A stretch of 64,000 bases of DNA. Source: Prosthecobacter sp. (GTDB taxonomy: Bacteria; Verrucomicrobiota; Verrucomicrobiia; Verrucomicrobiales; Verrucomicrobiaceae). Location of the stretch: contig JABARQ010000013.1 of assembly GCA_019186985.1 (NCBI GenBank), positions 186,001 to 250,000 of the forward strand, in the 5' to 3' direction. A program made the translations under genes and the position numbers. This document shows, piece after piece, positions 1 through 64,000 of this stretch (within the stretch, counting starts at the first letter, position 1; every line of letters starts with the position of its first letter). The notes beneath the pieces were generated by a model that did no database searches, was not told the DNA's origin, and saw nothing but the letters and a program-made list of their open reading frames with translations.

Positions 1-1
1 C

Positions 2-535
2 TATGCGATCCGGCACCATAGGGCCGCGCGTGTGCTGAACCTTTTTGCTTATTCGGGTGGCAGCACCCTGGCGGCGGCGGTGGCCGGTGCCGAGGTCTGT
101 CATGTGGACGCCTCCAAGGGCATGGTGGACTGGGCGCGGAAGAACGCCTCTCTCAACCGGCTCGATGATCGCCCGGTTCGCTGGATCGTGGATGACGTGA
201 ACAAATTTTTGGATCGCGAAATCCGCCGCGAACGCAGCTACGACCTGATCATCCTGGACCCGCCGAGCTATGGTCGCGGTGCCAAGGGCGAGGTGTTCAA
301 GATTGAAAACGACCTGCCGCAGCTGCTGAAGAGGATTGCTTCCCTGATGTCCGGGCAGCCCCTCGGGGTGCTGCTGTCCTGCCACACCCCTGAGCTGACC
401 CCCGTGTCCCTGCATCACCTGCTCATCCAGGAGTTTGAGGGCAGGGGGACGCTGGATTCCGGGGAGATGCTGCTGCGCGGCGAGGAGAAAGTCCTGCCGG
501 TCCCCAGCGGCAGCTACTGCTGGTGGCTGGCCTGA
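2..535 (+). CDS. Class I SAM-dependent rRNA methyltransferase, RlmI/RlmK-like (5' end outside window)
   Basis: The frame is open to the left edge, so the true start and any N-terminal PUA/RNA-binding part lie upstream. What is visible is the catalytic domain. The SAM-binding motif I (LNLFAYSGG) is followed by an acidic loop (VDAS), then the catalytic strand IILDPPSYGRG and a late strand with SCH (LLSCHTPEL). This combination is typical of the RlmI/RlmK group that methylates 23S rRNA bases. The target base cannot be read from this fragment. The gene ends at 535 and bioB begins about 57 bases later on the same strand. It could be another member of the DPPS/T-F/Y methyltransferase group; the family call is firm, the substrate is not. 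Confidence 0.8.
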   Translation, partial: YAIRHHRAARVLNLFAYSGGSTLAAAVAGAEVCHVDASKGMVDWARKNASLNRLDDRPVRWIVDDVNKFLDREIRRERSYDLIILDPPSYGRGAKGEVFKIENDLPQLLKRIASLMSGQPLGVLLSCHTPELTPVSLHHLLIQEFEGRGTLDSGEMLLRGEEKVLPVPSGSYCWWLA

Positions 536-580
536 GAGAGTGGAGGTGCCTGGTTGTGGCCTTCCTTCGCCCTTGCCGCG

Positions 581-586
581 AGGAGG
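581..586 (+). promoter_or_regulatory. Shine-Dalgarno AGGAGG in front of bioB
   Basis: A perfect AGGAGG lies 5 bases before a GTG at 592 that is in frame with biotin synthase. The in-frame ATG at 619 has no comparable site. This favours the GTG start and adds nine residues to the N-terminus. Confidence 0.6.
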
Positions 587-591
587 GATTC

Positions 592-1665
592 GTGGCAGAA
601 AGGCGTTCTCCATCCCGCATGAAATACGCCGATCTGCATCGCATCTACCACCAGCCGTTCTTTGACCTGCTCAAGCATGCCCGAGCCGTGCATGAGGAGC
701 ATTGGACGGGCAATGAGGTGCAGCTGTGCACGCTGCTGAGCATCAAGACCGGCGGCTGCAGCGAGGACTGCGGCTACTGCGCGCAGAGCGCCCGCTACAC
801 GACCGGGGTGCAGGCGGAGAAGCTGATGCCGCGTGAGCAGGTATTGGAGCGCGCGCTTGCCGCCCGGGCAGGCGGCTCCACCCGGTTCTGCATGGGTGCG
901 GCCTGGAAGGGGGTGCGTGCGGGCACCCAGAAGTTTGACCAGGTGCTCGACATCGTCCGCGACGTGGCCAAGCTGGGCATGGAGGTCTGTGTGACACTGG
1001 GTGAGCTGGGGTCCGACGAAGCCCGTCAGCTCAAGGAGGCTGGGGTCACGGCCTACAACCACAACGTCGACACCTCGCCGGAGCATTATCCTAACATCGT
1101 CAGCACCCACAGCTTTGAGGATCGCCTGCGCACCATCCGCCACGCCCAGGATGCCGGCATGTCCGTGTGCTGCGGCGGCATTCTTGGCCTCGGGGAAACC
1201 ATCGAGGACCGGCTGAAGATGCTGGAGGTGATCTCGGGGTTCAACCCGCATCCGGAGAGCGTGCCGATCAACGCGCTCATGCCGATCAAGGGCACGCCCC
1301 TGGGAGACAACGAGGTGGTGGACTCCTTTGCCTTCATCCGGATGATCGCCGTGACCCGCATCGCCATCCCCCGTGCCAAGGTGCGCCTGAGCGCCGGTCG
1401 CACCAATCTGAGCCGTGAGGCGCAGGCGCTGGCCTTCTTTGCCGGAGCGAACTCCATTTTCTATGGGGACAAGCTGCTGACGGCCGCCAATCCGCGGGCG
1501 AATGAGGACCTGCGCCTGATTCGTGACCTGGGCTTGACCGCCCAGGAACCCAATCCCGGGATGGTGTCACCCGGGGCCGATGAGATCCGCCCGCTTTCTC
1601 CTGCTTTTTACGAGGAAACGGCGGGTTGTGAGCTGACCGGCTGCGGTGGCGGTTGTGGCGGCTGA
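592..1665 (+). CDS. bioB: Biotin synthase (radical SAM)
   Basis: Inserts sulfur into dethiobiotin to make biotin, the last step of biotin synthesis, in the cytoplasm. The radical-SAM cluster motif CxxxCxxC is present as CSEDCGYC about residues 56-63, preceded by LLSIKTGG, the usual BioB context. Further BioB-type segments follow, including YNHNVDTSPE and CCGGILGLGE. The C-terminus is Cys/Gly-rich (CELTGCGGGCGG), a tail seen in many BioB proteins. The GTG start at 592 is chosen for its Shine-Dalgarno; ATG 619 (348 residues) is the alternative. No other bio genes are visible, so the rest of the pathway lies elsewhere. Confidence 0.93.
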   Translation: MAERRSPSRMKYADLHRIYHQPFFDLLKHARAVHEEHWTGNEVQLCTLLSIKTGGCSEDCGYCAQSARYTTGVQAEKLMPREQVLERALAARAGGSTRFCMGAAWKGVRAGTQKFDQVLDIVRDVAKLGMEVCVTLGELGSDEARQLKEAGVTAYNHNVDTSPEHYPNIVSTHSFEDRLRTIRHAQDAGMSVCCGGILGLGETIEDRLKMLEVISGFNPHPESVPINALMPIKGTPLGDNEVVDSFAFIRMIAVTRIAIPRAKVRLSAGRTNLSREAQALAFFAGANSIFYGDKLLTAANPRANEDLRLIRDLGLTAQEPNPGMVSPGADEIRPLSPAFYEETAGCELTGCGGGCGG

Positions 1666-1738
1666 TTTTTCCAGGCCGCACCCAAGAAAACCCGTTTTAG
1701 CACGTCCTGCCCTCCCGCCTTCTCCTCTTCCAACCGCC

Positions 1739-3901
1739 ATGTCCGATCCCGTTCCTACCCCTGATTCTCCGGAAAACACGGCTTCGCAGCCGCCTGTCCA
1801 GCCGGGCATGGCCACTCAGCCGATGGGCTACCCGCCGGGATATCCGATGCAGCCGGGCATGGTGCCGCCAGGGTATCCTCAGGGCTATCCGCAGCCGATG
1901 GGCTATCCCCCGGGGTATCCAGTGCAGCCGGGCGTGATGCCGCCAGGGTATCCTCAGGGTTACCCGCAGCCGATGGGCTACCCCCCTGGGTATCCGATGC
2001 AGCCGGGCATGGTGCCGCCGGGGTATCCCCAGGGTTACCCGCAGCCGATGGGTTATCCCCCGGGGTATCCGATGCCCATGCCCCCCACAGGGGTGCCCGC
2101 TCCGGGTGCTCCCACGGAGGCTCCCGCCGTTGTCCCCGTTCCTGCTCCGGCTGCCGCCCCGGCTCCAACGCCCGCCCCGGTGCCTGCCGTGGCCGCCATT
2201 CCCGTTCCTTCTGCCGCCGAGGCCACCCCTGCCGTGGCGGTTGCGGTTGTTCCTGCGGACAGCGACGAGGCGGAGGCAGTGGCCGTGGCGGAGGAAATTC
2301 ATGAGGAGGGCCACGTTTACCACCCTGCTGCGGTGCATCATTTCGAGTCCAAGCCGGTGAATCCGCTGGTGAGGATGTGGCGCAAGGTGGGTGGCGGATC
2401 GCTGACGCTGAGCCTGGCGATTCATGCCGGGATCCTGATCGTGGGCGGGGCCATCGTGGTGAGTTCGCAGCTGATCCAGAAGCAGGTGGACTTCCTGCCG
2501 GGCGGCGGCACGCAGCAGGGGGCGCAGGCCAGCGCCGAGATGAAGCACAAGGTGAATCAGAACAAGCGGAAGTCGTTGAACAAGACGATGCCGATGAAGA
2601 AGATCGTGAGCACGAGCAGCAACTCGGCGATCACGCTTCCGGACGCACCGCCTGACCTGCTGGACGTGCCGGACGTGAGTTCGATGATCGGCGGAGGCTC
2701 GCTGGGCAGCGGAGGCTTTGGCAAGGCGGGGTCGGGTGGTGGCTTTGGCACGGGGATGGGCATGGGCTCCATGCAGGGATTTGTCAGCCTGCCGCCTTCC
2801 ATGAAGACCCGCTGCTCACCACAGGAGCGCTTGAAGAAGCTGGCTGAGAGCGGTGGGTCGCCGGAGTGCGAGCGCGCGGTTTCGAACTCGTTGGAATGGC
2901 TGAAGACGAAGCAGAACCCGGACGGTTCCTGGGGAAGCAGCAACAAGGCGGCGATGACCGGCATGACGCTGCTGTGCTTCCTGGGCCGGTGTGAGACGCC
3001 TGATTCGCCGTTCTATGGCGACAACGTCATGAAGGGCATCATGTACCTGATTGAGCTCTCCAAGAAAAATGAGTTTGGTGCGATCACGGAAGATTTCAAA
3101 GGCAACGCCGGAGCTTACGAGCATGGCATCGCCACCTATGCGCTGGGTGAGATGTACACGCTGGCGAGGCTTGGCAGCAAGGAGCTGCCGGGCATGAAGG
3201 ACGCCTTCGTCAAGGGTGTCCAGCTCATCATCAAATGTCAGAACAAGGCGGATGCCGGCAAGGCCGAAGGTTCCTGGGACTATTACACGAAGAACATTTC
3301 CGAGGGCAATCCCACCTCCAAGCGTGAAGACCTTTCCGTGGCGGGCTGGCAATACCAGGCCCTGAAGGCGGCGAAGTTCACCGGATTGAAGATCGAAGGC
3401 CTGCACAGTGCGATCGACAAGACCTGCGACTACATCGAGCGCACCCAGACCAAGGATGGCGGCTTTGGCGTGGCCAACCGTGACCAGCACTACAACCAGT
3501 GGAGCCTTACCGGCACAGGGGTTCTGGGTCTGCAGACCCTGGGCAAGGGGCGCACGGCCTCCATCAAGAAAGGCATCGAGTTCCTGCACCGCTTCCTGGA
3601 GGCGGAGCCGCTCGACTGGCAGAAGAACTGCAACCTGTACTGCTGGTACTATTACACCCAGGCCTTCTTCCAGGCCGGTGGAGATGAGTGGAAGTTCTAC
3701 AACCAGCAGTTCCTGCCGCAGATCCTCAACGCCCAGAACCCGGATGGCAGCTTCAAGGCCGGGAGGCCGAACTGGCCTTCCGGTAGCGACAACGGCAACC
3801 CCATCTACCGCCAGGTGCTCTGCACGCTCCAGCTTGAGGTCTATTACCGTTACCTGAAGGTTGGCGACCGCGAGGAGCAGAGCTTCTTTGACCGCCAGTA
3901 A
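1739..3901 (+). CDS. Membrane-anchored protein with proline-rich repeats and a terpene-cyclase-like (squalene cyclase repeat) domain
   Basis: 720 residues in four parts. Residues about 24-115 are a Pro/Tyr/Gly tandem repeat, followed by an Ala/Pro-rich stretch to about 180. One membrane segment lies at about 221-244, after the basic MWRK. A Gly-rich linker follows at about 315-350. From about 375 to the end there is a helical domain with repeats of the squalene-cyclase type (QNPDGSWG, TQTKDGGFGV, QNPDGSFK). That alpha-barrel fold occurs in prenyltransferases, cyclases and many noncatalytic exported proteins. I see no DXDD cyclase acid motif, so an enzyme role is unproven. The ATG at 1739 is chosen because the in-frame upstream codons overlap the bioB end. 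Such anchored proteins are common in Planctomycetes and Verrucomicrobia, without known function. Confidence 0.75.
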   Translation: MSDPVPTPDSPENTASQPPVQPGMATQPMGYPPGYPMQPGMVPPGYPQGYPQPMGYPPGYPVQPGVMPPGYPQGYPQPMGYPPGYPMQPGMVPPGYPQGYPQPMGYPPGYPMPMPPTGVPAPGAPTEAPAVVPVPAPAAAPAPTPAPVPAVAAIPVPSAAEATPAVAVAVVPADSDEAEAVAVAEEIHEEGHVYHPAAVHHFESKPVNPLVRMWRKVGGGSLTLSLAIHAGILIVGGAIVVSSQLIQKQVDFLPGGGTQQGAQASAEMKHKVNQNKRKSLNKTMPMKKIVSTSSNSAITLPDAPPDLLDVPDVSSMIGGGSLGSGGFGKAGSGGGFGTGMGMGSMQGFVSLPPSMKTRCSPQERLKKLAESGGSPECERAVSNSLEWLKTKQNPDGSWGSSNKAAMTGMTLLCFLGRCETPDSPFYGDNVMKGIMYLIELSKKNEFGAITEDFKGNAGAYEHGIATYALGEMYTLARLGSKELPGMKDAFVKGVQLIIKCQNKADAGKAEGSWDYYTKNISEGNPTSKREDLSVAGWQYQALKAAKFTGLKIEGLHSAIDKTCDYIERTQTKDGGFGVANRDQHYNQWSLTGTGVLGLQTLGKGRTASIKKGIEFLHRFLEAEPLDWQKNCNLYCWYYYTQAFFQAGGDEWKFYNQQFLPQILNAQNPDGSFKAGRPNWPSGSDNGNPIYRQVLCTLQLEVYYRYLKVGDREEQSFFDRQ
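1817..2074 (+). repeat. 75-bp in-frame tandem repeat, 3.4 copies
   Basis: Copies begin at 1817, 1892 and 1967, with a partial copy from 2042. Each full copy encodes 25 residues starting QPMGYPPGYP and ending PPGYPQGYP. The copies differ by a few silent changes and M/V swaps, so the array is maintained as protein repeat and prone to copy-number change. Confidence 0.9.
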
Positions 3902-3918
3902 CGGCGAAGGTCGGCGGG

Positions 3919-4584
3919 TCAATCCTGCAGGGCGGGCACCTGTTTGCCAGCCTTGCGGGCGGTGGTGATGAAGGCTTCCTGAAGATAGAAGGGCTCAAGG
4001 CGGCGTGCCGACAGGTCCATGACCTCCTGGTCAGTCAGCCCTGTGACGATCTGGCAAAGCCTGTCGGCATTCGGCCGCAGAAGAGGGAGGTCGGAAAATC
4101 CGGCGGGTGAACGGGGGTCGAAGGAAACCCAGCTGGCGCCCTGCTCGACCAGCTCGGCCGCCTGCTGGGAGGTCACCAGGAGGGGCGGGCGCACCAGGTG
4201 TCCGTCTTGAACGCGGGCATGGTAGAACATGCCCCTTCGTGCGTCGCCGAGGACGGAGTATTCCTTCAGGCTGGCGGTGCAGATGGATGGCCAGCCGATG
4301 ACGGGCCAGCCACGGGACAAGCCGACTCCCTGCGCAGCGGCGATGGCAATGCGGACTCCTGTGTAGGAACCAGGCCCGGTGCCGACGACCACGACGGCTT
4401 TTGCGTTTTCCGGCACATGGGTCAAGGCCTCCGCCAGGGGGGCGAACACCTGGGCATTGTGCGAACGTTCGGACTGAAACGTGGCTTCAAACAGCGGCTG
4501 CCCGTCCTGGCATAGGGAGATCATCCCCCGGGCGGTGGAGAGGTCGAGGGCCAGGACCGTGCAGGAGTTCATGATTGTTTTCAT
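3919..4584 (-). CDS. tsaB: tRNA threonylcarbamoyladenosine biosynthesis protein TsaB
   Basis: An ASKHA-fold protein that pairs with TsaD (and TsaE) to transfer the threonylcarbamoyl group to A37 of ANN-decoding tRNAs. The N-terminal strand LALDLST and the signature GTGPGSYTGVRI are diagnostic. At 221 residues it is close to the usual 220-235. The start is the ATG at 4584, which shares its first base with the TGA of the NTF2-like gene upstream (TGATG), so the two are translationally coupled; a TTG one codon earlier is possible. It converges on the cyclase-repeat gene with only 17 bases between the stops. Confidence 0.9.
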   Translation of the reverse strand: MKTIMNSCTVLALDLSTARGMISLCQDGQPLFEATFQSERSHNAQVFAPLAEALTHVPENAKAVVVVGTGPGSYTGVRIAIAAAQGVGLSRGWPVIGWPSICTASLKEYSVLGDARRGMFYHARVQDGHLVRPPLLVTSQQAAELVEQGASWVSFDPRSPAGFSDLPLLRPNADRLCQIVTGLTDQEVMDLSARRLEPFYLQEAFITTARKAGKQVPALQD

Positions 4585-5000
4585 CAAGCTCCCACCTGAC
4601 GCAGCCAGTCCGCAAGGTTGTAGTAGTTGGTTACCCTGGCCACCTTGCCGTCTCGGAGGTCAAAAAAGGCGCCCACCCGCAGGCGGTAGGTCTGGCCGGT
4701 GGCGGGCGGAAGGCCTTCGTCGGTGTTCAGGTATTTCCCGGAGATGTAAAACTCCGCCGCGCCCCGGCTGCCGTCATCGCTGGCAAACACCTGCAGTTCC
4801 TCCACGACCTCGGCATAACAAGAATCCATGCGTTGAAGAAAGGCGCGGAAGGCTTCCCGGCCCGCCTCCACGGCACCCTGGTTGATGCCGTGCGAGACAT
4901 CTTCCGTCAACAGTTCCAGCATGGCCTCCCGGTCCTGGGCGTTGAAGGTGGCATAGTAGCGTGTGAGGAGGTCTTCGGCGTTCTGTCGCAGGGAGGTCAT
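4584..5000 (-). CDS. NTF2-like / ketosteroid isomerase-related protein
   Basis: 138 residues with the SnoaL/NTF2 fold pattern: a helix-rich start (LLTRYYATFNAQDREAMLELL), then DVSHGINQG, EAFRAFLQRMD, and a C-terminal strand run ending VARVTNYYNLADW. This matches the conserved ketosteroid isomerase-related group of unknown substrate. The start at 5000 (MTSLRQN) is preferred over an in-frame codon at 5036, because homologous proteins begin near this helix. It is cotranscribed with, and overlaps by one base, tsaB downstream. A catalytic role is not established, since the group lacks a proven reaction. Confidence 0.75.
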   Translation of the reverse strand: MTSLRQNAEDLLTRYYATFNAQDREAMLELLTEDVSHGINQGAVEAGREAFRAFLQRMDSCYAEVVEELQVFASDDGSRGAAEFYISGKYLNTDEGLPPATGQTYRLRVGAFFDLRDGKVARVTNYYNLADWLRQVGA

Positions 5001-5083
5001 GGACAGACAGAGTGCTGTGCGCATCCTGGCCGTCAAGCCGGGGCGGGCAGCGGCCTGGAGGAGTTTTTTGGGAAAAGAAATTT

Positions 5084-5101
5084 TTCAGGGCCGGGCGGCG
5101 T
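5084..5101 (+). repeat. 18-bp repeat TTCAGGGCCGGGCGGCGT, copy 1
   Basis: Exact match to 9640-9657. This copy ends 13 bases before the ATG of the PPC-domain gene, so it sits in the promoter or leader region. Role unknown. Confidence 0.85.
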
Positions 5102-5114
5102 ATGGTGAGACGAC

Positions 5115-7547
5115 ATGTCCCCCCGCATTCTTATTCCATCCCTTGTTGCCGCAGCGACGCTTTCGTTCGCCGCCTACCCGGATTTCACCGCCACGATCCC
5201 CAACGGCGGGCCCCGGGGTGCCGAGTGGAAGCTTACCGTCACCGGCAACCGTCTCGCCGACTTTGAAAGCCTGATGTTCTTCAGCCCGGGCATCACGCAG
5301 AAAAGCGTCGAAAAGGTGGAGAACAACAAGGTGCAGCTCACCATTGCCGTGGCTCCGGACGTGCCGCTTGGCAACCACCTCCTGCGCATCCGCACCAAGT
5401 CCGGCGTCTCCCATGTCCGTCAGTTCTTTGTCGGTCCGTTCCCCAACCTGGAGGAAAAGGAGCCGAACAGCGAGATGGACGCCGCCCAGGCCATCACCTT
5501 CAACCAGACGATCGAAGGCGTGGTGTTGAACGAGGATGTGGACTACTACAAGATCACCGCCAGGAAGGGCCAGCGCATTTCGGTGGAGGCCGACGGCCTG
5601 CGCCTGGGCTACACCACCTTCGACCCGTACATCGCCATCATTGACAAGGACAGGTTTGAGAAGGCCTTCTCGGACGACACCATCCTGCACCGTCAGGACG
5701 GCTACTGCTCCTTTGTCGCCGAATACGACGGCGATTATTATGTGATGATCCGTGAATCCTCCTACCGCGGCGGCGGCAACAACTACTACCGCCTGCATGT
5801 CGGCAGCTTCCGCCGTCCCGACGTCCTGTACCCGGCCGGCGGCAAGGTGGGCTCCAAGACCCAGGTGCGTTTCATCGAGAAGGACAGCGCCTTTGAGGAG
5901 GAGGTCCAGCTTCCTGTGGAGGTCGACCCCGGTTACATGCTGCTTTCCAGGACCCAGGAGCCGGCGCCCTCGGGCAACCCGTTCCGCCTTGTTGAGTTTG
6001 ACAACGCCCTGGAGGCGGAGCCCAACGACGAGCAGGCCAAGGCGACCGTGGCGCCCCATGGCGAGCCGATCGCCCTCAACGGCATCATTGAAAAGCCGGG
6101 TGACATCGACTTCTTCAAGGTGCCGTTCAAGAAGGGGCAGCAGGTCGTGCTTCAGGCCTACGCCCAGAGCCTTGGCTCGCCGCTCGACTCCGTGGTGAAC
6201 GTATATAACGAAAAGGGTGGCAGCCTGGGCGGCAATGACGACGGCGGCGGCCGCCGCCGTCTCGACAGCAAGCAGACCCTGAACATCCCGGCGGACGGCG
6301 ACTATTTCATCCGGGTGACCGACCACCTGGAGCGCGGCGGTCCCAACTTTGTGTATCGCCTGGAGCTTGTGGCCAGCCAGCCGCAGCTCACCTTCGCCTC
6401 GCCGCACTACTCGGTGAACGACTCCCAGTACCGCCAGTTCATGGCCGTGCCGCGCGGCGGCCGAATGGTGCTGCTGCAGAACTTCAGCCGCAGCGCCGTC
6501 AGCGGTGATTTCAAGTTCGAGGCTGCGGGCCTTCCCCAGGGCGTGAAGCTGCTGACCGAGCTGGCGCCCAAGGACCAGCCCGGCATGCCGCTGATGTTTG
6601 AAGCCGCGCCCGACGCCCCCATCGGCGGTGCCGTCGTGCCCGTCACCCTGAAGCCCGTGGATGCGACGCAGAAGATCGTCGGCAGGATGCGGCAGGAGTT
6701 TGACATCGTCCGGGCCGGCAACGTCGTCTACTACACCGAGTTCGAGGACAAGCTGCCCGTGGCCGTGGTCGAGGAGGCGCCCTATTCACTGGAGATCGTG
6801 AAGCCCGCCGTGCCGCTCGTGGCCAACGGCATCATGCAGATGAAGGTGGTCGCCAGGCGCAAGGAGGGGTTCAAGGCCCCGATCCGTGTGCTGATGCCCT
6901 GGAAGCCTGTCGGAATCAGCAGCCTCGGGGAGCAGACCATTCCTGAAGGCCAGAATGAATGCACCTTCCAGCTGGACGCCAACGGTGCGGTCGCCGCAGC
7001 GGCCCATCAGTTCACCGTCATGGGTGAGTCGGACGCCGGCAACGGCCGAGTTTACAACGCCGCGCCCTTCTGCGAGATCAAGACCGACACTGCCTATCTG
7101 GCCGCTCCCGCCATTCCGCTGACGGCGGTCGAACAGGGCAAGGAAGCTGTCATGGTCGCCAAGCTGGAGCTTCAGAAGCCGTTCAACGGAGAGGCAAGCG
7201 CACGCGTTGTCGGGGTGCCCGACACCATCCAGATCGAGCCGGCAAAGATCACCAAGGACACCAAGGAGGTTTCCTTCAAGGTCATCACGACGGACAAATC
7301 GCCGGTGGGCAAGCAGGGCAACCTGTTCGTCCTGGTGGACGTGCCGGTTGAAGGTGGTACCACGGCGCACCGCATCGCCCTGGGGTCGACGCTGCGCATT
7401 GACGCACCGCGCAAGGCCCCGGCCGCGCCGGCCCAGCCAGCGGTCGTCGCCCAGGCCAAGCCCAAGGAAGCTCCGAAGACGGCCGCGCCGCCGAAGCCCC
7501 TCTCCCGCCTCGAGCAGCTTCGTCAGGAAGCCGCAGGCAAGAAGTAA
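5115..7547 (+). CDS. Exported PPC-domain protein (two pre-peptidase C-terminal-like domains)
   Basis: 810 residues. It begins with a Sec signal peptide (MSPRILIPSLVAAATLSFA, cleavage near residue 19). An Ig-like stretch is followed by two PPC domains, recognisable by the EPN motifs (EKEPNSEMDAAQ near 112; EAEPNDEQAK near 300) and by VDYYKITARKGQR and IDFFKVPFKKGQQ. The remainder is beta-rich. The tail from about 765 is Ala/Pro/Lys-rich low complexity. No protease or other catalytic domain is visible, so it looks like a secreted or periplasmic binding or structural protein; similar multi-PPC proteins are frequent in Planctomycetes and Verrucomicrobia. An exact 18-bp repeat lies just upstream. 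Confidence 0.8.
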   Translation: MSPRILIPSLVAAATLSFAAYPDFTATIPNGGPRGAEWKLTVTGNRLADFESLMFFSPGITQKSVEKVENNKVQLTIAVAPDVPLGNHLLRIRTKSGVSHVRQFFVGPFPNLEEKEPNSEMDAAQAITFNQTIEGVVLNEDVDYYKITARKGQRISVEADGLRLGYTTFDPYIAIIDKDRFEKAFSDDTILHRQDGYCSFVAEYDGDYYVMIRESSYRGGGNNYYRLHVGSFRRPDVLYPAGGKVGSKTQVRFIEKDSAFEEEVQLPVEVDPGYMLLSRTQEPAPSGNPFRLVEFDNALEAEPNDEQAKATVAPHGEPIALNGIIEKPGDIDFFKVPFKKGQQVVLQAYAQSLGSPLDSVVNVYNEKGGSLGGNDDGGGRRRLDSKQTLNIPADGDYFIRVTDHLERGGPNFVYRLELVASQPQLTFASPHYSVNDSQYRQFMAVPRGGRMVLLQNFSRSAVSGDFKFEAAGLPQGVKLLTELAPKDQPGMPLMFEAAPDAPIGGAVVPVTLKPVDATQKIVGRMRQEFDIVRAGNVVYYTEFEDKLPVAVVEEAPYSLEIVKPAVPLVANGIMQMKVVARRKEGFKAPIRVLMPWKPVGISSLGEQTIPEGQNECTFQLDANGAVAAAAHQFTVMGESDAGNGRVYNAAPFCEIKTDTAYLAAPAIPLTAVEQGKEAVMVAKLELQKPFNGEASARVVGVPDTIQIEPAKITKDTKEVSFKVITTDKSPVGKQGNLFVLVDVPVEGGTTAHRIALGSTLRIDAPRKAPAAPAQPAVVAQAKPKEAPKTAAPPKPLSRLEQLRQEAAGKK

Positions 7548-7560
7548 GGCGGTTTTTTTT
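7528..7560 (+). terminator. Possible intrinsic terminator of the PPC-domain gene
   Basis: AAGCCGC (7528-7534) can pair with GCGGTTT (7549-7555) through seven pairs including one G-U, with a 14-base loop; the right arm runs into a stretch of eight T (7553-7560). The stem overlaps the last codons and stop. The loop is long, so efficiency is uncertain. Confidence 0.45.
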
Positions 7561-7626
7561 CTTCTGGTTCCGGTGACAGCGCCCGTGATGTGGTTCCTGC
7601 TCGCATCCCGGCTTCCGGCTGTCATG

Positions 7627-9585
7627 ATGAGCACAGAAAGAATGCGGCGGTTCATCATCATTCTGTTGTGCGGCGAGATGCTGGCCTGCACAGGCCTTGC
7701 GCAGACCTCCCCTGCCATGCTGCCTTATTCGCCGGGCATGACGGCGGATTCCAAGGGGCATGACTGGTATGTGGAGCAAAACGGCAGCCTGCAGCGCCAG
7801 GGAGACTCTCCTTCCATGATCGGCAGCTGCGCCGTGCTGCAGATCGCCGGGCAGACCTTTTACACCCAGCAGGCCCAGGTGACGCCGGATGGAAGGGTGA
7901 TGCGGATGACCTCCCCGCAGGCCATGGGGGGCGTCAATGTCACTCGCACGATCACCTTGATGGATCGCGAGGGTGCCATGAGGTATGTGGAGGAGCTGAC
8001 CAACACGACGGCGCGGGATCTCAGCCTGGTCGTCGAGCTGCGTCATGGATTTGGAGGTTCTGCGCGGGAGGTGGTGAGCGACCTGGGCCGGGTGTTCAAG
8101 GATGTGCTGAACGACCAGGAGTCAGGCGTCGCCGGCCTGCCGCAGGGTGCGGAGGGAAGTACGCCCGCGCTGCTCATCCTGGCACGTTCAGCCAGGTCGA
8201 TGGCGCCGCTGAAGATCCGCGTGCAGAACAAGTACCAGGTCACGATGACCTTCCAGCTGACGCTTCCTGCCGGCGAGACCCGTTCGCTGGTGCATGCCCT
8301 GGCCCAGGTGGCTCTGCCTCCATCGGCGGACACCGCCCAGCTGGCCCGGGCCTTTGCAGCCCTGCGGCTGGACAGGCTGGCCAAAGGCCTGCCTAAAAGT
8401 GTGGTCAAGACGGCGGTGAACCTGGGCGGTCCGGTGTTTTCCATGGATCCGGCCTCCTGGTTTCCCAAGGACTACTGGGGACTGGTTCCGGCCGACTCCG
8501 ACCAGCTGGCGCTTGGAAAAGGGACTCTTCTGAGGGGCAGGATGGAGGGTGGTTCAGTCGGCTGGCGCCGGGGAGGCACCACGCTGCAGGTGCCGAGGGA
8601 GCGTGTGGCGGCGGTCTCCGGGCCGGCTTTTGCGGGTGATGGCCGGTTCTGGCTCTGGCTGCGTGACGGTCAGCGCTGGCTGGGGGCGATGGAGCCGCCC
8701 GGATGCAAGTTTGCTCTCAACAACAGCTCGGAACTGCCTGTGCAAAACCTCGACAGGCTGGTGTTCGCCAGATCGTCGGATGAATGGAAGAAGCCCGAAG
8801 GGCTGCTGGCCGAGCTTGCCAGCGGTGAGCGTCTGTCGGTCGTTCCTTCGGGAGATGCCACGCTGAGGACCGAGTGGGGGAAGCTGGTGACGCCCTGGGC
8901 GGGTATGCTGGCCTGTCAACGGCTCGAGGGAAGTCTGGACAGCGTGTTTGTCCTGCGTTCCGGAAGCCGGGTCCGTGCCCGGTTTGAATCCGCCCGCTTC
9001 AAGATGAAGACGCCTGAATGGGGCGAGCAGGAAATCGCTGCGGAAGAACTGCGCCGCCTGTTTGTTCCCACGGCTGAACTGGAGGATGAAGAACCCGTGG
9101 TGAGCCACCTGGAGCTGGTGAATGATCAACGCCTGGTCGGACGTGTCACGGCATCGACATTGACGCTGGTGACCGAGGCTGGCCCTCTCACCCTGGCTCC
9201 CTCCGTGATTCGGGAGCTGCGCGAGGCCGAGGTGGCTGAGGGGCAGCCTCGTGAGTTTGAGGCGGAACTCTGGGGCGGAGGCGTGGTGCGCGGCCCCCTG
9301 GCGGCCGGGGAGCTTCCTGTGGAAGGGGAGGGGTTTCGCTGGGAGCTGCCGGTGCGGCAGGTCGTACGGCTGGTCAACCCGGCGCCTGTCGCCGACGCCA
9401 CGCTCATGCGCCGCATCGGACGGCTCATCCAGGACCTTGGGCATGATCAGTGGAAGGTGCGAGAAGCCGCCACGACCGCCCTGCGGGAGATGGGGACGCT
9501 CGCCCATGCCGGTCTGCGTGAGGCGTTGAAGTCAGCGGCGGACGCCGAGGTGGTGCGGCGGCTCGAAGAACTGCTGCAGGAGTAG
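7627..9585 (+). CDS. Exported protein with C-terminal HEAT-like repeat, function unknown
   Basis: About 652 residues if started at ATG 7627; ATG 7642 (MRRFIIILLCGEML) gives the same signal peptide with fewer preceding residues. The signal peptide ends near TGLAQ. The body is beta-rich with no family I recognise. The last ~60 residues (from about 593) carry a HEAT/PBS-lyase type helix pair: LGHDQWKVREAATTALREMG and a DAEVVRRLEELL end. The same C-terminal motif closes many planctomycete and verrucomicrobial exported proteins. The frame stays open far upstream within the PPC gene, but that part is a shadow. It follows the PPC gene by 79 bases on the same strand. Confidence 0.65.
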   Translation: MSTERMRRFIIILLCGEMLACTGLAQTSPAMLPYSPGMTADSKGHDWYVEQNGSLQRQGDSPSMIGSCAVLQIAGQTFYTQQAQVTPDGRVMRMTSPQAMGGVNVTRTITLMDREGAMRYVEELTNTTARDLSLVVELRHGFGGSAREVVSDLGRVFKDVLNDQESGVAGLPQGAEGSTPALLILARSARSMAPLKIRVQNKYQVTMTFQLTLPAGETRSLVHALAQVALPPSADTAQLARAFAALRLDRLAKGLPKSVVKTAVNLGGPVFSMDPASWFPKDYWGLVPADSDQLALGKGTLLRGRMEGGSVGWRRGGTTLQVPRERVAAVSGPAFAGDGRFWLWLRDGQRWLGAMEPPGCKFALNNSSELPVQNLDRLVFARSSDEWKKPEGLLAELASGERLSVVPSGDATLRTEWGKLVTPWAGMLACQRLEGSLDSVFVLRSGSRVRARFESARFKMKTPEWGEQEIAAEELRRLFVPTAELEDEEPVVSHLELVNDQRLVGRVTASTLTLVTEAGPLTLAPSVIRELREAEVAEGQPREFEAELWGGGVVRGPLAAGELPVEGEGFRWELPVRQVVRLVNPAPVADATLMRRIGRLIQDLGHDQWKVREAATTALREMGTLAHAGLREALKSAADAEVVRRLEELLQE

Positions 9586-9599
9586 CGTCCGGATCCAGG

Positions 9600-9621
9600 G
9601 GCGTCTGCAAGGCGCCTTTTT
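9600..9621 (+). terminator. Possible intrinsic terminator after the HEAT-tailed gene
   Basis: GGCG (9600-9603) pairs with CGCC (9613-9616), extendable leftward by G-U pairs, followed by five T. The stem is short, so this is only a candidate; it lies between the stop at 9585 and moxR. Confidence 0.4.
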
Positions 9622-9639
9622 ACACCTCGGACAAAACTA

Positions 9640-9657
9640 TTCAGGGCCGGGCGGCGT
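9640..9657 (+). repeat. 18-bp repeat TTCAGGGCCGGGCGGCGT, copy 2
   Basis: Exact copy of 5084-5101 in the same orientation, 60 bases before the moxR start and after the putative terminator, hence in the region expected to hold the bat operon promoter. Confidence 0.85.
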
Positions 9658-9717
9658 TTTGAACATGAGTCTCCTGCCTTGACTCTCACCCCGCCCCCAT
9701 TGACCGTTTCACCCTGC

Positions 9718-10731
<1,014 letters not shown>

Positions 10732-10738
10732 TCCACGT

Positions 10739-10774
10739 CACCTTCCTGACTGCGGAAGCAGGGCAGGGAAGGTG
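10739..10774 (+). other. Intercistronic hairpin between moxR and the DUF58 gene
   Basis: CACCTTCC (10739-10746) pairs with GGAAGGTG (10767-10774), and inside it CTGC (10750-10753) pairs with GCAG (10758-10761) around a GGAA tetraloop. There is no T run, so it is not a classic terminator. It could protect or process the mRNA and make moxR expression differ from the genes downstream. Confidence 0.45.
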
Positions 10775-10803
10775 GTCATCATGAGGTCTGCAGACGGACA
10801 ACC

Positions 10804-11718
10804 GTGAAGCCAACCCCACCAGAAACCGAAGACGAACGCCTCACGCGCATCCTGAAGAGGGTGCGCAGGATCGAGCTGGTCACGCGCGGCATCGTCAAGG
10901 AGACGCTTGGCGGAGCCTATCACTCGCGCTTCAAGGGGCAGGGGATCGAGTTTGACGACTTCCGCGAATACCAGCCCGGTGACGACGTGCGCTTCCTCGA
11001 CTGGAACGTCACCGCCCGCATGAACGACCCCTATGTCCGCAAGTACATCGAGGAGCGCGAGCTGACCGTCATGCTCGTGGTCGACGTGAGCGGTTCGGGC
11101 GACTACGGCAGCCAGGAGGACAGCAAACGCGAGCGTGCCGCCGAGGTCGCGGCGGTCTTCGCCTTCAGCGCGGTGCAGAACCAGGACAAGGTGGGGCTGA
11201 TCCTCATTTCGGACCAGGTCGAGCACTACCTTCCGGCGCAGAAGGGAGGCTCGCACGCGCTGCGCTGCCTGCGTGACATTTTGAACCACCGCCCGCAGAG
11301 CCGCCGAACCAATCTTGCTCCCGCCCTGGACCTGGCGCTGACACGGATCGCCCACCGGGCGCTGGTGATCGTGGTGTCGGACTTCCTCACGCCGGACCAG
11401 GCCTGGGAGCACAGCCTGAAGTCCCTGGCCGCCAAGCATGACGTCGTCGCCGCACAGGTGACCGACCCCAGGGAATGGGAGCTGCCGACGGTCGGCAGGG
11501 TGTGCCTGCAGGATCCTGAAACCGGCGAGCAATATGTCGTGAACACCTCGCATCCGGCCGTGCGCCGCCATTACGCCGCCCGGATGAGCGAGCGCCAGGA
11601 GGCGCTGGGCCGCAGCCTGCGCAAGCATGGCGTCGAGCGCCTGGACGTGCGCACCGATGACGATTACGTGCCCGCCCTGAAGGCCTACTTCCGCAGCCGG
11701 AAAAGGAGGAGGAAATGA
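10804..11718 (+). CDS. DUF58 domain protein (VWA-like)
   Basis: 304 residues. The DUF58 signature is clear: GIEFDDFREYQPGDDVRFLDWNVTAR (split here for reading as DFREYQPGDD then DWNVTAR), followed by the VWA fold with a complete metal-ion site start, VVDVSGSG (DxSxS). No membrane segment is evident, so it is probably cytoplasmic, working with the MoxR ATPase encoded 72 bases upstream. The start is GTG at 10804; no in-frame ATG fits. The last codons contain the Shine-Dalgarno of the next gene, and the stop overlaps that gene's start (ATGA). Confidence 0.88.
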   Translation: MKPTPPETEDERLTRILKRVRRIELVTRGIVKETLGGAYHSRFKGQGIEFDDFREYQPGDDVRFLDWNVTARMNDPYVRKYIEERELTVMLVVDVSGSGDYGSQEDSKRERAAEVAAVFAFSAVQNQDKVGLILISDQVEHYLPAQKGGSHALRCLRDILNHRPQSRRTNLAPALDLALTRIAHRALVIVVSDFLTPDQAWEHSLKSLAAKHDVVAAQVTDPREWELPTVGRVCLQDPETGEQYVVNTSHPAVRRHYAARMSERQEALGRSLRKHGVERLDVRTDDDYVPALKAYFRSRKRRRK

Positions 11719-12257
11719 AGGTCTTGCCGTTCCAGCCAGTGATTGCCCAGCAGGCCGGCCAGGGGCCGCCCCTGCAGCCGCTGCCGCATCCTGAGCTGCC
11801 GGACCCCGCCCTGGTGACCTCCGGTCCTGAATGGTGGGTCTATGCCTCTGCGGGCGGACTGGTGGTCATCCTGCTGGGGCTTGTCATCTGGCTGCTGATG
11901 CGACCCGCCAGGACCTCGCCGCCGCCCATGAAGAAGCCCTACGCCGCCGCGATGAACCGCCTGCGCGACATCCTGGCGAAGGCCTCGCAGCAGCCTCCAG
12001 CCAGGACCGCCGCCGACGTCTCCGAGACGCTGCGCATCTATTTCCACGACCGCTACAGGATCCCCGCCCCGTTCCGCACGACGAACGAATTGTTTGTCAA
12101 CGGAGGCATCCCGGCGGCCTCGCCGCGGCTGCAAAGGTACGCCCCCCTGGCCGAGCTCTGGGACCAGCTTGCCTTCGCCCCCGTGCCGGCGGACCCGCAG
12201 CAGGCGGCCGAGCTTGTGCAGAAGGCCATCTCACACCTTGAGGAGGACCGTTCATGA
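11715..12257 (+). CDS. DUF4381-like membrane protein of the bat operon
   Basis: 180 residues: a Pro-rich N-terminal stretch, one strong membrane segment at about 41-65 (WWVYASAGGLVVILLGLVIW), then a helical domain (MNRLRDILAKA, DVSETLRIYFHDRYRIPAPF). This is the single-span helper commonly found between the DUF58 and BatA genes. It is preceded by a strong AGGAGG five bases before the ATG, lying inside the DUF58 gene, and it overlaps both neighbours by four bases (ATGA), so the three are translated in series. Its biochemical role is unknown. Confidence 0.78.
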   Translation: MKVLPFQPVIAQQAGQGPPLQPLPHPELPDPALVTSGPEWWVYASAGGLVVILLGLVIWLLMRPARTSPPPMKKPYAAAMNRLRDILAKASQQPPARTAADVSETLRIYFHDRYRIPAPFRTTNELFVNGGIPAASPRLQRYAPLAELWDQLAFAPVPADPQQAAELVQKAISHLEEDRS

Positions 12258-13279
12258 GCATCCCCTTCCTGCCCGGCATGATCTTCGGCCGCCCCGAATG
12301 GCTGCTCCTGCTTCTTCTCCTGCCCGTCATGGCCTGGTGGCGCGGGCGGACCGGCAAGGCGCCTGCGATCGCCTTTTCCACCGCCTTTGTGCTGCGTGAG
12401 ATGGGCGTCCGCACCCGCAGCGCCCGGGGCGGCTTCACCCTCGGGCTTGTCCTCCTCAGCCTTGCCTGCGCCATCATCGCGCTCGCCAGGCCGCAGAAGG
12501 TCATCTCCCACGACGAGGAGAACACCGAGGGGATCGCCATCTGCCTCACCGTCGATGTTTCGCTCTCGATGCTCATCGAGGACTTCTACATCGGCGGCAG
12601 TCCGGTGAACCGGCTGACGGCGGCGAAGCGCGTGATGCGTGACTTCATCCGCGGCCGCAAGTCCGACCGCATCGGCATCGTGGCCTTTGCCGGCGCTCCG
12701 TATTATCCCTGCCCGATGACGCTCGACCGCGAGTGGCTCGAGTCAAACCTGGAACGCGTCCAGACCGGCGTCATGGAGGACGGCACGGCCATCGGCTCCG
12801 GACTCGCAGCCGCCGCCCGCCGCCTCGACAAGGAGACCGTGCCCAGCAAGGTCATCATCCTGCTGACCGACGGCGCCAACAACAGCGGCAAGCTCAGCCC
12901 CCAGGACGCCGCCAAGCTGGGCGCCACCCTAGGCATCAAGATTTACACCATCGCCATCGGTACGCCCGGGGTTCACATGATCCCCCTGCCCAACGGCCGC
13001 GTCATCACCAGTGGACGCCAGGAGTTTGACGAAGCCACCCTCCAGGCCGTGGCGAACATCGGCGGCGGGTCATTTTACATGGCTCAGGATCTCAGCGCCC
13101 TTGCCGACATCTTCGAGACCATCGACAAGCTGGAGAAGAAGGAGATCAAGAAGCGCACCATCTCCGAGACCGAGGAGCTCTTCTTCTATCCGCTGGCCGC
13201 CGCCGCTTCACTGCTCGGGCTGGCCCTGCTCCTGCGTTTCACCTTCCTGAACGCGGCCCCGATGGCCGTGGCCACCTGA
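12254..13279 (+). CDS. batA: BatA-type VWA membrane protein
   Basis: 341 residues: two N-terminal membrane segments (WLLLLLLLPVMAWW; GLVLLSLACAIIALA), a VWA domain with the metal site DVSLS near residue 98 and the later LTDGANNSG strand, and a C-terminal membrane segment (PLAAAASLLGLALLLRF). Two-helix anchor, periplasmic VWA, then a last helix is the standard BatA layout. AGGAGG seven bases before the ATG supports the start. It overlaps the previous gene by four bases and is followed after one base by the next VWA gene. Bat proteins are linked to aerotolerance and envelope stress in Bacteroides and Leptospira, but the mechanism is open. Confidence 0.88.
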   Translation: MSIPFLPGMIFGRPEWLLLLLLLPVMAWWRGRTGKAPAIAFSTAFVLREMGVRTRSARGGFTLGLVLLSLACAIIALARPQKVISHDEENTEGIAICLTVDVSLSMLIEDFYIGGSPVNRLTAAKRVMRDFIRGRKSDRIGIVAFAGAPYYPCPMTLDREWLESNLERVQTGVMEDGTAIGSGLAAAARRLDKETVPSKVIILLTDGANNSGKLSPQDAAKLGATLGIKIYTIAIGTPGVHMIPLPNGRVITSGRQEFDEATLQAVANIGGGSFYMAQDLSALADIFETIDKLEKKEIKKRTISETEELFFYPLAAAASLLGLALLLRFTFLNAAPMAVAT

Positions 13280-13280
13280 C

Positions 13281-15260
13281 ATGTCCTTCCTCGCCCCCAA
13301 GATCCTCTGCTGGCTTCTTGCCCTGCCTGTCCTTGCAGGCTTCAAGGCCTGGGCGGACTGGCGTGCCCGGAAGGTTCAGGCGGCCTTCGCCGCGCCCCGG
13401 CTGCGCGACGCCCTGGTCTCCGGGGTCTCCAGCGGCCGCTCCTGGCTCATCTTCGTCTTCCAGGTCCTGGCCCTCGCCTGCTTCATCATCGCCCTGGCCA
13501 GGCCCTGGTGGGATGAGGACAAGGTGGTGCAGCAGGAGTCGGGGCGGAATGTCATCATCGCCATCGACAGCTCGCGATCCATGCTCGCCAACGATGTCGT
13601 TCCCGACCGTCTGACTCGCGCCAAGCTTGCCGCCCAGGACCTGATGCTGTCCCTCAAGGACGACCGTGTCGGGCTGATCGCCTTCGCCGGCAACGCCTAC
13701 CTCCAGGCGCCGCTCACGACCGATCATGACGCCGTGGTGGAGGCCATCCAGTCGATTGATTTCACCTCGGTCCCCCGTGGTGGAAGCGAACTGGGACGTG
13801 CGTTGAAGCTCGCAATCGAGACCTTTGAAAAGAGCCCTGCCAGGAATCATGGCCTGATCCTGTTCAGTGACGGCGGCGAGCCAGACAGCGAGATCAGCGC
13901 CTATGCGCAGCAGGCGGCCAGGAAGAACATCCTGGTGCTCACCGTCGGCGTGGGCACCGAGGGGGGCGCCCTGATTCCCGACCCGGATCCAGACCGCTCC
14001 GGCGATTTTGTGCGTGACCGCGAAGGCAACGTCGTGAAGACCCGGCTGGAGCCGCAGCCGCTGCAGGAGATCGCCGCTGTCACACGCGGCCGCTACCTGA
14101 GGCTGGGGTCACAGGGACTGGCGGCCGACGTGGTCCGCAGCCTGGTTGCCAGCCTTCAGGCCCAGACCAACGCCGCCCGTGAAATCGTGAAGCCGATTGA
14201 GCGTTTTTACTGGCCGCTGTCTATTGGAGTGCTGTTACTTTTCGCCGCCTGGATCATCCGCCCCGCCGCCCGCATGAAAACGCCCGTGACCCCGCCCGTC
14301 TTCGCCCTGCTGGCCTCCCTGCTGCTTGTGCCCGACGTCGATGCCGCCGATCCCGGCTTCCTCGGATCCGTGCTGGGCTCGAAGAAAAATGCCGAATCCG
14401 TCGAGGCCCACGAGGCCTACAAGCGCGGCGAGTTTGATCATGCCGCCAAGCGGTATGAGGAACTACTCAAGCAGTCGCCGGGCGTCCGCCAAAAGCCTCT
14501 TTTCGCCTACGGCATGGCCGCCTCGGCCTTTCAGCTCAAGGACTATGACAGGGCGGTCGCCGGTTACAGCCAGGCGCTGGAAAGCCCTGACTCCAAGGTG
14601 CAGAACCAGGCTCACCGCGGCCTGGCCCACAGCCTCTATGACCAGGGAGACAAGGCGCTGCCGAAGCAGCCGAAGTTCACCCTGAAGGCCTGGCGTGACA
14701 GCGTGAGGCATTTTGACGCCTCGCTGGCGATTGATCCCGGCAACAAGGAGGTCCGTGAGAACCGTGACTTTGTCCAGAAGCGCCTCGATGAACTGCAGCA
14801 GCAGATGAACCAGCAGCAACAGCAGGGCGGCAAGGGTAACAAGGGCGACAAGAAAAAAGGTCAGAAGGGCCAGAAGGGCGAAAAAGGCCAGAAGGGCCAG
14901 GAAGGTGACGAGCAGGAGGGCGACAACGGTGACGAGGAAGGCGAGGGCGAAGGTGAGGATGACAAGTCACGCAAGGAAAGCCTGGGCAAGAAGGACGGCG
15001 AGGAGGAGGGGGAAGGCGAGGGCAAGGAGCACGACAAGGAAGGGCAGCTCCAGGCTGGCGAGGGTGGTCGTGACGAGACGCCCGAAGCTCGTGCAGCGCG
15101 TGAACGTCGTGAGGCCGAGATGGCTGAGAACCAGCAGAACGAGGCCACCGGTTTCAGCCGCAATGAGGCGCGGTCCTTCCTCCGCACCTACGCCGATGAC
15201 CAGAAGAAGGCCATGATTGTCCGGCCCCGCGATGAACCTGTACGAGGCAAGGACTGGTAG
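13281..15260 (+). CDS. BatB-BatC fusion: VWA membrane protein joined to TPR protein with charged tail
   Basis: 659 residues. Residues 1-330 are BatB-like: membrane segments, a VWA domain with DSSRS near 95-99 and FSDGGEPDS, and a C-terminal membrane helix. At M332 a typical signal-type segment begins (MKTPVTPPVFALLASLLL, ending VDAAD). After it come TPR helices at about 375-510 (YKRGEFDHAAKRYEELLKQ and copies). From about 512 the tail is low complexity, rich in Gln, then Gly/Lys/Glu with GxK-type triplets, as in BatC. In Bacteroides these are two genes. Either the fused chain spans the membrane more than once, or an internal start at M332 also makes free BatC. The tail ends RGKDW. Confidence 0.85.
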   Translation: MSFLAPKILCWLLALPVLAGFKAWADWRARKVQAAFAAPRLRDALVSGVSSGRSWLIFVFQVLALACFIIALARPWWDEDKVVQQESGRNVIIAIDSSRSMLANDVVPDRLTRAKLAAQDLMLSLKDDRVGLIAFAGNAYLQAPLTTDHDAVVEAIQSIDFTSVPRGGSELGRALKLAIETFEKSPARNHGLILFSDGGEPDSEISAYAQQAARKNILVLTVGVGTEGGALIPDPDPDRSGDFVRDREGNVVKTRLEPQPLQEIAAVTRGRYLRLGSQGLAADVVRSLVASLQAQTNAAREIVKPIERFYWPLSIGVLLLFAAWIIRPAARMKTPVTPPVFALLASLLLVPDVDAADPGFLGSVLGSKKNAESVEAHEAYKRGEFDHAAKRYEELLKQSPGVRQKPLFAYGMAASAFQLKDYDRAVAGYSQALESPDSKVQNQAHRGLAHSLYDQGDKALPKQPKFTLKAWRDSVRHFDASLAIDPGNKEVRENRDFVQKRLDELQQQMNQQQQQGGKGNKGDKKKGQKGQKGEKGQKGQEGDEQEGDNGDEEGEGEGEDDKSRKESLGKKDGEEEGEGEGKEHDKEGQLQAGEGGRDETPEARAARERREAEMAENQQNEATGFSRNEARSFLRTYADDQKKAMIVRPRDEPVRGKDW

Positions 15261-15283
15261 GCGCAACACATCCCTGAGCATTC

Positions 15284-17896
15284 ATGAATTTCGCAGGCTT
15301 CCGTTTCTTGACCCCGCATCCAGGCTGGCTGCCGTTGCTGCTGGCGCTGCTCGTTTCCTCCCTGGCCCAGGGCGCCACGATCCGCGCCTATGTGCAGCCC
15401 TCCACCGCCCGGCCCAACCAGGTGATCAACTATGTCATCACCGTCCAGGACGGCCAGGTGAACAGCGTGCCGAACCTGCGCTTCCCCCTGCAGATCGGCC
15501 AGACCAGCGGGGTCAGCACCTCCCAGCAGATCCAGATCATCAACGGACGCCAGAGCGCCTCCATCCAGCTGTCCTGGGGCATCACGGCCACCGAGCCCGG
15601 AGAGTTCGTCATTCCTCCCCAGACGGTGGTTGTCGACGGCCAGCCCCTGACCACGAACGAGGTCAAGCTCACCGTTGAAAATGGCGGCGGGGCCTTCCCC
15701 AAGAACGACCAGGATCCTTCCCAGGATGACGCCAACCGGCCGATCCTTCAGATCGAGCTGGGCAAGAAGGAGATCTACCAGGGCGAGGTCGTGCCGGTGA
15801 ACGTCAGCCTGTATGTGCCCCGTCAGGTACAGCTTCGCAGGCTGGGGCTGATTGAGATGGAAAAGAGCGACTTTGCCATCGCCCGCTTTCCTCAGACGAA
15901 CGAGCAGTCCAGCACCGTCATCGACGGCATCGGTTACTATGTTCTGACCTTCCGCAGCACCCTTTCCTCGCTTCGCACCGGAGATCTGAAGGTCGGCCCC
16001 GCCAACCTTGAACTGCTCGTCGAGGTGCCGGCGGAAGGTCAGCAGCGCGGCGCCTTCCCTCCTGGCTTCGGGCAGAACTTCCCGCCCGGCTTCTTCCCTG
16101 GAATGTCCGAGCCCAGAAAGCTGGAGGTCAAGAGCCAGCAGGTGACGCTGAAGGTGCTGCCGCTTCCAGCCGAGGGCAGGCCCGCCAGCTTCAGCGGAGC
16201 CGTTGGTGAGTTCCAGATGAACGCCTCGGCCTCGCCCACGGACCTGACTGTCGGCGATCCCGTCTCGGTCGACCTCGTGGTCGCTGGTGCCGGAAACTTT
16301 GATGCGCTGAACACACCCGCCCTGGTCTCGGCCGGAGGCTGGAAGATCTACCCTGCCAAGCGCTTCGTCATCGAGGGGCCGATGGATCAGAACCAGACCC
16401 CGACGGTCGAACGCAAAATCGGTTACACGCAGGTGATCGTCCCCGAGGCGGTGCACCCCAGCGTGCCCGCCTTTGAGCTGAACTACTTCAGTCCCTCCCA
16501 GAAAAAGTACGTCACGCTGCGCACCGAGCCCATCGCCCTGAACATGAAGCCCGCACCGGTCACGGCTGCTGCGGAGTCGGCCGGTGCCGCAGGAGCTCAG
16601 GTTGTCGCCGAAACTCCCGTCGCTCCTCCTGTGGCGGACCCTCAGGCAGACATCACCGACATTCTGGTCCGGCCTCCCGCCAGATCCCGCTGGCTGGCAC
16701 CGACAAGCACGCTGCTTCTGCGCAGCGGCACCTTCTGGACGCTGCAGGGAGCCCCCGTGGCGCTCTTTGCGATCGCCTCTGTCCTGGCCGTGGCGCGCCG
16801 CCGCCGGGAGTCCCGTCTGGCAGGGCGTGCCGGGGAGCTTCGGGCCGCCTGGCAGAGCTTTGAATCCCAGGCGTCCCGGGCGGATGATCAGGAGTTTCTG
16901 CGCGGCGCCGCCCAGTTCATCCAGGTGGCGCAGTCAGGCCGTCCGGTTCCTCCTGGTCCGTTGAAGGCCATTCTTGACCGCTATCAGGCCACCAATTTTT
17001 CCGCCGCCCACGGGCCTGCCCTGCCGGATGCCGAACGCCGCGAGATGCTGGCCACCCTGGCCGCCCTTTTCCGGCAGACGCTCGCCCGGCTCAGCCTCCT
17101 CCTGCTGACATCGCTGCTCCTCGTGAATGGTTCCGTGTCGGCCGCCGAGGCCCCCAAGGCAGCTTCGGCAAGCCCTGATGCGGTTTATCAGGAAGCCGTC
17201 GCTGAAATCGAGAAGGGCAACTTCAACCGTGCCCAGTACCTGGCCGAGTCGCTGGCGAAAAAGAAGCCGCCGCAGCTAAGCGCCGAGGTTTTCCAGATCA
17301 TCGGCCACGCCAGGTACCGCCAGGGTGACATGGGCCGTGCCGCGCTCTGGTATCAGCGCGCCCAGCTTCTCGATGGAAGGAATGCCGAGCTGAAGCAGAA
17401 CCTTCGCCACATCCATGAAAGGACGCGCTACCTGAGCTTTGGGGAATCCTCACCGCTGCGCCTGGCCAGTTTTTACCTGAGCACCAATGAGTGGCTCATC
17501 CTCGCGGCCTCTGGTGTCTGGCTCATCTTCCTTTCCCTGGCCTGGCGTGTGCTTGCCGGCGCCGACCGCAGGTCTTCCTGGCCGGTCGTGGCCAGTGTCA
17601 TCGGGCTCTTCATTGCCGTCCCGGCTTCCACTTTTGCCGCTCTTCGCCCGCTTGGACCTGAGCGGGTGAAGGACATCAGCATCGTCACCCAGCCCGATGT
17701 GAACTCCTACACCAGCGCTACGGTGACCAGTGGTTCCGTGATCTCACTGCCGCCCGGCAGTCAGGTGCGCACGCTGGAAACACGCGGCCCCTGGCTTTAC
17801 GTCGAAATCCCCGGCTCACCAGAAAACCTGCGAGGCTGGGTGGAGGCTGCCGCCGTGACGCCGCTGTGGACCTGGGATGCCAGCCTGGTGCCCTGA
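15284..17896 (+). CDS. BatD-BatE fusion: beta-rich periplasmic protein joined to TPR/SH3 membrane protein
   Basis: 870 residues. A signal peptide (to about 28) leads to the BatD region (VQPSTARPNQVINYVITV and similar repeats of beta domains), then a membrane helix at about 484-503 followed by RRRR. A second signal-like helix follows at about 599-620 (LSLLLLTSLLLVNGSVSAAEA). After it come TPR helices at 636-705 (AVAEIEKGNFNRAQYLAE; ARYRQGDMGRAALWYQRAQ), two more membrane helices near 730 and 765, and a bacterial SH3-like domain to the end (GPWLYVEI, GWVEAAAV). The order TPR, two helices, SH3 is that of BatE. An in-frame ATG at residue 588 sits just before the second signal helix. It closes the operon. 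Confidence 0.83.
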   Translation: MNFAGFRFLTPHPGWLPLLLALLVSSLAQGATIRAYVQPSTARPNQVINYVITVQDGQVNSVPNLRFPLQIGQTSGVSTSQQIQIINGRQSASIQLSWGITATEPGEFVIPPQTVVVDGQPLTTNEVKLTVENGGGAFPKNDQDPSQDDANRPILQIELGKKEIYQGEVVPVNVSLYVPRQVQLRRLGLIEMEKSDFAIARFPQTNEQSSTVIDGIGYYVLTFRSTLSSLRTGDLKVGPANLELLVEVPAEGQQRGAFPPGFGQNFPPGFFPGMSEPRKLEVKSQQVTLKVLPLPAEGRPASFSGAVGEFQMNASASPTDLTVGDPVSVDLVVAGAGNFDALNTPALVSAGGWKIYPAKRFVIEGPMDQNQTPTVERKIGYTQVIVPEAVHPSVPAFELNYFSPSQKKYVTLRTEPIALNMKPAPVTAAAESAGAAGAQVVAETPVAPPVADPQADITDILVRPPARSRWLAPTSTLLLRSGTFWTLQGAPVALFAIASVLAVARRRRESRLAGRAGELRAAWQSFESQASRADDQEFLRGAAQFIQVAQSGRPVPPGPLKAILDRYQATNFSAAHGPALPDAERREMLATLAALFRQTLARLSLLLLTSLLLVNGSVSAAEAPKAASASPDAVYQEAVAEIEKGNFNRAQYLAESLAKKKPPQLSAEVFQIIGHARYRQGDMGRAALWYQRAQLLDGRNAELKQNLRHIHERTRYLSFGESSPLRLASFYLSTNEWLILAASGVWLIFLSLAWRVLAGADRRSSWPVVASVIGLFIAVPASTFAALRPLGPERVKDISIVTQPDVNSYTSATVTSGSVISLPPGSQVRTLETRGPWLYVEIPGSPENLRGWVEAAAVTPLWTWDASLVP

Positions 17897-18104
17897 TCGG
17901 AAGGTCGGAAGGAAGTCCGTTCGTCAGCTTCAAAGTCCAGTGCCAGAACGTTGGCAAAGAGGGCAAAGGAGCGAAGAAAAGACTCGACTTAAGGTATACT
18001 GATATTTATTTAAAGTTAAATATACCCGCTTCATCCTTTCCGCAGGCACCTGTTTAGAACCTTCTTCCTAACCCAGTGGTCGTGCGACCCCGATAGTACG
18101 CTCC
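17897..18104 (+). other. Intergenic region with AT-rich inverted repeats before the roadblock/MglA operon
   Basis: This 208-base gap separates two long plus-strand operons. At 17941-17956 TGCCA and TGGCA form a short palindrome. An unusually AT-rich island lies at 17990-18026: GGTATA (17993-17998) mirrors TATACC (18021-18026), and TATTTA (18007-18012) mirrors TAAATA (18017-18022). TATACT at 17995-18000 could act as a -10 element, but no convincing -35 is spaced correctly. It probably holds the promoter and perhaps an operator of the downstream operon. Confidence 0.45.
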
Positions 18105-20750
18105 ATGAGCTTTTCGTTCCGCACCATGTTCCAAAACAGCCATGAGGCCGGCCAGCAGGCTGGCAGAGCTGTGATGGATCCCGCTGGCACGAGTCCGGCT
18201 GCCCTGTCGTCCGCCATTATGCAAGCCGCCCTTCCGCTCAACGCCGTCAGTCCGTTTGGAGGTCCGCTTTTCAAGGCCTCAGCAGGAGAGCAGGCTGTGG
18301 CAAGCCCGGTGGCGGGATCCCCCTTTTCAGTGTCGTCCGCCGGCCCGGCAAATGTGCCGCTGACCGTGGGTGATGTGATGCCGCAGCTCCCTCCGGAGCT
18401 TGCCAGGTCGGGGGCCCTGCCTCCGGATCATCCGGTGGCTCTTTCCAGCCAGGTGATTGATGAGGCCTTGCGCAGCGGTCGTGCTTCAGTGCCGGTTTTT
18501 GAAGTCTACCGGGTGTGCCCGGCCCTGTTTCAAGCGCCGGTTTCACCGCAGGATCAGCGCATGGTGCCGCTTCCGGCTGCAAAGCTTCCGCACTTGATTG
18601 CGGCTTCCAGGGGAGGCCAGGCTGAGGTGCCTGCCCCGGTTCCTTCATCCATGGTCAAAGCTTCGCCGTTCATGATGGCGGTCATTCCTTCAGAACCGGC
18701 TGCTGCGATGCCTTCTGCATCGGCCGAGGCATCGGTTGGAACGGGTACGCTGCTGCCTCCGAAAAGACAGGGTCCCCCACCTGCGCTGGCGGATGTCGGC
18801 AGGATGGTTTCTCCTGATGTGGCCCTGCCCGGCACGGCGGCGGCTTTTCCCATGAGTCCTTTTGCCGTGGGGGCAGGGGCAAATCCAACGGTGCAGGCTG
18901 CACCGTCGGCGTCTCCTTTTGCGGTCCCTCCTTCGGAGCCTGCATCCGCCCAGCCGCCCCGCATGGAGCAGGCTGCGTCACCCTTTCAAACAGCGCCTGT
19001 CCCCGCTTCGCCTTTTGCCCCGGCTTCGCCTTCCACTCCGGAAGCTCCGCCGACACAAGCTGCGGATTCTCCTTTTGCCGCCGTGTTTGGCGGCAAGGCG
19101 GTGCCGGTCAGCCCTCCTGGCATGGAGGCTCCGCCTTCACCTGCTCCTGGCGTGTTCCCGGCCCAACCCCCTGCGGACGCTGTTCTTCCATCCTTTGGAT
19201 CGGCCGCTTCCGCTCCTTCCCAGGCCATGGGGGGCGGAATGGTCAGGATCGCCCTGGCATCCTTGTTAAAGGGTTACAGCGTCGCTGAACTCGGCTTTGA
19301 CCCCATGGTGGTGCCGGGCTGGATCACCACGGCCCTGCCCTCCCATGTGGCCAGGGAGCTGGCGATTTCATCGACGCCGCTTGTCGAGCTTGGCCTGCTG
19401 GTGGATGGCATCACGGACGTAGGATTCCGCAACGTGTTGAACACGGCCAAACGCGAGTTTCAGATGCGGGTGGATCCCGGGGTTCTTCAGCAGGCGCTTG
19501 CCGGCAATCATCCCCCTGGCGGCCTGCCCAGCCTGAGCAACCTTGGACCCGGTTCACTCAACGCCGCTCCCAAGCCTGCGCCTTCGTTTGGGGCTCCTCC
19601 TGGCGGACCGATGCGGGTCGAGCCCTCCGCGCCTCCGACATCCTTCACGCCGCCGCAGCCATCGATGCCCTTGACGCCTGCGACGCCGGTGCTGAAGCCG
19701 CCGCAGCAGGCGTCACAGGCGCTGGAAACCGAGGCGCCCTCGCCCTTCCTGGTGCCCGCCGCAGCCTCGAAACCTTTGTTTTCACCCGCCACCGCCAGGG
19801 ATCCGTTCTCGGTTCCTGCGGAATCTGCCGCATCTTCCTTGGGTGCTGGCATCGGAATGCCACAGGCTCCCAGGCATCAGGACTTCATGGCGAGCAGTCC
19901 GCAGACCAGGGAAGTGCCGGTGGCGGTCCAGGTTCCGCCCTTGCTGACGCCAGCCCCGGGAAGTTCGTTCCTGGGTGGTGATGCGGACAAACCCTCAGGG
20001 GATGGATTTGGCAGTGATCAACTGCTGGGCCGCGTCTCCAGCTCCACTGCAAGCTGGAACGAAGCGGCGGTCACCAGCGCAATGGGTGAGTCTCCGGTTT
20101 TTCCGCCGGCCAAGGAGGCTCCGCTCATCGAGCTTCCGCCTGCAATGCCTTCCCTGGACGAGCCTGCTGAACCTGAGCGCGGCTGGGCGGCGTCGCCCGC
20201 CACCCGTCCGTTCATCGCGCCGAAGTTTGATGACATGCTGCCGCCGGTGCCGGTGGAGGAAGAGCCGCCGCGTCTGCGGAAATCCTCGCCGCCCCCGCCG
20301 CCCCGTGCGGCTGCCAACGGCAGTTCCTCGAATGTCGGGGTGCAGGCCCATGACTCGGATCCTGACCAGATCGTGCTTCGTGCCCTGCTGGACACGGACT
20401 CAGACCTCGAACCGCAGAAGGTGGTGGAGCTCACCTGCAGGCTGCCGGGCATTGCCGCCTGCGTCTGCCTGCATGACGGCAGGGCCATCTCACATGTCGG
20501 CGCCCACAAGCCGCAGGCCCGGGAGTTCCAAAAGCAGGCGACCCAGCTCGCCCAGCACCTCAAAACACTCGCCCCGCTGATCGGCATCGATGGAGCCGAG
20601 ACCTTCACGATGAATTCCGGCGACCGACTGATGACCTTCTGTTTTCCAGACCGGGCCATCCTTGGCGTCCTGCATGATGCCGAGCCCACCCTTGGCCTCA
20701 GGGATAAGATTACCTTGATCGCCAGGGAGCTTTCCCGCATGGTTTCCTGA
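18105..20750 (+). CDS. Large disordered SPF-repeat protein with C-terminal roadblock/LC7-like domain
   Basis: 881 residues, mostly Pro/Ala/Ser-rich and probably disordered, with nine SPF and one DPF tripeptides scattered through it (e.g. ASPFAVPP, DSPFAAVFG). Three stretches look folded: about 80-165 (PLTVGDVMPQLPPELARSG), about 375-467 (MVRIALASLLKGYSVAELGF), and the C-terminus from about 751. The last (DQIVLRALLDTDSD, LPGIAACVCLHDGRAISHVG, then strands and a final helix) has the secondary-structure order and phrasing of roadblock/LC7 proteins, the class that contains MglB, the GTPase-activating partner of MglA. The stop is followed after one base by the start of an MglA-family GTPase, which strongly supports the roadblock reading. 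The start ATG 18105 has no clear Shine-Dalgarno. Confidence 0.7.
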   Translation: MSFSFRTMFQNSHEAGQQAGRAVMDPAGTSPAALSSAIMQAALPLNAVSPFGGPLFKASAGEQAVASPVAGSPFSVSSAGPANVPLTVGDVMPQLPPELARSGALPPDHPVALSSQVIDEALRSGRASVPVFEVYRVCPALFQAPVSPQDQRMVPLPAAKLPHLIAASRGGQAEVPAPVPSSMVKASPFMMAVIPSEPAAAMPSASAEASVGTGTLLPPKRQGPPPALADVGRMVSPDVALPGTAAAFPMSPFAVGAGANPTVQAAPSASPFAVPPSEPASAQPPRMEQAASPFQTAPVPASPFAPASPSTPEAPPTQAADSPFAAVFGGKAVPVSPPGMEAPPSPAPGVFPAQPPADAVLPSFGSAASAPSQAMGGGMVRIALASLLKGYSVAELGFDPMVVPGWITTALPSHVARELAISSTPLVELGLLVDGITDVGFRNVLNTAKREFQMRVDPGVLQQALAGNHPPGGLPSLSNLGPGSLNAAPKPAPSFGAPPGGPMRVEPSAPPTSFTPPQPSMPLTPATPVLKPPQQASQALETEAPSPFLVPAAASKPLFSPATARDPFSVPAESAASSLGAGIGMPQAPRHQDFMASSPQTREVPVAVQVPPLLTPAPGSSFLGGDADKPSGDGFGSDQLLGRVSSSTASWNEAAVTSAMGESPVFPPAKEAPLIELPPAMPSLDEPAEPERGWAASPATRPFIAPKFDDMLPPVPVEEEPPRLRKSSPPPPPRAAANGSSSNVGVQAHDSDPDQIVLRALLDTDSDLEPQKVVELTCRLPGIAACVCLHDGRAISHVGAHKPQAREFQKQATQLAQHLKTLAPLIGIDGAETFTMNSGDRLMTFCFPDRAILGVLHDAEPTLGLRDKITLIARELSRMVS

Positions 20751-20751
20751 C

Positions 20752-21384
20752 ATGCCGGCCATCGACGCCCAGGAGCGCACCGTGCGCTTTAAAATCGTTT
20801 ACTGCGGGACTCCGCTGAGCGGAAAGACCACGAACCTGCGTCAGATCCACGCACGGCTTGACCCGCAGGGCAGGGGTGACCTCGTCAGCCTGTCCACCGC
20901 ACAGGACCGGACGCTGTTCTTTGACTTCCTCGCTGTGGAAAGCCAGGCCATCCCCGGCTACCGCACCAGCTTTCACCTCTACACTGTCCCCGGCCAGGTC
21001 ACCTACAACGCCACGCTGCAGCTTGTGCTGAGGCAGGCGGATGGGGTTGTGTTTGTCGCCGACAGTCAGATGGACCGCCAGCGCGACAACGTGCACGCCT
21101 TCCAGGCCCTGGAGGCCAACCTCCGCCTGAACGGCTCCAGTCTGGACCGACTGCCGCTAGTGCTTCAATACAACAAGCGTGACCTGCCGAATTCTGCTCC
21201 GGTGGAATACCTCGAATTCCTGCTCAACAACCGGCCGGTGCCGCACCTCAGCTTTGAGGCGGACGCCAAGAACGGCCGCAACGTGCTGGCCACGCTGAAC
21301 GCCATCACCCAGGCCGTCGTCGCCCGCTTCCAGGAGGCCCGTGAGCAGCATCGCGAAGTCCTGCGTGATGTGATCGCCGCCTGA
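20752..21384 (+). CDS. MglA-family small GTPase
   Basis: 210 residues. P-loop GTPLSGKT at 19-26; switch region LYTVPGQVTYN at 77-86 with the MglA-specific TVPGQ; VFVADSQ at 101-106; guanine-specificity motif NKRD at 141-144 in the phrase LQYNKRDLP. These phrases are nearly those of Myxococcus MglA, which sets cell polarity and directs motility with its roadblock partner MglB. Length is slightly above MglA's ~195. It is separated by one base from the roadblock-tipped protein, so the two are coupled and probably interact. In this organism the role could be polarity or protein localisation; that is inference. Confidence 0.88.
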   Translation: MPAIDAQERTVRFKIVYCGTPLSGKTTNLRQIHARLDPQGRGDLVSLSTAQDRTLFFDFLAVESQAIPGYRTSFHLYTVPGQVTYNATLQLVLRQADGVVFVADSQMDRQRDNVHAFQALEANLRLNGSSLDRLPLVLQYNKRDLPNSAPVEYLEFLLNNRPVPHLSFEADAKNGRNVLATLNAITQAVVARFQEAREQHREVLRDVIAA

Positions 21385-21386
21385 TC

Positions 21387-21414
21387 AGGCCTGGAAAGAA
21401 GGCTTCCCAGGCCT
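21387..21414 (+). terminator. Terminator-like hairpin after the MglA-family gene
   Basis: AGGCCTGG (21387-21394) pairs perfectly with CCAGGCCT (21407-21414) around a 12-base loop, starting two bases after the stop codon. No T tract follows, so it may instead be an RNA-stability element or rely on other factors. Confidence 0.4.
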
Positions 21415-21438
21415 CCGGTGTTCTGGCATGATCCAGGC

Positions 21439-21930
21439 ATGAAGGCCCGCCTTTTTCCCGTCCTCTGCCTCCTGCTTCAGGCCTGCGTGGCGCCACCCGA
21501 GGATGGAGCCGTCTCTTCCAGAAAACCGTCCCGGGTAAAACCCGGCTCTTACAGCTACCCACAGCCGGGCAGTGCTTCAGGCATCTCGGCCCAGGACGCC
21601 GCGACCACCATCCAGCCGGGGGAAACCTCCAGCGCCTACCGCCTGCGCCAGGAGCGTCAGCAGCGAGACGCAGTTCCGGATGCGCAGGTGATGTATCATC
21701 GCAGTGAGCAGGACATCCTGGGCCGCAGCTCCGAGTCCGGCATCTACCGCAGCACAGGAGGCGTGACCGAGGAGGTCCACATCGGCAATCAGCAGATCCC
21801 GGTGGTGCCGGGCCAGCGCCTCGGGCCAGCCCCCGCTTACAACAACGTCTATCAGGGCGGTTATGTGCCGCCCGGCACCACCGGCATCTACGATCCGCGC
21901 ACCGGCCGTGTGCTGCGCGTGCGCCGCTGA
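21439..21930 (+). CDS. Small lipoprotein, function unknown
   Basis: 163 residues starting MKARLFPVLCLLLQAC; the LLQAC at 12-16 is a near-lipobox (position -2 is Gln, not the usual small residue), so lipid attachment at Cys16 is likely but not certain. The mature part is Ser/Pro/Gln-rich with no recognised domain and ends in PPGTTGIYDPRTGRVLRVRR, a short motif followed by a basic tail. The ATG at 21439 is used because the in-frame codon at 21418 precedes an unrelated stretch. It follows the MglA-family gene by 54 bases, beyond a hairpin, and could be a separate unit. Confidence 0.65.
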   Translation: MKARLFPVLCLLLQACVAPPEDGAVSSRKPSRVKPGSYSYPQPGSASGISAQDAATTIQPGETSSAYRLRQERQQRDAVPDAQVMYHRSEQDILGRSSESGIYRSTGGVTEEVHIGNQQIPVVPGQRLGPAPAYNNVYQGGYVPPGTTGIYDPRTGRVLRVRR

Positions 21931-21937
21931 GGTGACG

Positions 21938-21966
21938 TTGACAAAGGCCGTGGACCGCACGTTCTA
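21938..21966 (+). promoter_or_regulatory. Putative sigma-70 promoter of the methyltransferase gene
   Basis: A consensus TTGACA (21938-21943) is followed 17 bases later by GTTCTA (21961-21966), a poor -10. The ATG at 21972 is so close that a transcript from here would be leaderless or nearly so. Confidence 0.35.
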
Positions 21967-21971
21967 GCCGT

Positions 21972-22763
21972 ATGACCGAACAGCGCGACTGGTACGACAC
22001 GCCGCTTTATTATGACATCATCTTCGACGCGGACACGTCGAAGGAAGGTGCGTTCCTTGAGGACGTATTTGCCAGGCATGGGCCCGGTGGTCGTTCGCGC
22101 CAGCTTCTGGAGCCCGCCTGCGGCAGCGGCAGGCTGGTGCTCGAAATGGCCCGGCGCGGCTGGAAGGCGAGCGGCTTCGATGGCAGCCCGCGCATGCTCG
22201 AATTCGCCCGCAATCGCTTGAAAAACGCCGGCATGAAGGCCCGGCTCTGGGAGGACTGGATGCAGAGTTTTGAATTGCCGAAGCCGCAGCTTTTTGACCT
22301 CGCCCACTGCCTGGTCAGCAGCTTCAAGTATCTTCAAAGCGAGCGTGATGCCGCCGCCTGTCTGCGCCGTGTGGCTAGCTGCCTGAAACCTGGCGGGCTT
22401 TTTGTGCTGGGCGTGCACCTCACCGATTACACCCGGGCGGCGGAGGAGCATGAACGCTGGAAGGCCGAGCGCGACGGCATCCGCGTCGTCTGCAACACCC
22501 ACACCTGGGCGGCCGATCCCCAAACGCGTCTGGAGAAGCTGCGCACCCGGCTGCGGATCACCCACGCCGGCCGCACTCACACCCAGGAGACGAACTGGCA
22601 GTTCCGCACCTACAACGCCGCCCAGATGCGCGCCCTGCTGCGCAAGGTGCCGGCCCTTCAGCTGGTCGAATGCTACGACTTCACCTACGACATCCACGAG
22701 CCGCGCCGGCTTGATGACAGCTACGCCGACATCGTGCTGGTGCTCAGAAAGGATACGGACTGA
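21972..22763 (+). CDS. Class I SAM-dependent methyltransferase
   Basis: 263 residues. The SAM motif I is LLEPACGSGRLVLEMARRG (written as EPACGSGR), followed by GFDGSPRMLEFARNRL (acidic loop D after the second strand) and by FDLAHCLVSSFKYL, the fourth-strand region. The C-terminal half is beta-rich with an insertion of unknown role. It belongs to the broad methyltransf_25 type and the substrate cannot be told. Its 3' end overlaps the end of prfC on the opposite strand by 20 bases (22744-22763). Confidence 0.8.
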   Translation: MTEQRDWYDTPLYYDIIFDADTSKEGAFLEDVFARHGPGGRSRQLLEPACGSGRLVLEMARRGWKASGFDGSPRMLEFARNRLKNAGMKARLWEDWMQSFELPKPQLFDLAHCLVSSFKYLQSERDAAACLRRVASCLKPGGLFVLGVHLTDYTRAAEEHERWKAERDGIRVVCNTHTWAADPQTRLEKLRTRLRITHAGRTHTQETNWQFRTYNAAQMRALLRKVPALQLVECYDFTYDIHEPRRLDDSYADIVLVLRKDTD

Positions 22764-24366
22764 TCTCAAACTTCTCCGAGTTCTTGCTTTCGAAATAACC
22801 GGCGCTGACCTTGTCGCTGAAGAGCGCGACCCAGTTGCCGAAGGCATCGAGGGCGAGGGTGGTGTCGTAGCTGGCGGCGAGGTTGGGACGCGGCTTGGTG
22901 GTCTGGCCGCGGGCGGGCTTGGGGGCGTCCTCGGGGTTCTTTTCCTTCAGCCAGCGGACGATGGTCCAGGGGGCGAACTCCAGTCGCACCTCGGCGCTGT
23001 ATTCGGTTTCCAGACGATACTTCAGCACGTCAAACTGCAGCGGGCCGACGGCGCCCAGCAGGGGGATGCGGACGACGGCGTCAGGCAGTTCGAAGGGCTG
23101 GGCCACGCCCTCCTTGAGGAGCTGGTCAAGGCCGTCGCGGAAGCGCTTGAACTTGGCGGTGTTTTCGTTGTGCAGGTAGGCGAAGCACTCCGGGGCGAAG
23201 CGCGGCATTTCGTCATACTTGATCGTCGGATCCTCGGAGAGGGTGTCGCCGATCTGGAAGCCATAGTTGCCCACAAGGCCCACGACGTCGCCCGCCCAAG
23301 CTTCGTTCACGGTCTCACGCTCCTGGGCGAAGAGGCGCTGGGAGTTGCCAAGGCGCAGCTTGGCGCCCGTGCGCGTGTTGGTGGCGGTCATGTCGCGCTG
23401 GAAGCAGCCGCTGACGATGCGGATGAAGGCCACGTGGTCGCGGTGACGCGGGTTCATGTTCGCCTGGATCTTGAAGACAAAGCCGGAGAAGGCCTCGTCG
23501 GCCGGCTCGATGATGCGTTCACCGACCAGGCGTGGGGCGGGCGGCGGCGCCATGGAGAGGAAGCCGTCGAGCATGAGCTGGACGCCGAAGTTGTTCATGG
23601 CGCTGCCATAGAAGACGGGCGTGATTTCGCCCCGGCGGACTTTTTCCAGGGAGTAGTTGGCACCGACACCATCGAGCAGCTCCAGCTCCTCGCAGACCCG
23701 GGCGTAGACGAGGGGCGGCAGGGCGTTGCGCACGCTCTCATCCTCGATGCCCTTCACATTGACCGGCGCACGGAACATGCCGCCGACGGTGCGCTCGAAG
23801 AGGTGCACCTGGTTGGTCTGGCGGTCAAAGATGCCCTTGAAGTCCACGCCGTCGCCCAGGGGCCAGTTCATCGGGCAGGAGGCGATGCCGAGCACGCGCT
23901 CCAGCTCGTCGAGCAGCTCCAGCGGCGGACGCGCCGGGCGGTCGAGCTTGTTCATGAAGGTGAAGATGGGCACGCCGCGGCGGCGGCAGACTTCAAAGAG
24001 CTTCAGGGTCTGGGACTCGATGCCCTTGCCGGCGTCGATCACCATCACGGCGGCGTCCACGGCGGTGAGCACTCGGTAGGTGTCCTCGGAGAAGTCCTTG
24101 TGGCCGGGGGTGTCGAGCAGGTTGATGACGGCGTCCTTGTATTCAAACTGCAGGACCGTGGAGCTGACGGAGATGCCGCGCTGCTTCTCCAGCTCCATCC
24201 AGTCGGAGGTGGTGGCGCGCTGGTTTTTGCGGGCGGTGACGCTGCCGGCGAGCTGGACGGCCCCGCCGTAGAGGAGCAGTTTTTCCGTGAGCGTGGTCTT
24301 GCCGGCATCCGGGTGGGAGATGATGGCAAAGGTGCGGCGGCGGGCGACTTCGGAGGCGGCGGACAT
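22744..24366 (-). CDS. prfC: Peptide chain release factor 3
   Basis: 540 residues. A translational GTPase that recycles RF1/RF2 from the ribosome after termination. G1 is SHPDAGKTT (17-25), with the RF3-typical KLLLYGGAVQLAGSV after it; the switch-I stretch has SDWMELEKQRGISVSSTV, G3 is DTPGHKDF, G4 is NKLDR. The later parts (YGSAMNNFGVQ, PLQFDVLKYRLETEY) are RF3-specific and separate it from EF-G. The frame extends upstream, but ATG 24366 (MSAASEVARRRTF) matches the family N-terminus. It is transcribed away from the FHA gene and overlaps the methyltransferase gene end to end. Confidence 0.94.
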   Translation of the reverse strand: MSAASEVARRRTFAIISHPDAGKTTLTEKLLLYGGAVQLAGSVTARKNQRATTSDWMELEKQRGISVSSTVLQFEYKDAVINLLDTPGHKDFSEDTYRVLTAVDAAVMVIDAGKGIESQTLKLFEVCRRRGVPIFTFMNKLDRPARPPLELLDELERVLGIASCPMNWPLGDGVDFKGIFDRQTNQVHLFERTVGGMFRAPVNVKGIEDESVRNALPPLVYARVCEELELLDGVGANYSLEKVRRGEITPVFYGSAMNNFGVQLMLDGFLSMAPPPAPRLVGERIIEPADEAFSGFVFKIQANMNPRHRDHVAFIRIVSGCFQRDMTATNTRTGAKLRLGNSQRLFAQERETVNEAWAGDVVGLVGNYGFQIGDTLSEDPTIKYDEMPRFAPECFAYLHNENTAKFKRFRDGLDQLLKEGVAQPFELPDAVVRIPLLGAVGPLQFDVLKYRLETEYSAEVRLEFAPWTIVRWLKEKNPEDAPKPARGQTTKPRPNLAASYDTTLALDAFGNWVALFSDKVSAGYFESKNSEKFEISPYPF

Positions 24367-24433
24367 GAGCGGGGCGGGAAGGGGGCGGCCTTCTTCGCCC
24401 CTGGGGGAGGGATTCTCAAGGATGGATTCCACC

Positions 24434-24461
24434 TTGCCACCGCCCCGGGCCGCTGTTAAAT
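24434..24461 (+). promoter_or_regulatory. Putative promoter of the FHA gene
   Basis: TTGCCA (24434-24439), 16 bases, then TTAAAT (24456-24461), 14 bases before the ATG at 24476. It lies in the divergent gap from prfC. Plausible match, no experimental basis. Confidence 0.35.
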
Positions 24462-24475
24462 CACCGGTCTGTTTT

Positions 24476-24973
24476 ATGGCAAAAATCCAATTCACCACCC
24501 CCGAAGGCCAGAGCGGCGAGGTCGAACTCAGTGCTGAGCGCCTGACGCTGGGCCGTGCCGACGACAACTCCATCGTGCTCGCCCATGAGTCGGTCTCCAG
24601 CCATCATGGCGAATTCGTCTTTGACGGAGCCGGCTGGGTGTTCAATGACCTGGGCTCCACCAACGGCACCTCCGTGGCCGGCCAGCGTGTGGAGAGCCTG
24701 GAAATGGCGAACGGTGGCTCCTTCAACATCGGCCACCTCGAGGTGGTTTTCTACGGTGATCAGGCCGAGGAGGCCGCAGCCTATGTTCCTGCTTCGCAGA
24801 GCGTCTCCCACACCGGTTATGGTGCCACGGCCATCGACAAGTCCCGTCGTTCCGGATTTGGCGCGAAGCCCAAGCCCAAGAGCAACGGCTATGCCCCGCT
24901 CTATGCCCTGGCCCTGATCGCCCTCGGAGCCTGCGGCTACGCGGTGTTCACCTTCCTGAACCTCTCCGAATAA
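24476..24973 (+). CDS. FHA-domain protein with C-terminal membrane anchor
   Basis: 165 residues. The forkhead-associated domain covers about 1-95, with the phosphothreonine-binding residues in place: LGR (25-27), SVSSHHGEF (39-47) and GSTNGT (60-65). A basic linker (KSRRSGFGAKPKPKSNGY) leads to one membrane helix at about 142-160, so the FHA domain should face the cytoplasm as a tail-anchored reader of phosphorylated partners. No kinase gene is in the window. Start ATG 24476 is clear; the in-frame extension upstream overlaps the divergent prfC gene. Confidence 0.87.
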   Translation: MAKIQFTTPEGQSGEVELSAERLTLGRADDNSIVLAHESVSSHHGEFVFDGAGWVFNDLGSTNGTSVAGQRVESLEMANGGSFNIGHLEVVFYGDQAEEAAAYVPASQSVSHTGYGATAIDKSRRSGFGAKPKPKSNGYAPLYALALIALGACGYAVFTFLNLSE

Positions 24974-24997
24974 TGCGGTGAACGAGGCCGGATTTCC

Positions 24998-25031
24998 GCT
25001 GTCGGCCTGACCGGCCGGCAGCTTTCTTTTT
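24998..25031 (+). terminator. Intrinsic terminator after the FHA gene
   Basis: GCTGTCGGCC (24998-25007) pairs with GGCCGGCAGC (25013-25022), ten pairs with one G-U, five-base loop TGACC, followed directly by TTTCTTTTT. A textbook Rho-independent terminator. Confidence 0.8.
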
Positions 25032-25075
25032 CCCCCCAACCCCCAAACTGCGGCGTCGTGCCGCCCCCTCCAGAA

Positions 25076-26347
25076 ATGTCCAATATCATCGTAGTCGGCG
25101 CCCAGTGGGGCGATGAAGGAAAAGGCAAGATCGTCGATTTCCTGACGGAGAAAACCGATGTCGTCGTGCGTGCGGCAGGCGGCAGCAATGCCGGTCACAC
25201 CGTCATCAGCAACGGCCAGAAGTACATCCTTCACCTCATCCCCAGCGGCATCCTCTGGGAGGAAAAGCTGTGTGTCATCGGCAACGGCGTCGTGCTGGAT
25301 CCCATCGGGCTCCTGGAGGAGATGGCCAAGCTGCGCGGCCAGGGCGTGAAGATCACCGCCCAGAACCTGAGGATCAGCGAAACCTGTCACCTGGTGATGC
25401 CCTACCACAAGGCCCTCGACCGCGCCCGTGAGGCGCGCCGTGGAGCCAAGGCCATCGGCACCACCGGACGCGGCATCGGCCCTGCCTACGCTGACAAGGT
25501 GGAGCGCAACGGCCTGCGGGCCATCCTGCTGACCCGCCCTGACAAGCTTGCCACTGAGCTTCGTGACCGCATTGTGGCGAACAACGAATTCATCGTCGCC
25601 GCCGGCATCGAGGCGGTCCCCGTGGAGGAGACCGTGGAGAAGATCCTCTCCGCCGCGAAGGAACTGGCCCCGCACATCACCAACACGGCCGTGGTCTGCC
25701 ATGAGGCGATCCAGGCCGGCAAGAGCCTGCTGTTTGAAGGCGCCCAGGGCACCTACCTCGACATCGACCACGGCACCTATCCGTTCGTGACCAGTTCGAA
25801 CACCACCACGGGCGGCGCCTGCACCGGTTCCGGCGTGCCGCCACGGATGATCGACAAGGTCGTCGCGGTCTGCAAGGCCTACACCACCCGTGTGGGCAGC
25901 GGTCCCTTCGTGACGGAAAATGATTCCATCGGCGACATGCTGCACAACATGGGCCGTGAGTTCGGCGCCACCACCGGGCGCGCCCGCCGTTGCGGCTGGC
26001 TGGATGCGGTCCTGGTCCGCTATGCGGTCATGATCAACGGCGCCGATGAACTGGCGATCACCAACCTGGACGGCCTCGACGGGCTCGATGAGGTGCAGAT
26101 CTGCACCGCCTACCGGCTGCGTGGGGAGGTCATCCACTACCCGCCGAGCACGGTGGAGGACATCGAGGCCTGCGAACCCGTCTATGAAACGCACCAGGGC
26201 TGGAAGCAGGACCTGAGCGGCATCACGAGCTTTGCCGACCTGCCGCCCCTTGCGAAGGCCTACCTGAAGCGTGTTGAGGAACTGACCAAGGCGCGCGTCA
26301 GCCTGCTTGGTGTCGGTCCCGCCCGTGAGCAGACCCTGGTGGCGTAA
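25076..26347 (+). CDS. purA: Adenylosuccinate synthetase
   Basis: 423 residues. Joins IMP and aspartate using GTP, the first committed step to AMP. The P-loop-like GDEGKGK is at 12-18 with catalytic Asp13, and GSNAGHTV places catalytic His41 exactly as in E. coli. Later signature GRGIGPAYADK is also present. The ATG at 25076 (MSNIIVVGAQWG) is preferred over an in-frame GTG at 25058, matching the family N-terminus. It stands alone between two terminators, converging on pyrG. Confidence 0.96.
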   Translation: MSNIIVVGAQWGDEGKGKIVDFLTEKTDVVVRAAGGSNAGHTVISNGQKYILHLIPSGILWEEKLCVIGNGVVLDPIGLLEEMAKLRGQGVKITAQNLRISETCHLVMPYHKALDRAREARRGAKAIGTTGRGIGPAYADKVERNGLRAILLTRPDKLATELRDRIVANNEFIVAAGIEAVPVEETVEKILSAAKELAPHITNTAVVCHEAIQAGKSLLFEGAQGTYLDIDHGTYPFVTSSNTTTGGACTGSGVPPRMIDKVVAVCKAYTTRVGSGPFVTENDSIGDMLHNMGREFGATTGRARRCGWLDAVLVRYAVMINGADELAITNLDGLDGLDEVQICTAYRLRGEVIHYPPSTVEDIEACEPVYETHQGWKQDLSGITSFADLPPLAKAYLKRVEELTKARVSLLGVGPAREQTLVA

Positions 26348-26380
26348 GGCCCCCCATTTTATTTCTCCCGCCTCAAGACA

Positions 26381-26426
26381 AGGCCGCCGGTGAAGGTTTG
26401 ATCCTCACCGGCGGCCTGCTTTTTGC
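26381..26426 (+). terminator. Strong intrinsic terminator after purA
   Basis: AGGCCGCCGGTGA (26381-26393) pairs perfectly with TCACCGGCGGCCT (26405-26417), thirteen pairs with an 11-base loop, followed by GCTTTTTGC. The T tract is on the plus side, so it serves purA; pyrG ends at 26446 on the other strand. Confidence 0.8.
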
Positions 26427-26445
26427 GGAGAAAGGGGGGCGTGTG

Positions 26446-28855
<2,410 letters not shown>

Positions 28856-28941
28856 GGTGGTGACAGGCGGGTTCGCCTGAGATGGCGCGGCGTTCGCCGC
28901 CGTGCAAGGGGAGAATGGTCGCGGCGGAGGCCGCCGCAGGC

Positions 28942-29937
28942 TCAGACGACGTGGGGCTTGATCACGGTCACCTGCTGCGGCTCCAGGGCCGTGCGCAGCC
29001 TTTCAAACATGGCGTCGTCCTCATAGGTGCCGACAATGGCCCCTCCGCTGCCGGTGAACTTGGCGCTGGCGCCGCAGTCGCGGGCGGTCTCGACCATGTC
29101 GATGTTGCCCTGGCTGATCTTGTAAAGGCGGCGTCGGAGGTCGAAGTTTTCGTTCAGCAGCGGTCCGATCTCCCGGCCGCGGCCTTCGAGGAGCATGTCG
29201 CGCACGCGCTGGGCGAGGTTGGCCCACTGGTACATCGCGCTGACGATGTCGCGCTCGCCCCGGTTCCAGCGGCCCCGGATGTCATTGTGGAAGACCTCGG
29301 TGCCCTCGCTGAGCTTGTTGGTGAAGGCGACATAGACATTGGGGAGCAGGGCTGGGTCCAGCTCCTCATAGATGCCGTAGCCGAGCTTTTCGACATGGGC
29401 GCGGTTGAAGTCCATGAACACGACTCCCTCGTAGGCCTGGATGACGCGGTCCTGCAGTCCTGCGGGGATGCCTAGCTCGTCATTCTCCACGCTCAGCACG
29501 AGGCTGGGCAGCAGGTGCCTGGGGATGTCCACCTGGTAGAACTGGATGAGGGCGCGCCAGCAGGCGGTGATGATGGCGCTGCTTCCCGCCATGCCAACCT
29601 GCGGCGGGATGTTGCTGCGGTAGCGCAGGGTGAAGTTGCGCCCGTGCAGCGGCAGTCCGTTTTTGGTGCAGTAGTCGAAGAAGCGCTTCACGCTCGCCTT
29701 CAGCAGGCGGATGCCGCCGTAGTAGCCATGCTGGCGGACATCGCGCGCCAGGGCCTCGATGCCGCCGAACACGGAGTGATCCCTTTCGTTGGGCTCGATC
29801 GTCAGCTCGGGGGATTCAAACAGGGTCACCTCGGCGCCGTAGTTCCTGATGATGAACGAGATCGTCTTGCCAAAATAACCATCGGAGGGGTTGCCCACCA
29901 GGCCGGCGCGGGCATGTGCTGTCGTGCGGATGAGCAT
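28942..29937 (-). CDS. GHMP-family sugar kinase, glucuronokinase-like
   Basis: 331 residues. The GHMP ATP-binding motif is PPQVGMAGSSAII (from 111), and motif 3 is FTGSGGA (294-300). The opening ARAGLVGNPSDGYFGKTISF, the HGYYGGIRLLKA stretch, ELGIPAGLQDRV and YEGVVFMDFN recall plant glucuronokinase (GlcAK), which makes glucuronic acid 1-phosphate, more than bacterial heptose or mevalonate kinases. I compare from memory, so the substrate is an inference. It is the first gene of the minus-strand operon with kdsB and pyrG, suggesting sugar activation for surface glycans. The neighbour across the divergent gap is the Tat-exported hydrolase. Confidence 0.8.
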   Translation of the reverse strand: MLIRTTAHARAGLVGNPSDGYFGKTISFIIRNYGAEVTLFESPELTIEPNERDHSVFGGIEALARDVRQHGYYGGIRLLKASVKRFFDYCTKNGLPLHGRNFTLRYRSNIPPQVGMAGSSAIITACWRALIQFYQVDIPRHLLPSLVLSVENDELGIPAGLQDRVIQAYEGVVFMDFNRAHVEKLGYGIYEELDPALLPNVYVAFTNKLSEGTEVFHNDIRGRWNRGERDIVSAMYQWANLAQRVRDMLLEGRGREIGPLLNENFDLRRRLYKISQGNIDMVETARDCGASAKFTGSGGAIVGTYEDDAMFERLRTALEPQQVTVIKPHVV

Positions 29938-30093
29938 TTGGACGTGGGAACGGGAGGACGTGGGGTGCCAAAGCTACGAGCGCGGCAAAATCGGCGCAAG
30001 AGGATTGGCGGTGACTTTCTCGTGCCCGGCTCCCCTCGCCGACGGCGGGAAGAGGAAAGAAAACGTGGTTATGCCGGGTATCCCCAGGCCGCC

Positions 30094-32205
30094 ATGCCCA
30101 TGAACCCTGCCTCCAGTCCAGACCGCCGTCAGTTTCTTCAGAACTTCAGCCTGGCGTCGCTGGGCGTGGCGCTGCCTCTGACGGGGCCTGCGGGCGCCAG
30201 GGCCCAGGGGGCCGCAGCATCTGCGGGCGTTGCTTCAGCCGCGCCCCTGCCTGCCTTGAACCGCTTTCCAAGGATGCTTCAGGACTGGCTGGTCACGGAG
30301 GTCCGCGCCGCCGAGGCCAGGGGCCATGAACGCCGCGCCGCACTGAAGACCCGGGAGGATGCGGAGGCCTATGTGAAGGAGGCCCGGAGGCGCATCCGGG
30401 AATGCTTCGGCCCGATGCCGGAGAAGGCTCCGCTGAACGCGAAGGTGACGCGGGTTCTTCAGCGTGACGGCCTGCGGATTGAAAACATCGTGCTTGAAAG
30501 CCGGCCCGGCTACCTGGTCACGGGCAACCTCTACCTGCCCGAGGCGCCCGGTCGAAAAGTGCCGGGAGTCATCGGCGTCTGCGGCCATTCGCTCAACGGC
30601 AAGGCGGAGACGGCCTACCAAAGTTTTGCGCAGGGGCTCGCCCGCCAGGGCATGGCCTGCTTCCTGGTGGATCCCGTGGGCCAGGGCGAGCGCTTTCAAT
30701 ACCTCAATGAAAAGCTGGGTTCCCGCCTCGGCGGCGGCACCTCCGAGCACAACCAGATGGGCAATCCCCAGTCGCTGGTGGGCGAGTTCCTGGGCGCCTG
30801 GTTCGCCTGGGATGCGATCCGTGCCCTCGATTACCTGGTCACGCGGCCCGAGATCGACGTGAACCATCTCGGTGTCACCGGCAACTCCGGCGGCGGCACG
30901 CAGACAACCTGGCTCTGCGGCCTGGAGCCCCGCTTCACCATGGCGGCGCCGTCCTGCTTCGTGACCACCTTCCGCCGCGATGCTGAAAACGAGCTGCCCC
31001 AGGACTGCGAGCAGTGCCCGCCGCATGTGCTCGCCCACGGCCTGGACCATGGCGACTTCCTCGCCGCGATGGCCCCGAAGCCGGTGATCATCATGGCCCA
31101 GGAGAAGGACTACTTTGACGCACGCGGCTCCGCCGAGACCCATGCCTGGCTGAAGAGGCTCTACACGCTTCTCGGCAGCCCGGAGAACATCCAGCTCCAT
31201 GTCGGCCCCGACCCGCACGGCTACACCCTGGCGAATCGCGAGGCCATGTACCGTTTTTTCGGCAGGGCCTCCGGCGCCGCCGCGCATGCTGCCGAACCAA
31301 CGATGCAAATGGAGGCCGAGGACGCGCTGCGCTGCACGCCCGAGGGGCAGGTGGCGCGGATGGGATCGAGGACCCTCATGAGCTTCACGCGTGAGAAGGC
31401 GGAGTCCCTGGCGAGGACGAGGCGCCCGCTGGAGGGTGCCGCGCTCGCCTCCGCGGTGCGCGAGGTGCTGCGGCTGCCGGAAGTGCCCGTGGACGCGCCG
31501 GACTACCGCATCCTGCGCAGCGTCGGCGGGCGCAGGTATCCGGCGAAGGGCTACTGCACCTATGCGGTGGAAACCCAGCCTGGCATCCATGCGCTGGTGA
31601 CGCGCCTCAGTGACGAGTCCCTGACATCGCGGCTGCCGCGAGGACTGAAGCGCGCCGTGCTCTATGTCTCGCACCGGTCGGCGGACGCCGAGCTGCGTGA
31701 CGAGCCGCTGGTGAAGGAGCTGCTCGCGGCCGAAACGGACGCCGCGTTCTTTGCCTGTGATGTTCGCGGCATCGGCGAGTCCCAGCCGGACACCTGTGGC
31801 GCGAACCAATTTTTACGTCCCTACGGCAGCCACTACTTTTACGCCGCCTACGGCCACATGCTCGACCAGCCGCTGCTCGGCGGACGAACCTGGGATGTCC
31901 TGCGGGTGATCCAGGTGCTGAAGCAGGCGGGGCATGAGGAGATCCATCTGGCAGGGCGCGGCTGGGGGGCGCTGCCTGCGGCGCTTGCGTCGGTGCTCAG
32001 CGGCGATGTTGCCCGGGTGACGCTGAAGAACGCGCTGGTCTCGTTTCATGAGCTTGCGGTTCATGAGGACTGCCAGTGGCCCTATGCCGTGATGCCCTTC
32101 GGCGTGCTTGCGAAGTTTGATCTTCCGGATGTCTACCGCGAGCTTGGCGCGAAGCGGCTGCGTTCCGTGGATCCCTGGGCCGCTGCCGATGGTTATGGAG
32201 CCTGA
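30094..32205 (+). CDS. Tat-exported alpha/beta hydrolase with a second, degenerate hydrolase half
   Basis: 703 residues. A twin-arginine signal (DRRQFLQNFSLASLG, Arg11-Arg12) leads to an acetylxylan-esterase-like alpha/beta hydrolase. Its nucleophile Ser265 is in GNSGG, an acid residue near Asp339 or Asp342 in AQEKDYFD, and His375 in PDPHGY. Residues about 530-703 read as a second hydrolase-like half: CDVRGIGESQP, then GRGWG at 621-625 where the nucleophile position is Gly623. The second half should be inactive or structural. Similar large esterases are abundant in Verrucomicrobia and act on polysaccharide esters; substrate is not known. ATG 30094 is used (30100 is possible). Its end overlaps the opposite gene by 13 bases. 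Confidence 0.75.
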   Translation: MPMNPASSPDRRQFLQNFSLASLGVALPLTGPAGARAQGAAASAGVASAAPLPALNRFPRMLQDWLVTEVRAAEARGHERRAALKTREDAEAYVKEARRRIRECFGPMPEKAPLNAKVTRVLQRDGLRIENIVLESRPGYLVTGNLYLPEAPGRKVPGVIGVCGHSLNGKAETAYQSFAQGLARQGMACFLVDPVGQGERFQYLNEKLGSRLGGGTSEHNQMGNPQSLVGEFLGAWFAWDAIRALDYLVTRPEIDVNHLGVTGNSGGGTQTTWLCGLEPRFTMAAPSCFVTTFRRDAENELPQDCEQCPPHVLAHGLDHGDFLAAMAPKPVIIMAQEKDYFDARGSAETHAWLKRLYTLLGSPENIQLHVGPDPHGYTLANREAMYRFFGRASGAAAHAAEPTMQMEAEDALRCTPEGQVARMGSRTLMSFTREKAESLARTRRPLEGAALASAVREVLRLPEVPVDAPDYRILRSVGGRRYPAKGYCTYAVETQPGIHALVTRLSDESLTSRLPRGLKRAVLYVSHRSADAELRDEPLVKELLAAETDAAFFACDVRGIGESQPDTCGANQFLRPYGSHYFYAAYGHMLDQPLLGGRTWDVLRVIQVLKQAGHEEIHLAGRGWGALPAALASVLSGDVARVTLKNALVSFHELAVHEDCQWPYAVMPFGVLAKFDLPDVYRELGAKRLRSVDPWAAADGYGA

Positions 32206-33641
32206 ACGGCTGCGTCCGCGAAGCCGGCCGTCGCTGCGTCCACCAGCCGGACGCCCAGGCCGTCGCGGTTGATCATCAGCCGCACATGCCGGTTCAGCGC
32301 CTGCAGCACGGTGCGTCCGGGTTCTTCGGAGGAGGGTTTCGCGTCATAGCGCTGGAGCAGGCATGCATGCATGGCCTTGAAGAACGCCAGGGCATCCTCA
32401 CGGGTGAGCCAGAGCGTCTGCCAGAGGGCATGGTCACGCTCATGGTCAGGCGAGGCGTAGGCCAGCAGCCTGTCGCCCTTCCAGCCACGGGCGCCGAGCC
32501 CGGCCTCTTCATCACTGTTGTAGGCGCGCAGGGCGGTGAAGATGGCAAAGCGGCCGAGACGGTCGTCAAAATAGGGCTTCTCGCCGCCGATCTCCGGACT
32601 GGCGAGGTCAACCCTGGCGGGCGGCAGCCTTGCCGCGTCGAGCAGGCGTTCGGGCTCGATCACCTCCGCGCAGGAGGCGGGCGGGGAGGAGTAGGCTGCG
32701 TTCAGCTGGGCAAACTCACCGGCGCCATGCAGGGCCTGGGCGAATTCAAAGCCGCGCGCGAAGGGGAACAGGGCCAGCTCCTTGAGATAGACGGGCATGG
32801 GCACCTGGTTCAGCGGATGATCGGGGTCCTCCACGGGCAGGTCATTGCCGCTGCGCGGCACGGGGTTCCGGATGCTGAACAAAAAGCGTGTTAATGCGGC
32901 GTCGCCGGTGATCAGCGCCATTCGGGCGATGCGCTCGTCGGTGCTCAGGGCGGACCTGGCGGCGTCGGGAAACAGCACGTTGCCGAATTCCCGCAGCAGC
33001 TGCCCGAAGGCGACCGCCATCGGCCGGTCCGGAGCGGGCATGCCAGGCACGGGCTTGTCATCCTCCACCAGCAGCGTGCCGGATTCGCGGTCATACCAGC
33101 CTCCGAGCTGGCGGGCGAGCACCGCCGCCTGGAGCGGCAGGGGGTCCACCGGCTTCTCGACCCACCCAAGCGCCGTCAGGGCCAGCGCGAACTTCGGCCC
33201 CTCGTCCCCGGGCTGCTGGAGCCGCAGCCAGCGCAGGATCGCCTTTTCCACGTTTTCACGGCTTGCCCCGGTGGTGGGGATGGGCAGGGCCTGGATGTTG
33301 CGGAACTTCATCAGGTCCAGACCGAGCCCGACAAAGTCCGGAGGCGCGTCGTCGGGGGCTGGCACGGGCTCGAGCTTCGCCACGCCCTTCATGCCGAGCG
33401 TGCCCAGCTTCTGCAGCAGCTGGGAGTTTTCATCCTGAAGCGCGCCCACCTGTCCCTGCAGGTATTCCACCTGGCCTTCGAGGATGGCGATCTGCCTGCG
33501 CAGGTCGCCGGCGGACTCCTGCTCCGTGCCAGCTCCCGCCGCCGGAGGTGACGACACTTTTCGTTGGGAAAGAATCAGCCCTGCGGCCAGGCCTGCGGCA
33601 AGCAGCAGGGCAAGCACAAGGGCGGGGGAGGCATTCTTCAT
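32193..33641 (-). CDS. Anchored coiled-coil protein, function unknown
   Basis: 482 residues. An N-terminal membrane anchor or uncleaved signal (ALVLALLLAAGLAAGLIL, about 8-25) is followed by a predicted coiled coil at about 44-80 (heptad-like LRRQIAILEGQVEYLQGQV and LQDENSQLLQKLG). The rest is a periplasmic-type domain rich in Ala, Leu and Asp that I do not recognise. It faces the hydrolase gene tail to tail and diverges from the ExbB gene 108 bases away, so it is probably transcribed alone. No catalytic motif is seen. Confidence 0.6.
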   Translation of the reverse strand: MKNASPALVLALLLAAGLAAGLILSQRKVSSPPAAGAGTEQESAGDLRRQIAILEGQVEYLQGQVGALQDENSQLLQKLGTLGMKGVAKLEPVPAPDDAPPDFVGLGLDLMKFRNIQALPIPTTGASRENVEKAILRWLRLQQPGDEGPKFALALTALGWVEKPVDPLPLQAAVLARQLGGWYDRESGTLLVEDDKPVPGMPAPDRPMAVAFGQLLREFGNVLFPDAARSALSTDERIARMALITGDAALTRFLFSIRNPVPRSGNDLPVEDPDHPLNQVPMPVYLKELALFPFARGFEFAQALHGAGEFAQLNAAYSSPPASCAEVIEPERLLDAARLPPARVDLASPEIGGEKPYFDDRLGRFAIFTALRAYNSDEEAGLGARGWKGDRLLAYASPDHERDHALWQTLWLTREDALAFFKAMHACLLQRYDAKPSSEEPGRTVLQALNRHVRLMINRDGLGVRLVDAATAGFADAAVQAP

Positions 33642-33712
33642 GGGGGAGGCCCCCCATGATGCCGGGCGGATCAGCGGCGTCCAGGGGCCAGTGGCAGATT
33701 CTGTCTCCCTCC

Positions 33713-33740
33713 TTGCAAGGCAGGAACGAGCGCCTACTGT
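33713..33740 (+). promoter_or_regulatory. Putative promoter of the ExbB-ExbD-TPR operon
   Basis: TTGCAA (33713-33718), 16 bases, then TACTGT (33735-33740), nine bases before the ATG at 33750. A transcript from here would have almost no leader. Weak evidence on its own. Confidence 0.35.
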
Positions 33741-33749
33741 CGCGCCCGC

Positions 33750-34574
33750 ATGTCCGCCCGAAAAATCCCCGTCCTCGCCTTGATCGCGGTTTTGTCTGCC
33801 TGGATGACCGCCGAGGTGGCGGCGCAGGACACGCCGCCCGCCGTCACGCGGGCTCCTGCGGCTGCCGCCTCCGCTTCATCTCCCGCCGACAACCCTTATG
33901 CCGCCGCGCTGACGCTGGACGGTTTTGTCGAACGCACGGGCGTGATGGCCTATCCCTTGATCGGCCTGTCGATGGTGACGGCCTTCTTCATCGTGCTGTT
34001 TTCCTTCACCGTCAGGCAGGGCACGGTGGTGAGCGACGCCTTCATGAACTCGGCGGACGCGCTGATCCGCAAGCAGGACTACCTGGGCCTGCTGGCCGTC
34101 TGCAACCGGCGCAACGAATGCATCGCGCGCATCACCGCCAAGACGCTGGACTTCGCCACGCGCAACCCCACCGCCAGCTTCGAGGAGGTGAAGGAGGTCA
34201 CGGAGGCCGAGGGCAACCGCCAGTCCAGCCTGCTGCTGGCGCGCATTGCCTACCTCGGGGACGTGGGGGCGGTGGCGCCGATGCTCGGCCTGCTCGGAAC
34301 CACCCTGGGAATGATCACCACCTTCCATGAGATCTCCAACACCCAGTATGGCGGCAGCAACCAGCTCGGCCTGGCCCAGGGCGTCTCCGAGGCGCTGCTC
34401 TGCACGGCCTCAGGCCTGGTCATCGGCATCCCCGCCCTCATTTTTTACGCGATCTTCCGCGGCAAGGTGAACCGCCTGATTTCGGAGATGGAGGCCGCCA
34501 CCACCCACATCATGGCCCTGCTGGCCGTCCAGTACAAGCGCGCCGCCCGCGCCGCCGCCGGACGTCCCGAGTGA
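33750..34574 (+). CDS. MotA/TolQ/ExbB-family proton channel protein
   Basis: 274 residues. A cleavable signal peptide-like N-terminus (IPVLALIAVLSAWMTAEVAAQ) and a short periplasmic segment precede three membrane helices (MAYPLIGLSMVTAFFIVLF near 65-85; IAYLGDVGAVAPMLGLLGTTLGMI near 165-185, the most conserved helix; ALLCTASGLVIGIPALIFYAIF near 215-235). With ExbD it forms the proton-driven stator that energises an outer-membrane or cell-wall machine. The extra signal peptide is found in some verrucomicrobial and planctomycete members. ExbD begins 18 bases after its stop, so they are cotranscribed. Confidence 0.88.
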   Translation: MSARKIPVLALIAVLSAWMTAEVAAQDTPPAVTRAPAAAASASSPADNPYAAALTLDGFVERTGVMAYPLIGLSMVTAFFIVLFSFTVRQGTVVSDAFMNSADALIRKQDYLGLLAVCNRRNECIARITAKTLDFATRNPTASFEEVKEVTEAEGNRQSSLLLARIAYLGDVGAVAPMLGLLGTTLGMITTFHEISNTQYGGSNQLGLAQGVSEALLCTASGLVIGIPALIFYAIFRGKVNRLISEMEAATTHIMALLAVQYKRAARAAAGRPE

Positions 34575-34592
34575 GCAACCGACTGAAGCTCC

Positions 34593-35033
34593 ATGAACTT
34601 CCGCAAACAACATTCCATCGAGCCCACGCCGATGCAGCTCGCGCCGCTGGTGGACGTGCTGTTCCTGCTGGTGATCTTTTTCGCCGTGACCTCCCACTAT
34701 GCGAAGAACGAGCAGGTGATGGACATCAGCGTGCCCGCGGCCGACGAGGGCAAGGAGAAGGAGTCGCGCAACGTCGGGGAGATCATCATCAACATCAAGA
34801 CCCAGGGCGAGATCATCGTGAACGGCCAGGAGCTTTCCGAGGAGGAACTGCTGGTGAAGCTGAAGAACATCGTGGCGGTCTACAAGGACCAGGCGGTGAT
34901 CCTGCGCGGCGACGAGGTGGCGGACTACAAGTTCGTGGTCAACGTGCTGAACATCTGCCAGAAGGCAGGCATCTGGAACATCGCCTTCGCCACCCGCAGG
35001 CCCGAGGCGGCGGAAGCCTCCAAAAAGCCTTGA
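34593..35033 (+). CDS. ExbD/TolR-family biopolymer transport protein
   Basis: 146 residues. A single membrane helix near 20-40 (LVDVLFLLVIFFAVTSHY) follows a basic N-terminus, with the conserved Asp in PLVDVLF that carries protons. The periplasmic domain is short and includes VILRGDEVADYKFVVNVLNICQKAGIWNIAFAT, a typical ExbD/TolR end. It stays between ExbB and the TPR gene on one transcript, so these three probably build one energised envelope complex. The partner receptor is unknown, as no TonB-like gene is adjacent. Confidence 0.9.
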   Translation: MNFRKQHSIEPTPMQLAPLVDVLFLLVIFFAVTSHYAKNEQVMDISVPAADEGKEKESRNVGEIIINIKTQGEIIVNGQELSEEELLVKLKNIVAVYKDQAVILRGDEVADYKFVVNVLNICQKAGIWNIAFATRRPEAAEASKKP

Positions 35034-35039
35034 AGTGAC

Positions 35040-37523
35040 ATGAGCCCAGCCACGTCCCAGACGCCCATGTTTCGTCCCTTGTACACCCTGCCGCTGGCCG
35101 TGCTGGTCCTTGCCGCCGTCCCCTGCCTGCTGCCCGCGCAGAACGCGCCGCGGGCCGTCCCCGTCGAGGATGATGAGCGCCCCGTGCCAAAGGCCATTCC
35201 CGTGGGGCCGGGCGAAACCCGCCCCGCCCAGCCTGCGCGCCCGAGGGGGCCGGATGAAGACCTCTTTGAATATGCCACGCTCGCCTATGACCGGGGCGAG
35301 TGGAGCATGGCCTCCCAGTCCTTCGGGCAGTATCTCCAGACCTACCCCTCGGGCCGCCATGTGCCGGCCTCGCTGTTTCGCATCGGCGAGTGCTACATGA
35401 AGCTGGACCAGCTCAAGGTGGCTGAAACCTATTATGAAGAAGTGGTGAACCGCTACCCGAACAGCGAGGGCGCCCCTTCGGCGGCCTACCGTCTCGGCGC
35501 CATGCGCTTCAACGCCCGTGACTTTGACCAGTCGGCCCGCCTGTTCGCCCTTTGTGAATCCAAGAGCGCCCTGCCGCAGGTCCGGCTGGCGGCCAGCTTC
35601 AACAAGGCACGCGCCTACCAGATGCTTGGTGACACCAAGCGCCAGTCGGCCGCCCTGAACGCCGTGCTGGCGGTGAAGACGGACAATCCCTACCGCGAGG
35701 CGACCTTGCTCAGCCTGGGCACCCTTTACCTGGCCGAGGACAAGAAGGCGGAGGCGCTGCCGTTGTTCACCGAGCTGCTTCAGTCCAGCAAGGACAACGC
35801 CATCGTCTCCGAGGCGGCGGTGAAGGCGGCGGTGCTCCAGGCCGAGCTGGGCAGGCCGGAGGAGGCCGTGCCGCTTTTCGAACGTGCCCTCAAGCTGCCC
35901 GAAACCAGCGCGGCGAACCGCGGCATCGCCCTCGTCGGCGTCGTTCAGGCGCTGTTTGCCAAGGGTGACTACGACGGTGTCATCAACAACTACAACGCCA
36001 ACGCCGGCGTCCTGCCCGAGGGGGACACGCGGCCGAAGATGCTGCTCATGGTCGGCAACGCCTTCCGCATGAAGAAGAGCTATGCGCGCGCCGTTGAAAC
36101 CTACCTGATGGTGGAGCAGGGCTCCGCAGGCACGGAGGCGGCGTTTGAGGCCGGCTACTGGAAGCTCTACTGCTTCTACCTCCTCGACGACAAGGACCTT
36201 GCCGAGTTCGCCACGGCCTTCATCACGAAGAACGCCGACAGTCATGCTGATCATGAGCTTCTCAACCTGGCGCGCCTGATCCGCGCCGACCATTACTTCA
36301 ACCGCCAGAAGCATGCCGATGCGGCGGCCAGCTTTGCCGAGGTGAAGATGGAGAAGCTGCCGGCGAAGCTCCAGCCGGGCACGTTGTTCAACAAGGCCTG
36401 GGCCCTTGCCGAGGCCGGCCGGGCGCAGGACGCCATCCTGGCGTTCACCCAGTTCATCAATGAAAACCGCGGCCATGAGCTCACCGCCAGGGCGCTGGCA
36501 CGACGCGGCTTGGCCTACCGTGAGGCCAAGGATACGCTGAACGCCATGACCGACTTCAAGAAGGTCGCCGAGGAGCATCCCAATTCCGAGGCCGCCGAAC
36601 TGGCCTATCTGCAGATGGGCCTCATCGCCTCCGAGCAGCGCGACTTCAAGGCCACCATCGCCGCCTTTGACCTGCTGGTGAAAAAGTTTCCCAGGAGCCC
36701 CGCCGCCGCCCAGGCCTGGTTTGGCATCGGCCGCGCCTACTACTCCCTCCAGCAGTGGGACGATGCCGTGAAGGCGCTCACGAAGGCCGTCGACACCGAC
36801 CGCAAGACCTATCTGGACCAGGCCAGCCAGATGATCATCCAGGCCCAGTATGTTCAGCAGAACGTCGAGGCGCTGGGCAAGGCGATCGACGACTACCGCC
36901 GCGCCAATGCCGGCGGCAACATCCCGCCCAACGTGCTCACCTGGCTCGGCCTCACCTATTATAACCAAAAGAACTACCCGCGTGCGGCCCAGTACCTTGC
37001 CATCGCCGCCACGCCGGACGCGCCCGAAAACACCGACCCGCGCGTCTGGAGCTACCTGGGAATGGCCTTCCTGGAGACCAGGGATTACGAAAGCAGCGTC
37101 AAGTCCACGGACCACTTCCTCAAGGTCACCCCCGACGGTGCTCCCAAGGCCCGGGGCCTTCTCACCAAGGGCAGGGCGCTGCTCGGTCTCGGCAAGTTTG
37201 ACGAGGCCGAGGCGGTCGTGCAGGAAGGCCTGGCCTTCGCCAAGGACGGCAAGCCGCAGGCCCTTCTGCTCATCCTCCAGGGAGACATCCTCATGGCCCT
37301 CGGGGACAAGCTCGCCACCTCAGGACAGGGGGCCGCCGCAGGTTCGAAATACACGGCCGCCGCAGGCAAGTTCATGATCCCCGCCCAGTTCTTTGACGAT
37401 GACGAGATCACGCCCGAGTCCCTCGACAAGGCGGCCGTGGCGCTGGAGAAGAGCGGTCAGGCCGCCAAGGCGGGTGAATTCCGCAAGCTGTTGAAGGACA
37501 AATATCCGTCCTATTCACGCTGA
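35040..37523 (+). CDS. Exported TPR-repeat protein of the ExbB-ExbD operon
   Basis: 827 residues. A signal peptide lies near the start; M10 (FRPLYTLPLAVLVLAAVPCLLPAQ) gives the more usual form, so ATG 35067 is an alternative to 35040. The mature chain is a long series of tetratricopeptide pairs (LAYDRGEWSMASQSFGQYLQ, AYRLGAMRFNARDFDQSARLF, LARRGLAYREAKDTLNAMTDF, GIGRAYYSLQQWDDAVKALTKA and others) spanning most residues from about 75 to 800. Such long TPR solenoids act as periplasmic or outer-membrane scaffolds like YbgF or BamD. Its start overlaps the ExbD region by a gap of only six bases, which supports a role in the same complex. Confidence 0.82.
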   Translation: MSPATSQTPMFRPLYTLPLAVLVLAAVPCLLPAQNAPRAVPVEDDERPVPKAIPVGPGETRPAQPARPRGPDEDLFEYATLAYDRGEWSMASQSFGQYLQTYPSGRHVPASLFRIGECYMKLDQLKVAETYYEEVVNRYPNSEGAPSAAYRLGAMRFNARDFDQSARLFALCESKSALPQVRLAASFNKARAYQMLGDTKRQSAALNAVLAVKTDNPYREATLLSLGTLYLAEDKKAEALPLFTELLQSSKDNAIVSEAAVKAAVLQAELGRPEEAVPLFERALKLPETSAANRGIALVGVVQALFAKGDYDGVINNYNANAGVLPEGDTRPKMLLMVGNAFRMKKSYARAVETYLMVEQGSAGTEAAFEAGYWKLYCFYLLDDKDLAEFATAFITKNADSHADHELLNLARLIRADHYFNRQKHADAAASFAEVKMEKLPAKLQPGTLFNKAWALAEAGRAQDAILAFTQFINENRGHELTARALARRGLAYREAKDTLNAMTDFKKVAEEHPNSEAAELAYLQMGLIASEQRDFKATIAAFDLLVKKFPRSPAAAQAWFGIGRAYYSLQQWDDAVKALTKAVDTDRKTYLDQASQMIIQAQYVQQNVEALGKAIDDYRRANAGGNIPPNVLTWLGLTYYNQKNYPRAAQYLAIAATPDAPENTDPRVWSYLGMAFLETRDYESSVKSTDHFLKVTPDGAPKARGLLTKGRALLGLGKFDEAEAVVQEGLAFAKDGKPQALLLILQGDILMALGDKLATSGQGAAAGSKYTAAAGKFMIPAQFFDDDEITPESLDKAAVALEKSGQAAKAGEFRKLLKDKYPSYSR

Positions 37524-37654
37524 GCCCTGGGCCTGCGTCGGGAGAATGGGTGGGCCTTTGTCAGGCTGAAAAAGATGGAAAGACCCGTGTTTCAGGCAAG
37601 GTAGTCCTTCCTGGCGCACACCCGTCCCCGCGCCTTCACGAAGCATCCCCCCCA

Positions 37655-39979
37655 ATGTTTTCGACCCGATCCCAATTCCTGTTCCTGGGCGGACTCCTGT
37701 TCCTGGAGCCCGTGTCGGCTGCTCCCGCCGAGCATCCCGGCAAGCCCTTGTATCAAAAGCTCTGCGCCGACTGCCATGGCGACCGCGGCCAGGGCGTGGA
37801 GGATGAATACGACGAGCCGCTGACCGGTGAAAAGAGCGTTGAGGCGCTCGCCCGCCAGATCGACCGCACGATGCCCGAGGATGACCCGGACAAGACCACG
37901 CCCGGGGATTCCAGGCTCATCGCCGAGTACATCCACGACGCCTTCTATTCGCCCGAGGCCCAGGCTCGCAGCAACCCGCCGACCAGGGACCTTGCGCGCC
38001 TCACGACGGAGCAGTTCCGCAACAGCGTCATGGATGTCATCGGGCGCTTCCGAATGGGGCCCGGCTTCGACCGTCCCGTCGGAACCGAGCAGGGCCTGAA
38101 GGCCGCCTACCGCGGAGTCGAGCTTCCCAAGCCTGGCGAGAAGCCCGTGGACACCACGCCGAAGCAGGGCATCAAGGCCAAGCGGCCTAACAAAACCATC
38201 GAAAGGGTCGAGCCTGCGGTCTCCTTCCACTGGGGGCCGGACAGCCCGGTGAAGGAGACGCTGGAGGCCGAGCAGTTTCAGAACCGCTTCGACGGCTGCG
38301 TCGTCGCCCGCGAGACAGGCCTTTACGAGTTTGCCGTGAAGTCGGAAAACGGCTTCCGCCTGTGGATCAACGACACTTCCGAGGGCGATGCGCTGATCGA
38401 CGGCTGGGTGAGCGCCGGGCCGGAGGTTCGCGAGGAGAAGAGGACGATTTATCTCGTCGGCGGACGCGCCTACCGGCTGGTGCTGGAGCACTTCAAGTTC
38501 AAGGAGAAGTCATCCTCCATCGAGCTGTGGTGGAAGCCGCCGCATGGCGTCAGGGAGATCATCCCCGCCGGCGCCCTGCGCACGGACCGGCCGCGCGAGC
38601 TGATGATCGTGAACACCGAGTTTCCCGCCGATGACAGCAGCGGCGGTTATCCGCGTGGCACGACGATCTCCAAGGACTGGGACCAGGCGGTGACCGACGC
38701 CGCCATCGCCGCAGCCGAGCACGTGGTGGCCAACGTCGACGAACTTGCCCAGACCAAGCCCGGGGCAGCGGACCGGACGGAGAAGCTGCACAGGCTTGCC
38801 GAGGCCTTTGTGGAGGCCGCCTTCCGCCGTCCCCCTGGCGACGACTTGAAAAGGCTGCTGATCGAGCCGCAGTTCAAGGCCGCGAAGACGCCGGAGACGG
38901 CGGTGAAACGCGTGGTGATGCTGGCGCTCAAGTCACCGCAGTTTCTCTATCCCGGCCTGCCCGGGGACGGGCCGTCGGATGATTATGACAGGGCTGCCAG
39001 CCTGGCGCTGACGCTTTGGGACTCCATTCCTGACAGGAAGCTCCTGCAGGCGGCGGCCCAGGGAAGGCTGCGCACCCGCGACCAGGTTCGCGCCGAGGCC
39101 TCCCGCATGCTGGCCGACGCCCGTGCGAAGGCCAAGCTGCACGGCTTTTTCCACCACTGGCTGGAACTCGAGCGCGCCGAGGCCACGAGCAAGGATCCCA
39201 AGGCCTTCCCCGACTTCACGCCTGAACTTCTCGCCGACCTGCGCGAGTCGCTGTTCCAGTTCATCGACGAGGTCGTGTGGAACGGAAAGTCAGACTACCG
39301 CGAGCTCCTGCAGGCGGACTATCTCCTGCTCAACGAGCGCCTTGGCAGGTTTTACGGCAGGCCGGTCGCCGGTGAGGCCTTCCAGCGCGTCGCCTTCGAC
39401 CCGAAGCAGCGCGCCGGGGTGGTCACGCATCCCTACCTGCTTGCCTCGCTGGCCTATTCAAGGCAGTCCTCGCCGGTGCACCGCGGAGTCTTCCTCACCC
39501 GCAACATCGTCGGCATGTCGCTCAAGCCGCCGAAGAAGGCGGTGGTGTTCGAGGACAGCCACTTCAACCCGAAGCTCACCATGCGCGAGAAGATCACGGA
39601 GCTGACCCGCAGCGGCGCCTGCATGAGCTGCCACAGCATGATCAACCCCCTCGGCTTCAGCCTGGAAAACTTCGACGCCGTGGGGCGCTGGCGCACGAAG
39701 GACAACAACAAGCCTGTCAATCCGGTGAGCGAGTTCACCACGCATGAGGGCCAGCTGGTCCGGCTCAGCGGCCCGCGTGACATCGTCAACTATGTCTCCG
39801 GCAACCCCGGCGGCCACCGCGCCTTCATCCGCCACCTTTTCCACCACCTGGTCAAGCAGGAGCCTGGCGCCTATGGAGCCGCCACGCTCGACACGCTCCA
39901 GAAGGATTTTGCGGCGAACCAGTGCAGCATCCAGAGGCTGATGACCGAGATCGCCCTTGTGGCGGCGGAGGTGAAGTGA
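37655..39979 (+). CDS. Planctomycete-type c-type cytochrome protein (PSCyt/DUF1592-DUF1588-DUF1585) with PA14 domain
   Basis: 774 residues. A signal peptide (to about 23) is followed by a cytochrome c site CADCH (Cys37, Cys40, His41). Then come a DUF1587-type start (ARLTTEQFRNSVMDVIG), a PA14-like beta sandwich at about 185-310 (ETGLYEFAVKSENGFRLWIND), DUF1592 (LTLWDSIPDRKLL, HGFFHHWLEL), DUF1588 (GVVTHPYLLASLAYSRQSSPVHRGVFLTRNIVG, read as LLASLAYSRQSSPVHRG) with a second CMSCH (656-660), and DUF1585 (INPLGFSLENFDAVGRW). The family is found in Planctomycetes and Verrucomicrobia, usually next to DUF1552 proteins, and is thought to bind or oxidise polysaccharides; no reaction is proven. The PA14 may bind carbohydrate. 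Confidence 0.88.
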   Translation: MFSTRSQFLFLGGLLFLEPVSAAPAEHPGKPLYQKLCADCHGDRGQGVEDEYDEPLTGEKSVEALARQIDRTMPEDDPDKTTPGDSRLIAEYIHDAFYSPEAQARSNPPTRDLARLTTEQFRNSVMDVIGRFRMGPGFDRPVGTEQGLKAAYRGVELPKPGEKPVDTTPKQGIKAKRPNKTIERVEPAVSFHWGPDSPVKETLEAEQFQNRFDGCVVARETGLYEFAVKSENGFRLWINDTSEGDALIDGWVSAGPEVREEKRTIYLVGGRAYRLVLEHFKFKEKSSSIELWWKPPHGVREIIPAGALRTDRPRELMIVNTEFPADDSSGGYPRGTTISKDWDQAVTDAAIAAAEHVVANVDELAQTKPGAADRTEKLHRLAEAFVEAAFRRPPGDDLKRLLIEPQFKAAKTPETAVKRVVMLALKSPQFLYPGLPGDGPSDDYDRAASLALTLWDSIPDRKLLQAAAQGRLRTRDQVRAEASRMLADARAKAKLHGFFHHWLELERAEATSKDPKAFPDFTPELLADLRESLFQFIDEVVWNGKSDYRELLQADYLLLNERLGRFYGRPVAGEAFQRVAFDPKQRAGVVTHPYLLASLAYSRQSSPVHRGVFLTRNIVGMSLKPPKKAVVFEDSHFNPKLTMREKITELTRSGACMSCHSMINPLGFSLENFDAVGRWRTKDNNKPVNPVSEFTTHEGQLVRLSGPRDIVNYVSGNPGGHRAFIRHLFHHLVKQEPGAYGAATLDTLQKDFAANQCSIQRLMTEIALVAAEVK

Positions 39980-40039
39980 GGCGCGTGCCGCAAGCCGCGG
40001 CGTTCAGCGTGAATCAACGATGTGGCTGAACAGGCAGGA

Positions 40040-40066
40040 GCCGGGCAGGCATGAACCTGTCCCGGC
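40040..40066 (+). other. Hairpin between convergent genes (terminator-like, no T tract)
   Basis: GCCGGGCAGG (40040-40049) pairs with CCTG-T-CCCGGC (40056-40066), ten pairs with one bulged T and a six-base loop. It lies in the gap between the cytochrome gene and the end of amt, so it may help end either transcript. Confidence 0.4.
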
Positions 40067-40109
40067 CTCTCCCGGTGTTCCGGACGGCAGCCCCGAGGAC
40101 TGCCTGGCT

Positions 40110-41453
40110 TCAGGCGTTGTAGCCGGACTCGCCATGTTCGGCGAGGTCGAGCCCCTGGTTCTCCTGGTCGGCGTCAACGCGCAGGCCGATGGTCATGGCG
40201 ATGAGCTTCAGCAGCACGAAGCTGACGATGCCGGAAAGCAGGATGGTGTAGAGCGATGCGAGCAGCTGGGTGACGAGCTGGCCGCCCATGGTCACGCCCT
40301 CGGCGTAGCCCTGGCCGCCGAACGCGGGGGAGGCGAAGATGGCGACGAGCACCGTGCCGACGAAGCCGCCGACGCCATGCACGCCGAAGACATCGAGGGA
40401 GTCGTCATACTTGAAGGCCTGCTTCACCTTCGCGCAGAAGAGCCAGCAGACAAGAGCGCTCAGGCCGCCGATGCAGATCGCGCCCACCGGGCCGACCTTG
40501 CCGGATGCGGGGGTGATGGCGGCAAGCCCGGCGATTGAGCCTGTGGCGATGCCGAGCGCGCTGGGCTTGCCGACCTTGATCTTCTCAATGAGCGACCAGA
40601 CGACGCAGGCGGCGCTGGCGGACAGGTGCGTGACCACCACGGTCATCGCGGCGCTGCCATTGGCGGCCACCTGGCTGCCGCCGTTGAAGCCGAACCAGCC
40701 CACCCAGAGCATGCCGGCCCCGGCGATGGTGAAGGGCAGGTTGTGCGGCATCATCGGCGTGTGAGGATGGCCGCGGCGCGGGCCGACCATGATGCAGGCC
40801 ACCAGGGCGGCGACCCCTGCGGTGATGTGCACCACGATGCCTCCCGCGAGGTCGATGACGTTGGTCAGGCCGAAGAACTCCATCCTGTGCCACACTCCCC
40901 AGCAGGTGGGCGCATAGACGAGCAGGCTCCAGAAGATGCTGAACACCATGACCGCGCTGAACTTCATGCGCTCCGCAAAGGCGCCGATGAAGAGGCCGGG
41001 TGTGATGAGAAAGAACATCATCTGGTAGGCGAACCAAAGCGGTTCCGGAATGTTGGGATAGGCCGCATAGGTGCTGGCCGGAGTGACGCCCCTGAGGAAG
41101 GACTTGCCCAGCGTGCCGATGAAGCCGCTGTCGCCCGTGAAGCTGAGCGAGTAGCCGCAGGCCAGCCAGACCAGGCTGAGGACGGCCGTCAGCGCGAAGC
41201 ACTGCATGAAGATGGAAAGCACGTTCTTGGAGCGCACGAGGCCGGCGTAGAAGAGCGCAAGGCCGGGGATCATCATGAACAGCACGAGGGCCGTCGAGGT
41301 GAGCAGCCAGGCGGTGTCACCGCTCTGGAGGGTGGAGGGGGCTGTTTCGGCGGCGTGCAACGACGAGGTGACGGAGGCACAGCAAAGCGCGGCGCACACC
41401 GCAAAGAACGGCGTGGCGCCACGCCCGCGACGCAGGAGCGCAGGGTGGGTCAT
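40110..41453 (-). CDS. amt: Ammonium transporter, Amt family
   Basis: 447 residues with a signal peptide (to about 33) and eleven membrane segments. Amt hallmarks: the pore-lining first twin His in VVHITAG, the second in FGVHGVGG, and WFGFNGGSQVAANGSA, the conserved loop. A start at ATG 41453 is chosen; the in-frame codon upstream at 41507 would place an unusual hydrophilic extension. It conducts ammonium into the cell. A near-consensus sigma-54 promoter lies 76 bases upstream, which fits nitrogen control by NtrC; no glnK gene is adjacent. It separates the two usually neighbouring DUF1592 and DUF1552 genes. Confidence 0.93.
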   Translation of the reverse strand: MTHPALLRRGRGATPFFAVCAALCCASVTSSLHAAETAPSTLQSGDTAWLLTSTALVLFMMIPGLALFYAGLVRSKNVLSIFMQCFALTAVLSLVWLACGYSLSFTGDSGFIGTLGKSFLRGVTPASTYAAYPNIPEPLWFAYQMMFFLITPGLFIGAFAERMKFSAVMVFSIFWSLLVYAPTCWGVWHRMEFFGLTNVIDLAGGIVVHITAGVAALVACIMVGPRRGHPHTPMMPHNLPFTIAGAGMLWVGWFGFNGGSQVAANGSAAMTVVVTHLSASAACVVWSLIEKIKVGKPSALGIATGSIAGLAAITPASGKVGPVGAICIGGLSALVCWLFCAKVKQAFKYDDSLDVFGVHGVGGFVGTVLVAIFASPAFGGQGYAEGVTMGGQLVTQLLASLYTILLSGIVSFVLLKLIAMTIGLRVDADQENQGLDLAEHGESGYNA

Positions 41454-41528
41454 GGTTGGTTGGGAATGTGGTTGGTTGCTTGAGCCGCTGCAGTGGGTGG
41501 TCTGCAACGTCTCGAATCGATCTCAAGC

Positions 41529-41544
41529 AGCAGGTGTCGTGCCA
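41529..41544 (-). promoter_or_regulatory. Sigma-54 promoter (-24/-12) of amt
   Basis: On the minus strand the sequence reads TGGCACGACACCTGCT. Against the sigma-54 consensus TGGCACG-N4-TTGCT it has one mismatch (C for T at the first T of TTGC), and the GG and GC lie at the right spacing. Transcription would start near 41518, giving a leader of about 65 bases. Two GCACC half-sites lie further upstream at 41576-41580 and 41604-41608, possible but unconvincing NtrC contacts. Amt genes are classic sigma-54/NtrC targets. Confidence 0.75.
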
Positions 41545-41897
41545 GTTTTTTAGACTTTTCAGGACTGCTGTTTCGGCACCGTCGCCTGCTTGAATGCTTT
41601 TCCGCACCTGCTGACGATCAATCCCCGGATCCAGAACCCATTTCTCACTTCAGCTTGCGCCAGTGATGGCCTTCGCCAGCAAGGCGGCGGCGGATGTGAC
41701 TGCTGACCGCATGCGGGTTTCTGCAACGGAGCTGGTCATGATGCCAAGGAGGCAAAGGGCGGTGCCGGAAGGCTGGGGAAGGGAAGGCATGATCTGTAGT
41801 CTGCCGGATCAAGCTTCATTGCCCGGCGAAGGACGGAACCGGGTCATGATTTGACGCAAGACGCCTGCGTGGCAGACGTAGCCTAACCATCCCCCCC
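41545..41897. other. Divergent intergenic region between amt and the DUF1552 gene
   Basis: About 350 bases hold the amt regulatory region on one side and the promoter of the DUF1552 gene on the other. A 63-codon open frame at 41663-41854 has no Shine-Dalgarno, no recognisable product and no reason to be a gene. I see no tRNA, repeat or further conserved structure. Confidence 0.5.
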
Positions 41898-43214
41898 ATG
41901 AAGCATCTCGACCGCCGCCAGTTCCTGCGTGACCTCGGCATCTCCGCCGCAGCCCTCCCGTTTCTTTCCGGCCTGCCCAGCATCACCGGGGCGCCTGCTC
42001 CCCAGAAGCGCCAGCGGCTGGTCATCATGTTCTCGCCCAACGGCACCCTGCCGGACGAGTTCTGGCCGGACCAGGAGGGCAGGGAGTTCAGCTTCAAGTC
42101 GATCCTCCAGCCTCTTGAGCCCTTCAGAAAGCAGATGCTCATCCTGCACGGCATCGCCAACAAGGTGCGGGGTGACGGTGACAGCCACATGCGCGGCATG
42201 AGCTGCCTGCTGACCTGTGACGAGCTCATGAAGGGCAACATCATGGGCGGCGGCGGAAATCCGGCGGGCTGGGCCAGCAACATTTCCATCGACCAGGAGA
42301 TCAAGAACTTCCTCCAGTCCCGCAAGGAGACGAAGACCCGCTTTGGCTCCCTGGAGTTTGGAGTGGCCGTGCCTGACCGTGCCGATCCCTGGACGCGCAT
42401 GAGCTACGCCGGGCCCAACCAGCCCGTCGCCCCCATCGACGACCCGCATCAGGTGCTGAAGAAGGTGTATGGAAAGATGAAGGACAAGGAGAGCCTGGTC
42501 AGCATCCTGGATGACGTGCGCGAGGACCTGAAGCGTGTCTCCTCGAGGCTCAGCGCCCGTGACAAGGTCCTTCTGGACCAGCACATGACCCTGGTCCGCA
42601 GCCTGGAGCAGGATCTGGCGGAAGCCGACAAGGCCGGCAGCCTCACCCATCCCGTGCCGGCCGTCGACCCCAGCATTGAGCTGGTGAACGACAACACGCC
42701 GCAGATCAGCCGGATCCAGATCGACCTCCTGGTGAACGCCCTGTCCAATGACATGGCCCGCGTGGCCACGCTTCAATACATGCGCAGCGTTGGCATGGCC
42801 CAGATGCGCTGGCTGGGGGTGGAGGAGGGGCATCACAGCCTTTCCCATGATCCGGACGACAAGAAGGACAGCTACGAGAAGCTGAGAAAGATCAACACCT
42901 GGTTCGCCGGTGAGTTCGCTTATCTGGCGAAGCGGCTGAGCGAAACTCCCGAGCCCGCCGGAGACGGCTCCATGCTCGACAACACCCTGCTGGTCTGGAC
43001 CAACGAGCTGGGGAAGGGCAACACGCACACCCTGGACAACATCCCCCATGTGATGATCGGCGGCGGATTTGGCTTCAAGATGGGCCGTAGCCTGAAGTTC
43101 GACAAGGCGGCTCACAACCGGCTTTGGATGTCCGTTGCCGGAGCGATGGGGCATGAGTTGAAAACCTTTGGCAAGGCGGAGCTGTGTCAGGGGGGAGCGC
43201 TCAATCTCGCCTGA
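41898..43214 (+). CDS. Tat-exported DUF1552 protein
   Basis: 438 residues. A twin-arginine signal (RRQFLRDLGISAAALPFL, Arg6-Arg7) starts a chain with DUF1552 features: RLVIMFSPNGTLPDEFWP, GDGDSHMRGMSCLLT, SVGMAQMRWLGVEEGHHSLSH and the late NTLLVWTNELGKGNTH. Proteins of this type are exported companions of the DUF1592 cytochrome family. Usually the two genes are adjacent; here amt on the opposite strand lies between them, so pairing is inferred from family habit, not from an operon. Function unknown; alkaline-phosphatase-like folds have been suggested for relatives but no site is obvious to me. Confidence 0.87.
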   Translation: MKHLDRRQFLRDLGISAAALPFLSGLPSITGAPAPQKRQRLVIMFSPNGTLPDEFWPDQEGREFSFKSILQPLEPFRKQMLILHGIANKVRGDGDSHMRGMSCLLTCDELMKGNIMGGGGNPAGWASNISIDQEIKNFLQSRKETKTRFGSLEFGVAVPDRADPWTRMSYAGPNQPVAPIDDPHQVLKKVYGKMKDKESLVSILDDVREDLKRVSSRLSARDKVLLDQHMTLVRSLEQDLAEADKAGSLTHPVPAVDPSIELVNDNTPQISRIQIDLLVNALSNDMARVATLQYMRSVGMAQMRWLGVEEGHHSLSHDPDDKKDSYEKLRKINTWFAGEFAYLAKRLSETPEPAGDGSMLDNTLLVWTNELGKGNTHTLDNIPHVMIGGGFGFKMGRSLKFDKAAHNRLWMSVAGAMGHELKTFGKAELCQGGALNLA

Positions 43215-43756
43215 AAAGGTGATTGTTATCAAATCTGAGATGCAATAATGATTCCGGTGTCGGAACCGCCCTGGAAAAGCAGGAAAGTGCCCCCTTCCGT
43301 CCTGCCTGCCGCCCCACTGATTTGAAGGGGTAAGCGGCTCATTTTCAGAGGCTCAAGAGACTAGGAATCCTTTGTGTGCCTGGGTTATTAAATTTGCGTG
43401 CCAAAGAGTTTTTTTTCTTGGCTAAAAAGGCGCGGCCGTGTTTACATCGCCATCTCAACCTTAAAAGTGGCCAACCATCACGTCATCAACCAACCATGCC
43501 TTGCCAGGATCGATGATCCGTTGTCATCTTCCGCATGTTGTTGCGACGTTTTTTGTTACGCCTTGATTATCAAGCGAATATGAGAACGAATAACCAACTT
43601 TCCGACTTCGTGACAAGCCGCCCGCCGATTGATGAAGGCAGGCGGGTTTGCCGTGTTTTGTGCCGGTTGGCTTATTTTTCGAATAATCAGTAACTTTTTC
43701 TCCTTCCGAAGAAACACCCACTTTTTCACTCAGGTTTTAAATCGAATTTTCTCCCT
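43215..43756 (+). other. Long noncoding leader of the giant surface-protein gene
   Basis: About 540 bases, clearly richer in A and T than the rest of the window, with poly-T stretches (43409-43417 region). Small palindromes include GGATC-GAT-GATCC (43507-43519) and TTGATTATCAA (43563-43573); CCCGCC (43621-43626) can pair with GGCGGG (43641-43646). A possible promoter is TTGGCT (43667-43672), 18 bases, TAACTT (43691-43696). A 61-codon frame at 43398-43583 has no support. The composition and length suggest regulation or recent acquisition. Confidence 0.5.
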
Positions 43757-46700
43757 ATGAAAACCAGCAACCCGAACAAGCTCCGCCACGATTCCGTCTT
43801 CAGGCAGCTGCGTCGCCCCGTTTGGAAAAAGGCGATTTCGTCCGTCCTGCTTGTGCAGTTCGCCCTCTGGAGCGTGCAGGTCAATGGCGCCACGGGAACC
43901 TGGATTCTGAACAACAGCGGCAACTGGACCGGCACGCCCGCCAACTGGGAGGGCGGAGTCATTCCCAATGCAGCGGGCGACATCGCCGTGTTCCGCAATG
44001 AGATCACCGCCACTCGAACCGTCACCCTGAACGCCCCGATCACCCTGGGGGGCATGCGTGTGGGCGACATCCTGGGTGGCAGCGTCTACACCTTTGCGGG
44101 CACCAACGCCCTGATCATGGACAGCGGCGGTGCGGGCAATGCCTTCATCAACCTTTACAACAACTCCACCAACAACTTCCAGACGCCGCTGACGCTGAAC
44201 AGCAACACGGACCTGAACGCCTACACGGGCACCATTGACATCAACGGCGCCTCCAGCGCCCAGGTGGTGGTCACCGGCAGCGGCAACATCATCAAGAACG
44301 GCGCCGGCCAGGTCCGCATCAATGGCACGCTTACCGGCTACTCCGGCAACTTTGTGCACAACCTTGGCACCCTGGCCATCGGTGGCGCGAATGGTGCCGC
44401 GATCAACCTGGGCACGGGAACGGGCGGCATCACCCTGAACGGCTCCGGCTCCGCTGACCGCACCGTGCTTCAGTTCCGCAACAATGGCACGGGCAACAAC
44501 GGCACCATCCAGGTGCAGGGCAACAACCAGGTCACCGTGCAGGGTGCCGTCACCATTTACACCGACTCCAACTACGTCACGGGCACGAACACCGGCAACA
44601 CCTTTGAGCTGAACGATCTCGTGATGAACGGCGGCCTGCTGCAGACCACGGGGGCCAACAGCTACGGCCTCCGGGTCGCCGGCACGACCTATCTGAACGG
44701 GCAGACCAACGTTTTCTTCCCCAGCTCCGCCCAGCTGACCCTGGCAGGTGTCATTGACGACGGGCTGGCCAGCCGTTCCCTCGTCAAGGAAGGCGCCGGC
44801 CGCCTTCTCATCAGCAACGCCGCAAACACCTATGACGGCGTGACGGCGGTCAAGAACGGCATCCTTCAGCTGGGCGCCGGCGCCAACCTGGGCGGTGGCG
44901 TCACCTATGTAAACGGCGGTGTCCTGGTCCCTGACAACAAGGCCGCCCTGGATGCCGTCAGCACCAACGGCCTTGAGCTGGTCGGCCAGCTTGGCACCTC
45001 GCGTTATTCCCTTGGCGCCATCGGCATCTCGCAGAACTACGGCGCGATTGACGCCACCAACAACGTGGCCGTGAACGTGCCTGCGGCGGGCATCGCGCTG
45101 GCGGTCGACAACATCGCTGGCAACGTCACCAACGACATCGACCTGAGCAAGGTGGGCAACGCAGGCGACGGCAACCGTGTCTGGCTGTCCAACGTCATCG
45201 GTGCGGACCGTGCCTTTGAAGGTGTGGTCATGCCTTCCAGCGATGGCAGCATCCGCATGACCTCGGGTGGCAACACCCTCATCATTTCCGGGGCCGGCAA
45301 CCGCCTTGGCGGCGCCTCCTCCACGGCGAACCTGATCTTTGGCTATGATCACGCCAATCCGATGATTTTCAACGGCACCGCGATTGTCCAGATGACCGGC
45401 GGCACGGTCTCCGTCCGCACCAACAACGACACCACCGGCAACGTCATCGTGAACCGCGGTGTCACCGCCAACATCAACGGCACCATCACCACCCCCCTGG
45501 GCACCGGCCCGGTGATCGGCCTTGGCGGCACCATCTCGACGGACAACACCTCCGCCGCCAAGTTTGGCAACACCAGCTTCACCCTCTTCGGCGGCAGCAC
45601 CCTGCTTCTGGACAACTCGGCGGTGGCCACGGCCAATGCTGACCGTCGCCTGGATCCTGCCACGGACATCTCGCTGACTTCCTCCACCCTTCGCCTCCTT
45701 GGTGATGGTGGCGCCGCCACGGTTTCCTCTCAGGCCATTGATGATCTCAGCTATGCAGGCGGCAACACCCTCAGCATTGACACGGACGCCGCCACGGCGG
45801 GCAGGCTGACGACCCTGACGCTGAACACGCTCACCCGCACCGGCAACGGCACCCTGAACATCCGCAACACCGCCAACACGGCGACGACCCTCGGCACCTC
45901 CACCGGCACCCAGAAACTCATCATCACCAGCGCGCCCACGGTGACCAACGGCATGATTGGCGCCAACATCGCCCTCTGGGGGGGTGCCAACCTCAATGAC
46001 GGCGGCACGCCGCTGTTTGCCACTTACGACGCCACCCACGGTGTCCAGGCAGCCAGCTTCACCCTGAACAACACACTGACTGGCGCCACCACCGCTTCCG
46101 TCGTCAACTACGACGCCACGGCCTACACCGGCGCCGGTGCAAGCGTCCAGGCCCTGCGCATTCGGTCCACCGCCAACACCCACACCTTCAACGCCTCCAG
46201 CGCGATGACGCTGGGCGCGGCCGCCGGCGTCGGCCAAGGGGCGGGCCTTTTCCTGGCCCACACCGCCAACAACGGCATCACGCACACCACCAGCTTCAAC
46301 TTCGGCAGCCAGGAAGGCATGATTTATGCCGCGACAACCGGCGGCGGTTCCGGCGTGATCACCCTCAGCGGCGTGCTTTCCGGTTCCAATGGCATCACCC
46401 GCTTTGGTGACGGCATTCTTTCCCTCACCGGCCAGAACACCTTCACCGGCGCCCTCAACCTCAACTCCGGTGAAACCCGCCTCAGCCAGGGGGCCGCCGG
46501 CCTTCCCACGGATGCCATTGCCAAGGATGTCAACCTCTGGGGTGGTTCGGTTTACCTCCAGACCGGCAGCGCCCGCTACCAGACGAACCTGGTCGTTCGT
46601 GACGACGTCCGCATCGGCAACGTCAACGTCAGCGCCTCCGGCTTCAACAACCTGGTGGTTGAGCCTCGTGTCGGCAGCACCGCCCCAACCCAGGTCCGCG

Positions 46701-49700
46701 TGCAGGCCCAGGCAGGCAGCAACATCACCACCGTCTATGGTTCCCTCGTCCTGAACAACGACGCCCAGTTCTCCATCCAGCACGTCCTCCAGGTCAACGG
46801 TGGTCTCACCGGCACGGGCAGGTTTGACAAGTTCTACAAAGAGAGGCTGATCGTCACGGGCGATTCTTCCGGCTACAGCGGAGCCATCACCAGCTATGCC
46901 GGCAGCATGACCAGCTACAACACGGGTTCCGCTCCCTTCGGCACCGGTGCCATCACCCTGAATCCGGGCGCCGCCATCACCCTGGCGAACAGCAACAACC
47001 TCAGCTCCGGCCAGCTCACCATGAACTCCGACCGCGGCGGCATCTCCGGCATCGGCATGCTGTATGTGGCGGATCCGTTGACCTCCCTGCCGAGCTTCAC
47101 CATCAACACCACCGCCCCCTGGGCGACCGGTCTTGGCATTGGTTCGGTGAGCTTCAGCCAGGACATCGACCTTGCCGCTCTCGCCACCAGCTGGGGTGGT
47201 CTGGGAGATGTCTACCTCGGTGCTGCCCTGGGTTACACGGGCATTTTCACCGGCAGCCTTTCACCTGCCTCGGGCAGCCGCTACCTGCTCGGCACCCAGC
47301 AGGGCACCCTGCGCGTTGCCGTTCCCCTTGGTGGCAGCAACACGATTGTCAGCGGCATTTCGATGACGGGTGACTCGAGCCGCGCCGACCAGACGGTGAA
47401 CAACAGCGGTGGCGTCCTTCAATTCGACGTCCTTCAGAACCACACCGGCGGAACCATCATCAACCCAGGTCCGACGGTGCGCTTCAGCGCCCGTGATGCA
47501 CTGGCCGGCACGGGGGACATCACTCTCGCAGGTGGTTCCTTCCGTGTGGATTCTGGCAGCGGCCAGAACCGCGCCATCGTGCCGATGACGATCAGCAACA
47601 ACCTGATCTTCACCGCGGACACCACCCTGCAGATGGAAAACTCCGCCTACGACGCTCGACTGGGAGGCACGCTTGCACTGGCCCCGGGCTCGACGGGTGT
47701 GGTTCGCACCTTCAGCATCGGCACCGACCAGACCGGTGGTGATGTCAACAACGCCGGCATGGTCTGGATCGACGGCGGCATCACTGATGGCGTCGGCGGC
47801 TCCGGCAATCACTTCGTCAAGGGCGGCCTCGGCACCTTGTTCTTCAACGGTGTCAACACCTACACCGGTTCGACGACCCTTGCCGGCGGCCTGATTGGCG
47901 TCAACCAGGACAGCGACTGGGGCCAGACCAGCCTGATCAACATGGTGAACGGCGGTATTGCCGTCTGGGAAAACTCCTTCACCACCTCCCGCAACTACCA
48001 CATCCATGGCAGCAACGGCTACTTCGACATCGCCGGTGGCCTGACCCTGACCCAGGATCCCTCCTCCGTGATCGACGGTGGCAACTCCCTGATGAAGCGC
48101 GGCCTCGGCACAATGGTCCTTAATGGACAGAATTCGATCATCGGCCTCTTTGTTGCGGATGGTGTCCTGCAGGTGAACAACCAGCTCGCCCTGGGAGATC
48201 CCGCCACCACCAGCTCCTTCAGCTTTGGCAGTGATCAGCTTCTTGGCGGAGCCGGCACCAACACGCGCTACATGGGCGGCACGGCGCGCATCAACTTCAC
48301 CGGCAGCACCAACCGCGGTGCTGTCTTCAACAACAACGGCAACACCAACACCAGCGGCGGCATTGACATCACGTCGGGCAACACCTTCACGATGAACGGC
48401 GTCTTCAGCCAGGGAACGGAGCTGGATTTCGGCTTCAAGACCGGCCCCGGCACCCTGATCACCACTGGTGCCAACACCATGCGCGGCTTTGCCATGACCA
48501 ATGGTGTCTGGCAGTTTGCCAACGTGGCTCCCTGGGCGAACAGCACCGCCACCGCCACTGACAGCACCATCATCGAAATGATGGGCGGAACGATCCGCGC
48601 CCTCAACACGACTGCTGCCGTCGCCCTGGCCAACAACACCAGCACCACGACCTACAACTATGGTGGCGGCATGACCCTCGCCATTGGCAGCAACACCGGC
48701 TTCTCCTTCGAGTTTGCCGCTGACAACCTGATCCGCCAGAACCAGGGCACCCTGGTGCTCCAGGTCCTGGGCTCCACCACGCTGGGCGGAGCGGGTGCGA
48801 CCAACGCAGCGCGGGTGATCACCACCAATGCGGTCAATGCCAGCCTTGCCCGCGCTTCGGCGCTGACGAACGGCATCTTTGCTCCCTCCCTCATCGGTGC
48901 GACGGCCGCAGGAGACGGCTTCTTCCTGGAGAATGACGCCGTCACCGGCTTCAAGGCCTATTCCGGCGCCACGAACACCAGCCTCAGCGGCGTCTTCCCG
49001 AACGCCATCGCTGACATCAGCGCCGAACAGAACCTGACCGGCGAAAACAGCGTTTACGCCTTCCGCACCAACTCCAACGTCCTTGGCGGCACCCTCCGCA
49101 TCCCGGCCGTGGACAACGTGAAGACGGGCGGCATCCTGATCAACGGTTCGAACACCCTCTCCACCAACCTGATCTTCGACCCATCCTCCGCCACGGCTCC
49201 GGGCACCGGAACGACGGGTGAGGGCCTGGTCTTCGTGAAGAGCGGTGAAAACGCCGTCATCTCCGGCAACATCACCGCCAACGCCTTCACCAAGTTCGGC
49301 AACGGCAGCCTCGAGCTTCAGGGCGCAGCCATTGCCCCCTCCTTCGTCAGCGTCCAGGCAGGCACCCTCAAGCTGGGTGCCCAGGGTGTGTTCGGAACCA
49401 TGAACGCCGATCTTCGTGTCAACGGCGGCGCCGCCCTCGACCTGAACGGCAACAACGGCTCCTTTGAAACCATCGAGTCCAACAACCGCCTCGTTGGCGC
49501 GGTCGCCCGCGTCGGTGGCACCGTGAAGAACACCTCCGGCACCCCCGCCACCCTGAACATCGCAGGACCGACCACCTCCACCTACAACGGCACGCTGGAG
49601 CTCAACCTCCGCCTGATCAAGCAGGGCGCAGGTGTCCTGACCCTCAATGGTTACACGTCCTCCACGCCGGATGCAGGCGTCAACACCCACACGGGCGGCA

Positions 49701-52700
49701 CCGACATCTACGGCATCGGCACCACCGGCGGCCTCAACATCAACAACTCCACCACCGCACTCGGTGGCGGCAACGGCACCACCCCCGGCGACGTCAACCT
49801 CTACGGAGGCACGCTGGGTCTGCTTTTCAGCAACGGCGCCACGGGTGTCAACGGCACCAACGGCCAGCAGTACAACAACATGGTGGCGATCTTTGGCAAG
49901 GACGGCACCGCAGGGCTGACCCTCAACGTCCGCGGGCCAGGCCTTGTCACCGTCAACAGGGGCACTCCGCTGAGCAACACCCAGTTCGGCGTCGGCAACA
50001 TCATGCAGGTGGGCGTGCTCAACATGTCCAACACCACCCTTCAGGTGAGCGGCGGCAACAACTATCGCTTCCGTGTCGGCGGCCCCACCAACATCATGGG
50101 CTCGCAGGCCGCCTTCCAGACCAACAGTGACGGCCCCAGCGGCATCATTGAACTCTACGGCGTCATCTCCGGCGGCACCCTCACCAAGCTGGGTGACGGC
50201 ACGATCCGCAACCTCGTCATCGGCGGCAACGCCAACACCTACACCGGCGGCACCAACATCATCGCGGGTGACGTCCAGGTCCTGGCCACCACGGGCACAC
50301 CCCTCGGCAGCGGTCCTGTCCGCATCTACCCTGATGGCGCCCTTCGCATCGCCGGCAACGGCGGCGTGGACGGTTCCAAGCTGACCACCATGAGCCGCGC
50401 CGGCGCCCTGGGTGCGGTGGTCATTGAAGGCAACTTCAACCCAAGCGTCCTCAACGCGACCAACTTCTCCAGCGTCTACAACACCGCCCTCCAGCTGGGT
50501 GAGCCCTACTTCCAGACGGCCCTGGACATGAACACCATTGGTGACGGCCGCGCCTTCCTCGGCGGTGGTCTCAACGGCGAGGTCGCCTATGTGGCCCCCA
50601 CCCTCGGTGCCGGCGCGCCGGATGCCTGGAATCCGGGTGTCGGCGTCTACCGCATCGCTCCAGGAACGAGCAGCTTCGCCTTCTCAGGCGTCGACAACGT
50701 GCTGACCGGCAGCAACTACCTGCAGGTCGGACCTCAGCGTAACAACTTCTTCGGGGCCATCGTCAACGGCGGCAACATCCTGGTGATGCGCAACGCCAAC
50801 GACTTCACCGGCGGCACGCAGATCACCAAGGGAGCCAGCATCTACACTGAGCTCGGCGGACGGGTCGGCGGTGAAACCGCCCTGGGAACCGGCGACATCG
50901 AAGTTTACGGCACCCTGCGCATCCGCGGCGCCCAGGGATCGATGGTCAACCCGGCCACCGGCCTTCACTACAACAACATTGTCCTCCGCCCGGGCGGCCT
51001 GGTCGGCCTGCACGAGGCCGATGGCACGATCGCCATTCCGTTCATCGGAGCCGGCGGCCAGGGGCGCTGGGCTGACAGCATCGGCATCGACCTGAACGGT
51101 GGTGAGTTCCGTTACGACGGCGGCATCAACATGACCACCACCGAGACCATCGGTGATGTCACGGCCCGCAAGCGCGGCATCATCACCGTTGCGCGCAACA
51201 CGGGCGCCTCCGCCGCCCAGCTCAATGTCGGCGCCATCTCCCGCGCTGAACGCGGCATTCTGACCCTCAACTACAACAGCGGCTTCCTTGGCATTCCCGT
51301 CACGACCCCGCTTTCCTATGAGCGCCTGACCGCCACTTCCATCGGCGGGCTTGCCGTCACCGACCCCGGCATCCGCAGCGGCACCACCAACAATGGTTCC
51401 GGCGTCACCAACGGCGGCATGGTCGCCCCCTGGATCATCGACCGCGTCACCCATTCCTTTGTGGGCTACAATCCGACGGCCGGCGACACCGGCTTCCAGC
51501 CCCTCATCAGCGCCGCGTCTCCTGGTGCGGGCCAGATCTCCTACAATCAGATCCTGACCGGGGCCACCTTCACCGCCACGGGCTCCAACGACATCGTTGA
51601 CGTGACCACCGCCGCCAAGACCCTTGGTGCCAACGTCACCATGCATGCCCTGCGTGCCACCCAGAACATCAGCCCGACGGCCAGCTTCAACACGATCACG
51701 CTCAACAGCGGCGGCTTGATCGGTGCAACCAACACCGTCACCATCAACCCGACGGGTGCCGTCACTGCGGGCGTGGTTTCTCCGATGACGCTGAACTTCG
51801 GTGCGGGTGGTGCGGGTGAAGCCTTCATCTACAACAGCAGCACCTTCATCATCCAGGCGCAGATGAATGCGGCCCAGGGTCTGACCAAGTTCGGTGCTGG
51901 TCAGCTCCAGATCCACGGCATCAACCCGGGCATTGGCGGCCCGGTGACCCTTCATGAAGGCACCACCTACATCCGCGTGCCCTATTCCCTCACCGGCTCG
52001 GCCGTCGGCCAGGTCCTGAACAGCCAGGATGTCATCGTCAACTCGGGCACCCTGAACCTTCAGTCCTTCAACGCCAACCCTGCGGGAACGGCCACGGAGA
52101 TTGCCTCGAACGTGCAGTCGGGCCAGGGTTACTTTGCCAGCGACATCTACATCCAGGGTGATGCCATCCTGCGCAACAACGGTCAGGCCCAGTATGTCCG
52201 CATCGCCGACCTGACCATCGGCAATTCCGCCGGTTCCAGCGCCATGACCGGCAACAGCAGCATCACGCTTGAGCTCCAGAGCGGCATCTGGGTGAACGGC
52301 ACGACCACCCTGAATCCTGAAGCCAGGATCAACGGCACCTTCAGCGGCTTCTCCCAGACGAGCCTGGCCGGTGTCGTCACGGGCGCAGGCGGCCTCATCA
52401 AGTTCGGCAACGGCGCCACCACCCTCATGAACCCCGCCAACGATTACGCAGGCGGCACGACCGTGTGGGGCAGCACGACGGGAACGGCGACCAGCACCGT
52501 CGCCTCCACCGTCCGCGGTGCCGGCACTCCGTTCGGCCCGGGTGACATCAACGTCATGCCCGGCGGCCACCTCCGCATCGCCGACAACGCCAACATCGCC
52601 TCCAACGCCGTCTACATCACCTCCGACGGCTACGGCCTCGGTGGCATTGGCCTGGCCCACAACGGAGTCCTTCCTTCGATCATTACGACCGGCACGCCTG

Positions 52701-55700
52701 CGGCGGGCGAGGTCAAGGTTTCCTCCAGCGGCCCGTTCGCGGGTGTGATCTCCCTGGACTACGGCTATTACAGCAAGCCCCTCAACATGGCCTCCATCGC
52801 CGGCGGCAGCTGGTGGATCGGCAACTCGCAGCAGGCTGAGACCTACTACTTTGCCCCGACCTTCGGCGCAGCCACGGGCGGCAAGTACCTCCTGGGCGGC
52901 GGCGGCAACCAGAGCGGCCTGAATTTCGGCGCTGTCAGCGTCAGCAACGGTCGCACGACCCTTTTTGAAAACCTCTTCAGCGGCGGCACCGCCGGCCAGG
53001 TGGCGATTGAAATCGGTGCGGCCACCGGTGACTTCGCATCGACCGCTCCTGCCTTCATCAACGGCAACTCCGGCTACATCGCCCTCTCCACGCGCAACAC
53101 CGGCCTGGTGGGTGATGTCCGTGTCAACACGGGCTCCGTCCTTGCCATCGGCAACAACTTTGCCCTTGGCAACGGCCGCCTGATCCTCAACGGCGGCACC
53201 ACCCGCTCCGACTTCGGCAACAACAACTTCCTCAACAGCGCCGTCACGCTCAACAACACCGTGGTGATGCAGGGTGACATGGGCCACAACGCAGGTGACA
53301 TGGTCCTTCGCGGGCCCCTTCAGTTGAGTGATGTCATCGGGGCCGGCGCCACACGCACCTTCAACGTCTCCGCCGGCAACTTCGCCGTTCGTGGCGTGGT
53401 CAGCGGTGTCAACGGCAGCAGCGTCATCAAGGTCGGCGCTGGCAACCTTCACCTCAGCGGAGCCAACACCTACGGCGGTTTCACCCAGGTGACCGGCGGC
53501 TTCCTGTTCGCCGCGGGTGACATCCTTGCCAACCAGAACGGTCCCCTGGGCAACAGCGATTCCGCCGTGATCCTGTCCGGAGGCAGCCTGCGCGCCTCCG
53601 CCCGCATGACCATCGACCGCGACCTTATCGTCAACACGACCGGCACGTTCGACACAGGTGTTTCGAACCGCGTGCTCATGCTCGGCGGCATCTCGATCGC
53701 CAGCGGCCAGGCACTGACTGTCGGTGCCGCTGGTGCTGATGTGGCTGCCTTCCGCGGCGGCCAGTTGTCCCTCCAGGGTGTCATCAGCGGCACGGGCAGC
53801 GTCACGGTCGGCACCACTGCCGCCGTTCCTGCTCCCTCCGGCACGGTCACCTTCGGTGGCAATTCCAACGGTTACGGCATCAACACCTACTCGGGTGGCA
53901 CGACCTTCCAGTCCGCTCGTGTCCAGATTGGTGGCAGCAGCTACTACACCGGTCCCGCCAGCAATCCGACCACCATCTTCAGCGGTCCCTTCGGCACCGG
54001 CGCCCTGACCTTTGCCGGCGGTGAGCAGAACCGCGGCACTCTTTTTGAATCCACCGGCGGCTCGGTGACCATCGTCAATGCGCTCAATGCCATCAACGTT
54101 GCAGCCAACACGAGCATGACCTTCGGCGGCAATCAGGCCATCACCTTCACCCGCAACCTGGATGTCAACAGCGACGCCACCCTCCGCACGCGCACCATTG
54201 CCGTGCAGAACCAGCACGCGCCGATCACCTTCAGCGGCAACCTGAGCGCCTCCGGAGCGGCTGGTGCCCTGATCGACAAGACCGGTCCTGGCATGCTCAT
54301 CCTCAGCGGTGCCAACACCTTCGCCACCAGCGGCACGACCGGCATCCGTGTCACTGGAGGCGTCCTGCGTGTGAACTCGGACGCCGCCCTTGGCGCGGGC
54401 ACTTCGGTCATCCTCAACGGAGGCGTGCTGTCCTTCTCCGAAAGCGTCACCACCGCCCGCGCAGTGACCCTTGCCGCCAACAGCCATCTTGACGTGGCGT
54501 CCGGCAAGACGGTGACCCTGAGCGCCGCCACCACGGGTGCATTCACCCTGAGCAAGAGCGGTGAAGGCATCCTGATGCTGAACGGCAGCAACACCATCAC
54601 CACCCTGACCATCGGCGGCCAGCCGGTTCTCGACAGCAATGTCGGCCGCTACACGCTGGGCGGTATCGTTGGCACGACCGCCACCACGGGCACTCCGTTT
54701 GCAACCACAGCCGTGAACCTCTCCGGTGGTGCTCTTGCCCTTGTCGGAGGAGCTTCCGCCCAGGCGCTGACGATTCCAACCCTGACCTACACCGCCGCCG
54801 GTGCCGTGGCCCTGAACAAGGGTGCCACCACCAGCCAGCTGACTCTTTCCACCGCCCTGACCCGTGGCGGTGCCCCTGCCGGCTACACCCCGGCCCTGAC
54901 CAGCGTGAATCCGGGTACCATGTACGTGGTTCCCACCGCTTTTGCCGAACTGGGCACGAATGAAAAGCTCATGGTTTCCGCCGGTGCTCCGGCCAACACG
55001 GCCACGGGTGGCGGCAACATCCTCACCACGCCTTCGGTCTTCGTTCGCCTTCAGACCCCGGGTGACGCCAACTTCGCCCGCTATGATGCCACCACTGGCA
55101 TCCGTGAGCATGACGTGACCACGGTGACCACCCTGGCCGCCACTGCCTCCGCCAATGTCGCTGACATCTCCGCCGCTGACGTCGCCGGCGCAGGTGACAT
55201 CGACGTCCAGGCGCTGCGGACTTCGGCCAACATTACTCCCACGGATGGCAGCACGCTGATCCGCATCGCCCGCGGCGGCCTGATCATGAACGGTGCCGAT
55301 GGCGTCAGCCTCAGCGCTCCGGTCCTCTTTGGCACCGGTGCCGGCGCCTCCCTGACCGAGGCCATCGTCTATGTGCGCGAAGGCCAGGCGGCCGCCTCTT
55401 CCATCTCCGGCGGCATCACCGCCCGCGACTTCACCAAGACCGGTCCTGGCCTTCTTGAAGTTGGTGGCTCAAGCAACCTGCTCAACACCAACAACAGCCG
55501 CCTGCCGCTGGTCAGCGTCCAGGATGGCACGATGCGCTTCGCCTCCTCGGGTTCCGCCTTCCAGATCAACAACAGCTTCCGCAACACGGCCGCCGGCGAC
55601 CTTCTCGGCCACTACGCCCTCAACGTCAATGAAGCCGGTGTCTTCGACCTGAACGGCCTCAACCTCTCCGTCGCAGGCCTGACCGGCAACGGCAACGTGC

Positions 55701-58700
55701 GTTCGAACATTGCCGGAGCCGCCAGCCTGAGCGTGCTGAACGGCTTTGGCGTGGATGTCACCTGGTCCGGCCGCATTACGGACGGTGCAGGCACCGTCAG
55801 CCTGATCAAGTCTGGTTCTGGAGTCCTGACCCTGAACGGCTTCAACGACCATACTGGCGGCACTGTCGTCCGCAGCGGCCGTGTCACCAACGCCACCGGC
55901 AACGCCACCCCTCTGGGCAGGCTTGAGGCCCAGACGGTGAACTCCCTCGGTTCCGGTACGGTGACCCTCGAAGGCGGCCGCCTCCGTCTGAACGGCCTCA
56001 ATGTCCTCAACGGTGCCACCAACCTCACCGAAGTCACCGACGGCATTGATTACCTGCGCTGGGGCAACTCCGCCAACGGCGTGAACATCACCGTTTCCGC
56101 CACCTCCTACGCCAACGGCGTGCTGCTGCCTCTCAACATGACCTCGCAGATTGATGCCGTCACCCGCAACGCCGGCATCAACACCGTGACGCTCAACGCT
56201 CCCCAGCTGAACTTCACGGAAGGCAACACCGTCATTTACGGCGGCATGACCGTGAACAACGATGCCACCCTTCGTCTTGCGGGTGGCACGGTGTGGGTCG
56301 GCGGCCAGTTCAACGCCGCCGGACAGGACCTGGTGAAGACCGGCTCCAGCACCCTGGTGCTTTACAACTCCGCCGGCGGTGCCAGCCAGAACCAGGTGGG
56401 CAGCTGGCTTGTCTCCGGCGGCATTCTCCAGGCCCGCGTTGCTGAAGGCGGGGCCAATCCCCTGGGTGCCAATCAGACCATCGAGCTCAACGCCGGCAGC
56501 ACCTCCTACGGTGTGGCCCTGCTGACTGACGGTGACGGCACCAGCCTGGGCATGAGGACCATGACCTACGCCGACACCAGCTTCCGCTTCGGCTCCAGCC
56601 TGCCGGTCTCCAGCAGCCAGTTCGTCAGCGGTGGTGGCAGCCGCGTCCAGGTGGACCGCGCCTTCCTGGCCAACAGCAGCTGGAAGACCGTCCAGATCAA
56701 CAACATCGAGGCCGTGGGCGCGCTTGGAAGCCCCTATGTCTACCTGATCGGCAGCAACAACGACTCCATCTGGGTCAATGGCAGCACCACCTTTGAGCGT
56801 GACCTGGTGATCCAGGCGGACGGCGGCAGCGTGACCCTGAACGGTCCGATCACCGGCAATGGCACCTTCAACCGGCGCAGCAACGGCAGCACGCTCTTCA
56901 TCAATTCCGACAACAGCGCAGGCTACAGCGGCGGCACCTTCCTGACCGGCTCCGGCCGCAATTATTTCGGCAGCTTTGAAGGCGCTCAGCCGACACTCAG
57001 CAACACGGCGAAGTTCGGTTCCGGCCACATCTTCCAGGGCCCGATCTCCATGTTCCAGATCAACGACGCGGGCAACCTCGTCGAAGGCCAGAACATCTAC
57101 GTCACCGGCAACCTGAGCTGGATGGCCGCCTTCTCCCTGGCCTCCGACCTCTCGCTTGACGATGTCCGCCTGCGCGCCCTCGGCCTTGGCGGTGTCCAGA
57201 ACAGCGCCACGGACTATTACCTGAAGGCCTCCAATCCTTCCTCCGCCGCCCTGGCGCTTGGCACGATCTACACCAAGCCGCTCGACATGCGCAGCATCGG
57301 TGACGGCATGTGGTTCCTTGGCTCCGCCACCAACGGCATCGGTGCCAACGGCTCCTACGACGCCGCCACCCTGGCCCCAGGCATTGGTGACACCTACCGC
57401 CTCGGCGCTGGCGGCAACACCCTGTTCTTCGGCAGCAACGGCAACGCCAACATCCTGACCGACGTCAACGCCGGCAAATCCGCCAGCCTCGTGGTCGGCA
57501 CCCCGATGACCGTCCAGAACATGAGCAACTTGAGCAACGGCACGGGCACCATCGTCCTGATGCAGGGCCAGAACTACACCGGCTCCACCTTCATCAACTG
57601 GAACAGCACCCTTGAAAGCCGCGGCACCCTGACCACCTCGGACATCAAGGTCTATGGCACCCTCAACGTTGCCGGTGAGGCGGGCACCCTGATCAATCCG
57701 AACACCAGCACGCCGATCCCCGTGACCCTGCGTCCTGGATCCTTCGTCCGCCTGGACAACCTCTCGGGCGTGCTTCCGACCTCCGCCACCGAAGGCCGCT
57801 GGGGTGACTCCACTCCCTTCAACATGAACAACAGCGTCCTCCGTCTACAGGGCAATCCTGCCGTGGAAGTCGTTGAAAAGGTGGGTGACCTCAACGTGGG
57901 CCGCGGCGCCAACCGCGTCGAAGTTGTCCGCGGCGTCATCGGCCGCGGCACGGAACTCCAGACCTCCGCCATCAATCGTCAGAACTTCGGCACCCTGCAG
58001 TTCATCCACAACGGCAGCCAGATCGGCTCCGACGAACGTGTGCTCATCTCCACGGGAGGCACCGTCCCCACCGTCACCAACGGCATGGTTGAGCCCTGGA
58101 TGGTCAGCGCCTCCGACCAGCATTTCCTGACCTACAACCCGGACCTCGGCTTCACCCTTGCCGGCTTCAGCCGCGTGCAGGGAACCGCGACCCAAACCGC
58201 CCTGGTGGACGCCTCCTCCGACCGTCTGCTCATCAATGGCACCCAGACCATGAATGGTGGTGATGTCCGCGGCTATGCCGTGCGTCTCGAAGCCGACATG
58301 AACCTGACCACCGCCTCTGCGGCCACGAACACCGCCAACCGCCTCATCATCGACAGCGGCGGCCTCATCGCCCAGAGCGGCGCCACACGCACCATCCAGG
58401 GCGGTCTCTGGGCCGGCGCAGCCGGAGACAAGGAGCTGATCATCTACAACGCCGGCACCCTCAACGTCGGTATCCTGGCCAACAACACCACCTCCGGCCG
58501 CATCAAGGCCGACTCCATCACGAAGATGGGCGGCGGCACCTTCCAGATCCTGTCCGAGCAGCCTGACTTCCTGGGTGACATCCGCATCCAGCAGGGCGCG
58601 CTCCAGCTTCAATACACCCAGACGATCGCCACAAACATCACCTCCCAGATGGGCGGGGCCAAGGTGGGCGGCAACAACATCATCTTTGACGGCAACAACA

Positions 58701-61700
58701 CCTCCCTCATCCTGAGGGTCGGCAACGACAGCTGGACGGTCGGCACCACCGCCACCTTCAACAACAACATCGTCCTGGGTGACAACGTCTCCGTGGCGAC
58801 CATCAACTATGACAGGGCGGGCGGCTCCATCAGCAGCCGCACGATGATCCTGAACAACCTGACCTTCGGCAGCAACGAAGGGGACAACGGTCAGGTGCTC
58901 AGGCTGCTCGGTCCGACCAACACCAACTCCGCCGGCTTCTGGCGCATCCAGTTCAACGGCACGACGACCCTGAACGGCCGTTCCGCCATCGCCGTGGAAA
59001 ACAACTACAGCGGCGGCGCCAACGACGCCTTCCTCATGGGCAAGGTCACCGGCACGGGCATGCTGATCAAGGGCCCGAGCGACAGCCGCACCCGCACCCT
59101 CTTCCTGCAGAACGTCTCCAGCTTCAACGACTGGAGCGGTGGCACCGTCCTTCAGGGCGGCACCCTGCAGGTCTTTGCCAAGGCCACCAACGTGGCGGCG
59201 AACGCCAACAGCAACATCACCGCCGGCGGCATCGGCACGGGTGACATCACCCTCATGCAGGGCACCCTCGACCTTCGCGTTGACAACGACGTGGGCGCCG
59301 CCGCAGACACCAACCTGGAGCGCACCCTCTTCATCGGCACCGGAGGCACCCTGCCAAACGTGTTCGTGAACGGCAACTCCATCATCAACGTCGACCGCAC
59401 CGGCCTTGTCGCCGCAGGCACCACGAAGACCATCGTGCTCGGCAACCTGACCGTCGGCCAGCAGTACTTCACCGTGAACGGTGGCAACAGCTACGGCCTT
59501 GAATTCCAGGGCACGACGAGCCTTCTGGGCAGCCCGCACATCAACAACTCGACCGACCTCGTCTTGAACGGAGCGATCAGCACCGGAGGCGGTGAAGTGG
59601 TGTTCAACAAGAACAATGTCGGCACCCTCTGGATCAACAGCGCCAACTCCACCCTCACCGGCCCGACCTATGTGAACGCCGGCCTGCTCGCCTTCGGCAA
59701 CCGCGTCGCCAGCAGCAATACGGCCCACCTGGGCTCCGGCACGATCTACGTCAATCCGGGCGCCAGCGTCCGGGTCAACAACGTCGCCAACGTCGGTGCA
59801 GGTGGCATCAGGCTTTACGGCACCCAGTATGCCCCGGCGGTCTTCCGCTCGGTGGGAGCCTTCACCCAGGCCCAGTACGCCTCCATGATCCAGTCCTACA
59901 CGCCTGAGACCAACCAGGTGCTCATGCTGGCCCTGGAAGCCAACAACGCCAACGCCCTGAACCTCAGCAGCCTGGCCAACGGACGGCTCTATCTGGGTGC
60001 CAACGGTGACCGCACCTACAACGCACCCACCCTGAGCCCCGGCCTTGCCAACCTGGACCACAGCGTCATCGGCGGCACCAGCACCAACCCCGTCTACCGC
60101 TTCTCCCATCAGAGCGGAGCCACCCTTACCGTTGCGCTCAGCAGTGGCGGCAACCTGTCCGACGTGGGTGGTCCGACAGATGTGCAGATCGGTTCCCAGG
60201 CCATCCTCGGCCCGAACGGCAACTGGGGCAGCAACGGCTTTGTCTACTTCCAGAACCAGAACACCTACACCGGCCAGACTGTGGTTGGGCGTTCCACCAC
60301 GCTGCGTTTCAACACGACCATGGCGGCTGCAGACGCCGCAGGGCCTCTTGGCAGCAATGCCAGCGCCACCATTGATGTTTATGGCGGCCTGCGCTTCGAA
60401 GGCACGGGCAGCCTGCGCAGTGCGGTGACCCCCACCTCGCACTTCTACACCAACCTCCGCCTGCATCCGACCAGCACCCTGACTCTTCAGGACATGACCG
60501 CCACGGGTGCCGGCTCCAATCGCTGGGAGGACGGCGTCGGCATCCAGCTTGATGGCTCCGCCCTCGTTGCTGAAGCCACCAATAACGCCGACAACAATGC
60601 CGAAACGGTGGGTGACCTCACCTTTGACCGTGGCTCCCGCGTCTACCTGACGCAGGAAGGCACGGGTGACGCCTTCCTCACCGTCAACTCCCTGACACGT
60701 GCCGCCGCTGGCTCTGGCGCTGGCACGGGGCGTGGCACCCTGGTGTTCACCACCTCCAACACCGCCACCTTCGGTGCCGCCGCCACGGCGGGCGTCGCCC
60801 AGACCCAGTTCAAGTTCACCACCGCCCCGGCCACCTCGGCCGTCTCCACCATCACGGGCATGCTTCCCGGCTACTACATGGAAAGCAACGGCAACCGCTT
60901 CGTGAAGGTCGGTGCCAACGGTGTAACGCCGGTCATTGACGGCGACATGGTGGCCATGCCTTCCGGCGCTGGCCTGGGCACGGAAGTGGTTAACATCACC
61001 GCCACTACCAGCATGGGTGCCTTTGAAACCAGCATCTACGCCCTGCGCGGCGGCGCCTTCACCCTCAACAGCCCGACCGGTGCCAACAATGACGCCACCG
61101 TCATCCTGGGCGGCAGCGGTTCAGACATTGGCTCCGTGGCAAGCTTCGGCGCCTTCACCATCAACCCGAACCTGAAGTTCGGCGCGGACGGCTCCAACGA
61201 GGCCCTGTTCTACACCGGCAGCACCCTGACGGTGAACGGATTCATCACCGCCGGCAGCATCACCAAGTTCGGCACCGGTGGCACCCTGGTCATCGCCAAT
61301 GATCAGAGCGACGCCGCCCGCGGCACCGGCAACGGCTACTCCGGCGGCTGGGTCGTCAATGAAGGCGCCCTGCAGTTCGGCCAGTTCGGTTCAGGCGGCA
61401 ACGCCACGGCAGGCAACACCATCGTGCTCAACGGCAGCCAGGCCGGCTCCGCCCAGCTCAACCTGCGTGCCCAGCCCTCCGACACGCTGCTGAACTATTC
61501 CTACACCTTCGGCCGCATCACGGCGGTGGACTTTGCGACGATCGACTGGGATCCAGGTGCTGACAACCGCGTCCACAGCATCTCGGAAATCGAGATCCAG
61601 CAGTCGGGCGGCATTGGCAATGATGCCACCAACGGCACCATGGACGCCTACCTGCGCGTCGCCAACAACCGCCTGCGCACCATCCTCTCCGCCGGTGACC

Positions 61701-63685
61701 TGATCATGACCAGCAACGGCATTCTGAATGTCGACACCACGGCGACTCCGACCCACATCACGGGCGGCAGCGGCACGAGCACCGCCAGCCTCACCGGCGG
61801 CCTGAGCAGCGGCCTCTCCATCGCCTCCCTGACCGGCACCGGACGCCTCACCAAGTGGGGTGACGGAACCCTCTACGTCCGCGGTGAAAGCGCCGGCTAC
61901 AGCGCTCCGGTCATCATTGACCAGGGTGCCGTGCATGTGACCCACAACGGCTCGCTGGGCACCGGTCCGCTGGTCATCAACCGTTACGGCGTGCTTGAAG
62001 TCGGCGTGGCCAACTACATCCAGACCAACTCCACCACCACCTACAACGAGGGTTCCGTGGAGCGCTGGAACGTGAACAACGCCCGCAGCGGTGCGCTCAA
62101 CCTTGGCAAGGGCACCCTGCAGATCGCCGCCGACCAGCCGACGACCGACGTGGACGTGACCTTGAACGGCGGTGGTGTCGAGGCCTTCATCCGCACGGAT
62201 GACAACATCGGCGCCAACTACAGCGGCGGTGTCCTGCGTGTCCTCAATCCCAACATCAACTTCACGCTGGCCGGCGACTCCTTCGTCGGTTCCCGCTACT
62301 ACCTCGGCATGGCCGGCCTGAACATGGGCCAGCAGACCAGCGACAACCGTCCGATGGAAGAATACCTGGCCTCCGGTGCGATCCTTGAAGTCAAGGGCGT
62401 GATCAGCGGCCCGGGCAAGCTGACCAAGGCGGGTTATGACACCGTCATCCTCTCCGGCAGCAACACCTACGAAGGCGGCACCTTCGTCGAGGGCGGCAAG
62501 CTGATGATCGGCAAGGATGACGCCCTGCCGACCAGCACGACGCTGACGACCACCGGCAACGGCGTTCTTGACCTCAACGGCCAGAACCAGACCGTCGGCG
62601 TGCTGACCAACCCCGGCACTCCGGCCACCACGGCGAACGTCACCAGCGGCTTCATCACCAACGCCTCCACCTCGGTGAAGACCCTGACGGTGGGCAACAC
62701 GACCACCTCCGACTTCACCTACAGCGGCGTCATCCAGCACAACGTGGCCCTGACCATGGCTGGAACCGGCACGCTGAGCCTGAACAACGTCAACACCTAC
62801 TACGGTGCCACCACCCTCACCAACGGCGGCTCCGTGAAGATCGGTGCCAATGGCAACATCGCCGACTCCGTCTGGCTGAACATCGGCGCGTCCTCCAAGT
62901 TTGACGTCTCCGCGAAGACCGCCGGCAACGGCAACTTCACCTTCGACGGCCGTGTCAGCGGCGGCGGCACCTCCACCGCCGGCAGCAGCTTCGCCTCGCC
63001 CGGCAGCGCCGCGCGCATCGACGCCGCAGGCGGCACCTTCACCATCGGCGACAACGTCGGCGAGGTCTCCAAGGTCGGCTTCCTGGCTCCTGGCGGCAAC
63101 AGCACCTCCAGCATCGCCAGCGCGGGCAACCAGATCGGTCACGTCTATGTGAACGGCAACCTGACGGTCTCGGGCCCGGTCACCGGCTCCCCGAACAACA
63201 ACACCGTGGACCGCGTGCAGATGCAGCTGAACGGCGCGACGGCCAACGCCGGCTGGCTTGACCCGATGTGGGACGGCACCACGAGCTGGCTGGTCGCCAA
63301 CGCTCCGGACTACCTCAACGGCGCCCAGGGCACGATCAACAACCACGACTATGTGAACGTCTCCGGCGACATGGCGCTCAACCACTACGGACGTGTGGTG
63401 GTCAGCAACTTCGACACCTACACGCCCGTCTATGGTGATGTGTTCAACCTCTTCGACTGGACCACCCTGACGGCTCCTGGCTTCGATGCCGGCAGCACCC
63501 AGTATGCCGGCGGCACCTCGGTCTTCGACCTCCAGCTGCCCAACCTCAGCGCCTACAACCTCCTGTGGGACACCTCGCTCTTCATGACCTACGGAACGCT
63601 GGTCGTGGTGCCCGAGCCGGGACGTGCGCTCCTGATGCTCCTCGGCCTGATGGCGCTCTTCATGCGCCGCCGCCGCCAGGACTGA
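43757..63685 (+). CDS. Giant autotransporter-associated beta-strand repeat protein with PEP-CTERM sorting tail (6,642 residues)
   Basis: The N-terminus has a long signal peptide (basic start, hydrophobic AISSVLLVQFALWSVQVNG, cleavage near 44). It is followed by the usual opening of this family (GNWTGTPANWEGGVIPNAAGD), then thousands of residues of beta-helix-type repeats rich in Gly, Asn and Thr. Many carry the autotransporter-associated strand pattern, e.g. GTLFFNGVNTYTGSTTL, GNLHLSGANTYGGFTQV, VILSGSNTYEGGTFVEGG. Two longer modules recur (see repeats). The C-terminus is a PEP-CTERM signal: VPEPGR (6618-6623), a hydrophobic helix (ALLMLLGLMALFM) and RRRR. This predicts export, then exosortase-directed surface anchoring or release. 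No exosortase or outer-membrane barrel is in the window. About 0.65 MDa by a per-residue estimate. Preceded by an AT-rich leader, followed by a strong terminator. Confidence 0.9.
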   Translation: MKTSNPNKLRHDSVFRQLRRPVWKKAISSVLLVQFALWSVQVNGATGTWILNNSGNWTGTPANWEGGVIPNAAGDIAVFRNEITATRTVTLNAPITLGGMRVGDILGGSVYTFAGTNALIMDSGGAGNAFINLYNNSTNNFQTPLTLNSNTDLNAYTGTIDINGASSAQVVVTGSGNIIKNGAGQVRINGTLTGYSGNFVHNLGTLAIGGANGAAINLGTGTGGITLNGSGSADRTVLQFRNNGTGNNGTIQVQGNNQVTVQGAVTIYTDSNYVTGTNTGNTFELNDLVMNGGLLQTTGANSYGLRVAGTTYLNGQTNVFFPSSAQLTLAGVIDDGLASRSLVKEGAGRLLISNAANTYDGVTAVKNGILQLGAGANLGGGVTYVNGGVLVPDNKAALDAVSTNGLELVGQLGTSRYSLGAIGISQNYGAIDATNNVAVNVPAAGIALAVDNIAGNVTNDIDLSKVGNAGDGNRVWLSNVIGADRAFEGVVMPSSDGSIRMTSGGNTLIISGAGNRLGGASSTANLIFGYDHANPMIFNGTAIVQMTGGTVSVRTNNDTTGNVIVNRGVTANINGTITTPLGTGPVIGLGGTISTDNTSAAKFGNTSFTLFGGSTLLLDNSAVATANADRRLDPATDISLTSSTLRLLGDGGAATVSSQAIDDLSYAGGNTLSIDTDAATAGRLTTLTLNTLTRTGNGTLNIRNTANTATTLGTSTGTQKLIITSAPTVTNGMIGANIALWGGANLNDGGTPLFATYDATHGVQAASFTLNNTLTGATTASVVNYDATAYTGAGASVQALRIRSTANTHTFNASSAMTLGAAAGVGQGAGLFLAHTANNGITHTTSFNFGSQEGMIYAATTGGGSGVITLSGVLSGSNGITRFGDGILSLTGQNTFTGALNLNSGETRLSQGAAGLPTDAIAKDVNLWGGSVYLQTGSARYQTNLVVRDDVRIGNVNVSASGFNNLVVEPRVGSTAPTQVRVQAQAGSNITTVYGSLVLNNDAQFSIQHVLQVNGGLTGTGRFDKFYKERLIVTGDSSGYSGAITSYAGSMTSYNTGSAPFGTGAITLNPGAAITLANSNNLSSGQLTMNSDRGGISGIGMLYVADPLTSLPSFTINTTAPWATGLGIGSVSFSQDIDLAALATSWGGLGDVYLGAALGYTGIFTGSLSPASGSRYLLGTQQGTLRVAVPLGGSNTIVSGISMTGDSSRADQTVNNSGGVLQFDVLQNHTGGTIINPGPTVRFSARDALAGTGDITLAGGSFRVDSGSGQNRAIVPMTISNNLIFTADTTLQMENSAYDARLGGTLALAPGSTGVVRTFSIGTDQTGGDVNNAGMVWIDGGITDGVGGSGNHFVKGGLGTLFFNGVNTYTGSTTLAGGLIGVNQDSDWGQTSLINMVNGGIAVWENSFTTSRNYHIHGSNGYFDIAGGLTLTQDPSSVIDGGNSLMKRGLGTMVLNGQNSIIGLFVADGVLQVNNQLALGDPATTSSFSFGSDQLLGGAGTNTRYMGGTARINFTGSTNRGAVFNNNGNTNTSGGIDITSGNTFTMNGVFSQGTELDFGFKTGPGTLITTGANTMRGFAMTNGVWQFANVAPWANSTATATDSTIIEMMGGTIRALNTTAAVALANNTSTTTYNYGGGMTLAIGSNTGFSFEFAADNLIRQNQGTLVLQVLGSTTLGGAGATNAARVITTNAVNASLARASALTNGIFAPSLIGATAAGDGFFLENDAVTGFKAYSGATNTSLSGVFPNAIADISAEQNLTGENSVYAFRTNSNVLGGTLRIPAVDNVKTGGILINGSNTLSTNLIFDPSSATAPGTGTTGEGLVFVKSGENAVISGNITANAFTKFGNGSLELQGAAIAPSFVSVQAGTLKLGAQGVFGTMNADLRVNGGAALDLNGNNGSFETIESNNRLVGAVARVGGTVKNTSGTPATLNIAGPTTSTYNGTLELNLRLIKQGAGVLTLNGYTSSTPDAGVNTHTGGTDIYGIGTTGGLNINNSTTALGGGNGTTPGDVNLYGGTLGLLFSNGATGVNGTNGQQYNNMVAIFGKDGTAGLTLNVRGPGLVTVNRGTPLSNTQFGVGNIMQVGVLNMSNTTLQVSGGNNYRFRVGGPTNIMGSQAAFQTNSDGPSGIIELYGVISGGTLTKLGDGTIRNLVIGGNANTYTGGTNIIAGDVQVLATTGTPLGSGPVRIYPDGALRIAGNGGVDGSKLTTMSRAGALGAVVIEGNFNPSVLNATNFSSVYNTALQLGEPYFQTALDMNTIGDGRAFLGGGLNGEVAYVAPTLGAGAPDAWNPGVGVYRIAPGTSSFAFSGVDNVLTGSNYLQVGPQRNNFFGAIVNGGNILVMRNANDFTGGTQITKGASIYTELGGRVGGETALGTGDIEVYGTLRIRGAQGSMVNPATGLHYNNIVLRPGGLVGLHEADGTIAIPFIGAGGQGRWADSIGIDLNGGEFRYDGGINMTTTETIGDVTARKRGIITVARNTGASAAQLNVGAISRAERGILTLNYNSGFLGIPVTTPLSYERLTATSIGGLAVTDPGIRSGTTNNGSGVTNGGMVAPWIIDRVTHSFVGYNPTAGDTGFQPLISAASPGAGQISYNQILTGATFTATGSNDIVDVTTAAKTLGANVTMHALRATQNISPTASFNTITLNSGGLIGATNTVTINPTGAVTAGVVSPMTLNFGAGGAGEAFIYNSSTFIIQAQMNAAQGLTKFGAGQLQIHGINPGIGGPVTLHEGTTYIRVPYSLTGSAVGQVLNSQDVIVNSGTLNLQSFNANPAGTATEIASNVQSGQGYFASDIYIQGDAILRNNGQAQYVRIADLTIGNSAGSSAMTGNSSITLELQSGIWVNGTTTLNPEARINGTFSGFSQTSLAGVVTGAGGLIKFGNGATTLMNPANDYAGGTTVWGSTTGTATSTVASTVRGAGTPFGPGDINVMPGGHLRIADNANIASNAVYITSDGYGLGGIGLAHNGVLPSIITTGTPAAGEVKVSSSGPFAGVISLDYGYYSKPLNMASIAGGSWWIGNSQQAETYYFAPTFGAATGGKYLLGGGGNQSGLNFGAVSVSNGRTTLFENLFSGGTAGQVAIEIGAATGDFASTAPAFINGNSGYIALSTRNTGLVGDVRVNTGSVLAIGNNFALGNGRLILNGGTTRSDFGNNNFLNSAVTLNNTVVMQGDMGHNAGDMVLRGPLQLSDVIGAGATRTFNVSAGNFAVRGVVSGVNGSSVIKVGAGNLHLSGANTYGGFTQVTGGFLFAAGDILANQNGPLGNSDSAVILSGGSLRASARMTIDRDLIVNTTGTFDTGVSNRVLMLGGISIASGQALTVGAAGADVAAFRGGQLSLQGVISGTGSVTVGTTAAVPAPSGTVTFGGNSNGYGINTYSGGTTFQSARVQIGGSSYYTGPASNPTTIFSGPFGTGALTFAGGEQNRGTLFESTGGSVTIVNALNAINVAANTSMTFGGNQAITFTRNLDVNSDATLRTRTIAVQNQHAPITFSGNLSASGAAGALIDKTGPGMLILSGANTFATSGTTGIRVTGGVLRVNSDAALGAGTSVILNGGVLSFSESVTTARAVTLAANSHLDVASGKTVTLSAATTGAFTLSKSGEGILMLNGSNTITTLTIGGQPVLDSNVGRYTLGGIVGTTATTGTPFATTAVNLSGGALALVGGASAQALTIPTLTYTAAGAVALNKGATTSQLTLSTALTRGGAPAGYTPALTSVNPGTMYVVPTAFAELGTNEKLMVSAGAPANTATGGGNILTTPSVFVRLQTPGDANFARYDATTGIREHDVTTVTTLAATASANVADISAADVAGAGDIDVQALRTSANITPTDGSTLIRIARGGLIMNGADGVSLSAPVLFGTGAGASLTEAIVYVREGQAAASSISGGITARDFTKTGPGLLEVGGSSNLLNTNNSRLPLVSVQDGTMRFASSGSAFQINNSFRNTAAGDLLGHYALNVNEAGVFDLNGLNLSVAGLTGNGNVRSNIAGAASLSVLNGFGVDVTWSGRITDGAGTVSLIKSGSGVLTLNGFNDHTGGTVVRSGRVTNATGNATPLGRLEAQTVNSLGSGTVTLEGGRLRLNGLNVLNGATNLTEVTDGIDYLRWGNSANGVNITVSATSYANGVLLPLNMTSQIDAVTRNAGINTVTLNAPQLNFTEGNTVIYGGMTVNNDATLRLAGGTVWVGGQFNAAGQDLVKTGSSTLVLYNSAGGASQNQVGSWLVSGGILQARVAEGGANPLGANQTIELNAGSTSYGVALLTDGDGTSLGMRTMTYADTSFRFGSSLPVSSSQFVSGGGSRVQVDRAFLANSSWKTVQINNIEAVGALGSPYVYLIGSNNDSIWVNGSTTFERDLVIQADGGSVTLNGPITGNGTFNRRSNGSTLFINSDNSAGYSGGTFLTGSGRNYFGSFEGAQPTLSNTAKFGSGHIFQGPISMFQINDAGNLVEGQNIYVTGNLSWMAAFSLASDLSLDDVRLRALGLGGVQNSATDYYLKASNPSSAALALGTIYTKPLDMRSIGDGMWFLGSATNGIGANGSYDAATLAPGIGDTYRLGAGGNTLFFGSNGNANILTDVNAGKSASLVVGTPMTVQNMSNLSNGTGTIVLMQGQNYTGSTFINWNSTLESRGTLTTSDIKVYGTLNVAGEAGTLINPNTSTPIPVTLRPGSFVRLDNLSGVLPTSATEGRWGDSTPFNMNNSVLRLQGNPAVEVVEKVGDLNVGRGANRVEVVRGVIGRGTELQTSAINRQNFGTLQFIHNGSQIGSDERVLISTGGTVPTVTNGMVEPWMVSASDQHFLTYNPDLGFTLAGFSRVQGTATQTALVDASSDRLLINGTQTMNGGDVRGYAVRLEADMNLTTASAATNTANRLIIDSGGLIAQSGATRTIQGGLWAGAAGDKELIIYNAGTLNVGILANNTTSGRIKADSITKMGGGTFQILSEQPDFLGDIRIQQGALQLQYTQTIATNITSQMGGAKVGGNNIIFDGNNTSLILRVGNDSWTVGTTATFNNNIVLGDNVSVATINYDRAGGSISSRTMILNNLTFGSNEGDNGQVLRLLGPTNTNSAGFWRIQFNGTTTLNGRSAIAVENNYSGGANDAFLMGKVTGTGMLIKGPSDSRTRTLFLQNVSSFNDWSGGTVLQGGTLQVFAKATNVAANANSNITAGGIGTGDITLMQGTLDLRVDNDVGAAADTNLERTLFIGTGGTLPNVFVNGNSIINVDRTGLVAAGTTKTIVLGNLTVGQQYFTVNGGNSYGLEFQGTTSLLGSPHINNSTDLVLNGAISTGGGEVVFNKNNVGTLWINSANSTLTGPTYVNAGLLAFGNRVASSNTAHLGSGTIYVNPGASVRVNNVANVGAGGIRLYGTQYAPAVFRSVGAFTQAQYASMIQSYTPETNQVLMLALEANNANALNLSSLANGRLYLGANGDRTYNAPTLSPGLANLDHSVIGGTSTNPVYRFSHQSGATLTVALSSGGNLSDVGGPTDVQIGSQAILGPNGNWGSNGFVYFQNQNTYTGQTVVGRSTTLRFNTTMAAADAAGPLGSNASATIDVYGGLRFEGTGSLRSAVTPTSHFYTNLRLHPTSTLTLQDMTATGAGSNRWEDGVGIQLDGSALVAEATNNADNNAETVGDLTFDRGSRVYLTQEGTGDAFLTVNSLTRAAAGSGAGTGRGTLVFTTSNTATFGAAATAGVAQTQFKFTTAPATSAVSTITGMLPGYYMESNGNRFVKVGANGVTPVIDGDMVAMPSGAGLGTEVVNITATTSMGAFETSIYALRGGAFTLNSPTGANNDATVILGGSGSDIGSVASFGAFTINPNLKFGADGSNEALFYTGSTLTVNGFITAGSITKFGTGGTLVIANDQSDAARGTGNGYSGGWVVNEGALQFGQFGSGGNATAGNTIVLNGSQAGSAQLNLRAQPSDTLLNYSYTFGRITAVDFATIDWDPGADNRVHSISEIEIQQSGGIGNDATNGTMDAYLRVANNRLRTILSAGDLIMTSNGILNVDTTATPTHITGGSGTSTASLTGGLSSGLSIASLTGTGRLTKWGDGTLYVRGESAGYSAPVIIDQGAVHVTHNGSLGTGPLVINRYGVLEVGVANYIQTNSTTTYNEGSVERWNVNNARSGALNLGKGTLQIAADQPTTDVDVTLNGGGVEAFIRTDDNIGANYSGGVLRVLNPNINFTLAGDSFVGSRYYLGMAGLNMGQQTSDNRPMEEYLASGAILEVKGVISGPGKLTKAGYDTVILSGSNTYEGGTFVEGGKLMIGKDDALPTSTTLTTTGNGVLDLNGQNQTVGVLTNPGTPATTANVTSGFITNASTSVKTLTVGNTTTSDFTYSGVIQHNVALTMAGTGTLSLNNVNTYYGATTLTNGGSVKIGANGNIADSVWLNIGASSKFDVSAKTAGNGNFTFDGRVSGGGTSTAGSSFASPGSAARIDAAGGTFTIGDNVGEVSKVGFLAPGGNSTSSIASAGNQIGHVYVNGNLTVSGPVTGSPNNNTVDRVQMQLNGATANAGWLDPMWDGTTSWLVANAPDYLNGAQGTINNHDYVNVSGDMALNHYGRVVVSNFDTYTPVYGDVFNLFDWTTLTAPGFDAGSTQYAGGTSVFDLQLPNLSAYNLLWDTSLFMTYGTLVVVPEPGRALLMLLGLMALFMRRRRQD
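45940..61300 (+). repeat. Six long super-repeats (module A) within the giant protein
   Basis: Stretches opening with a TNGM-type turn recur near residues 728, 1701, 2548, 3745, 4770 and 5697 (about 850-1,200 apart). Each runs through an F-x-x-Y-strand, a DVxxTxxxxLxxN/ALR strand, a SGGLI turn, an EAxIYN strand and a final KFGxGTLxL strand. The copies are diverged, so this is protein-level rather than DNA-level repetition. Confidence 0.65.
47160..60130 (+). repeat. Five copies of a second module (module B) within the giant protein
   Basis: A segment reading L(D/N)MxSIGDGxxFLG, then a Y-x-APTLxPG stretch, then YRLGxGG, recurs near residues 1136, 2254, 3008, 4508 and 5401 (e.g. LDMNTIGDGRAFLGGG; LDMRSIGDGMWFLGS). 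In three or more cases it is followed by NTYTGxT and a VYGxLRxxG strand that leads into module A, giving an alternating architecture. Confidence 0.65.
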
Positions 63686-63711
63686 TGGGCGAAGGCTCCT
63701 GATCCATCGTG

Positions 63712-63748
63712 GAACACCACCCGGAAACGGGTGGTGTTCTTGCTTTCA
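63712..63748 (+). terminator. Strong intrinsic terminator after the giant gene
   Basis: GAACACCACCCG (63712-63723) pairs perfectly with CGGGTGGTGTTC (63728-63739), twelve pairs closed by a GAAA tetraloop, followed by TTGCTTTC. Positioned 26 bases after the stop. Confidence 0.75.
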
Positions 63749-63785
63749 GGCTGTGCCAGGGGAGGCTGCGTGGTGCCGGGCCGGT

Positions 63786-64000
63786 TCAGGCAAGGTCCAG
63801 GATCACCTTGCCGCGCCGGCCGCCCTCGGCCGCCCTGGCCAGCGCCCTGCGAAAGTCCCGTAGCGGGATGACCTCGTCCACCGCCGTGTGCAGTTCATGA
63901 TCCAGGATCATCCGGGTGAGGGGTTCCAGCGCCTTGTAGAGCTCGTCTGCGCCGGCCTTTTCAAACCAGCGGGTGATCCACAGGCCGTGCAGGCGCAGGT
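63786..64000 (-). CDS. Zinc-type alcohol dehydrogenase / enoyl-thioester reductase family protein (C-terminal part only)
   Basis: The frame is open to the right edge; only the last 70 or so residues are in the window. They read LRLHGLWITRWFEKAG, then ALEPLTRMILDHELHT, VDEVIPLRDFRRALARAAEGG and a final KVILDLA. This is the end of the medium-chain dehydrogenase fold: a HG-W-TRW segment, the VIPL loop and the last KVIL strand are typical of the NADPH-dependent quinone oxidoreductase and 2-enoyl-thioester reductase branch. It converges on the giant gene across the terminator. The substrate cannot be known from this fragment. Confidence 0.78.
   Translation of the reverse strand, partial: LRLHGLWITRWFEKAGADELYKALEPLTRMILDHELHTAVDEVIPLRDFRRALARAAEGGRRGKVILDLA

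Follow-up and report, generated by a model that had tools for sequence, protein, structure and literature searches.

The DNA analysed here (the window, 64,000 nucleotides of contig JABARQ010000013.1 of Prosthecobacter sp.) contains a reading frame in which BatB, a membrane protein with a VWA domain, continues into the TPR protein BatC, and this raises the question whether the cell makes one envelope protein from it or two. If BatB is built like BB0173 of Borrelia, for which three transmembrane (TM) helices and a periplasmic VWA domain are described (PMC5700661), its third helix leads the chain back into the cytoplasm, and export of the TPR part requires a further signal. Judging from its sequence and those of relatives, the frame is probably the precursor of two envelope proteins, with a buried signal that would be cut by signal peptidase I (SPase I).

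The bat operon and its batB-batC reading frame

According to Pfam and NCBIfam, genes for MoxR, DUF58, BatA, BatB/C and BatD follow one another in this order on one strand of the window and form a bat operon. The first gene encodes a MoxR-type AAA+ ATPase (9679..10731, + strand; Pfam AAA_3, 9.1e-65, and AAA_lid_2). It is followed by the genes for a DUF58/VWA_2 protein (10804..11718, +; Pfam DUF58, 1.3e-82), a DUF4381-like protein (11715..12257, +; Pfam DUF4381, 1.4e-4, under its cut-off) and BatA with a VWA domain and an N-terminal TM pair (12254..13279, +; NCBIfam BatA_Lepto, 6.7e-52, under cut-off; Pfam VWA and BatA). A gene annotated as DUF4381 occupies the same slot in Agrobacterium, Pantoea, Persicobacter and Catenovulum. 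Then come two fusions, batB-batC (13281..15260, +; 659 aa; ORF, Pfam and NCBIfam) and batD-batE (15284..17896, +; 870 aa; Pfam BatD, 8e-19). After the operon lies an Ala/Pro/Ser-rich ORF of 881 codons (18105-20750, +) that gave no Pfam match at 0.01.

Judging from operon and domains, BatA, BatD and the cytoplasmic MoxR ATPase are probably partners of the VWA and TPR parts in a single envelope complex. Aerotolerance as the function of the Bat proteins is doubtful by analogy with Leptospira biflexa, in which deletion of all bat ORFs affected neither growth rate nor oxidant tolerance (PMC3557215).

The batB-batC frame comprises 659 codons from an ATG start and is free of internal stops. As the preliminary description had claimed, the VWA protein thus runs straight into the TPR protein, with Pfam matches to the BatA N-terminal region at residues 1-75, VWA at 90-226 and TPR at 375-434. 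Residues 1-331 (13281..14273, +) were assigned to BatB because they comprise a BatA-type N-terminal pair of TM helices, a VWA domain that has MIDAS residues, and one more TM helix behind it. In our AlphaFold2 model these helices span residues 6-36 (TM1), 51-72 (TM2) and 310-326 (TM3). The VWA residues D96, S98, S100 and D197, which we take to be the MIDAS of the domain, are invariant in the 48 aligned sequences. The BatB crystal structure of B. thetaiotaomicron (3ibs) was the top match both by sequence (7.1e-33) and by fold and is the closest solved structure. The NCBIfam model BatB_Lepto matched residues 59-321 (2.3e-27) with 96 bits against a curated cut-off of 350, a shortfall to be expected in another phylum, since the model is of the 'exception' type and carries the name of Leptospira. 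BatC_Lepto, likewise a Leptospira 'exception' model, matched residues 375-542 (5.4e-4) with 19.5 bits against a cut-off of 175.

The second part was assigned to BatC because a TPR domain (TPR_2, 1.1e-7) directly follows BatB within the bat operon; TPR_2 was matched in 41 of 48 relatives, too. Predicted mature BatC comprises residues 356-659 (14346..15257, +; Pfam TPR_2 and TPR_16). In the model it consists of a TPR domain (about 368-517), a disordered charged linker (about 517-599) and C-terminal helices. The model, built with 48 sequences, has a mean pLDDT of 78.3 and is confident for TM1, TM2, TM3 and the TPR domain. The segment joining the two parts appears as a low-confidence helix of eight residues (341-348), with a pLDDT of 44-53 per block of ten. 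These low values may merely reflect poor conservation, and the model cannot decide on cleavage.

The order of the parts is that of the Bacteroides genes, as had also been proposed at the outset. In Bacteroides and Parabacteroides the operon encodes, like that of the window, an AAA ATPase, a DUF58 protein, one further gene product and then VWA, VWA, TPR, BatD and TPR proteins. The last four (VWA, TPR, BatD family, TPR) are separate coding sequences there, whereas they form two fusions in the window.

Fused and separate genes in other genomes

The fusion recurs among relatives. A search of 56 genomes, the window's own included, gave a match in 55. The first set of 48 loci (30 plus 18, with the window itself as one locus and seven representing the same contig under another name) has VWA and TPR in one ORF in 46 cases, duplicates included. 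The exceptions are one locus at a contig end (L029) and one that is split by another ORF (L030). The 18 named relatives belong to the Verrucomicrobiota and include metagenome-assembled genomes called Prosthecobacter as well as Brevifollis gellanilyticus NBRC 108608 (L043).

In a search of the phylum, 180 of 194 genomes (again including the window's own) had matches. We added 80 regions, hand-picked among the matches listed in this search, and twelve plasmid records. The resulting 188 loci contained 185 with a VWA match, of which 175 were distinct: 138 with a long extension behind BatB, 36 standalone and one without class. In six plasmid loci BatA was the best VWA match, and these were assigned by hand to the fused neighbour. 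The iterated TPR profile matched 112 of the 138 tails, which are also counted separately below; the other 26, though kept among the 138 'fused' rows, miss the profile, and one of them (L188) is clearly unrelated. In this locus (genome G185, ORF 1070-3535) a BatB-like VWA protein carries a tail unrelated to BatC. On a FastTree phylogeny of 172 rows, the state fused or split requires 15 changes.

Separation also occurs close to the window. In a genome of the same genus whose neighbours are fused (G014), an ORF of 545 codons lies between batB and batC (L049, minus strand, 2875-4512), and the product of the detached batC begins with a signal-like stretch. In another genome (G016) the TPR gene lies on another contig and encodes a signal-like N-terminus. 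Beside the separate batC of G016, a 36-base unit recurs with a period of about 70-72 in a CRISPR-like manner (L051, 41-782).

The joining of batB and batC is common and not new, as it has been published for L. biflexa, in which VWA and TPR likewise share one ORF beside batA and batD, while the genes are apparently not fused in pathogenic leptospires (PMC3557215). Fusions of bat genes in Borrelia burgdorferi, Spirochaeta thermophila and Francisella tularensis are also noted in this paper, whose main text nowhere uses the term 'signal peptide'. The fusion as such is ordinary, and the interesting part is the internal signal peptide that is conserved within it.

The segment at the join and the start of batC

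Residues 332-355 (14274..14345, +) have the build of a signal peptide. Behind TM3 follow the residues RPAAR and an n-region (MKTPVTPP), with a few positive charges, then a hydrophobic core of about eleven residues (VFALLASLLLV, 340-350) and a short c-region (PDVDA), before the chain goes on with ADPG. By the -3/-1 rule, small residues at these positions predict an SPase I site between A355 and A356 (VDA/AD, the slash marking the site; 14343..14348, +), and the peptide beginning there would be ADPGFLGSVLGSK. The site recurs in relatives. In the alignment of the genus this part is free to vary and contains insertions and deletions, yet most rows have a site, e.g. SAQA/A, SAHA/F or PDASA/A. Comparable sites were found at the joins of Agrobacterium, Ensifer, Paracoccus, Caballeronia, Pantoea, Pseudoalteromonas, Vibrio and Catenovulum. 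The VWA-TPR gene on plasmid pPP2 of Persicobacter psychrovividus (L076, ORF 2848-4584) has a lipobox-like LMGC at the join, the sole such case among the 138 fused or extended proteins under a pattern widened to allow M at -2. In view of this motif in the internal segment, BatC of this organism may be released as a lipoprotein.

To all segments we applied a strict rule, by which the best hydrophobic 10-mer is followed by [AVSTI]xA, whose final residue falls at index 2-10, and no proline stands at +1. At the join this motif was present in 113 of the 138 fused or extended proteins, whereas 500 shuffles of the 20 residues following the core averaged 65.8 and reached 85 at most. A permissive SPase I rule was satisfied in 135 of 138 (shuffles, 108.5). 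The N-terminal signal peptides of BatD, used as positive control, gave similar values (62/75 strict, 72/75 permissive). In helices taken as uncleaved the motif was found as well, namely in TM2 of BatB (61/167 strict, 78/167 permissive) and in TM2 of BatA-like proteins (53/118 and 74/118, respectively). Since kinship inflates such counts, we also scored the rows with a TPR-profile tail (90/112 strict) and one sequence per 50%-identity cluster. The latter gave 33 of 37, with a mean of 15.2 and a maximum of 23 in 1000 shuffles, and TM2 in this cluster set gave 18 of 33; the shuffles assume independent rows, an assumption eased only here. Outside the phylum eight of nine joins carried the strict motif, the ninth being that of Persicobacter with LMGC. 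At the join, small -3/-1 residues are kept at the proper distance from a hydrophobic core beyond chance.

AxA alone was rejected as proof of cleavage, since the TM2 controls carry it, too: via a conserved ALARP motif it occurs in TM2 of 49 of 167 BatB proteins, against 8.0 in shuffles. Core length was rejected for the same use, because its values at the join overlap those of TM3 and of genuine N-terminal signal peptides (median run free of charged or strongly polar residues: join 12, TM2 16, TM3 14, BatD 15, separate BatC N-termini 14). As AxA is insufficient by itself, the case for cleavage rests on the excess over shuffles in the clustered data together with the gene structure.

As the main alternative, the segment might be an uncleaved fourth TM helix, a signal anchor in a four-span protein with both VWA and TPR domain in the periplasm. 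Such a topology would be workable without cleavage, and BatC of Cetobacterium begins with an apparent plain TM anchor; the AxA of the uncleaved TM2 and the failure of core length alone to discriminate point the same way. We nevertheless consider the anchor rather unlikely, as the small -3/-1 residues persist well beyond shuffles although neither the length nor the sequence of the linker around them is constant. The lipobox-like motif of Persicobacter also argues against it, as do the many separate BatC proteins that begin with a signal-like N-terminus and a site. Separate BatC proteins were collected from 32 of the 36 standalone loci as ORFs of at least 200 codons starting at the batB stop, called by position and by eye without the TPR profile; three are from other phyla, and four loci were left out in which an adjacent BatC-like ORF is absent (L030, L050, L053 and L057). 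Many have an evident signal peptide, e.g. MKNILLASLLLSALRAGA followed by ADD. Their N-termini carried the strict motif in 21 of 32 (shuffles 14.6 +/- 2.7, maximum 23) and the permissive one in 27 of 32 (24.4 +/- 2.1, maximum 30).

The preliminary description had left a choice between cleavage by signal peptidase and additional synthesis of BatC from an internal start, pointing to an in-frame ATG, which is indeed present at residue 332 (base 14274) and opens the signal-like stretch. That BatC is also or mainly initiated at this Met is very improbable. Eight sequences of the alignment (39 in all), among them that of the window, have ATG AAA opening such a stretch at the column of residue 332. 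It resembles the start of a separate batC gene; in 27 of the 32 separate genes the start can overlap the batB stop by four bases, a count favoured by choosing such a start wherever one existed. A Met located between TM3 and the core, however, is present in only 32 of the 138 fused loci and absent from 106. A Shine-Dalgarno core (GGAG, GAGG or AGGA within 15 bases before the start) precedes 23 of the 32 separate batC starts but none of the 32 fused internal Mets, against a background of 15% (2069 of 13757 positions in the same ORFs). Where ATG AAA stands at the join (eight sequences), no Shine-Dalgarno core occurs in the 30 bases examined. In a single gene such an absence would mean little, because the batBC and batDE starts of the operon in the window show no clear Shine-Dalgarno sequence either. 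The internal start was rejected on the distribution of Met and the Shine-Dalgarno count.

As far as the sequences tell, the fusion has lost the batC start and kept the signal, and this combination of missing start features with retained signal features favours processing and disfavours internal initiation. Of the two routes suggested beforehand, cleavage is thus the one that gained ground, through the site conserved beyond shuffles, the lipobox-like motif and the signal-like N-termini of separate BatC proteins; the position of the cut is predicted. A sequencing or assembly error that merely joined two genes, with a stop to be found around 14250, can be dismissed because other assemblies, B. 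gellanilyticus NBRC 108608 among them, carry the same fusion.

The proposed precursors and the batD-batE reading frame

In the proposed BatB-BatC precursor, TM1 to TM3 would place the VWA domain in the periplasm and return the chain to the cytoplasm, as others have shown for the Borrelia homologue BB0173. The TPR domain would then be exported by residues 332-355, acting as an internal Sec signal peptide. Cleavage by SPase I behind A355 would give equal amounts of two products, BatB (1-355) in the membrane and mature BatC (356-659) in the periplasm. The fusion probably arose by a frame change that joined overlapping batB and batC genes. Thereafter the start and Shine-Dalgarno sequence of batC would have been dispensable, with the batC signal peptide still under selection.

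A precursor of this kind is known from Bradyrhizobium, in which the cytochrome b/c1 precursor FbcH is made as one chain and cut at a buried signal peptide into two envelope proteins. FbcH works as proposed here for BatB-BatC, the proteins being unrelated. An internal export signal behind Sec-inserted TM segments is also found in dual Sec/Tat proteins, e.g. Sco2149; unlike in our proposal, its Tat signal stays as a TM anchor, and a cleavage site was introduced for a reporter (PMC5449189). The titles and abstract openings returned by our literature searches, mostly without subscription journals, contained no pointer to an internal signal peptide at the BatB-BatC join.

The VWA-TPR genes of Proteobacteria are like that of the window in being one fused ORF, with VWA and BatD neighbours where annotated. 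Their proteins, of which four in the alignment share 22-23% identity with that of the window, also have an internal segment that resembles a signal peptide, with small residues at -3/-1. On balance, we lean towards the view that in much of the Verrucomicrobiota, and in Proteobacteria, Bat proteins are made from polyprotein precursors (BatB-BatC, and here BatD-BatE), whose internal Sec signals would be cut by SPase I, or by signal peptidase II in one Persicobacter. This would fix a 1:1 stoichiometry, with repeated fusion and splitting while the cut site was kept. Entries annotated just as 'VWA domain-containing protein' would then be misread as one protein where the cell probably makes two. Processing would also explain the equivalence of fused and split bat operons and add a clear bacterial case of precursor cleavage at internal signal peptides.

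The adjacent frame (15284-17896) joins BatD to a TPR-type protein via a second buried signal-like segment, residues 603-620 (LSLLLLTSLLLVNGSVSA, then AEA; 17090..17143, +), with a predicted site between A620 and A621. At the BatD-BatE join the strict motif is not above chance (16/24; shuffles 14.2 +/- 2.4), and the permissive SPase I rule gave 24 of 24 (shuffles 19.4 +/- 1.7). The frame is apparently a second precursor of like design, for which the evidence is weaker than for batB-batC. Borrelia BB0170 (BatD, TPR and SH3) similarly has BatD and TPR in one protein; neither 'cleav' nor 'signal peptide' occurs in the main text of the paper on it (PMC5700661). The genes batD and batE are fused in 17 of the 18 loci L031-L048, and the remaining locus ends with its contig. 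In the Proteobacteria, in contrast to batD-batE of the window, the annotated product of the BatD genes is a single BatD or oxygen tolerance protein, and Bacteroidales encode BatD and the TPR protein in separate genes. In other Verrucomicrobiota BatD and BatE frequently come from two genes, and several of these standalone BatE proteins begin in a signal-like manner.

Follow-up and report, generated by a model that had tools for sequence, protein, structure and literature searches.

What partner does the single MglA-type GTPase of a Prosthecobacter sp. have? Knowledge of MglA systems comes mostly from Myxococcus and Thermus. In the stretch of 64,000 nucleotides analysed here (the window), the GTPase gene is preceded by the gene of a protein of 881 residues, whose C-terminal part had been suspected in a preliminary description of being an MglB carried at the end of a disordered arm. 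The boundaries given there for both genes, and the single base between them, proved exact. The features of the locus are collected in Table 1, and the long product is referred to below as the armed protein, or armed roadblock.

Table 1. Positions of the features of the MglA locus within the window.
Feature	Position	Strand	Evidence
Armed roadblock protein, 881 aa, whole gene	18105..20750	+	Intact ORF; orthologue upstream of MglA in relatives
N-terminal motif MSFSFRTMFQ	18105..18134	+	Kept in relatives
Arm domain copy 1, residues 85-166 (predicted)	18357..18602	+	63-82% identity to near relatives; pLDDT about 92-97
Linker 1, residues 167-378	18603..19238	+	28-43% identity to near relatives; pLDDT mostly <52
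Arm domain copy 2, residues 379-467 (predicted)	19239..19505	+	64-70% identity to near relatives; pLDDT about 93-96
Linker 2, residues 468-752, Pro-rich	19506..20360	+	21-37% identity to near relatives
C-terminal roadblock/LC7 domain, residues 753-881 (predicted)	20361..20747	+	AlphaFold, Foldseek, VIA-align, hhalign
MglA-family Group 1 GTPase, 210 aa (predicted)	20752..21384	+	phmmer vs 6h17; motifs
Lipoprotein-like ORF, 170 aa, at the place of the relatives' small roadblock (MglB)	21418..21930	+	Translation; no Pfam match

The GTPase and the armed protein

Residues 4-200 of the GTPase match the PDB MglA entry 6h17 (phmmer, E 3.7e-51), and the MglA proteins of Myxococcus and Thermus are both matched at E of about 1e-50. 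The expected motifs are all there, namely the P-loop GTPLSGKTT (GxxxxGK[ST] pattern), DRTLFF(DF), TVPGQ and NKRD, which confirms the earlier identification made from TVPGQ and NKRD. The arginine adjacent to G2 (DRTLFFDF) and TVPGQ in G3 are invariant across the GTPases of the aligned relatives. In a published survey (PMC4316618), Group 1 MglA is defined by TVPGQ in G3 together with an arginine adjacent to the threonine of G2. On sequence grounds the product is therefore a Group 1 MglA, with predicted GTPase activity. It is the only MglA in the genome (assembly 96% complete), and is 90% identical to that of the nearest named relative, Prosthecobacter (Brevifollis) gellanilyticus.

Direct searches of Pfam and NCBIfam with the whole armed protein gave nothing. 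Its start codon is supported by the N-terminus MSFSFRxxF, which is kept in relatives. The ten SPF/DPF motifs counted in the preliminary description are confirmed as nine SPF and one DPF, every one of them outside the folded segments, and their number is far above expectation (SPF in 500 shuffled sequences: mean 0.55, maximum 4, against 9 observed). Six of the SPF lie in linker 1, which is 64% Pro, Ala, Ser and Gly, and linker 2 holds one SPF and the DPF.

The long disordered arm proposed earlier is thus correct as regards the Pro/Ala/Ser-rich linkers and their SPF motifs, but it also contains two copies of a folded domain. The model of the arm covers 416 residues, with residues 476-740 (the bulk of linker 2) lying outside it. 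Each copy is predicted with pLDDT >90 and with a similar succession of short strands and helices, and most of the linker between them has pLDDT near or below 50. The two copies align with E 9.6e-6 when distant relatives are included, and with E 1.8e-7 in the subset of loci L099-L101/L038; near relatives alone gave no signal. Taken together, the alignments and the model indicate that these segments are two copies of one domain of about 90 residues with a predicted fold. This domain has no match in Pfam, and the 416-residue model, a query that includes the long unfolded linker, found no PDB fold match to it with Foldseek or VIA-align. Among near relatives, the folded segments of the protein are conserved (63-82% identity) while the linkers drift (21-43%).

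Two features of the surroundings may be added. Directly upstream of the armed gene is a MoxR-DUF58-BatA-BatB-BatD (aerotolerance-type) cluster (9679-17896, + strand). Further downstream, the Pfam matches of a single ORF of 6642 aa (43757-63685, + strand) are to passenger-associated transport repeats (PATR), a feature shared with giant surface proteins of the autotransporter type.

The C-terminal domain as a roadblock

The C-terminal domain was modelled by AlphaFold with pLDDT 87 and pTM 0.84, using 33 aligned relatives. The order of its elements is that of a roadblock (helix, two strands, helix, three strands, helix), and its top PDB matches in Foldseek are MglB chains. Against 1j3w, VIA-align gave Z 13.2 over 115 aligned residues, with rmsd 3.1; the MglC structure 7ct3 is also among the fold matches, at Z 9.9, below MglB. 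Weak matches to DUF2173 and Amphi-Trp were dropped as unsupported.

Searches with sequence profiles were less direct. The domain of the window has no direct Pfam match, and a profile of the roadblocks of its clade gave only chance matches against PDB sequences, MglB not being among them, so that the identification needed both the fold and the distant relatives. It is homologous to the C-terminal domains of those relatives (hhalign, E 2.9e-15), of which 11 out of 13 match Pfam Robl_LC7 (best 1.8e-8). The roadblock profile search that the preliminary description had proposed succeeds only by this route; its assignment of the last ~130 residues is upheld by the model of the domain alone, which has the roadblock fold, and by these relatives. 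The last ~130 residues of the armed protein are therefore predicted to be a roadblock/LC7 domain.

Several features set this domain apart from MglB. It ends a chain of 881 residues and is not a free-standing small protein. The last helix of the model occupies residues 125-140 of 141, and the chain stops there, without an extension of the MglB type; in MglB the C-terminal helix carries exchange activity (PMC11016934). A profile of the distant armed roadblocks matched LC7 chains in the PDB and no MglB up to E 1, and comparison of the roadblock of the window clade with true MglB by hhalign gave no signal. Neither of the MglB GAP residues N37 and R98 is kept in the profile of true verrucomicrobial MglB, as read off the alignment, and they are therefore useless as a discriminator.

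Distribution of the gene pair and the fate of MglB

A long ORF directly precedes the GTPase gene in 40 of 41 fetched loci, the exception (L007) being at a contig end, and the pairing is therefore not due to chance. Both genes are present in 49 of the 59 genomes of the family, with neither in 8, MglA alone in 1 and the armed gene alone in 1. They adjoin in 48 of the 49, with 6-117 bases between the matched parts. The conservation that the preliminary description expected of the pair is thus borne out.

Across 289 genomes of the phylum, MglA was found in 33, the arm domain in 31, and both in 27. The arm domain is therefore present in 27 of 33 genomes with MglA, against 4 of 256 without (Fisher p 4e-28, relatedness being ignored). 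In the distant families the armed gene is usually divergent from mglA-mglB. Its product has a disordered arm and a C-terminal roadblock, contains the arm domain once or more, and often includes an HhH_3 domain. HhH_3 was matched in 5 of 6 distant armed proteins scanned (Pfam E 7.5e-13 to 3.8e-19); the presence of a helix-hairpin-helix in many relatives hints at contact with DNA or the nucleoid. The armed gene and MglA are unlinked in six genomes (G143, G171, G208, G250, G266 and G286). Each of the four unlinked loci examined has a C-terminal roadblock match, which in G171 lies in a separate reading frame past a masked stretch. The four genomes that have the arm domain without MglA all belong to family f19, and the three examined encode a small protein with one arm-domain copy and no roadblock (L155:2691-3179, L156:1840-2826 and L157:2149-2616).

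The profile matches thus describe a family of armed roadblocks that spans Verrucomicrobiota and travels with MglA. The arm domain occurs in hardly any genome that lacks MglA. A role specific to prosthecate cells, as suggested in the preliminary description, is unsupported by this distribution, since armed relatives accompany MglA across the whole phylum. A roadblock that co-occurs with MglA even where the genes are unlinked is a concrete candidate for positioning polarity GTPases in Verrucomicrobiota. The PilT family is found in 287 of the 289 genomes, and its presence is therefore uninformative on a pilus role. In some other families (L115:3-1766, L069, L072, L074) the neighbours of MglA-MglB are, by eye, of GspE-N/MshEN type and PATAN (DUF4388) type, making a link to type IV pili possible there.

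MglB itself has its own history. In many relatives a roadblock gene of about 130 codons lies directly downstream of MglA, and 17 of 18 aligned products match Robl_LC7 (E up to 0.1). In distant Verrucomicrobiota the profile of this downstream gene matches the PDB MglB entry 6izw (E 2.6e-30), which identifies it by sequence as canonical MglB; hhalign shows the small downstream roadblock of the family studied here to be its homologue (E 2e-14). The genome of the window has a degenerate MglB descendant on another contig, immediately after polA (identified by eye), which is about 110 aa long and apparently without the first helix. The same polA-linked position is occupied by the descendant in close relatives. 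At L090:3292-3633 and the equivalent site in L091-L096 it keeps the C-terminal tail SLADALN. In G032 the polA-linked copy contains stop codons, and the armed gene was not found there. Because the descendant is still present, any replacement of MglB would be incomplete in the genome of the window, a point against the preferred reading given below.

Searches with two profiles found no MglB-type gene in nine genomes of Verrucomicrobiaceae (G001, G012, G019, G002, G013, G005, G015, G006 and G014), a count limited by the sensitivity of the profiles, which a very divergent MglB could escape. MglA is retained in all nine, and so is the armed roadblock. Two of them, G012 and G002, are assembled as single contigs; a Robl_LC7 gene does occur in G002, but it is unrelated and distant from MglA. 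Three genomes of family f2 have a degenerate MglA homologue, from which TVPGQ, NKxD and either the threonine of the P-loop or the P-loop as a whole are gone (f2/g13, at L102:1417-2010, L103:3769-4350 and L104:2165-2725). It adjoins a short, SPF-rich armed roadblock, and the same two profiles found no MglB there. Across the genomes MglB is lost by degrees, from canonical through degenerate and relocated to undetectable, while the armed roadblock is kept; this amounts to a natural experiment on the exchange of a GTPase regulator.

The existence of a separate MglB family in the phylum, and of its degenerate descendant elsewhere in this genome, argues against the proposal that the armed protein holds MglB at the end of its arm, as do the absence of the MglB C-terminal extension and the profile relationships. 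These sequence comparisons make the armed roadblock a divergent member of another subfamily, additional to MglB, rather than an MglB with an arm. Because a separate MglB exists, it is comparable to MglC in M. xanthus.

Possible roles and known systems

Our preferred reading, to which we give a probability of about 0.5, is that the armed protein is an adaptor resembling MglC and RomR that has here become the main partner of MglA. The C-terminal roadblock would dimerise and dock on MglA, and on MglB where that is present, and the arm, with its two folded-domain copies and many SPF motifs, would tether the complex to a cellular site or an output machine. The protein would then act like RomR and MglC fused to each other, a single polypeptide supplying both the disordered arm and the second roadblock. 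In Verrucomicrobiaceae it may have become the constant partner of MglA as the canonical MglB degenerated, changed place or disappeared. Direct binding of MglA, dimerisation and tethering are inferences, and so would be any influence on the hydrolysis or exchange of GTP. The evidence for the reading comprises the roadblock fold and the homology to Robl_LC7 proteins, the adjacency to MglA, the co-occurrence across the phylum including unlinked genomes, and the conservation of the folded segments while the linkers drift. Support also comes from the existence of a separate MglB, from the nine genomes that keep MglA and the armed roadblock and in which MglB was undetected, and from the retention of the armed roadblock beside the degenerate MglA in f2. 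That it is kept in genomes lacking a detectable MglB, and even next to a GTPase that has degenerated, suggests that MglA is its direct partner.

The same observations can be read in other ways. The armed roadblock might be a functional substitute for MglB, its dimer itself being the GAP (and perhaps the GEF) of MglA and the arm mainly a localiser. Its fold is closest to that of MglB, its gene adjoins that of MglA, it is kept where MglB is undetectable, and the MglB descendant in this genome is a short protein, apparently without the first helix. However, the sequence profile is not MglB-like, the extension that bears the exchange activity of MglB is missing, and GAP activity would be pointless beside the degenerate GTPase of f2; we regard this as possible but doubtful. 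A strictly MglC-like protein would bind only MglB, never MglA, and its partner in the window genome would be the polA-linked descendant. M. xanthus MglC does bind MglB and not MglA (PMC7949163, PMC10329633), and the degenerate MglB persists in this genome, but the armed roadblock is also kept alongside MglA in genomes where no MglB was detected, which makes this unlikely. Finally, adjacency alone can be inherited, and the armed protein might have a function unrelated to MglA. Since the association survives both the change from divergent to co-directional gene order and the unlinking of the genes in six genomes, such a purely historical neighbourhood is very improbable.

A bolder reading can be proposed tentatively. 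Verrucomicrobiota may have a polarity hub of their own, formed by one chain in which a roadblock is joined to a long arm with a new, duplicated domain; in Verrucomicrobiaceae this hub may have taken the place of MglB as the partner of MglA, and in one sister group it may have outlived GTPase activity.

In the open-access literature, the only work found that touches on this combination in Verrucomicrobiota is the survey PMC4316618 and studies of globins (including PMC4476040); a description elsewhere is possible. Methylacidiphilum infernorum HGbRL (PMC4476040) likewise comes from Verrucomicrobiota and has a roadblock fused to another domain, in a genome with a separate MglA-roadblock gene pair. 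Its other domain is a globin, however, no disordered arm is described, and the gene is not beside an MglA-like gene. The survey published by Wuichet and Sogaard-Andersen in 2014 (PMC4316618) describes 1:2 MglA:MglB gene sets, which similarly combine one MglA with two roadblock genes, of which only one co-evolves as MglB. Its accessible part does not describe long-armed roadblocks, and assigns Verrucomicrobia to Group 5 instead of Group 1.

In M. xanthus, MglB is the roadblock GAP/GEF of the Group 1 Ras-like GTPase MglA. The present system shares the GTPase family and its catalytic motifs, a roadblock gene beside mglA, and a C-terminal domain with the predicted fold of MglB. It differs in that M. 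xanthus MglB is free-standing, only about 160 aa long and equipped with a C-terminal helix, whereas here the roadblock ends a long chain without the extension and belongs by profile to another subfamily. In the same polarity module of M. xanthus, MglC is a second and strongly diverged roadblock; it connects MglB with RomR, which has a disordered region (PMC7949163, PMC10329633). MglC and RomR are two proteins, RomR having a receiver domain, whereas the armed protein is a single chain whose duplicated domain is, by Pfam, unrelated. As a second roadblock beside MglB, here joined to a disordered arm, the armed roadblock would thus appear to have its best analogue in MglC.
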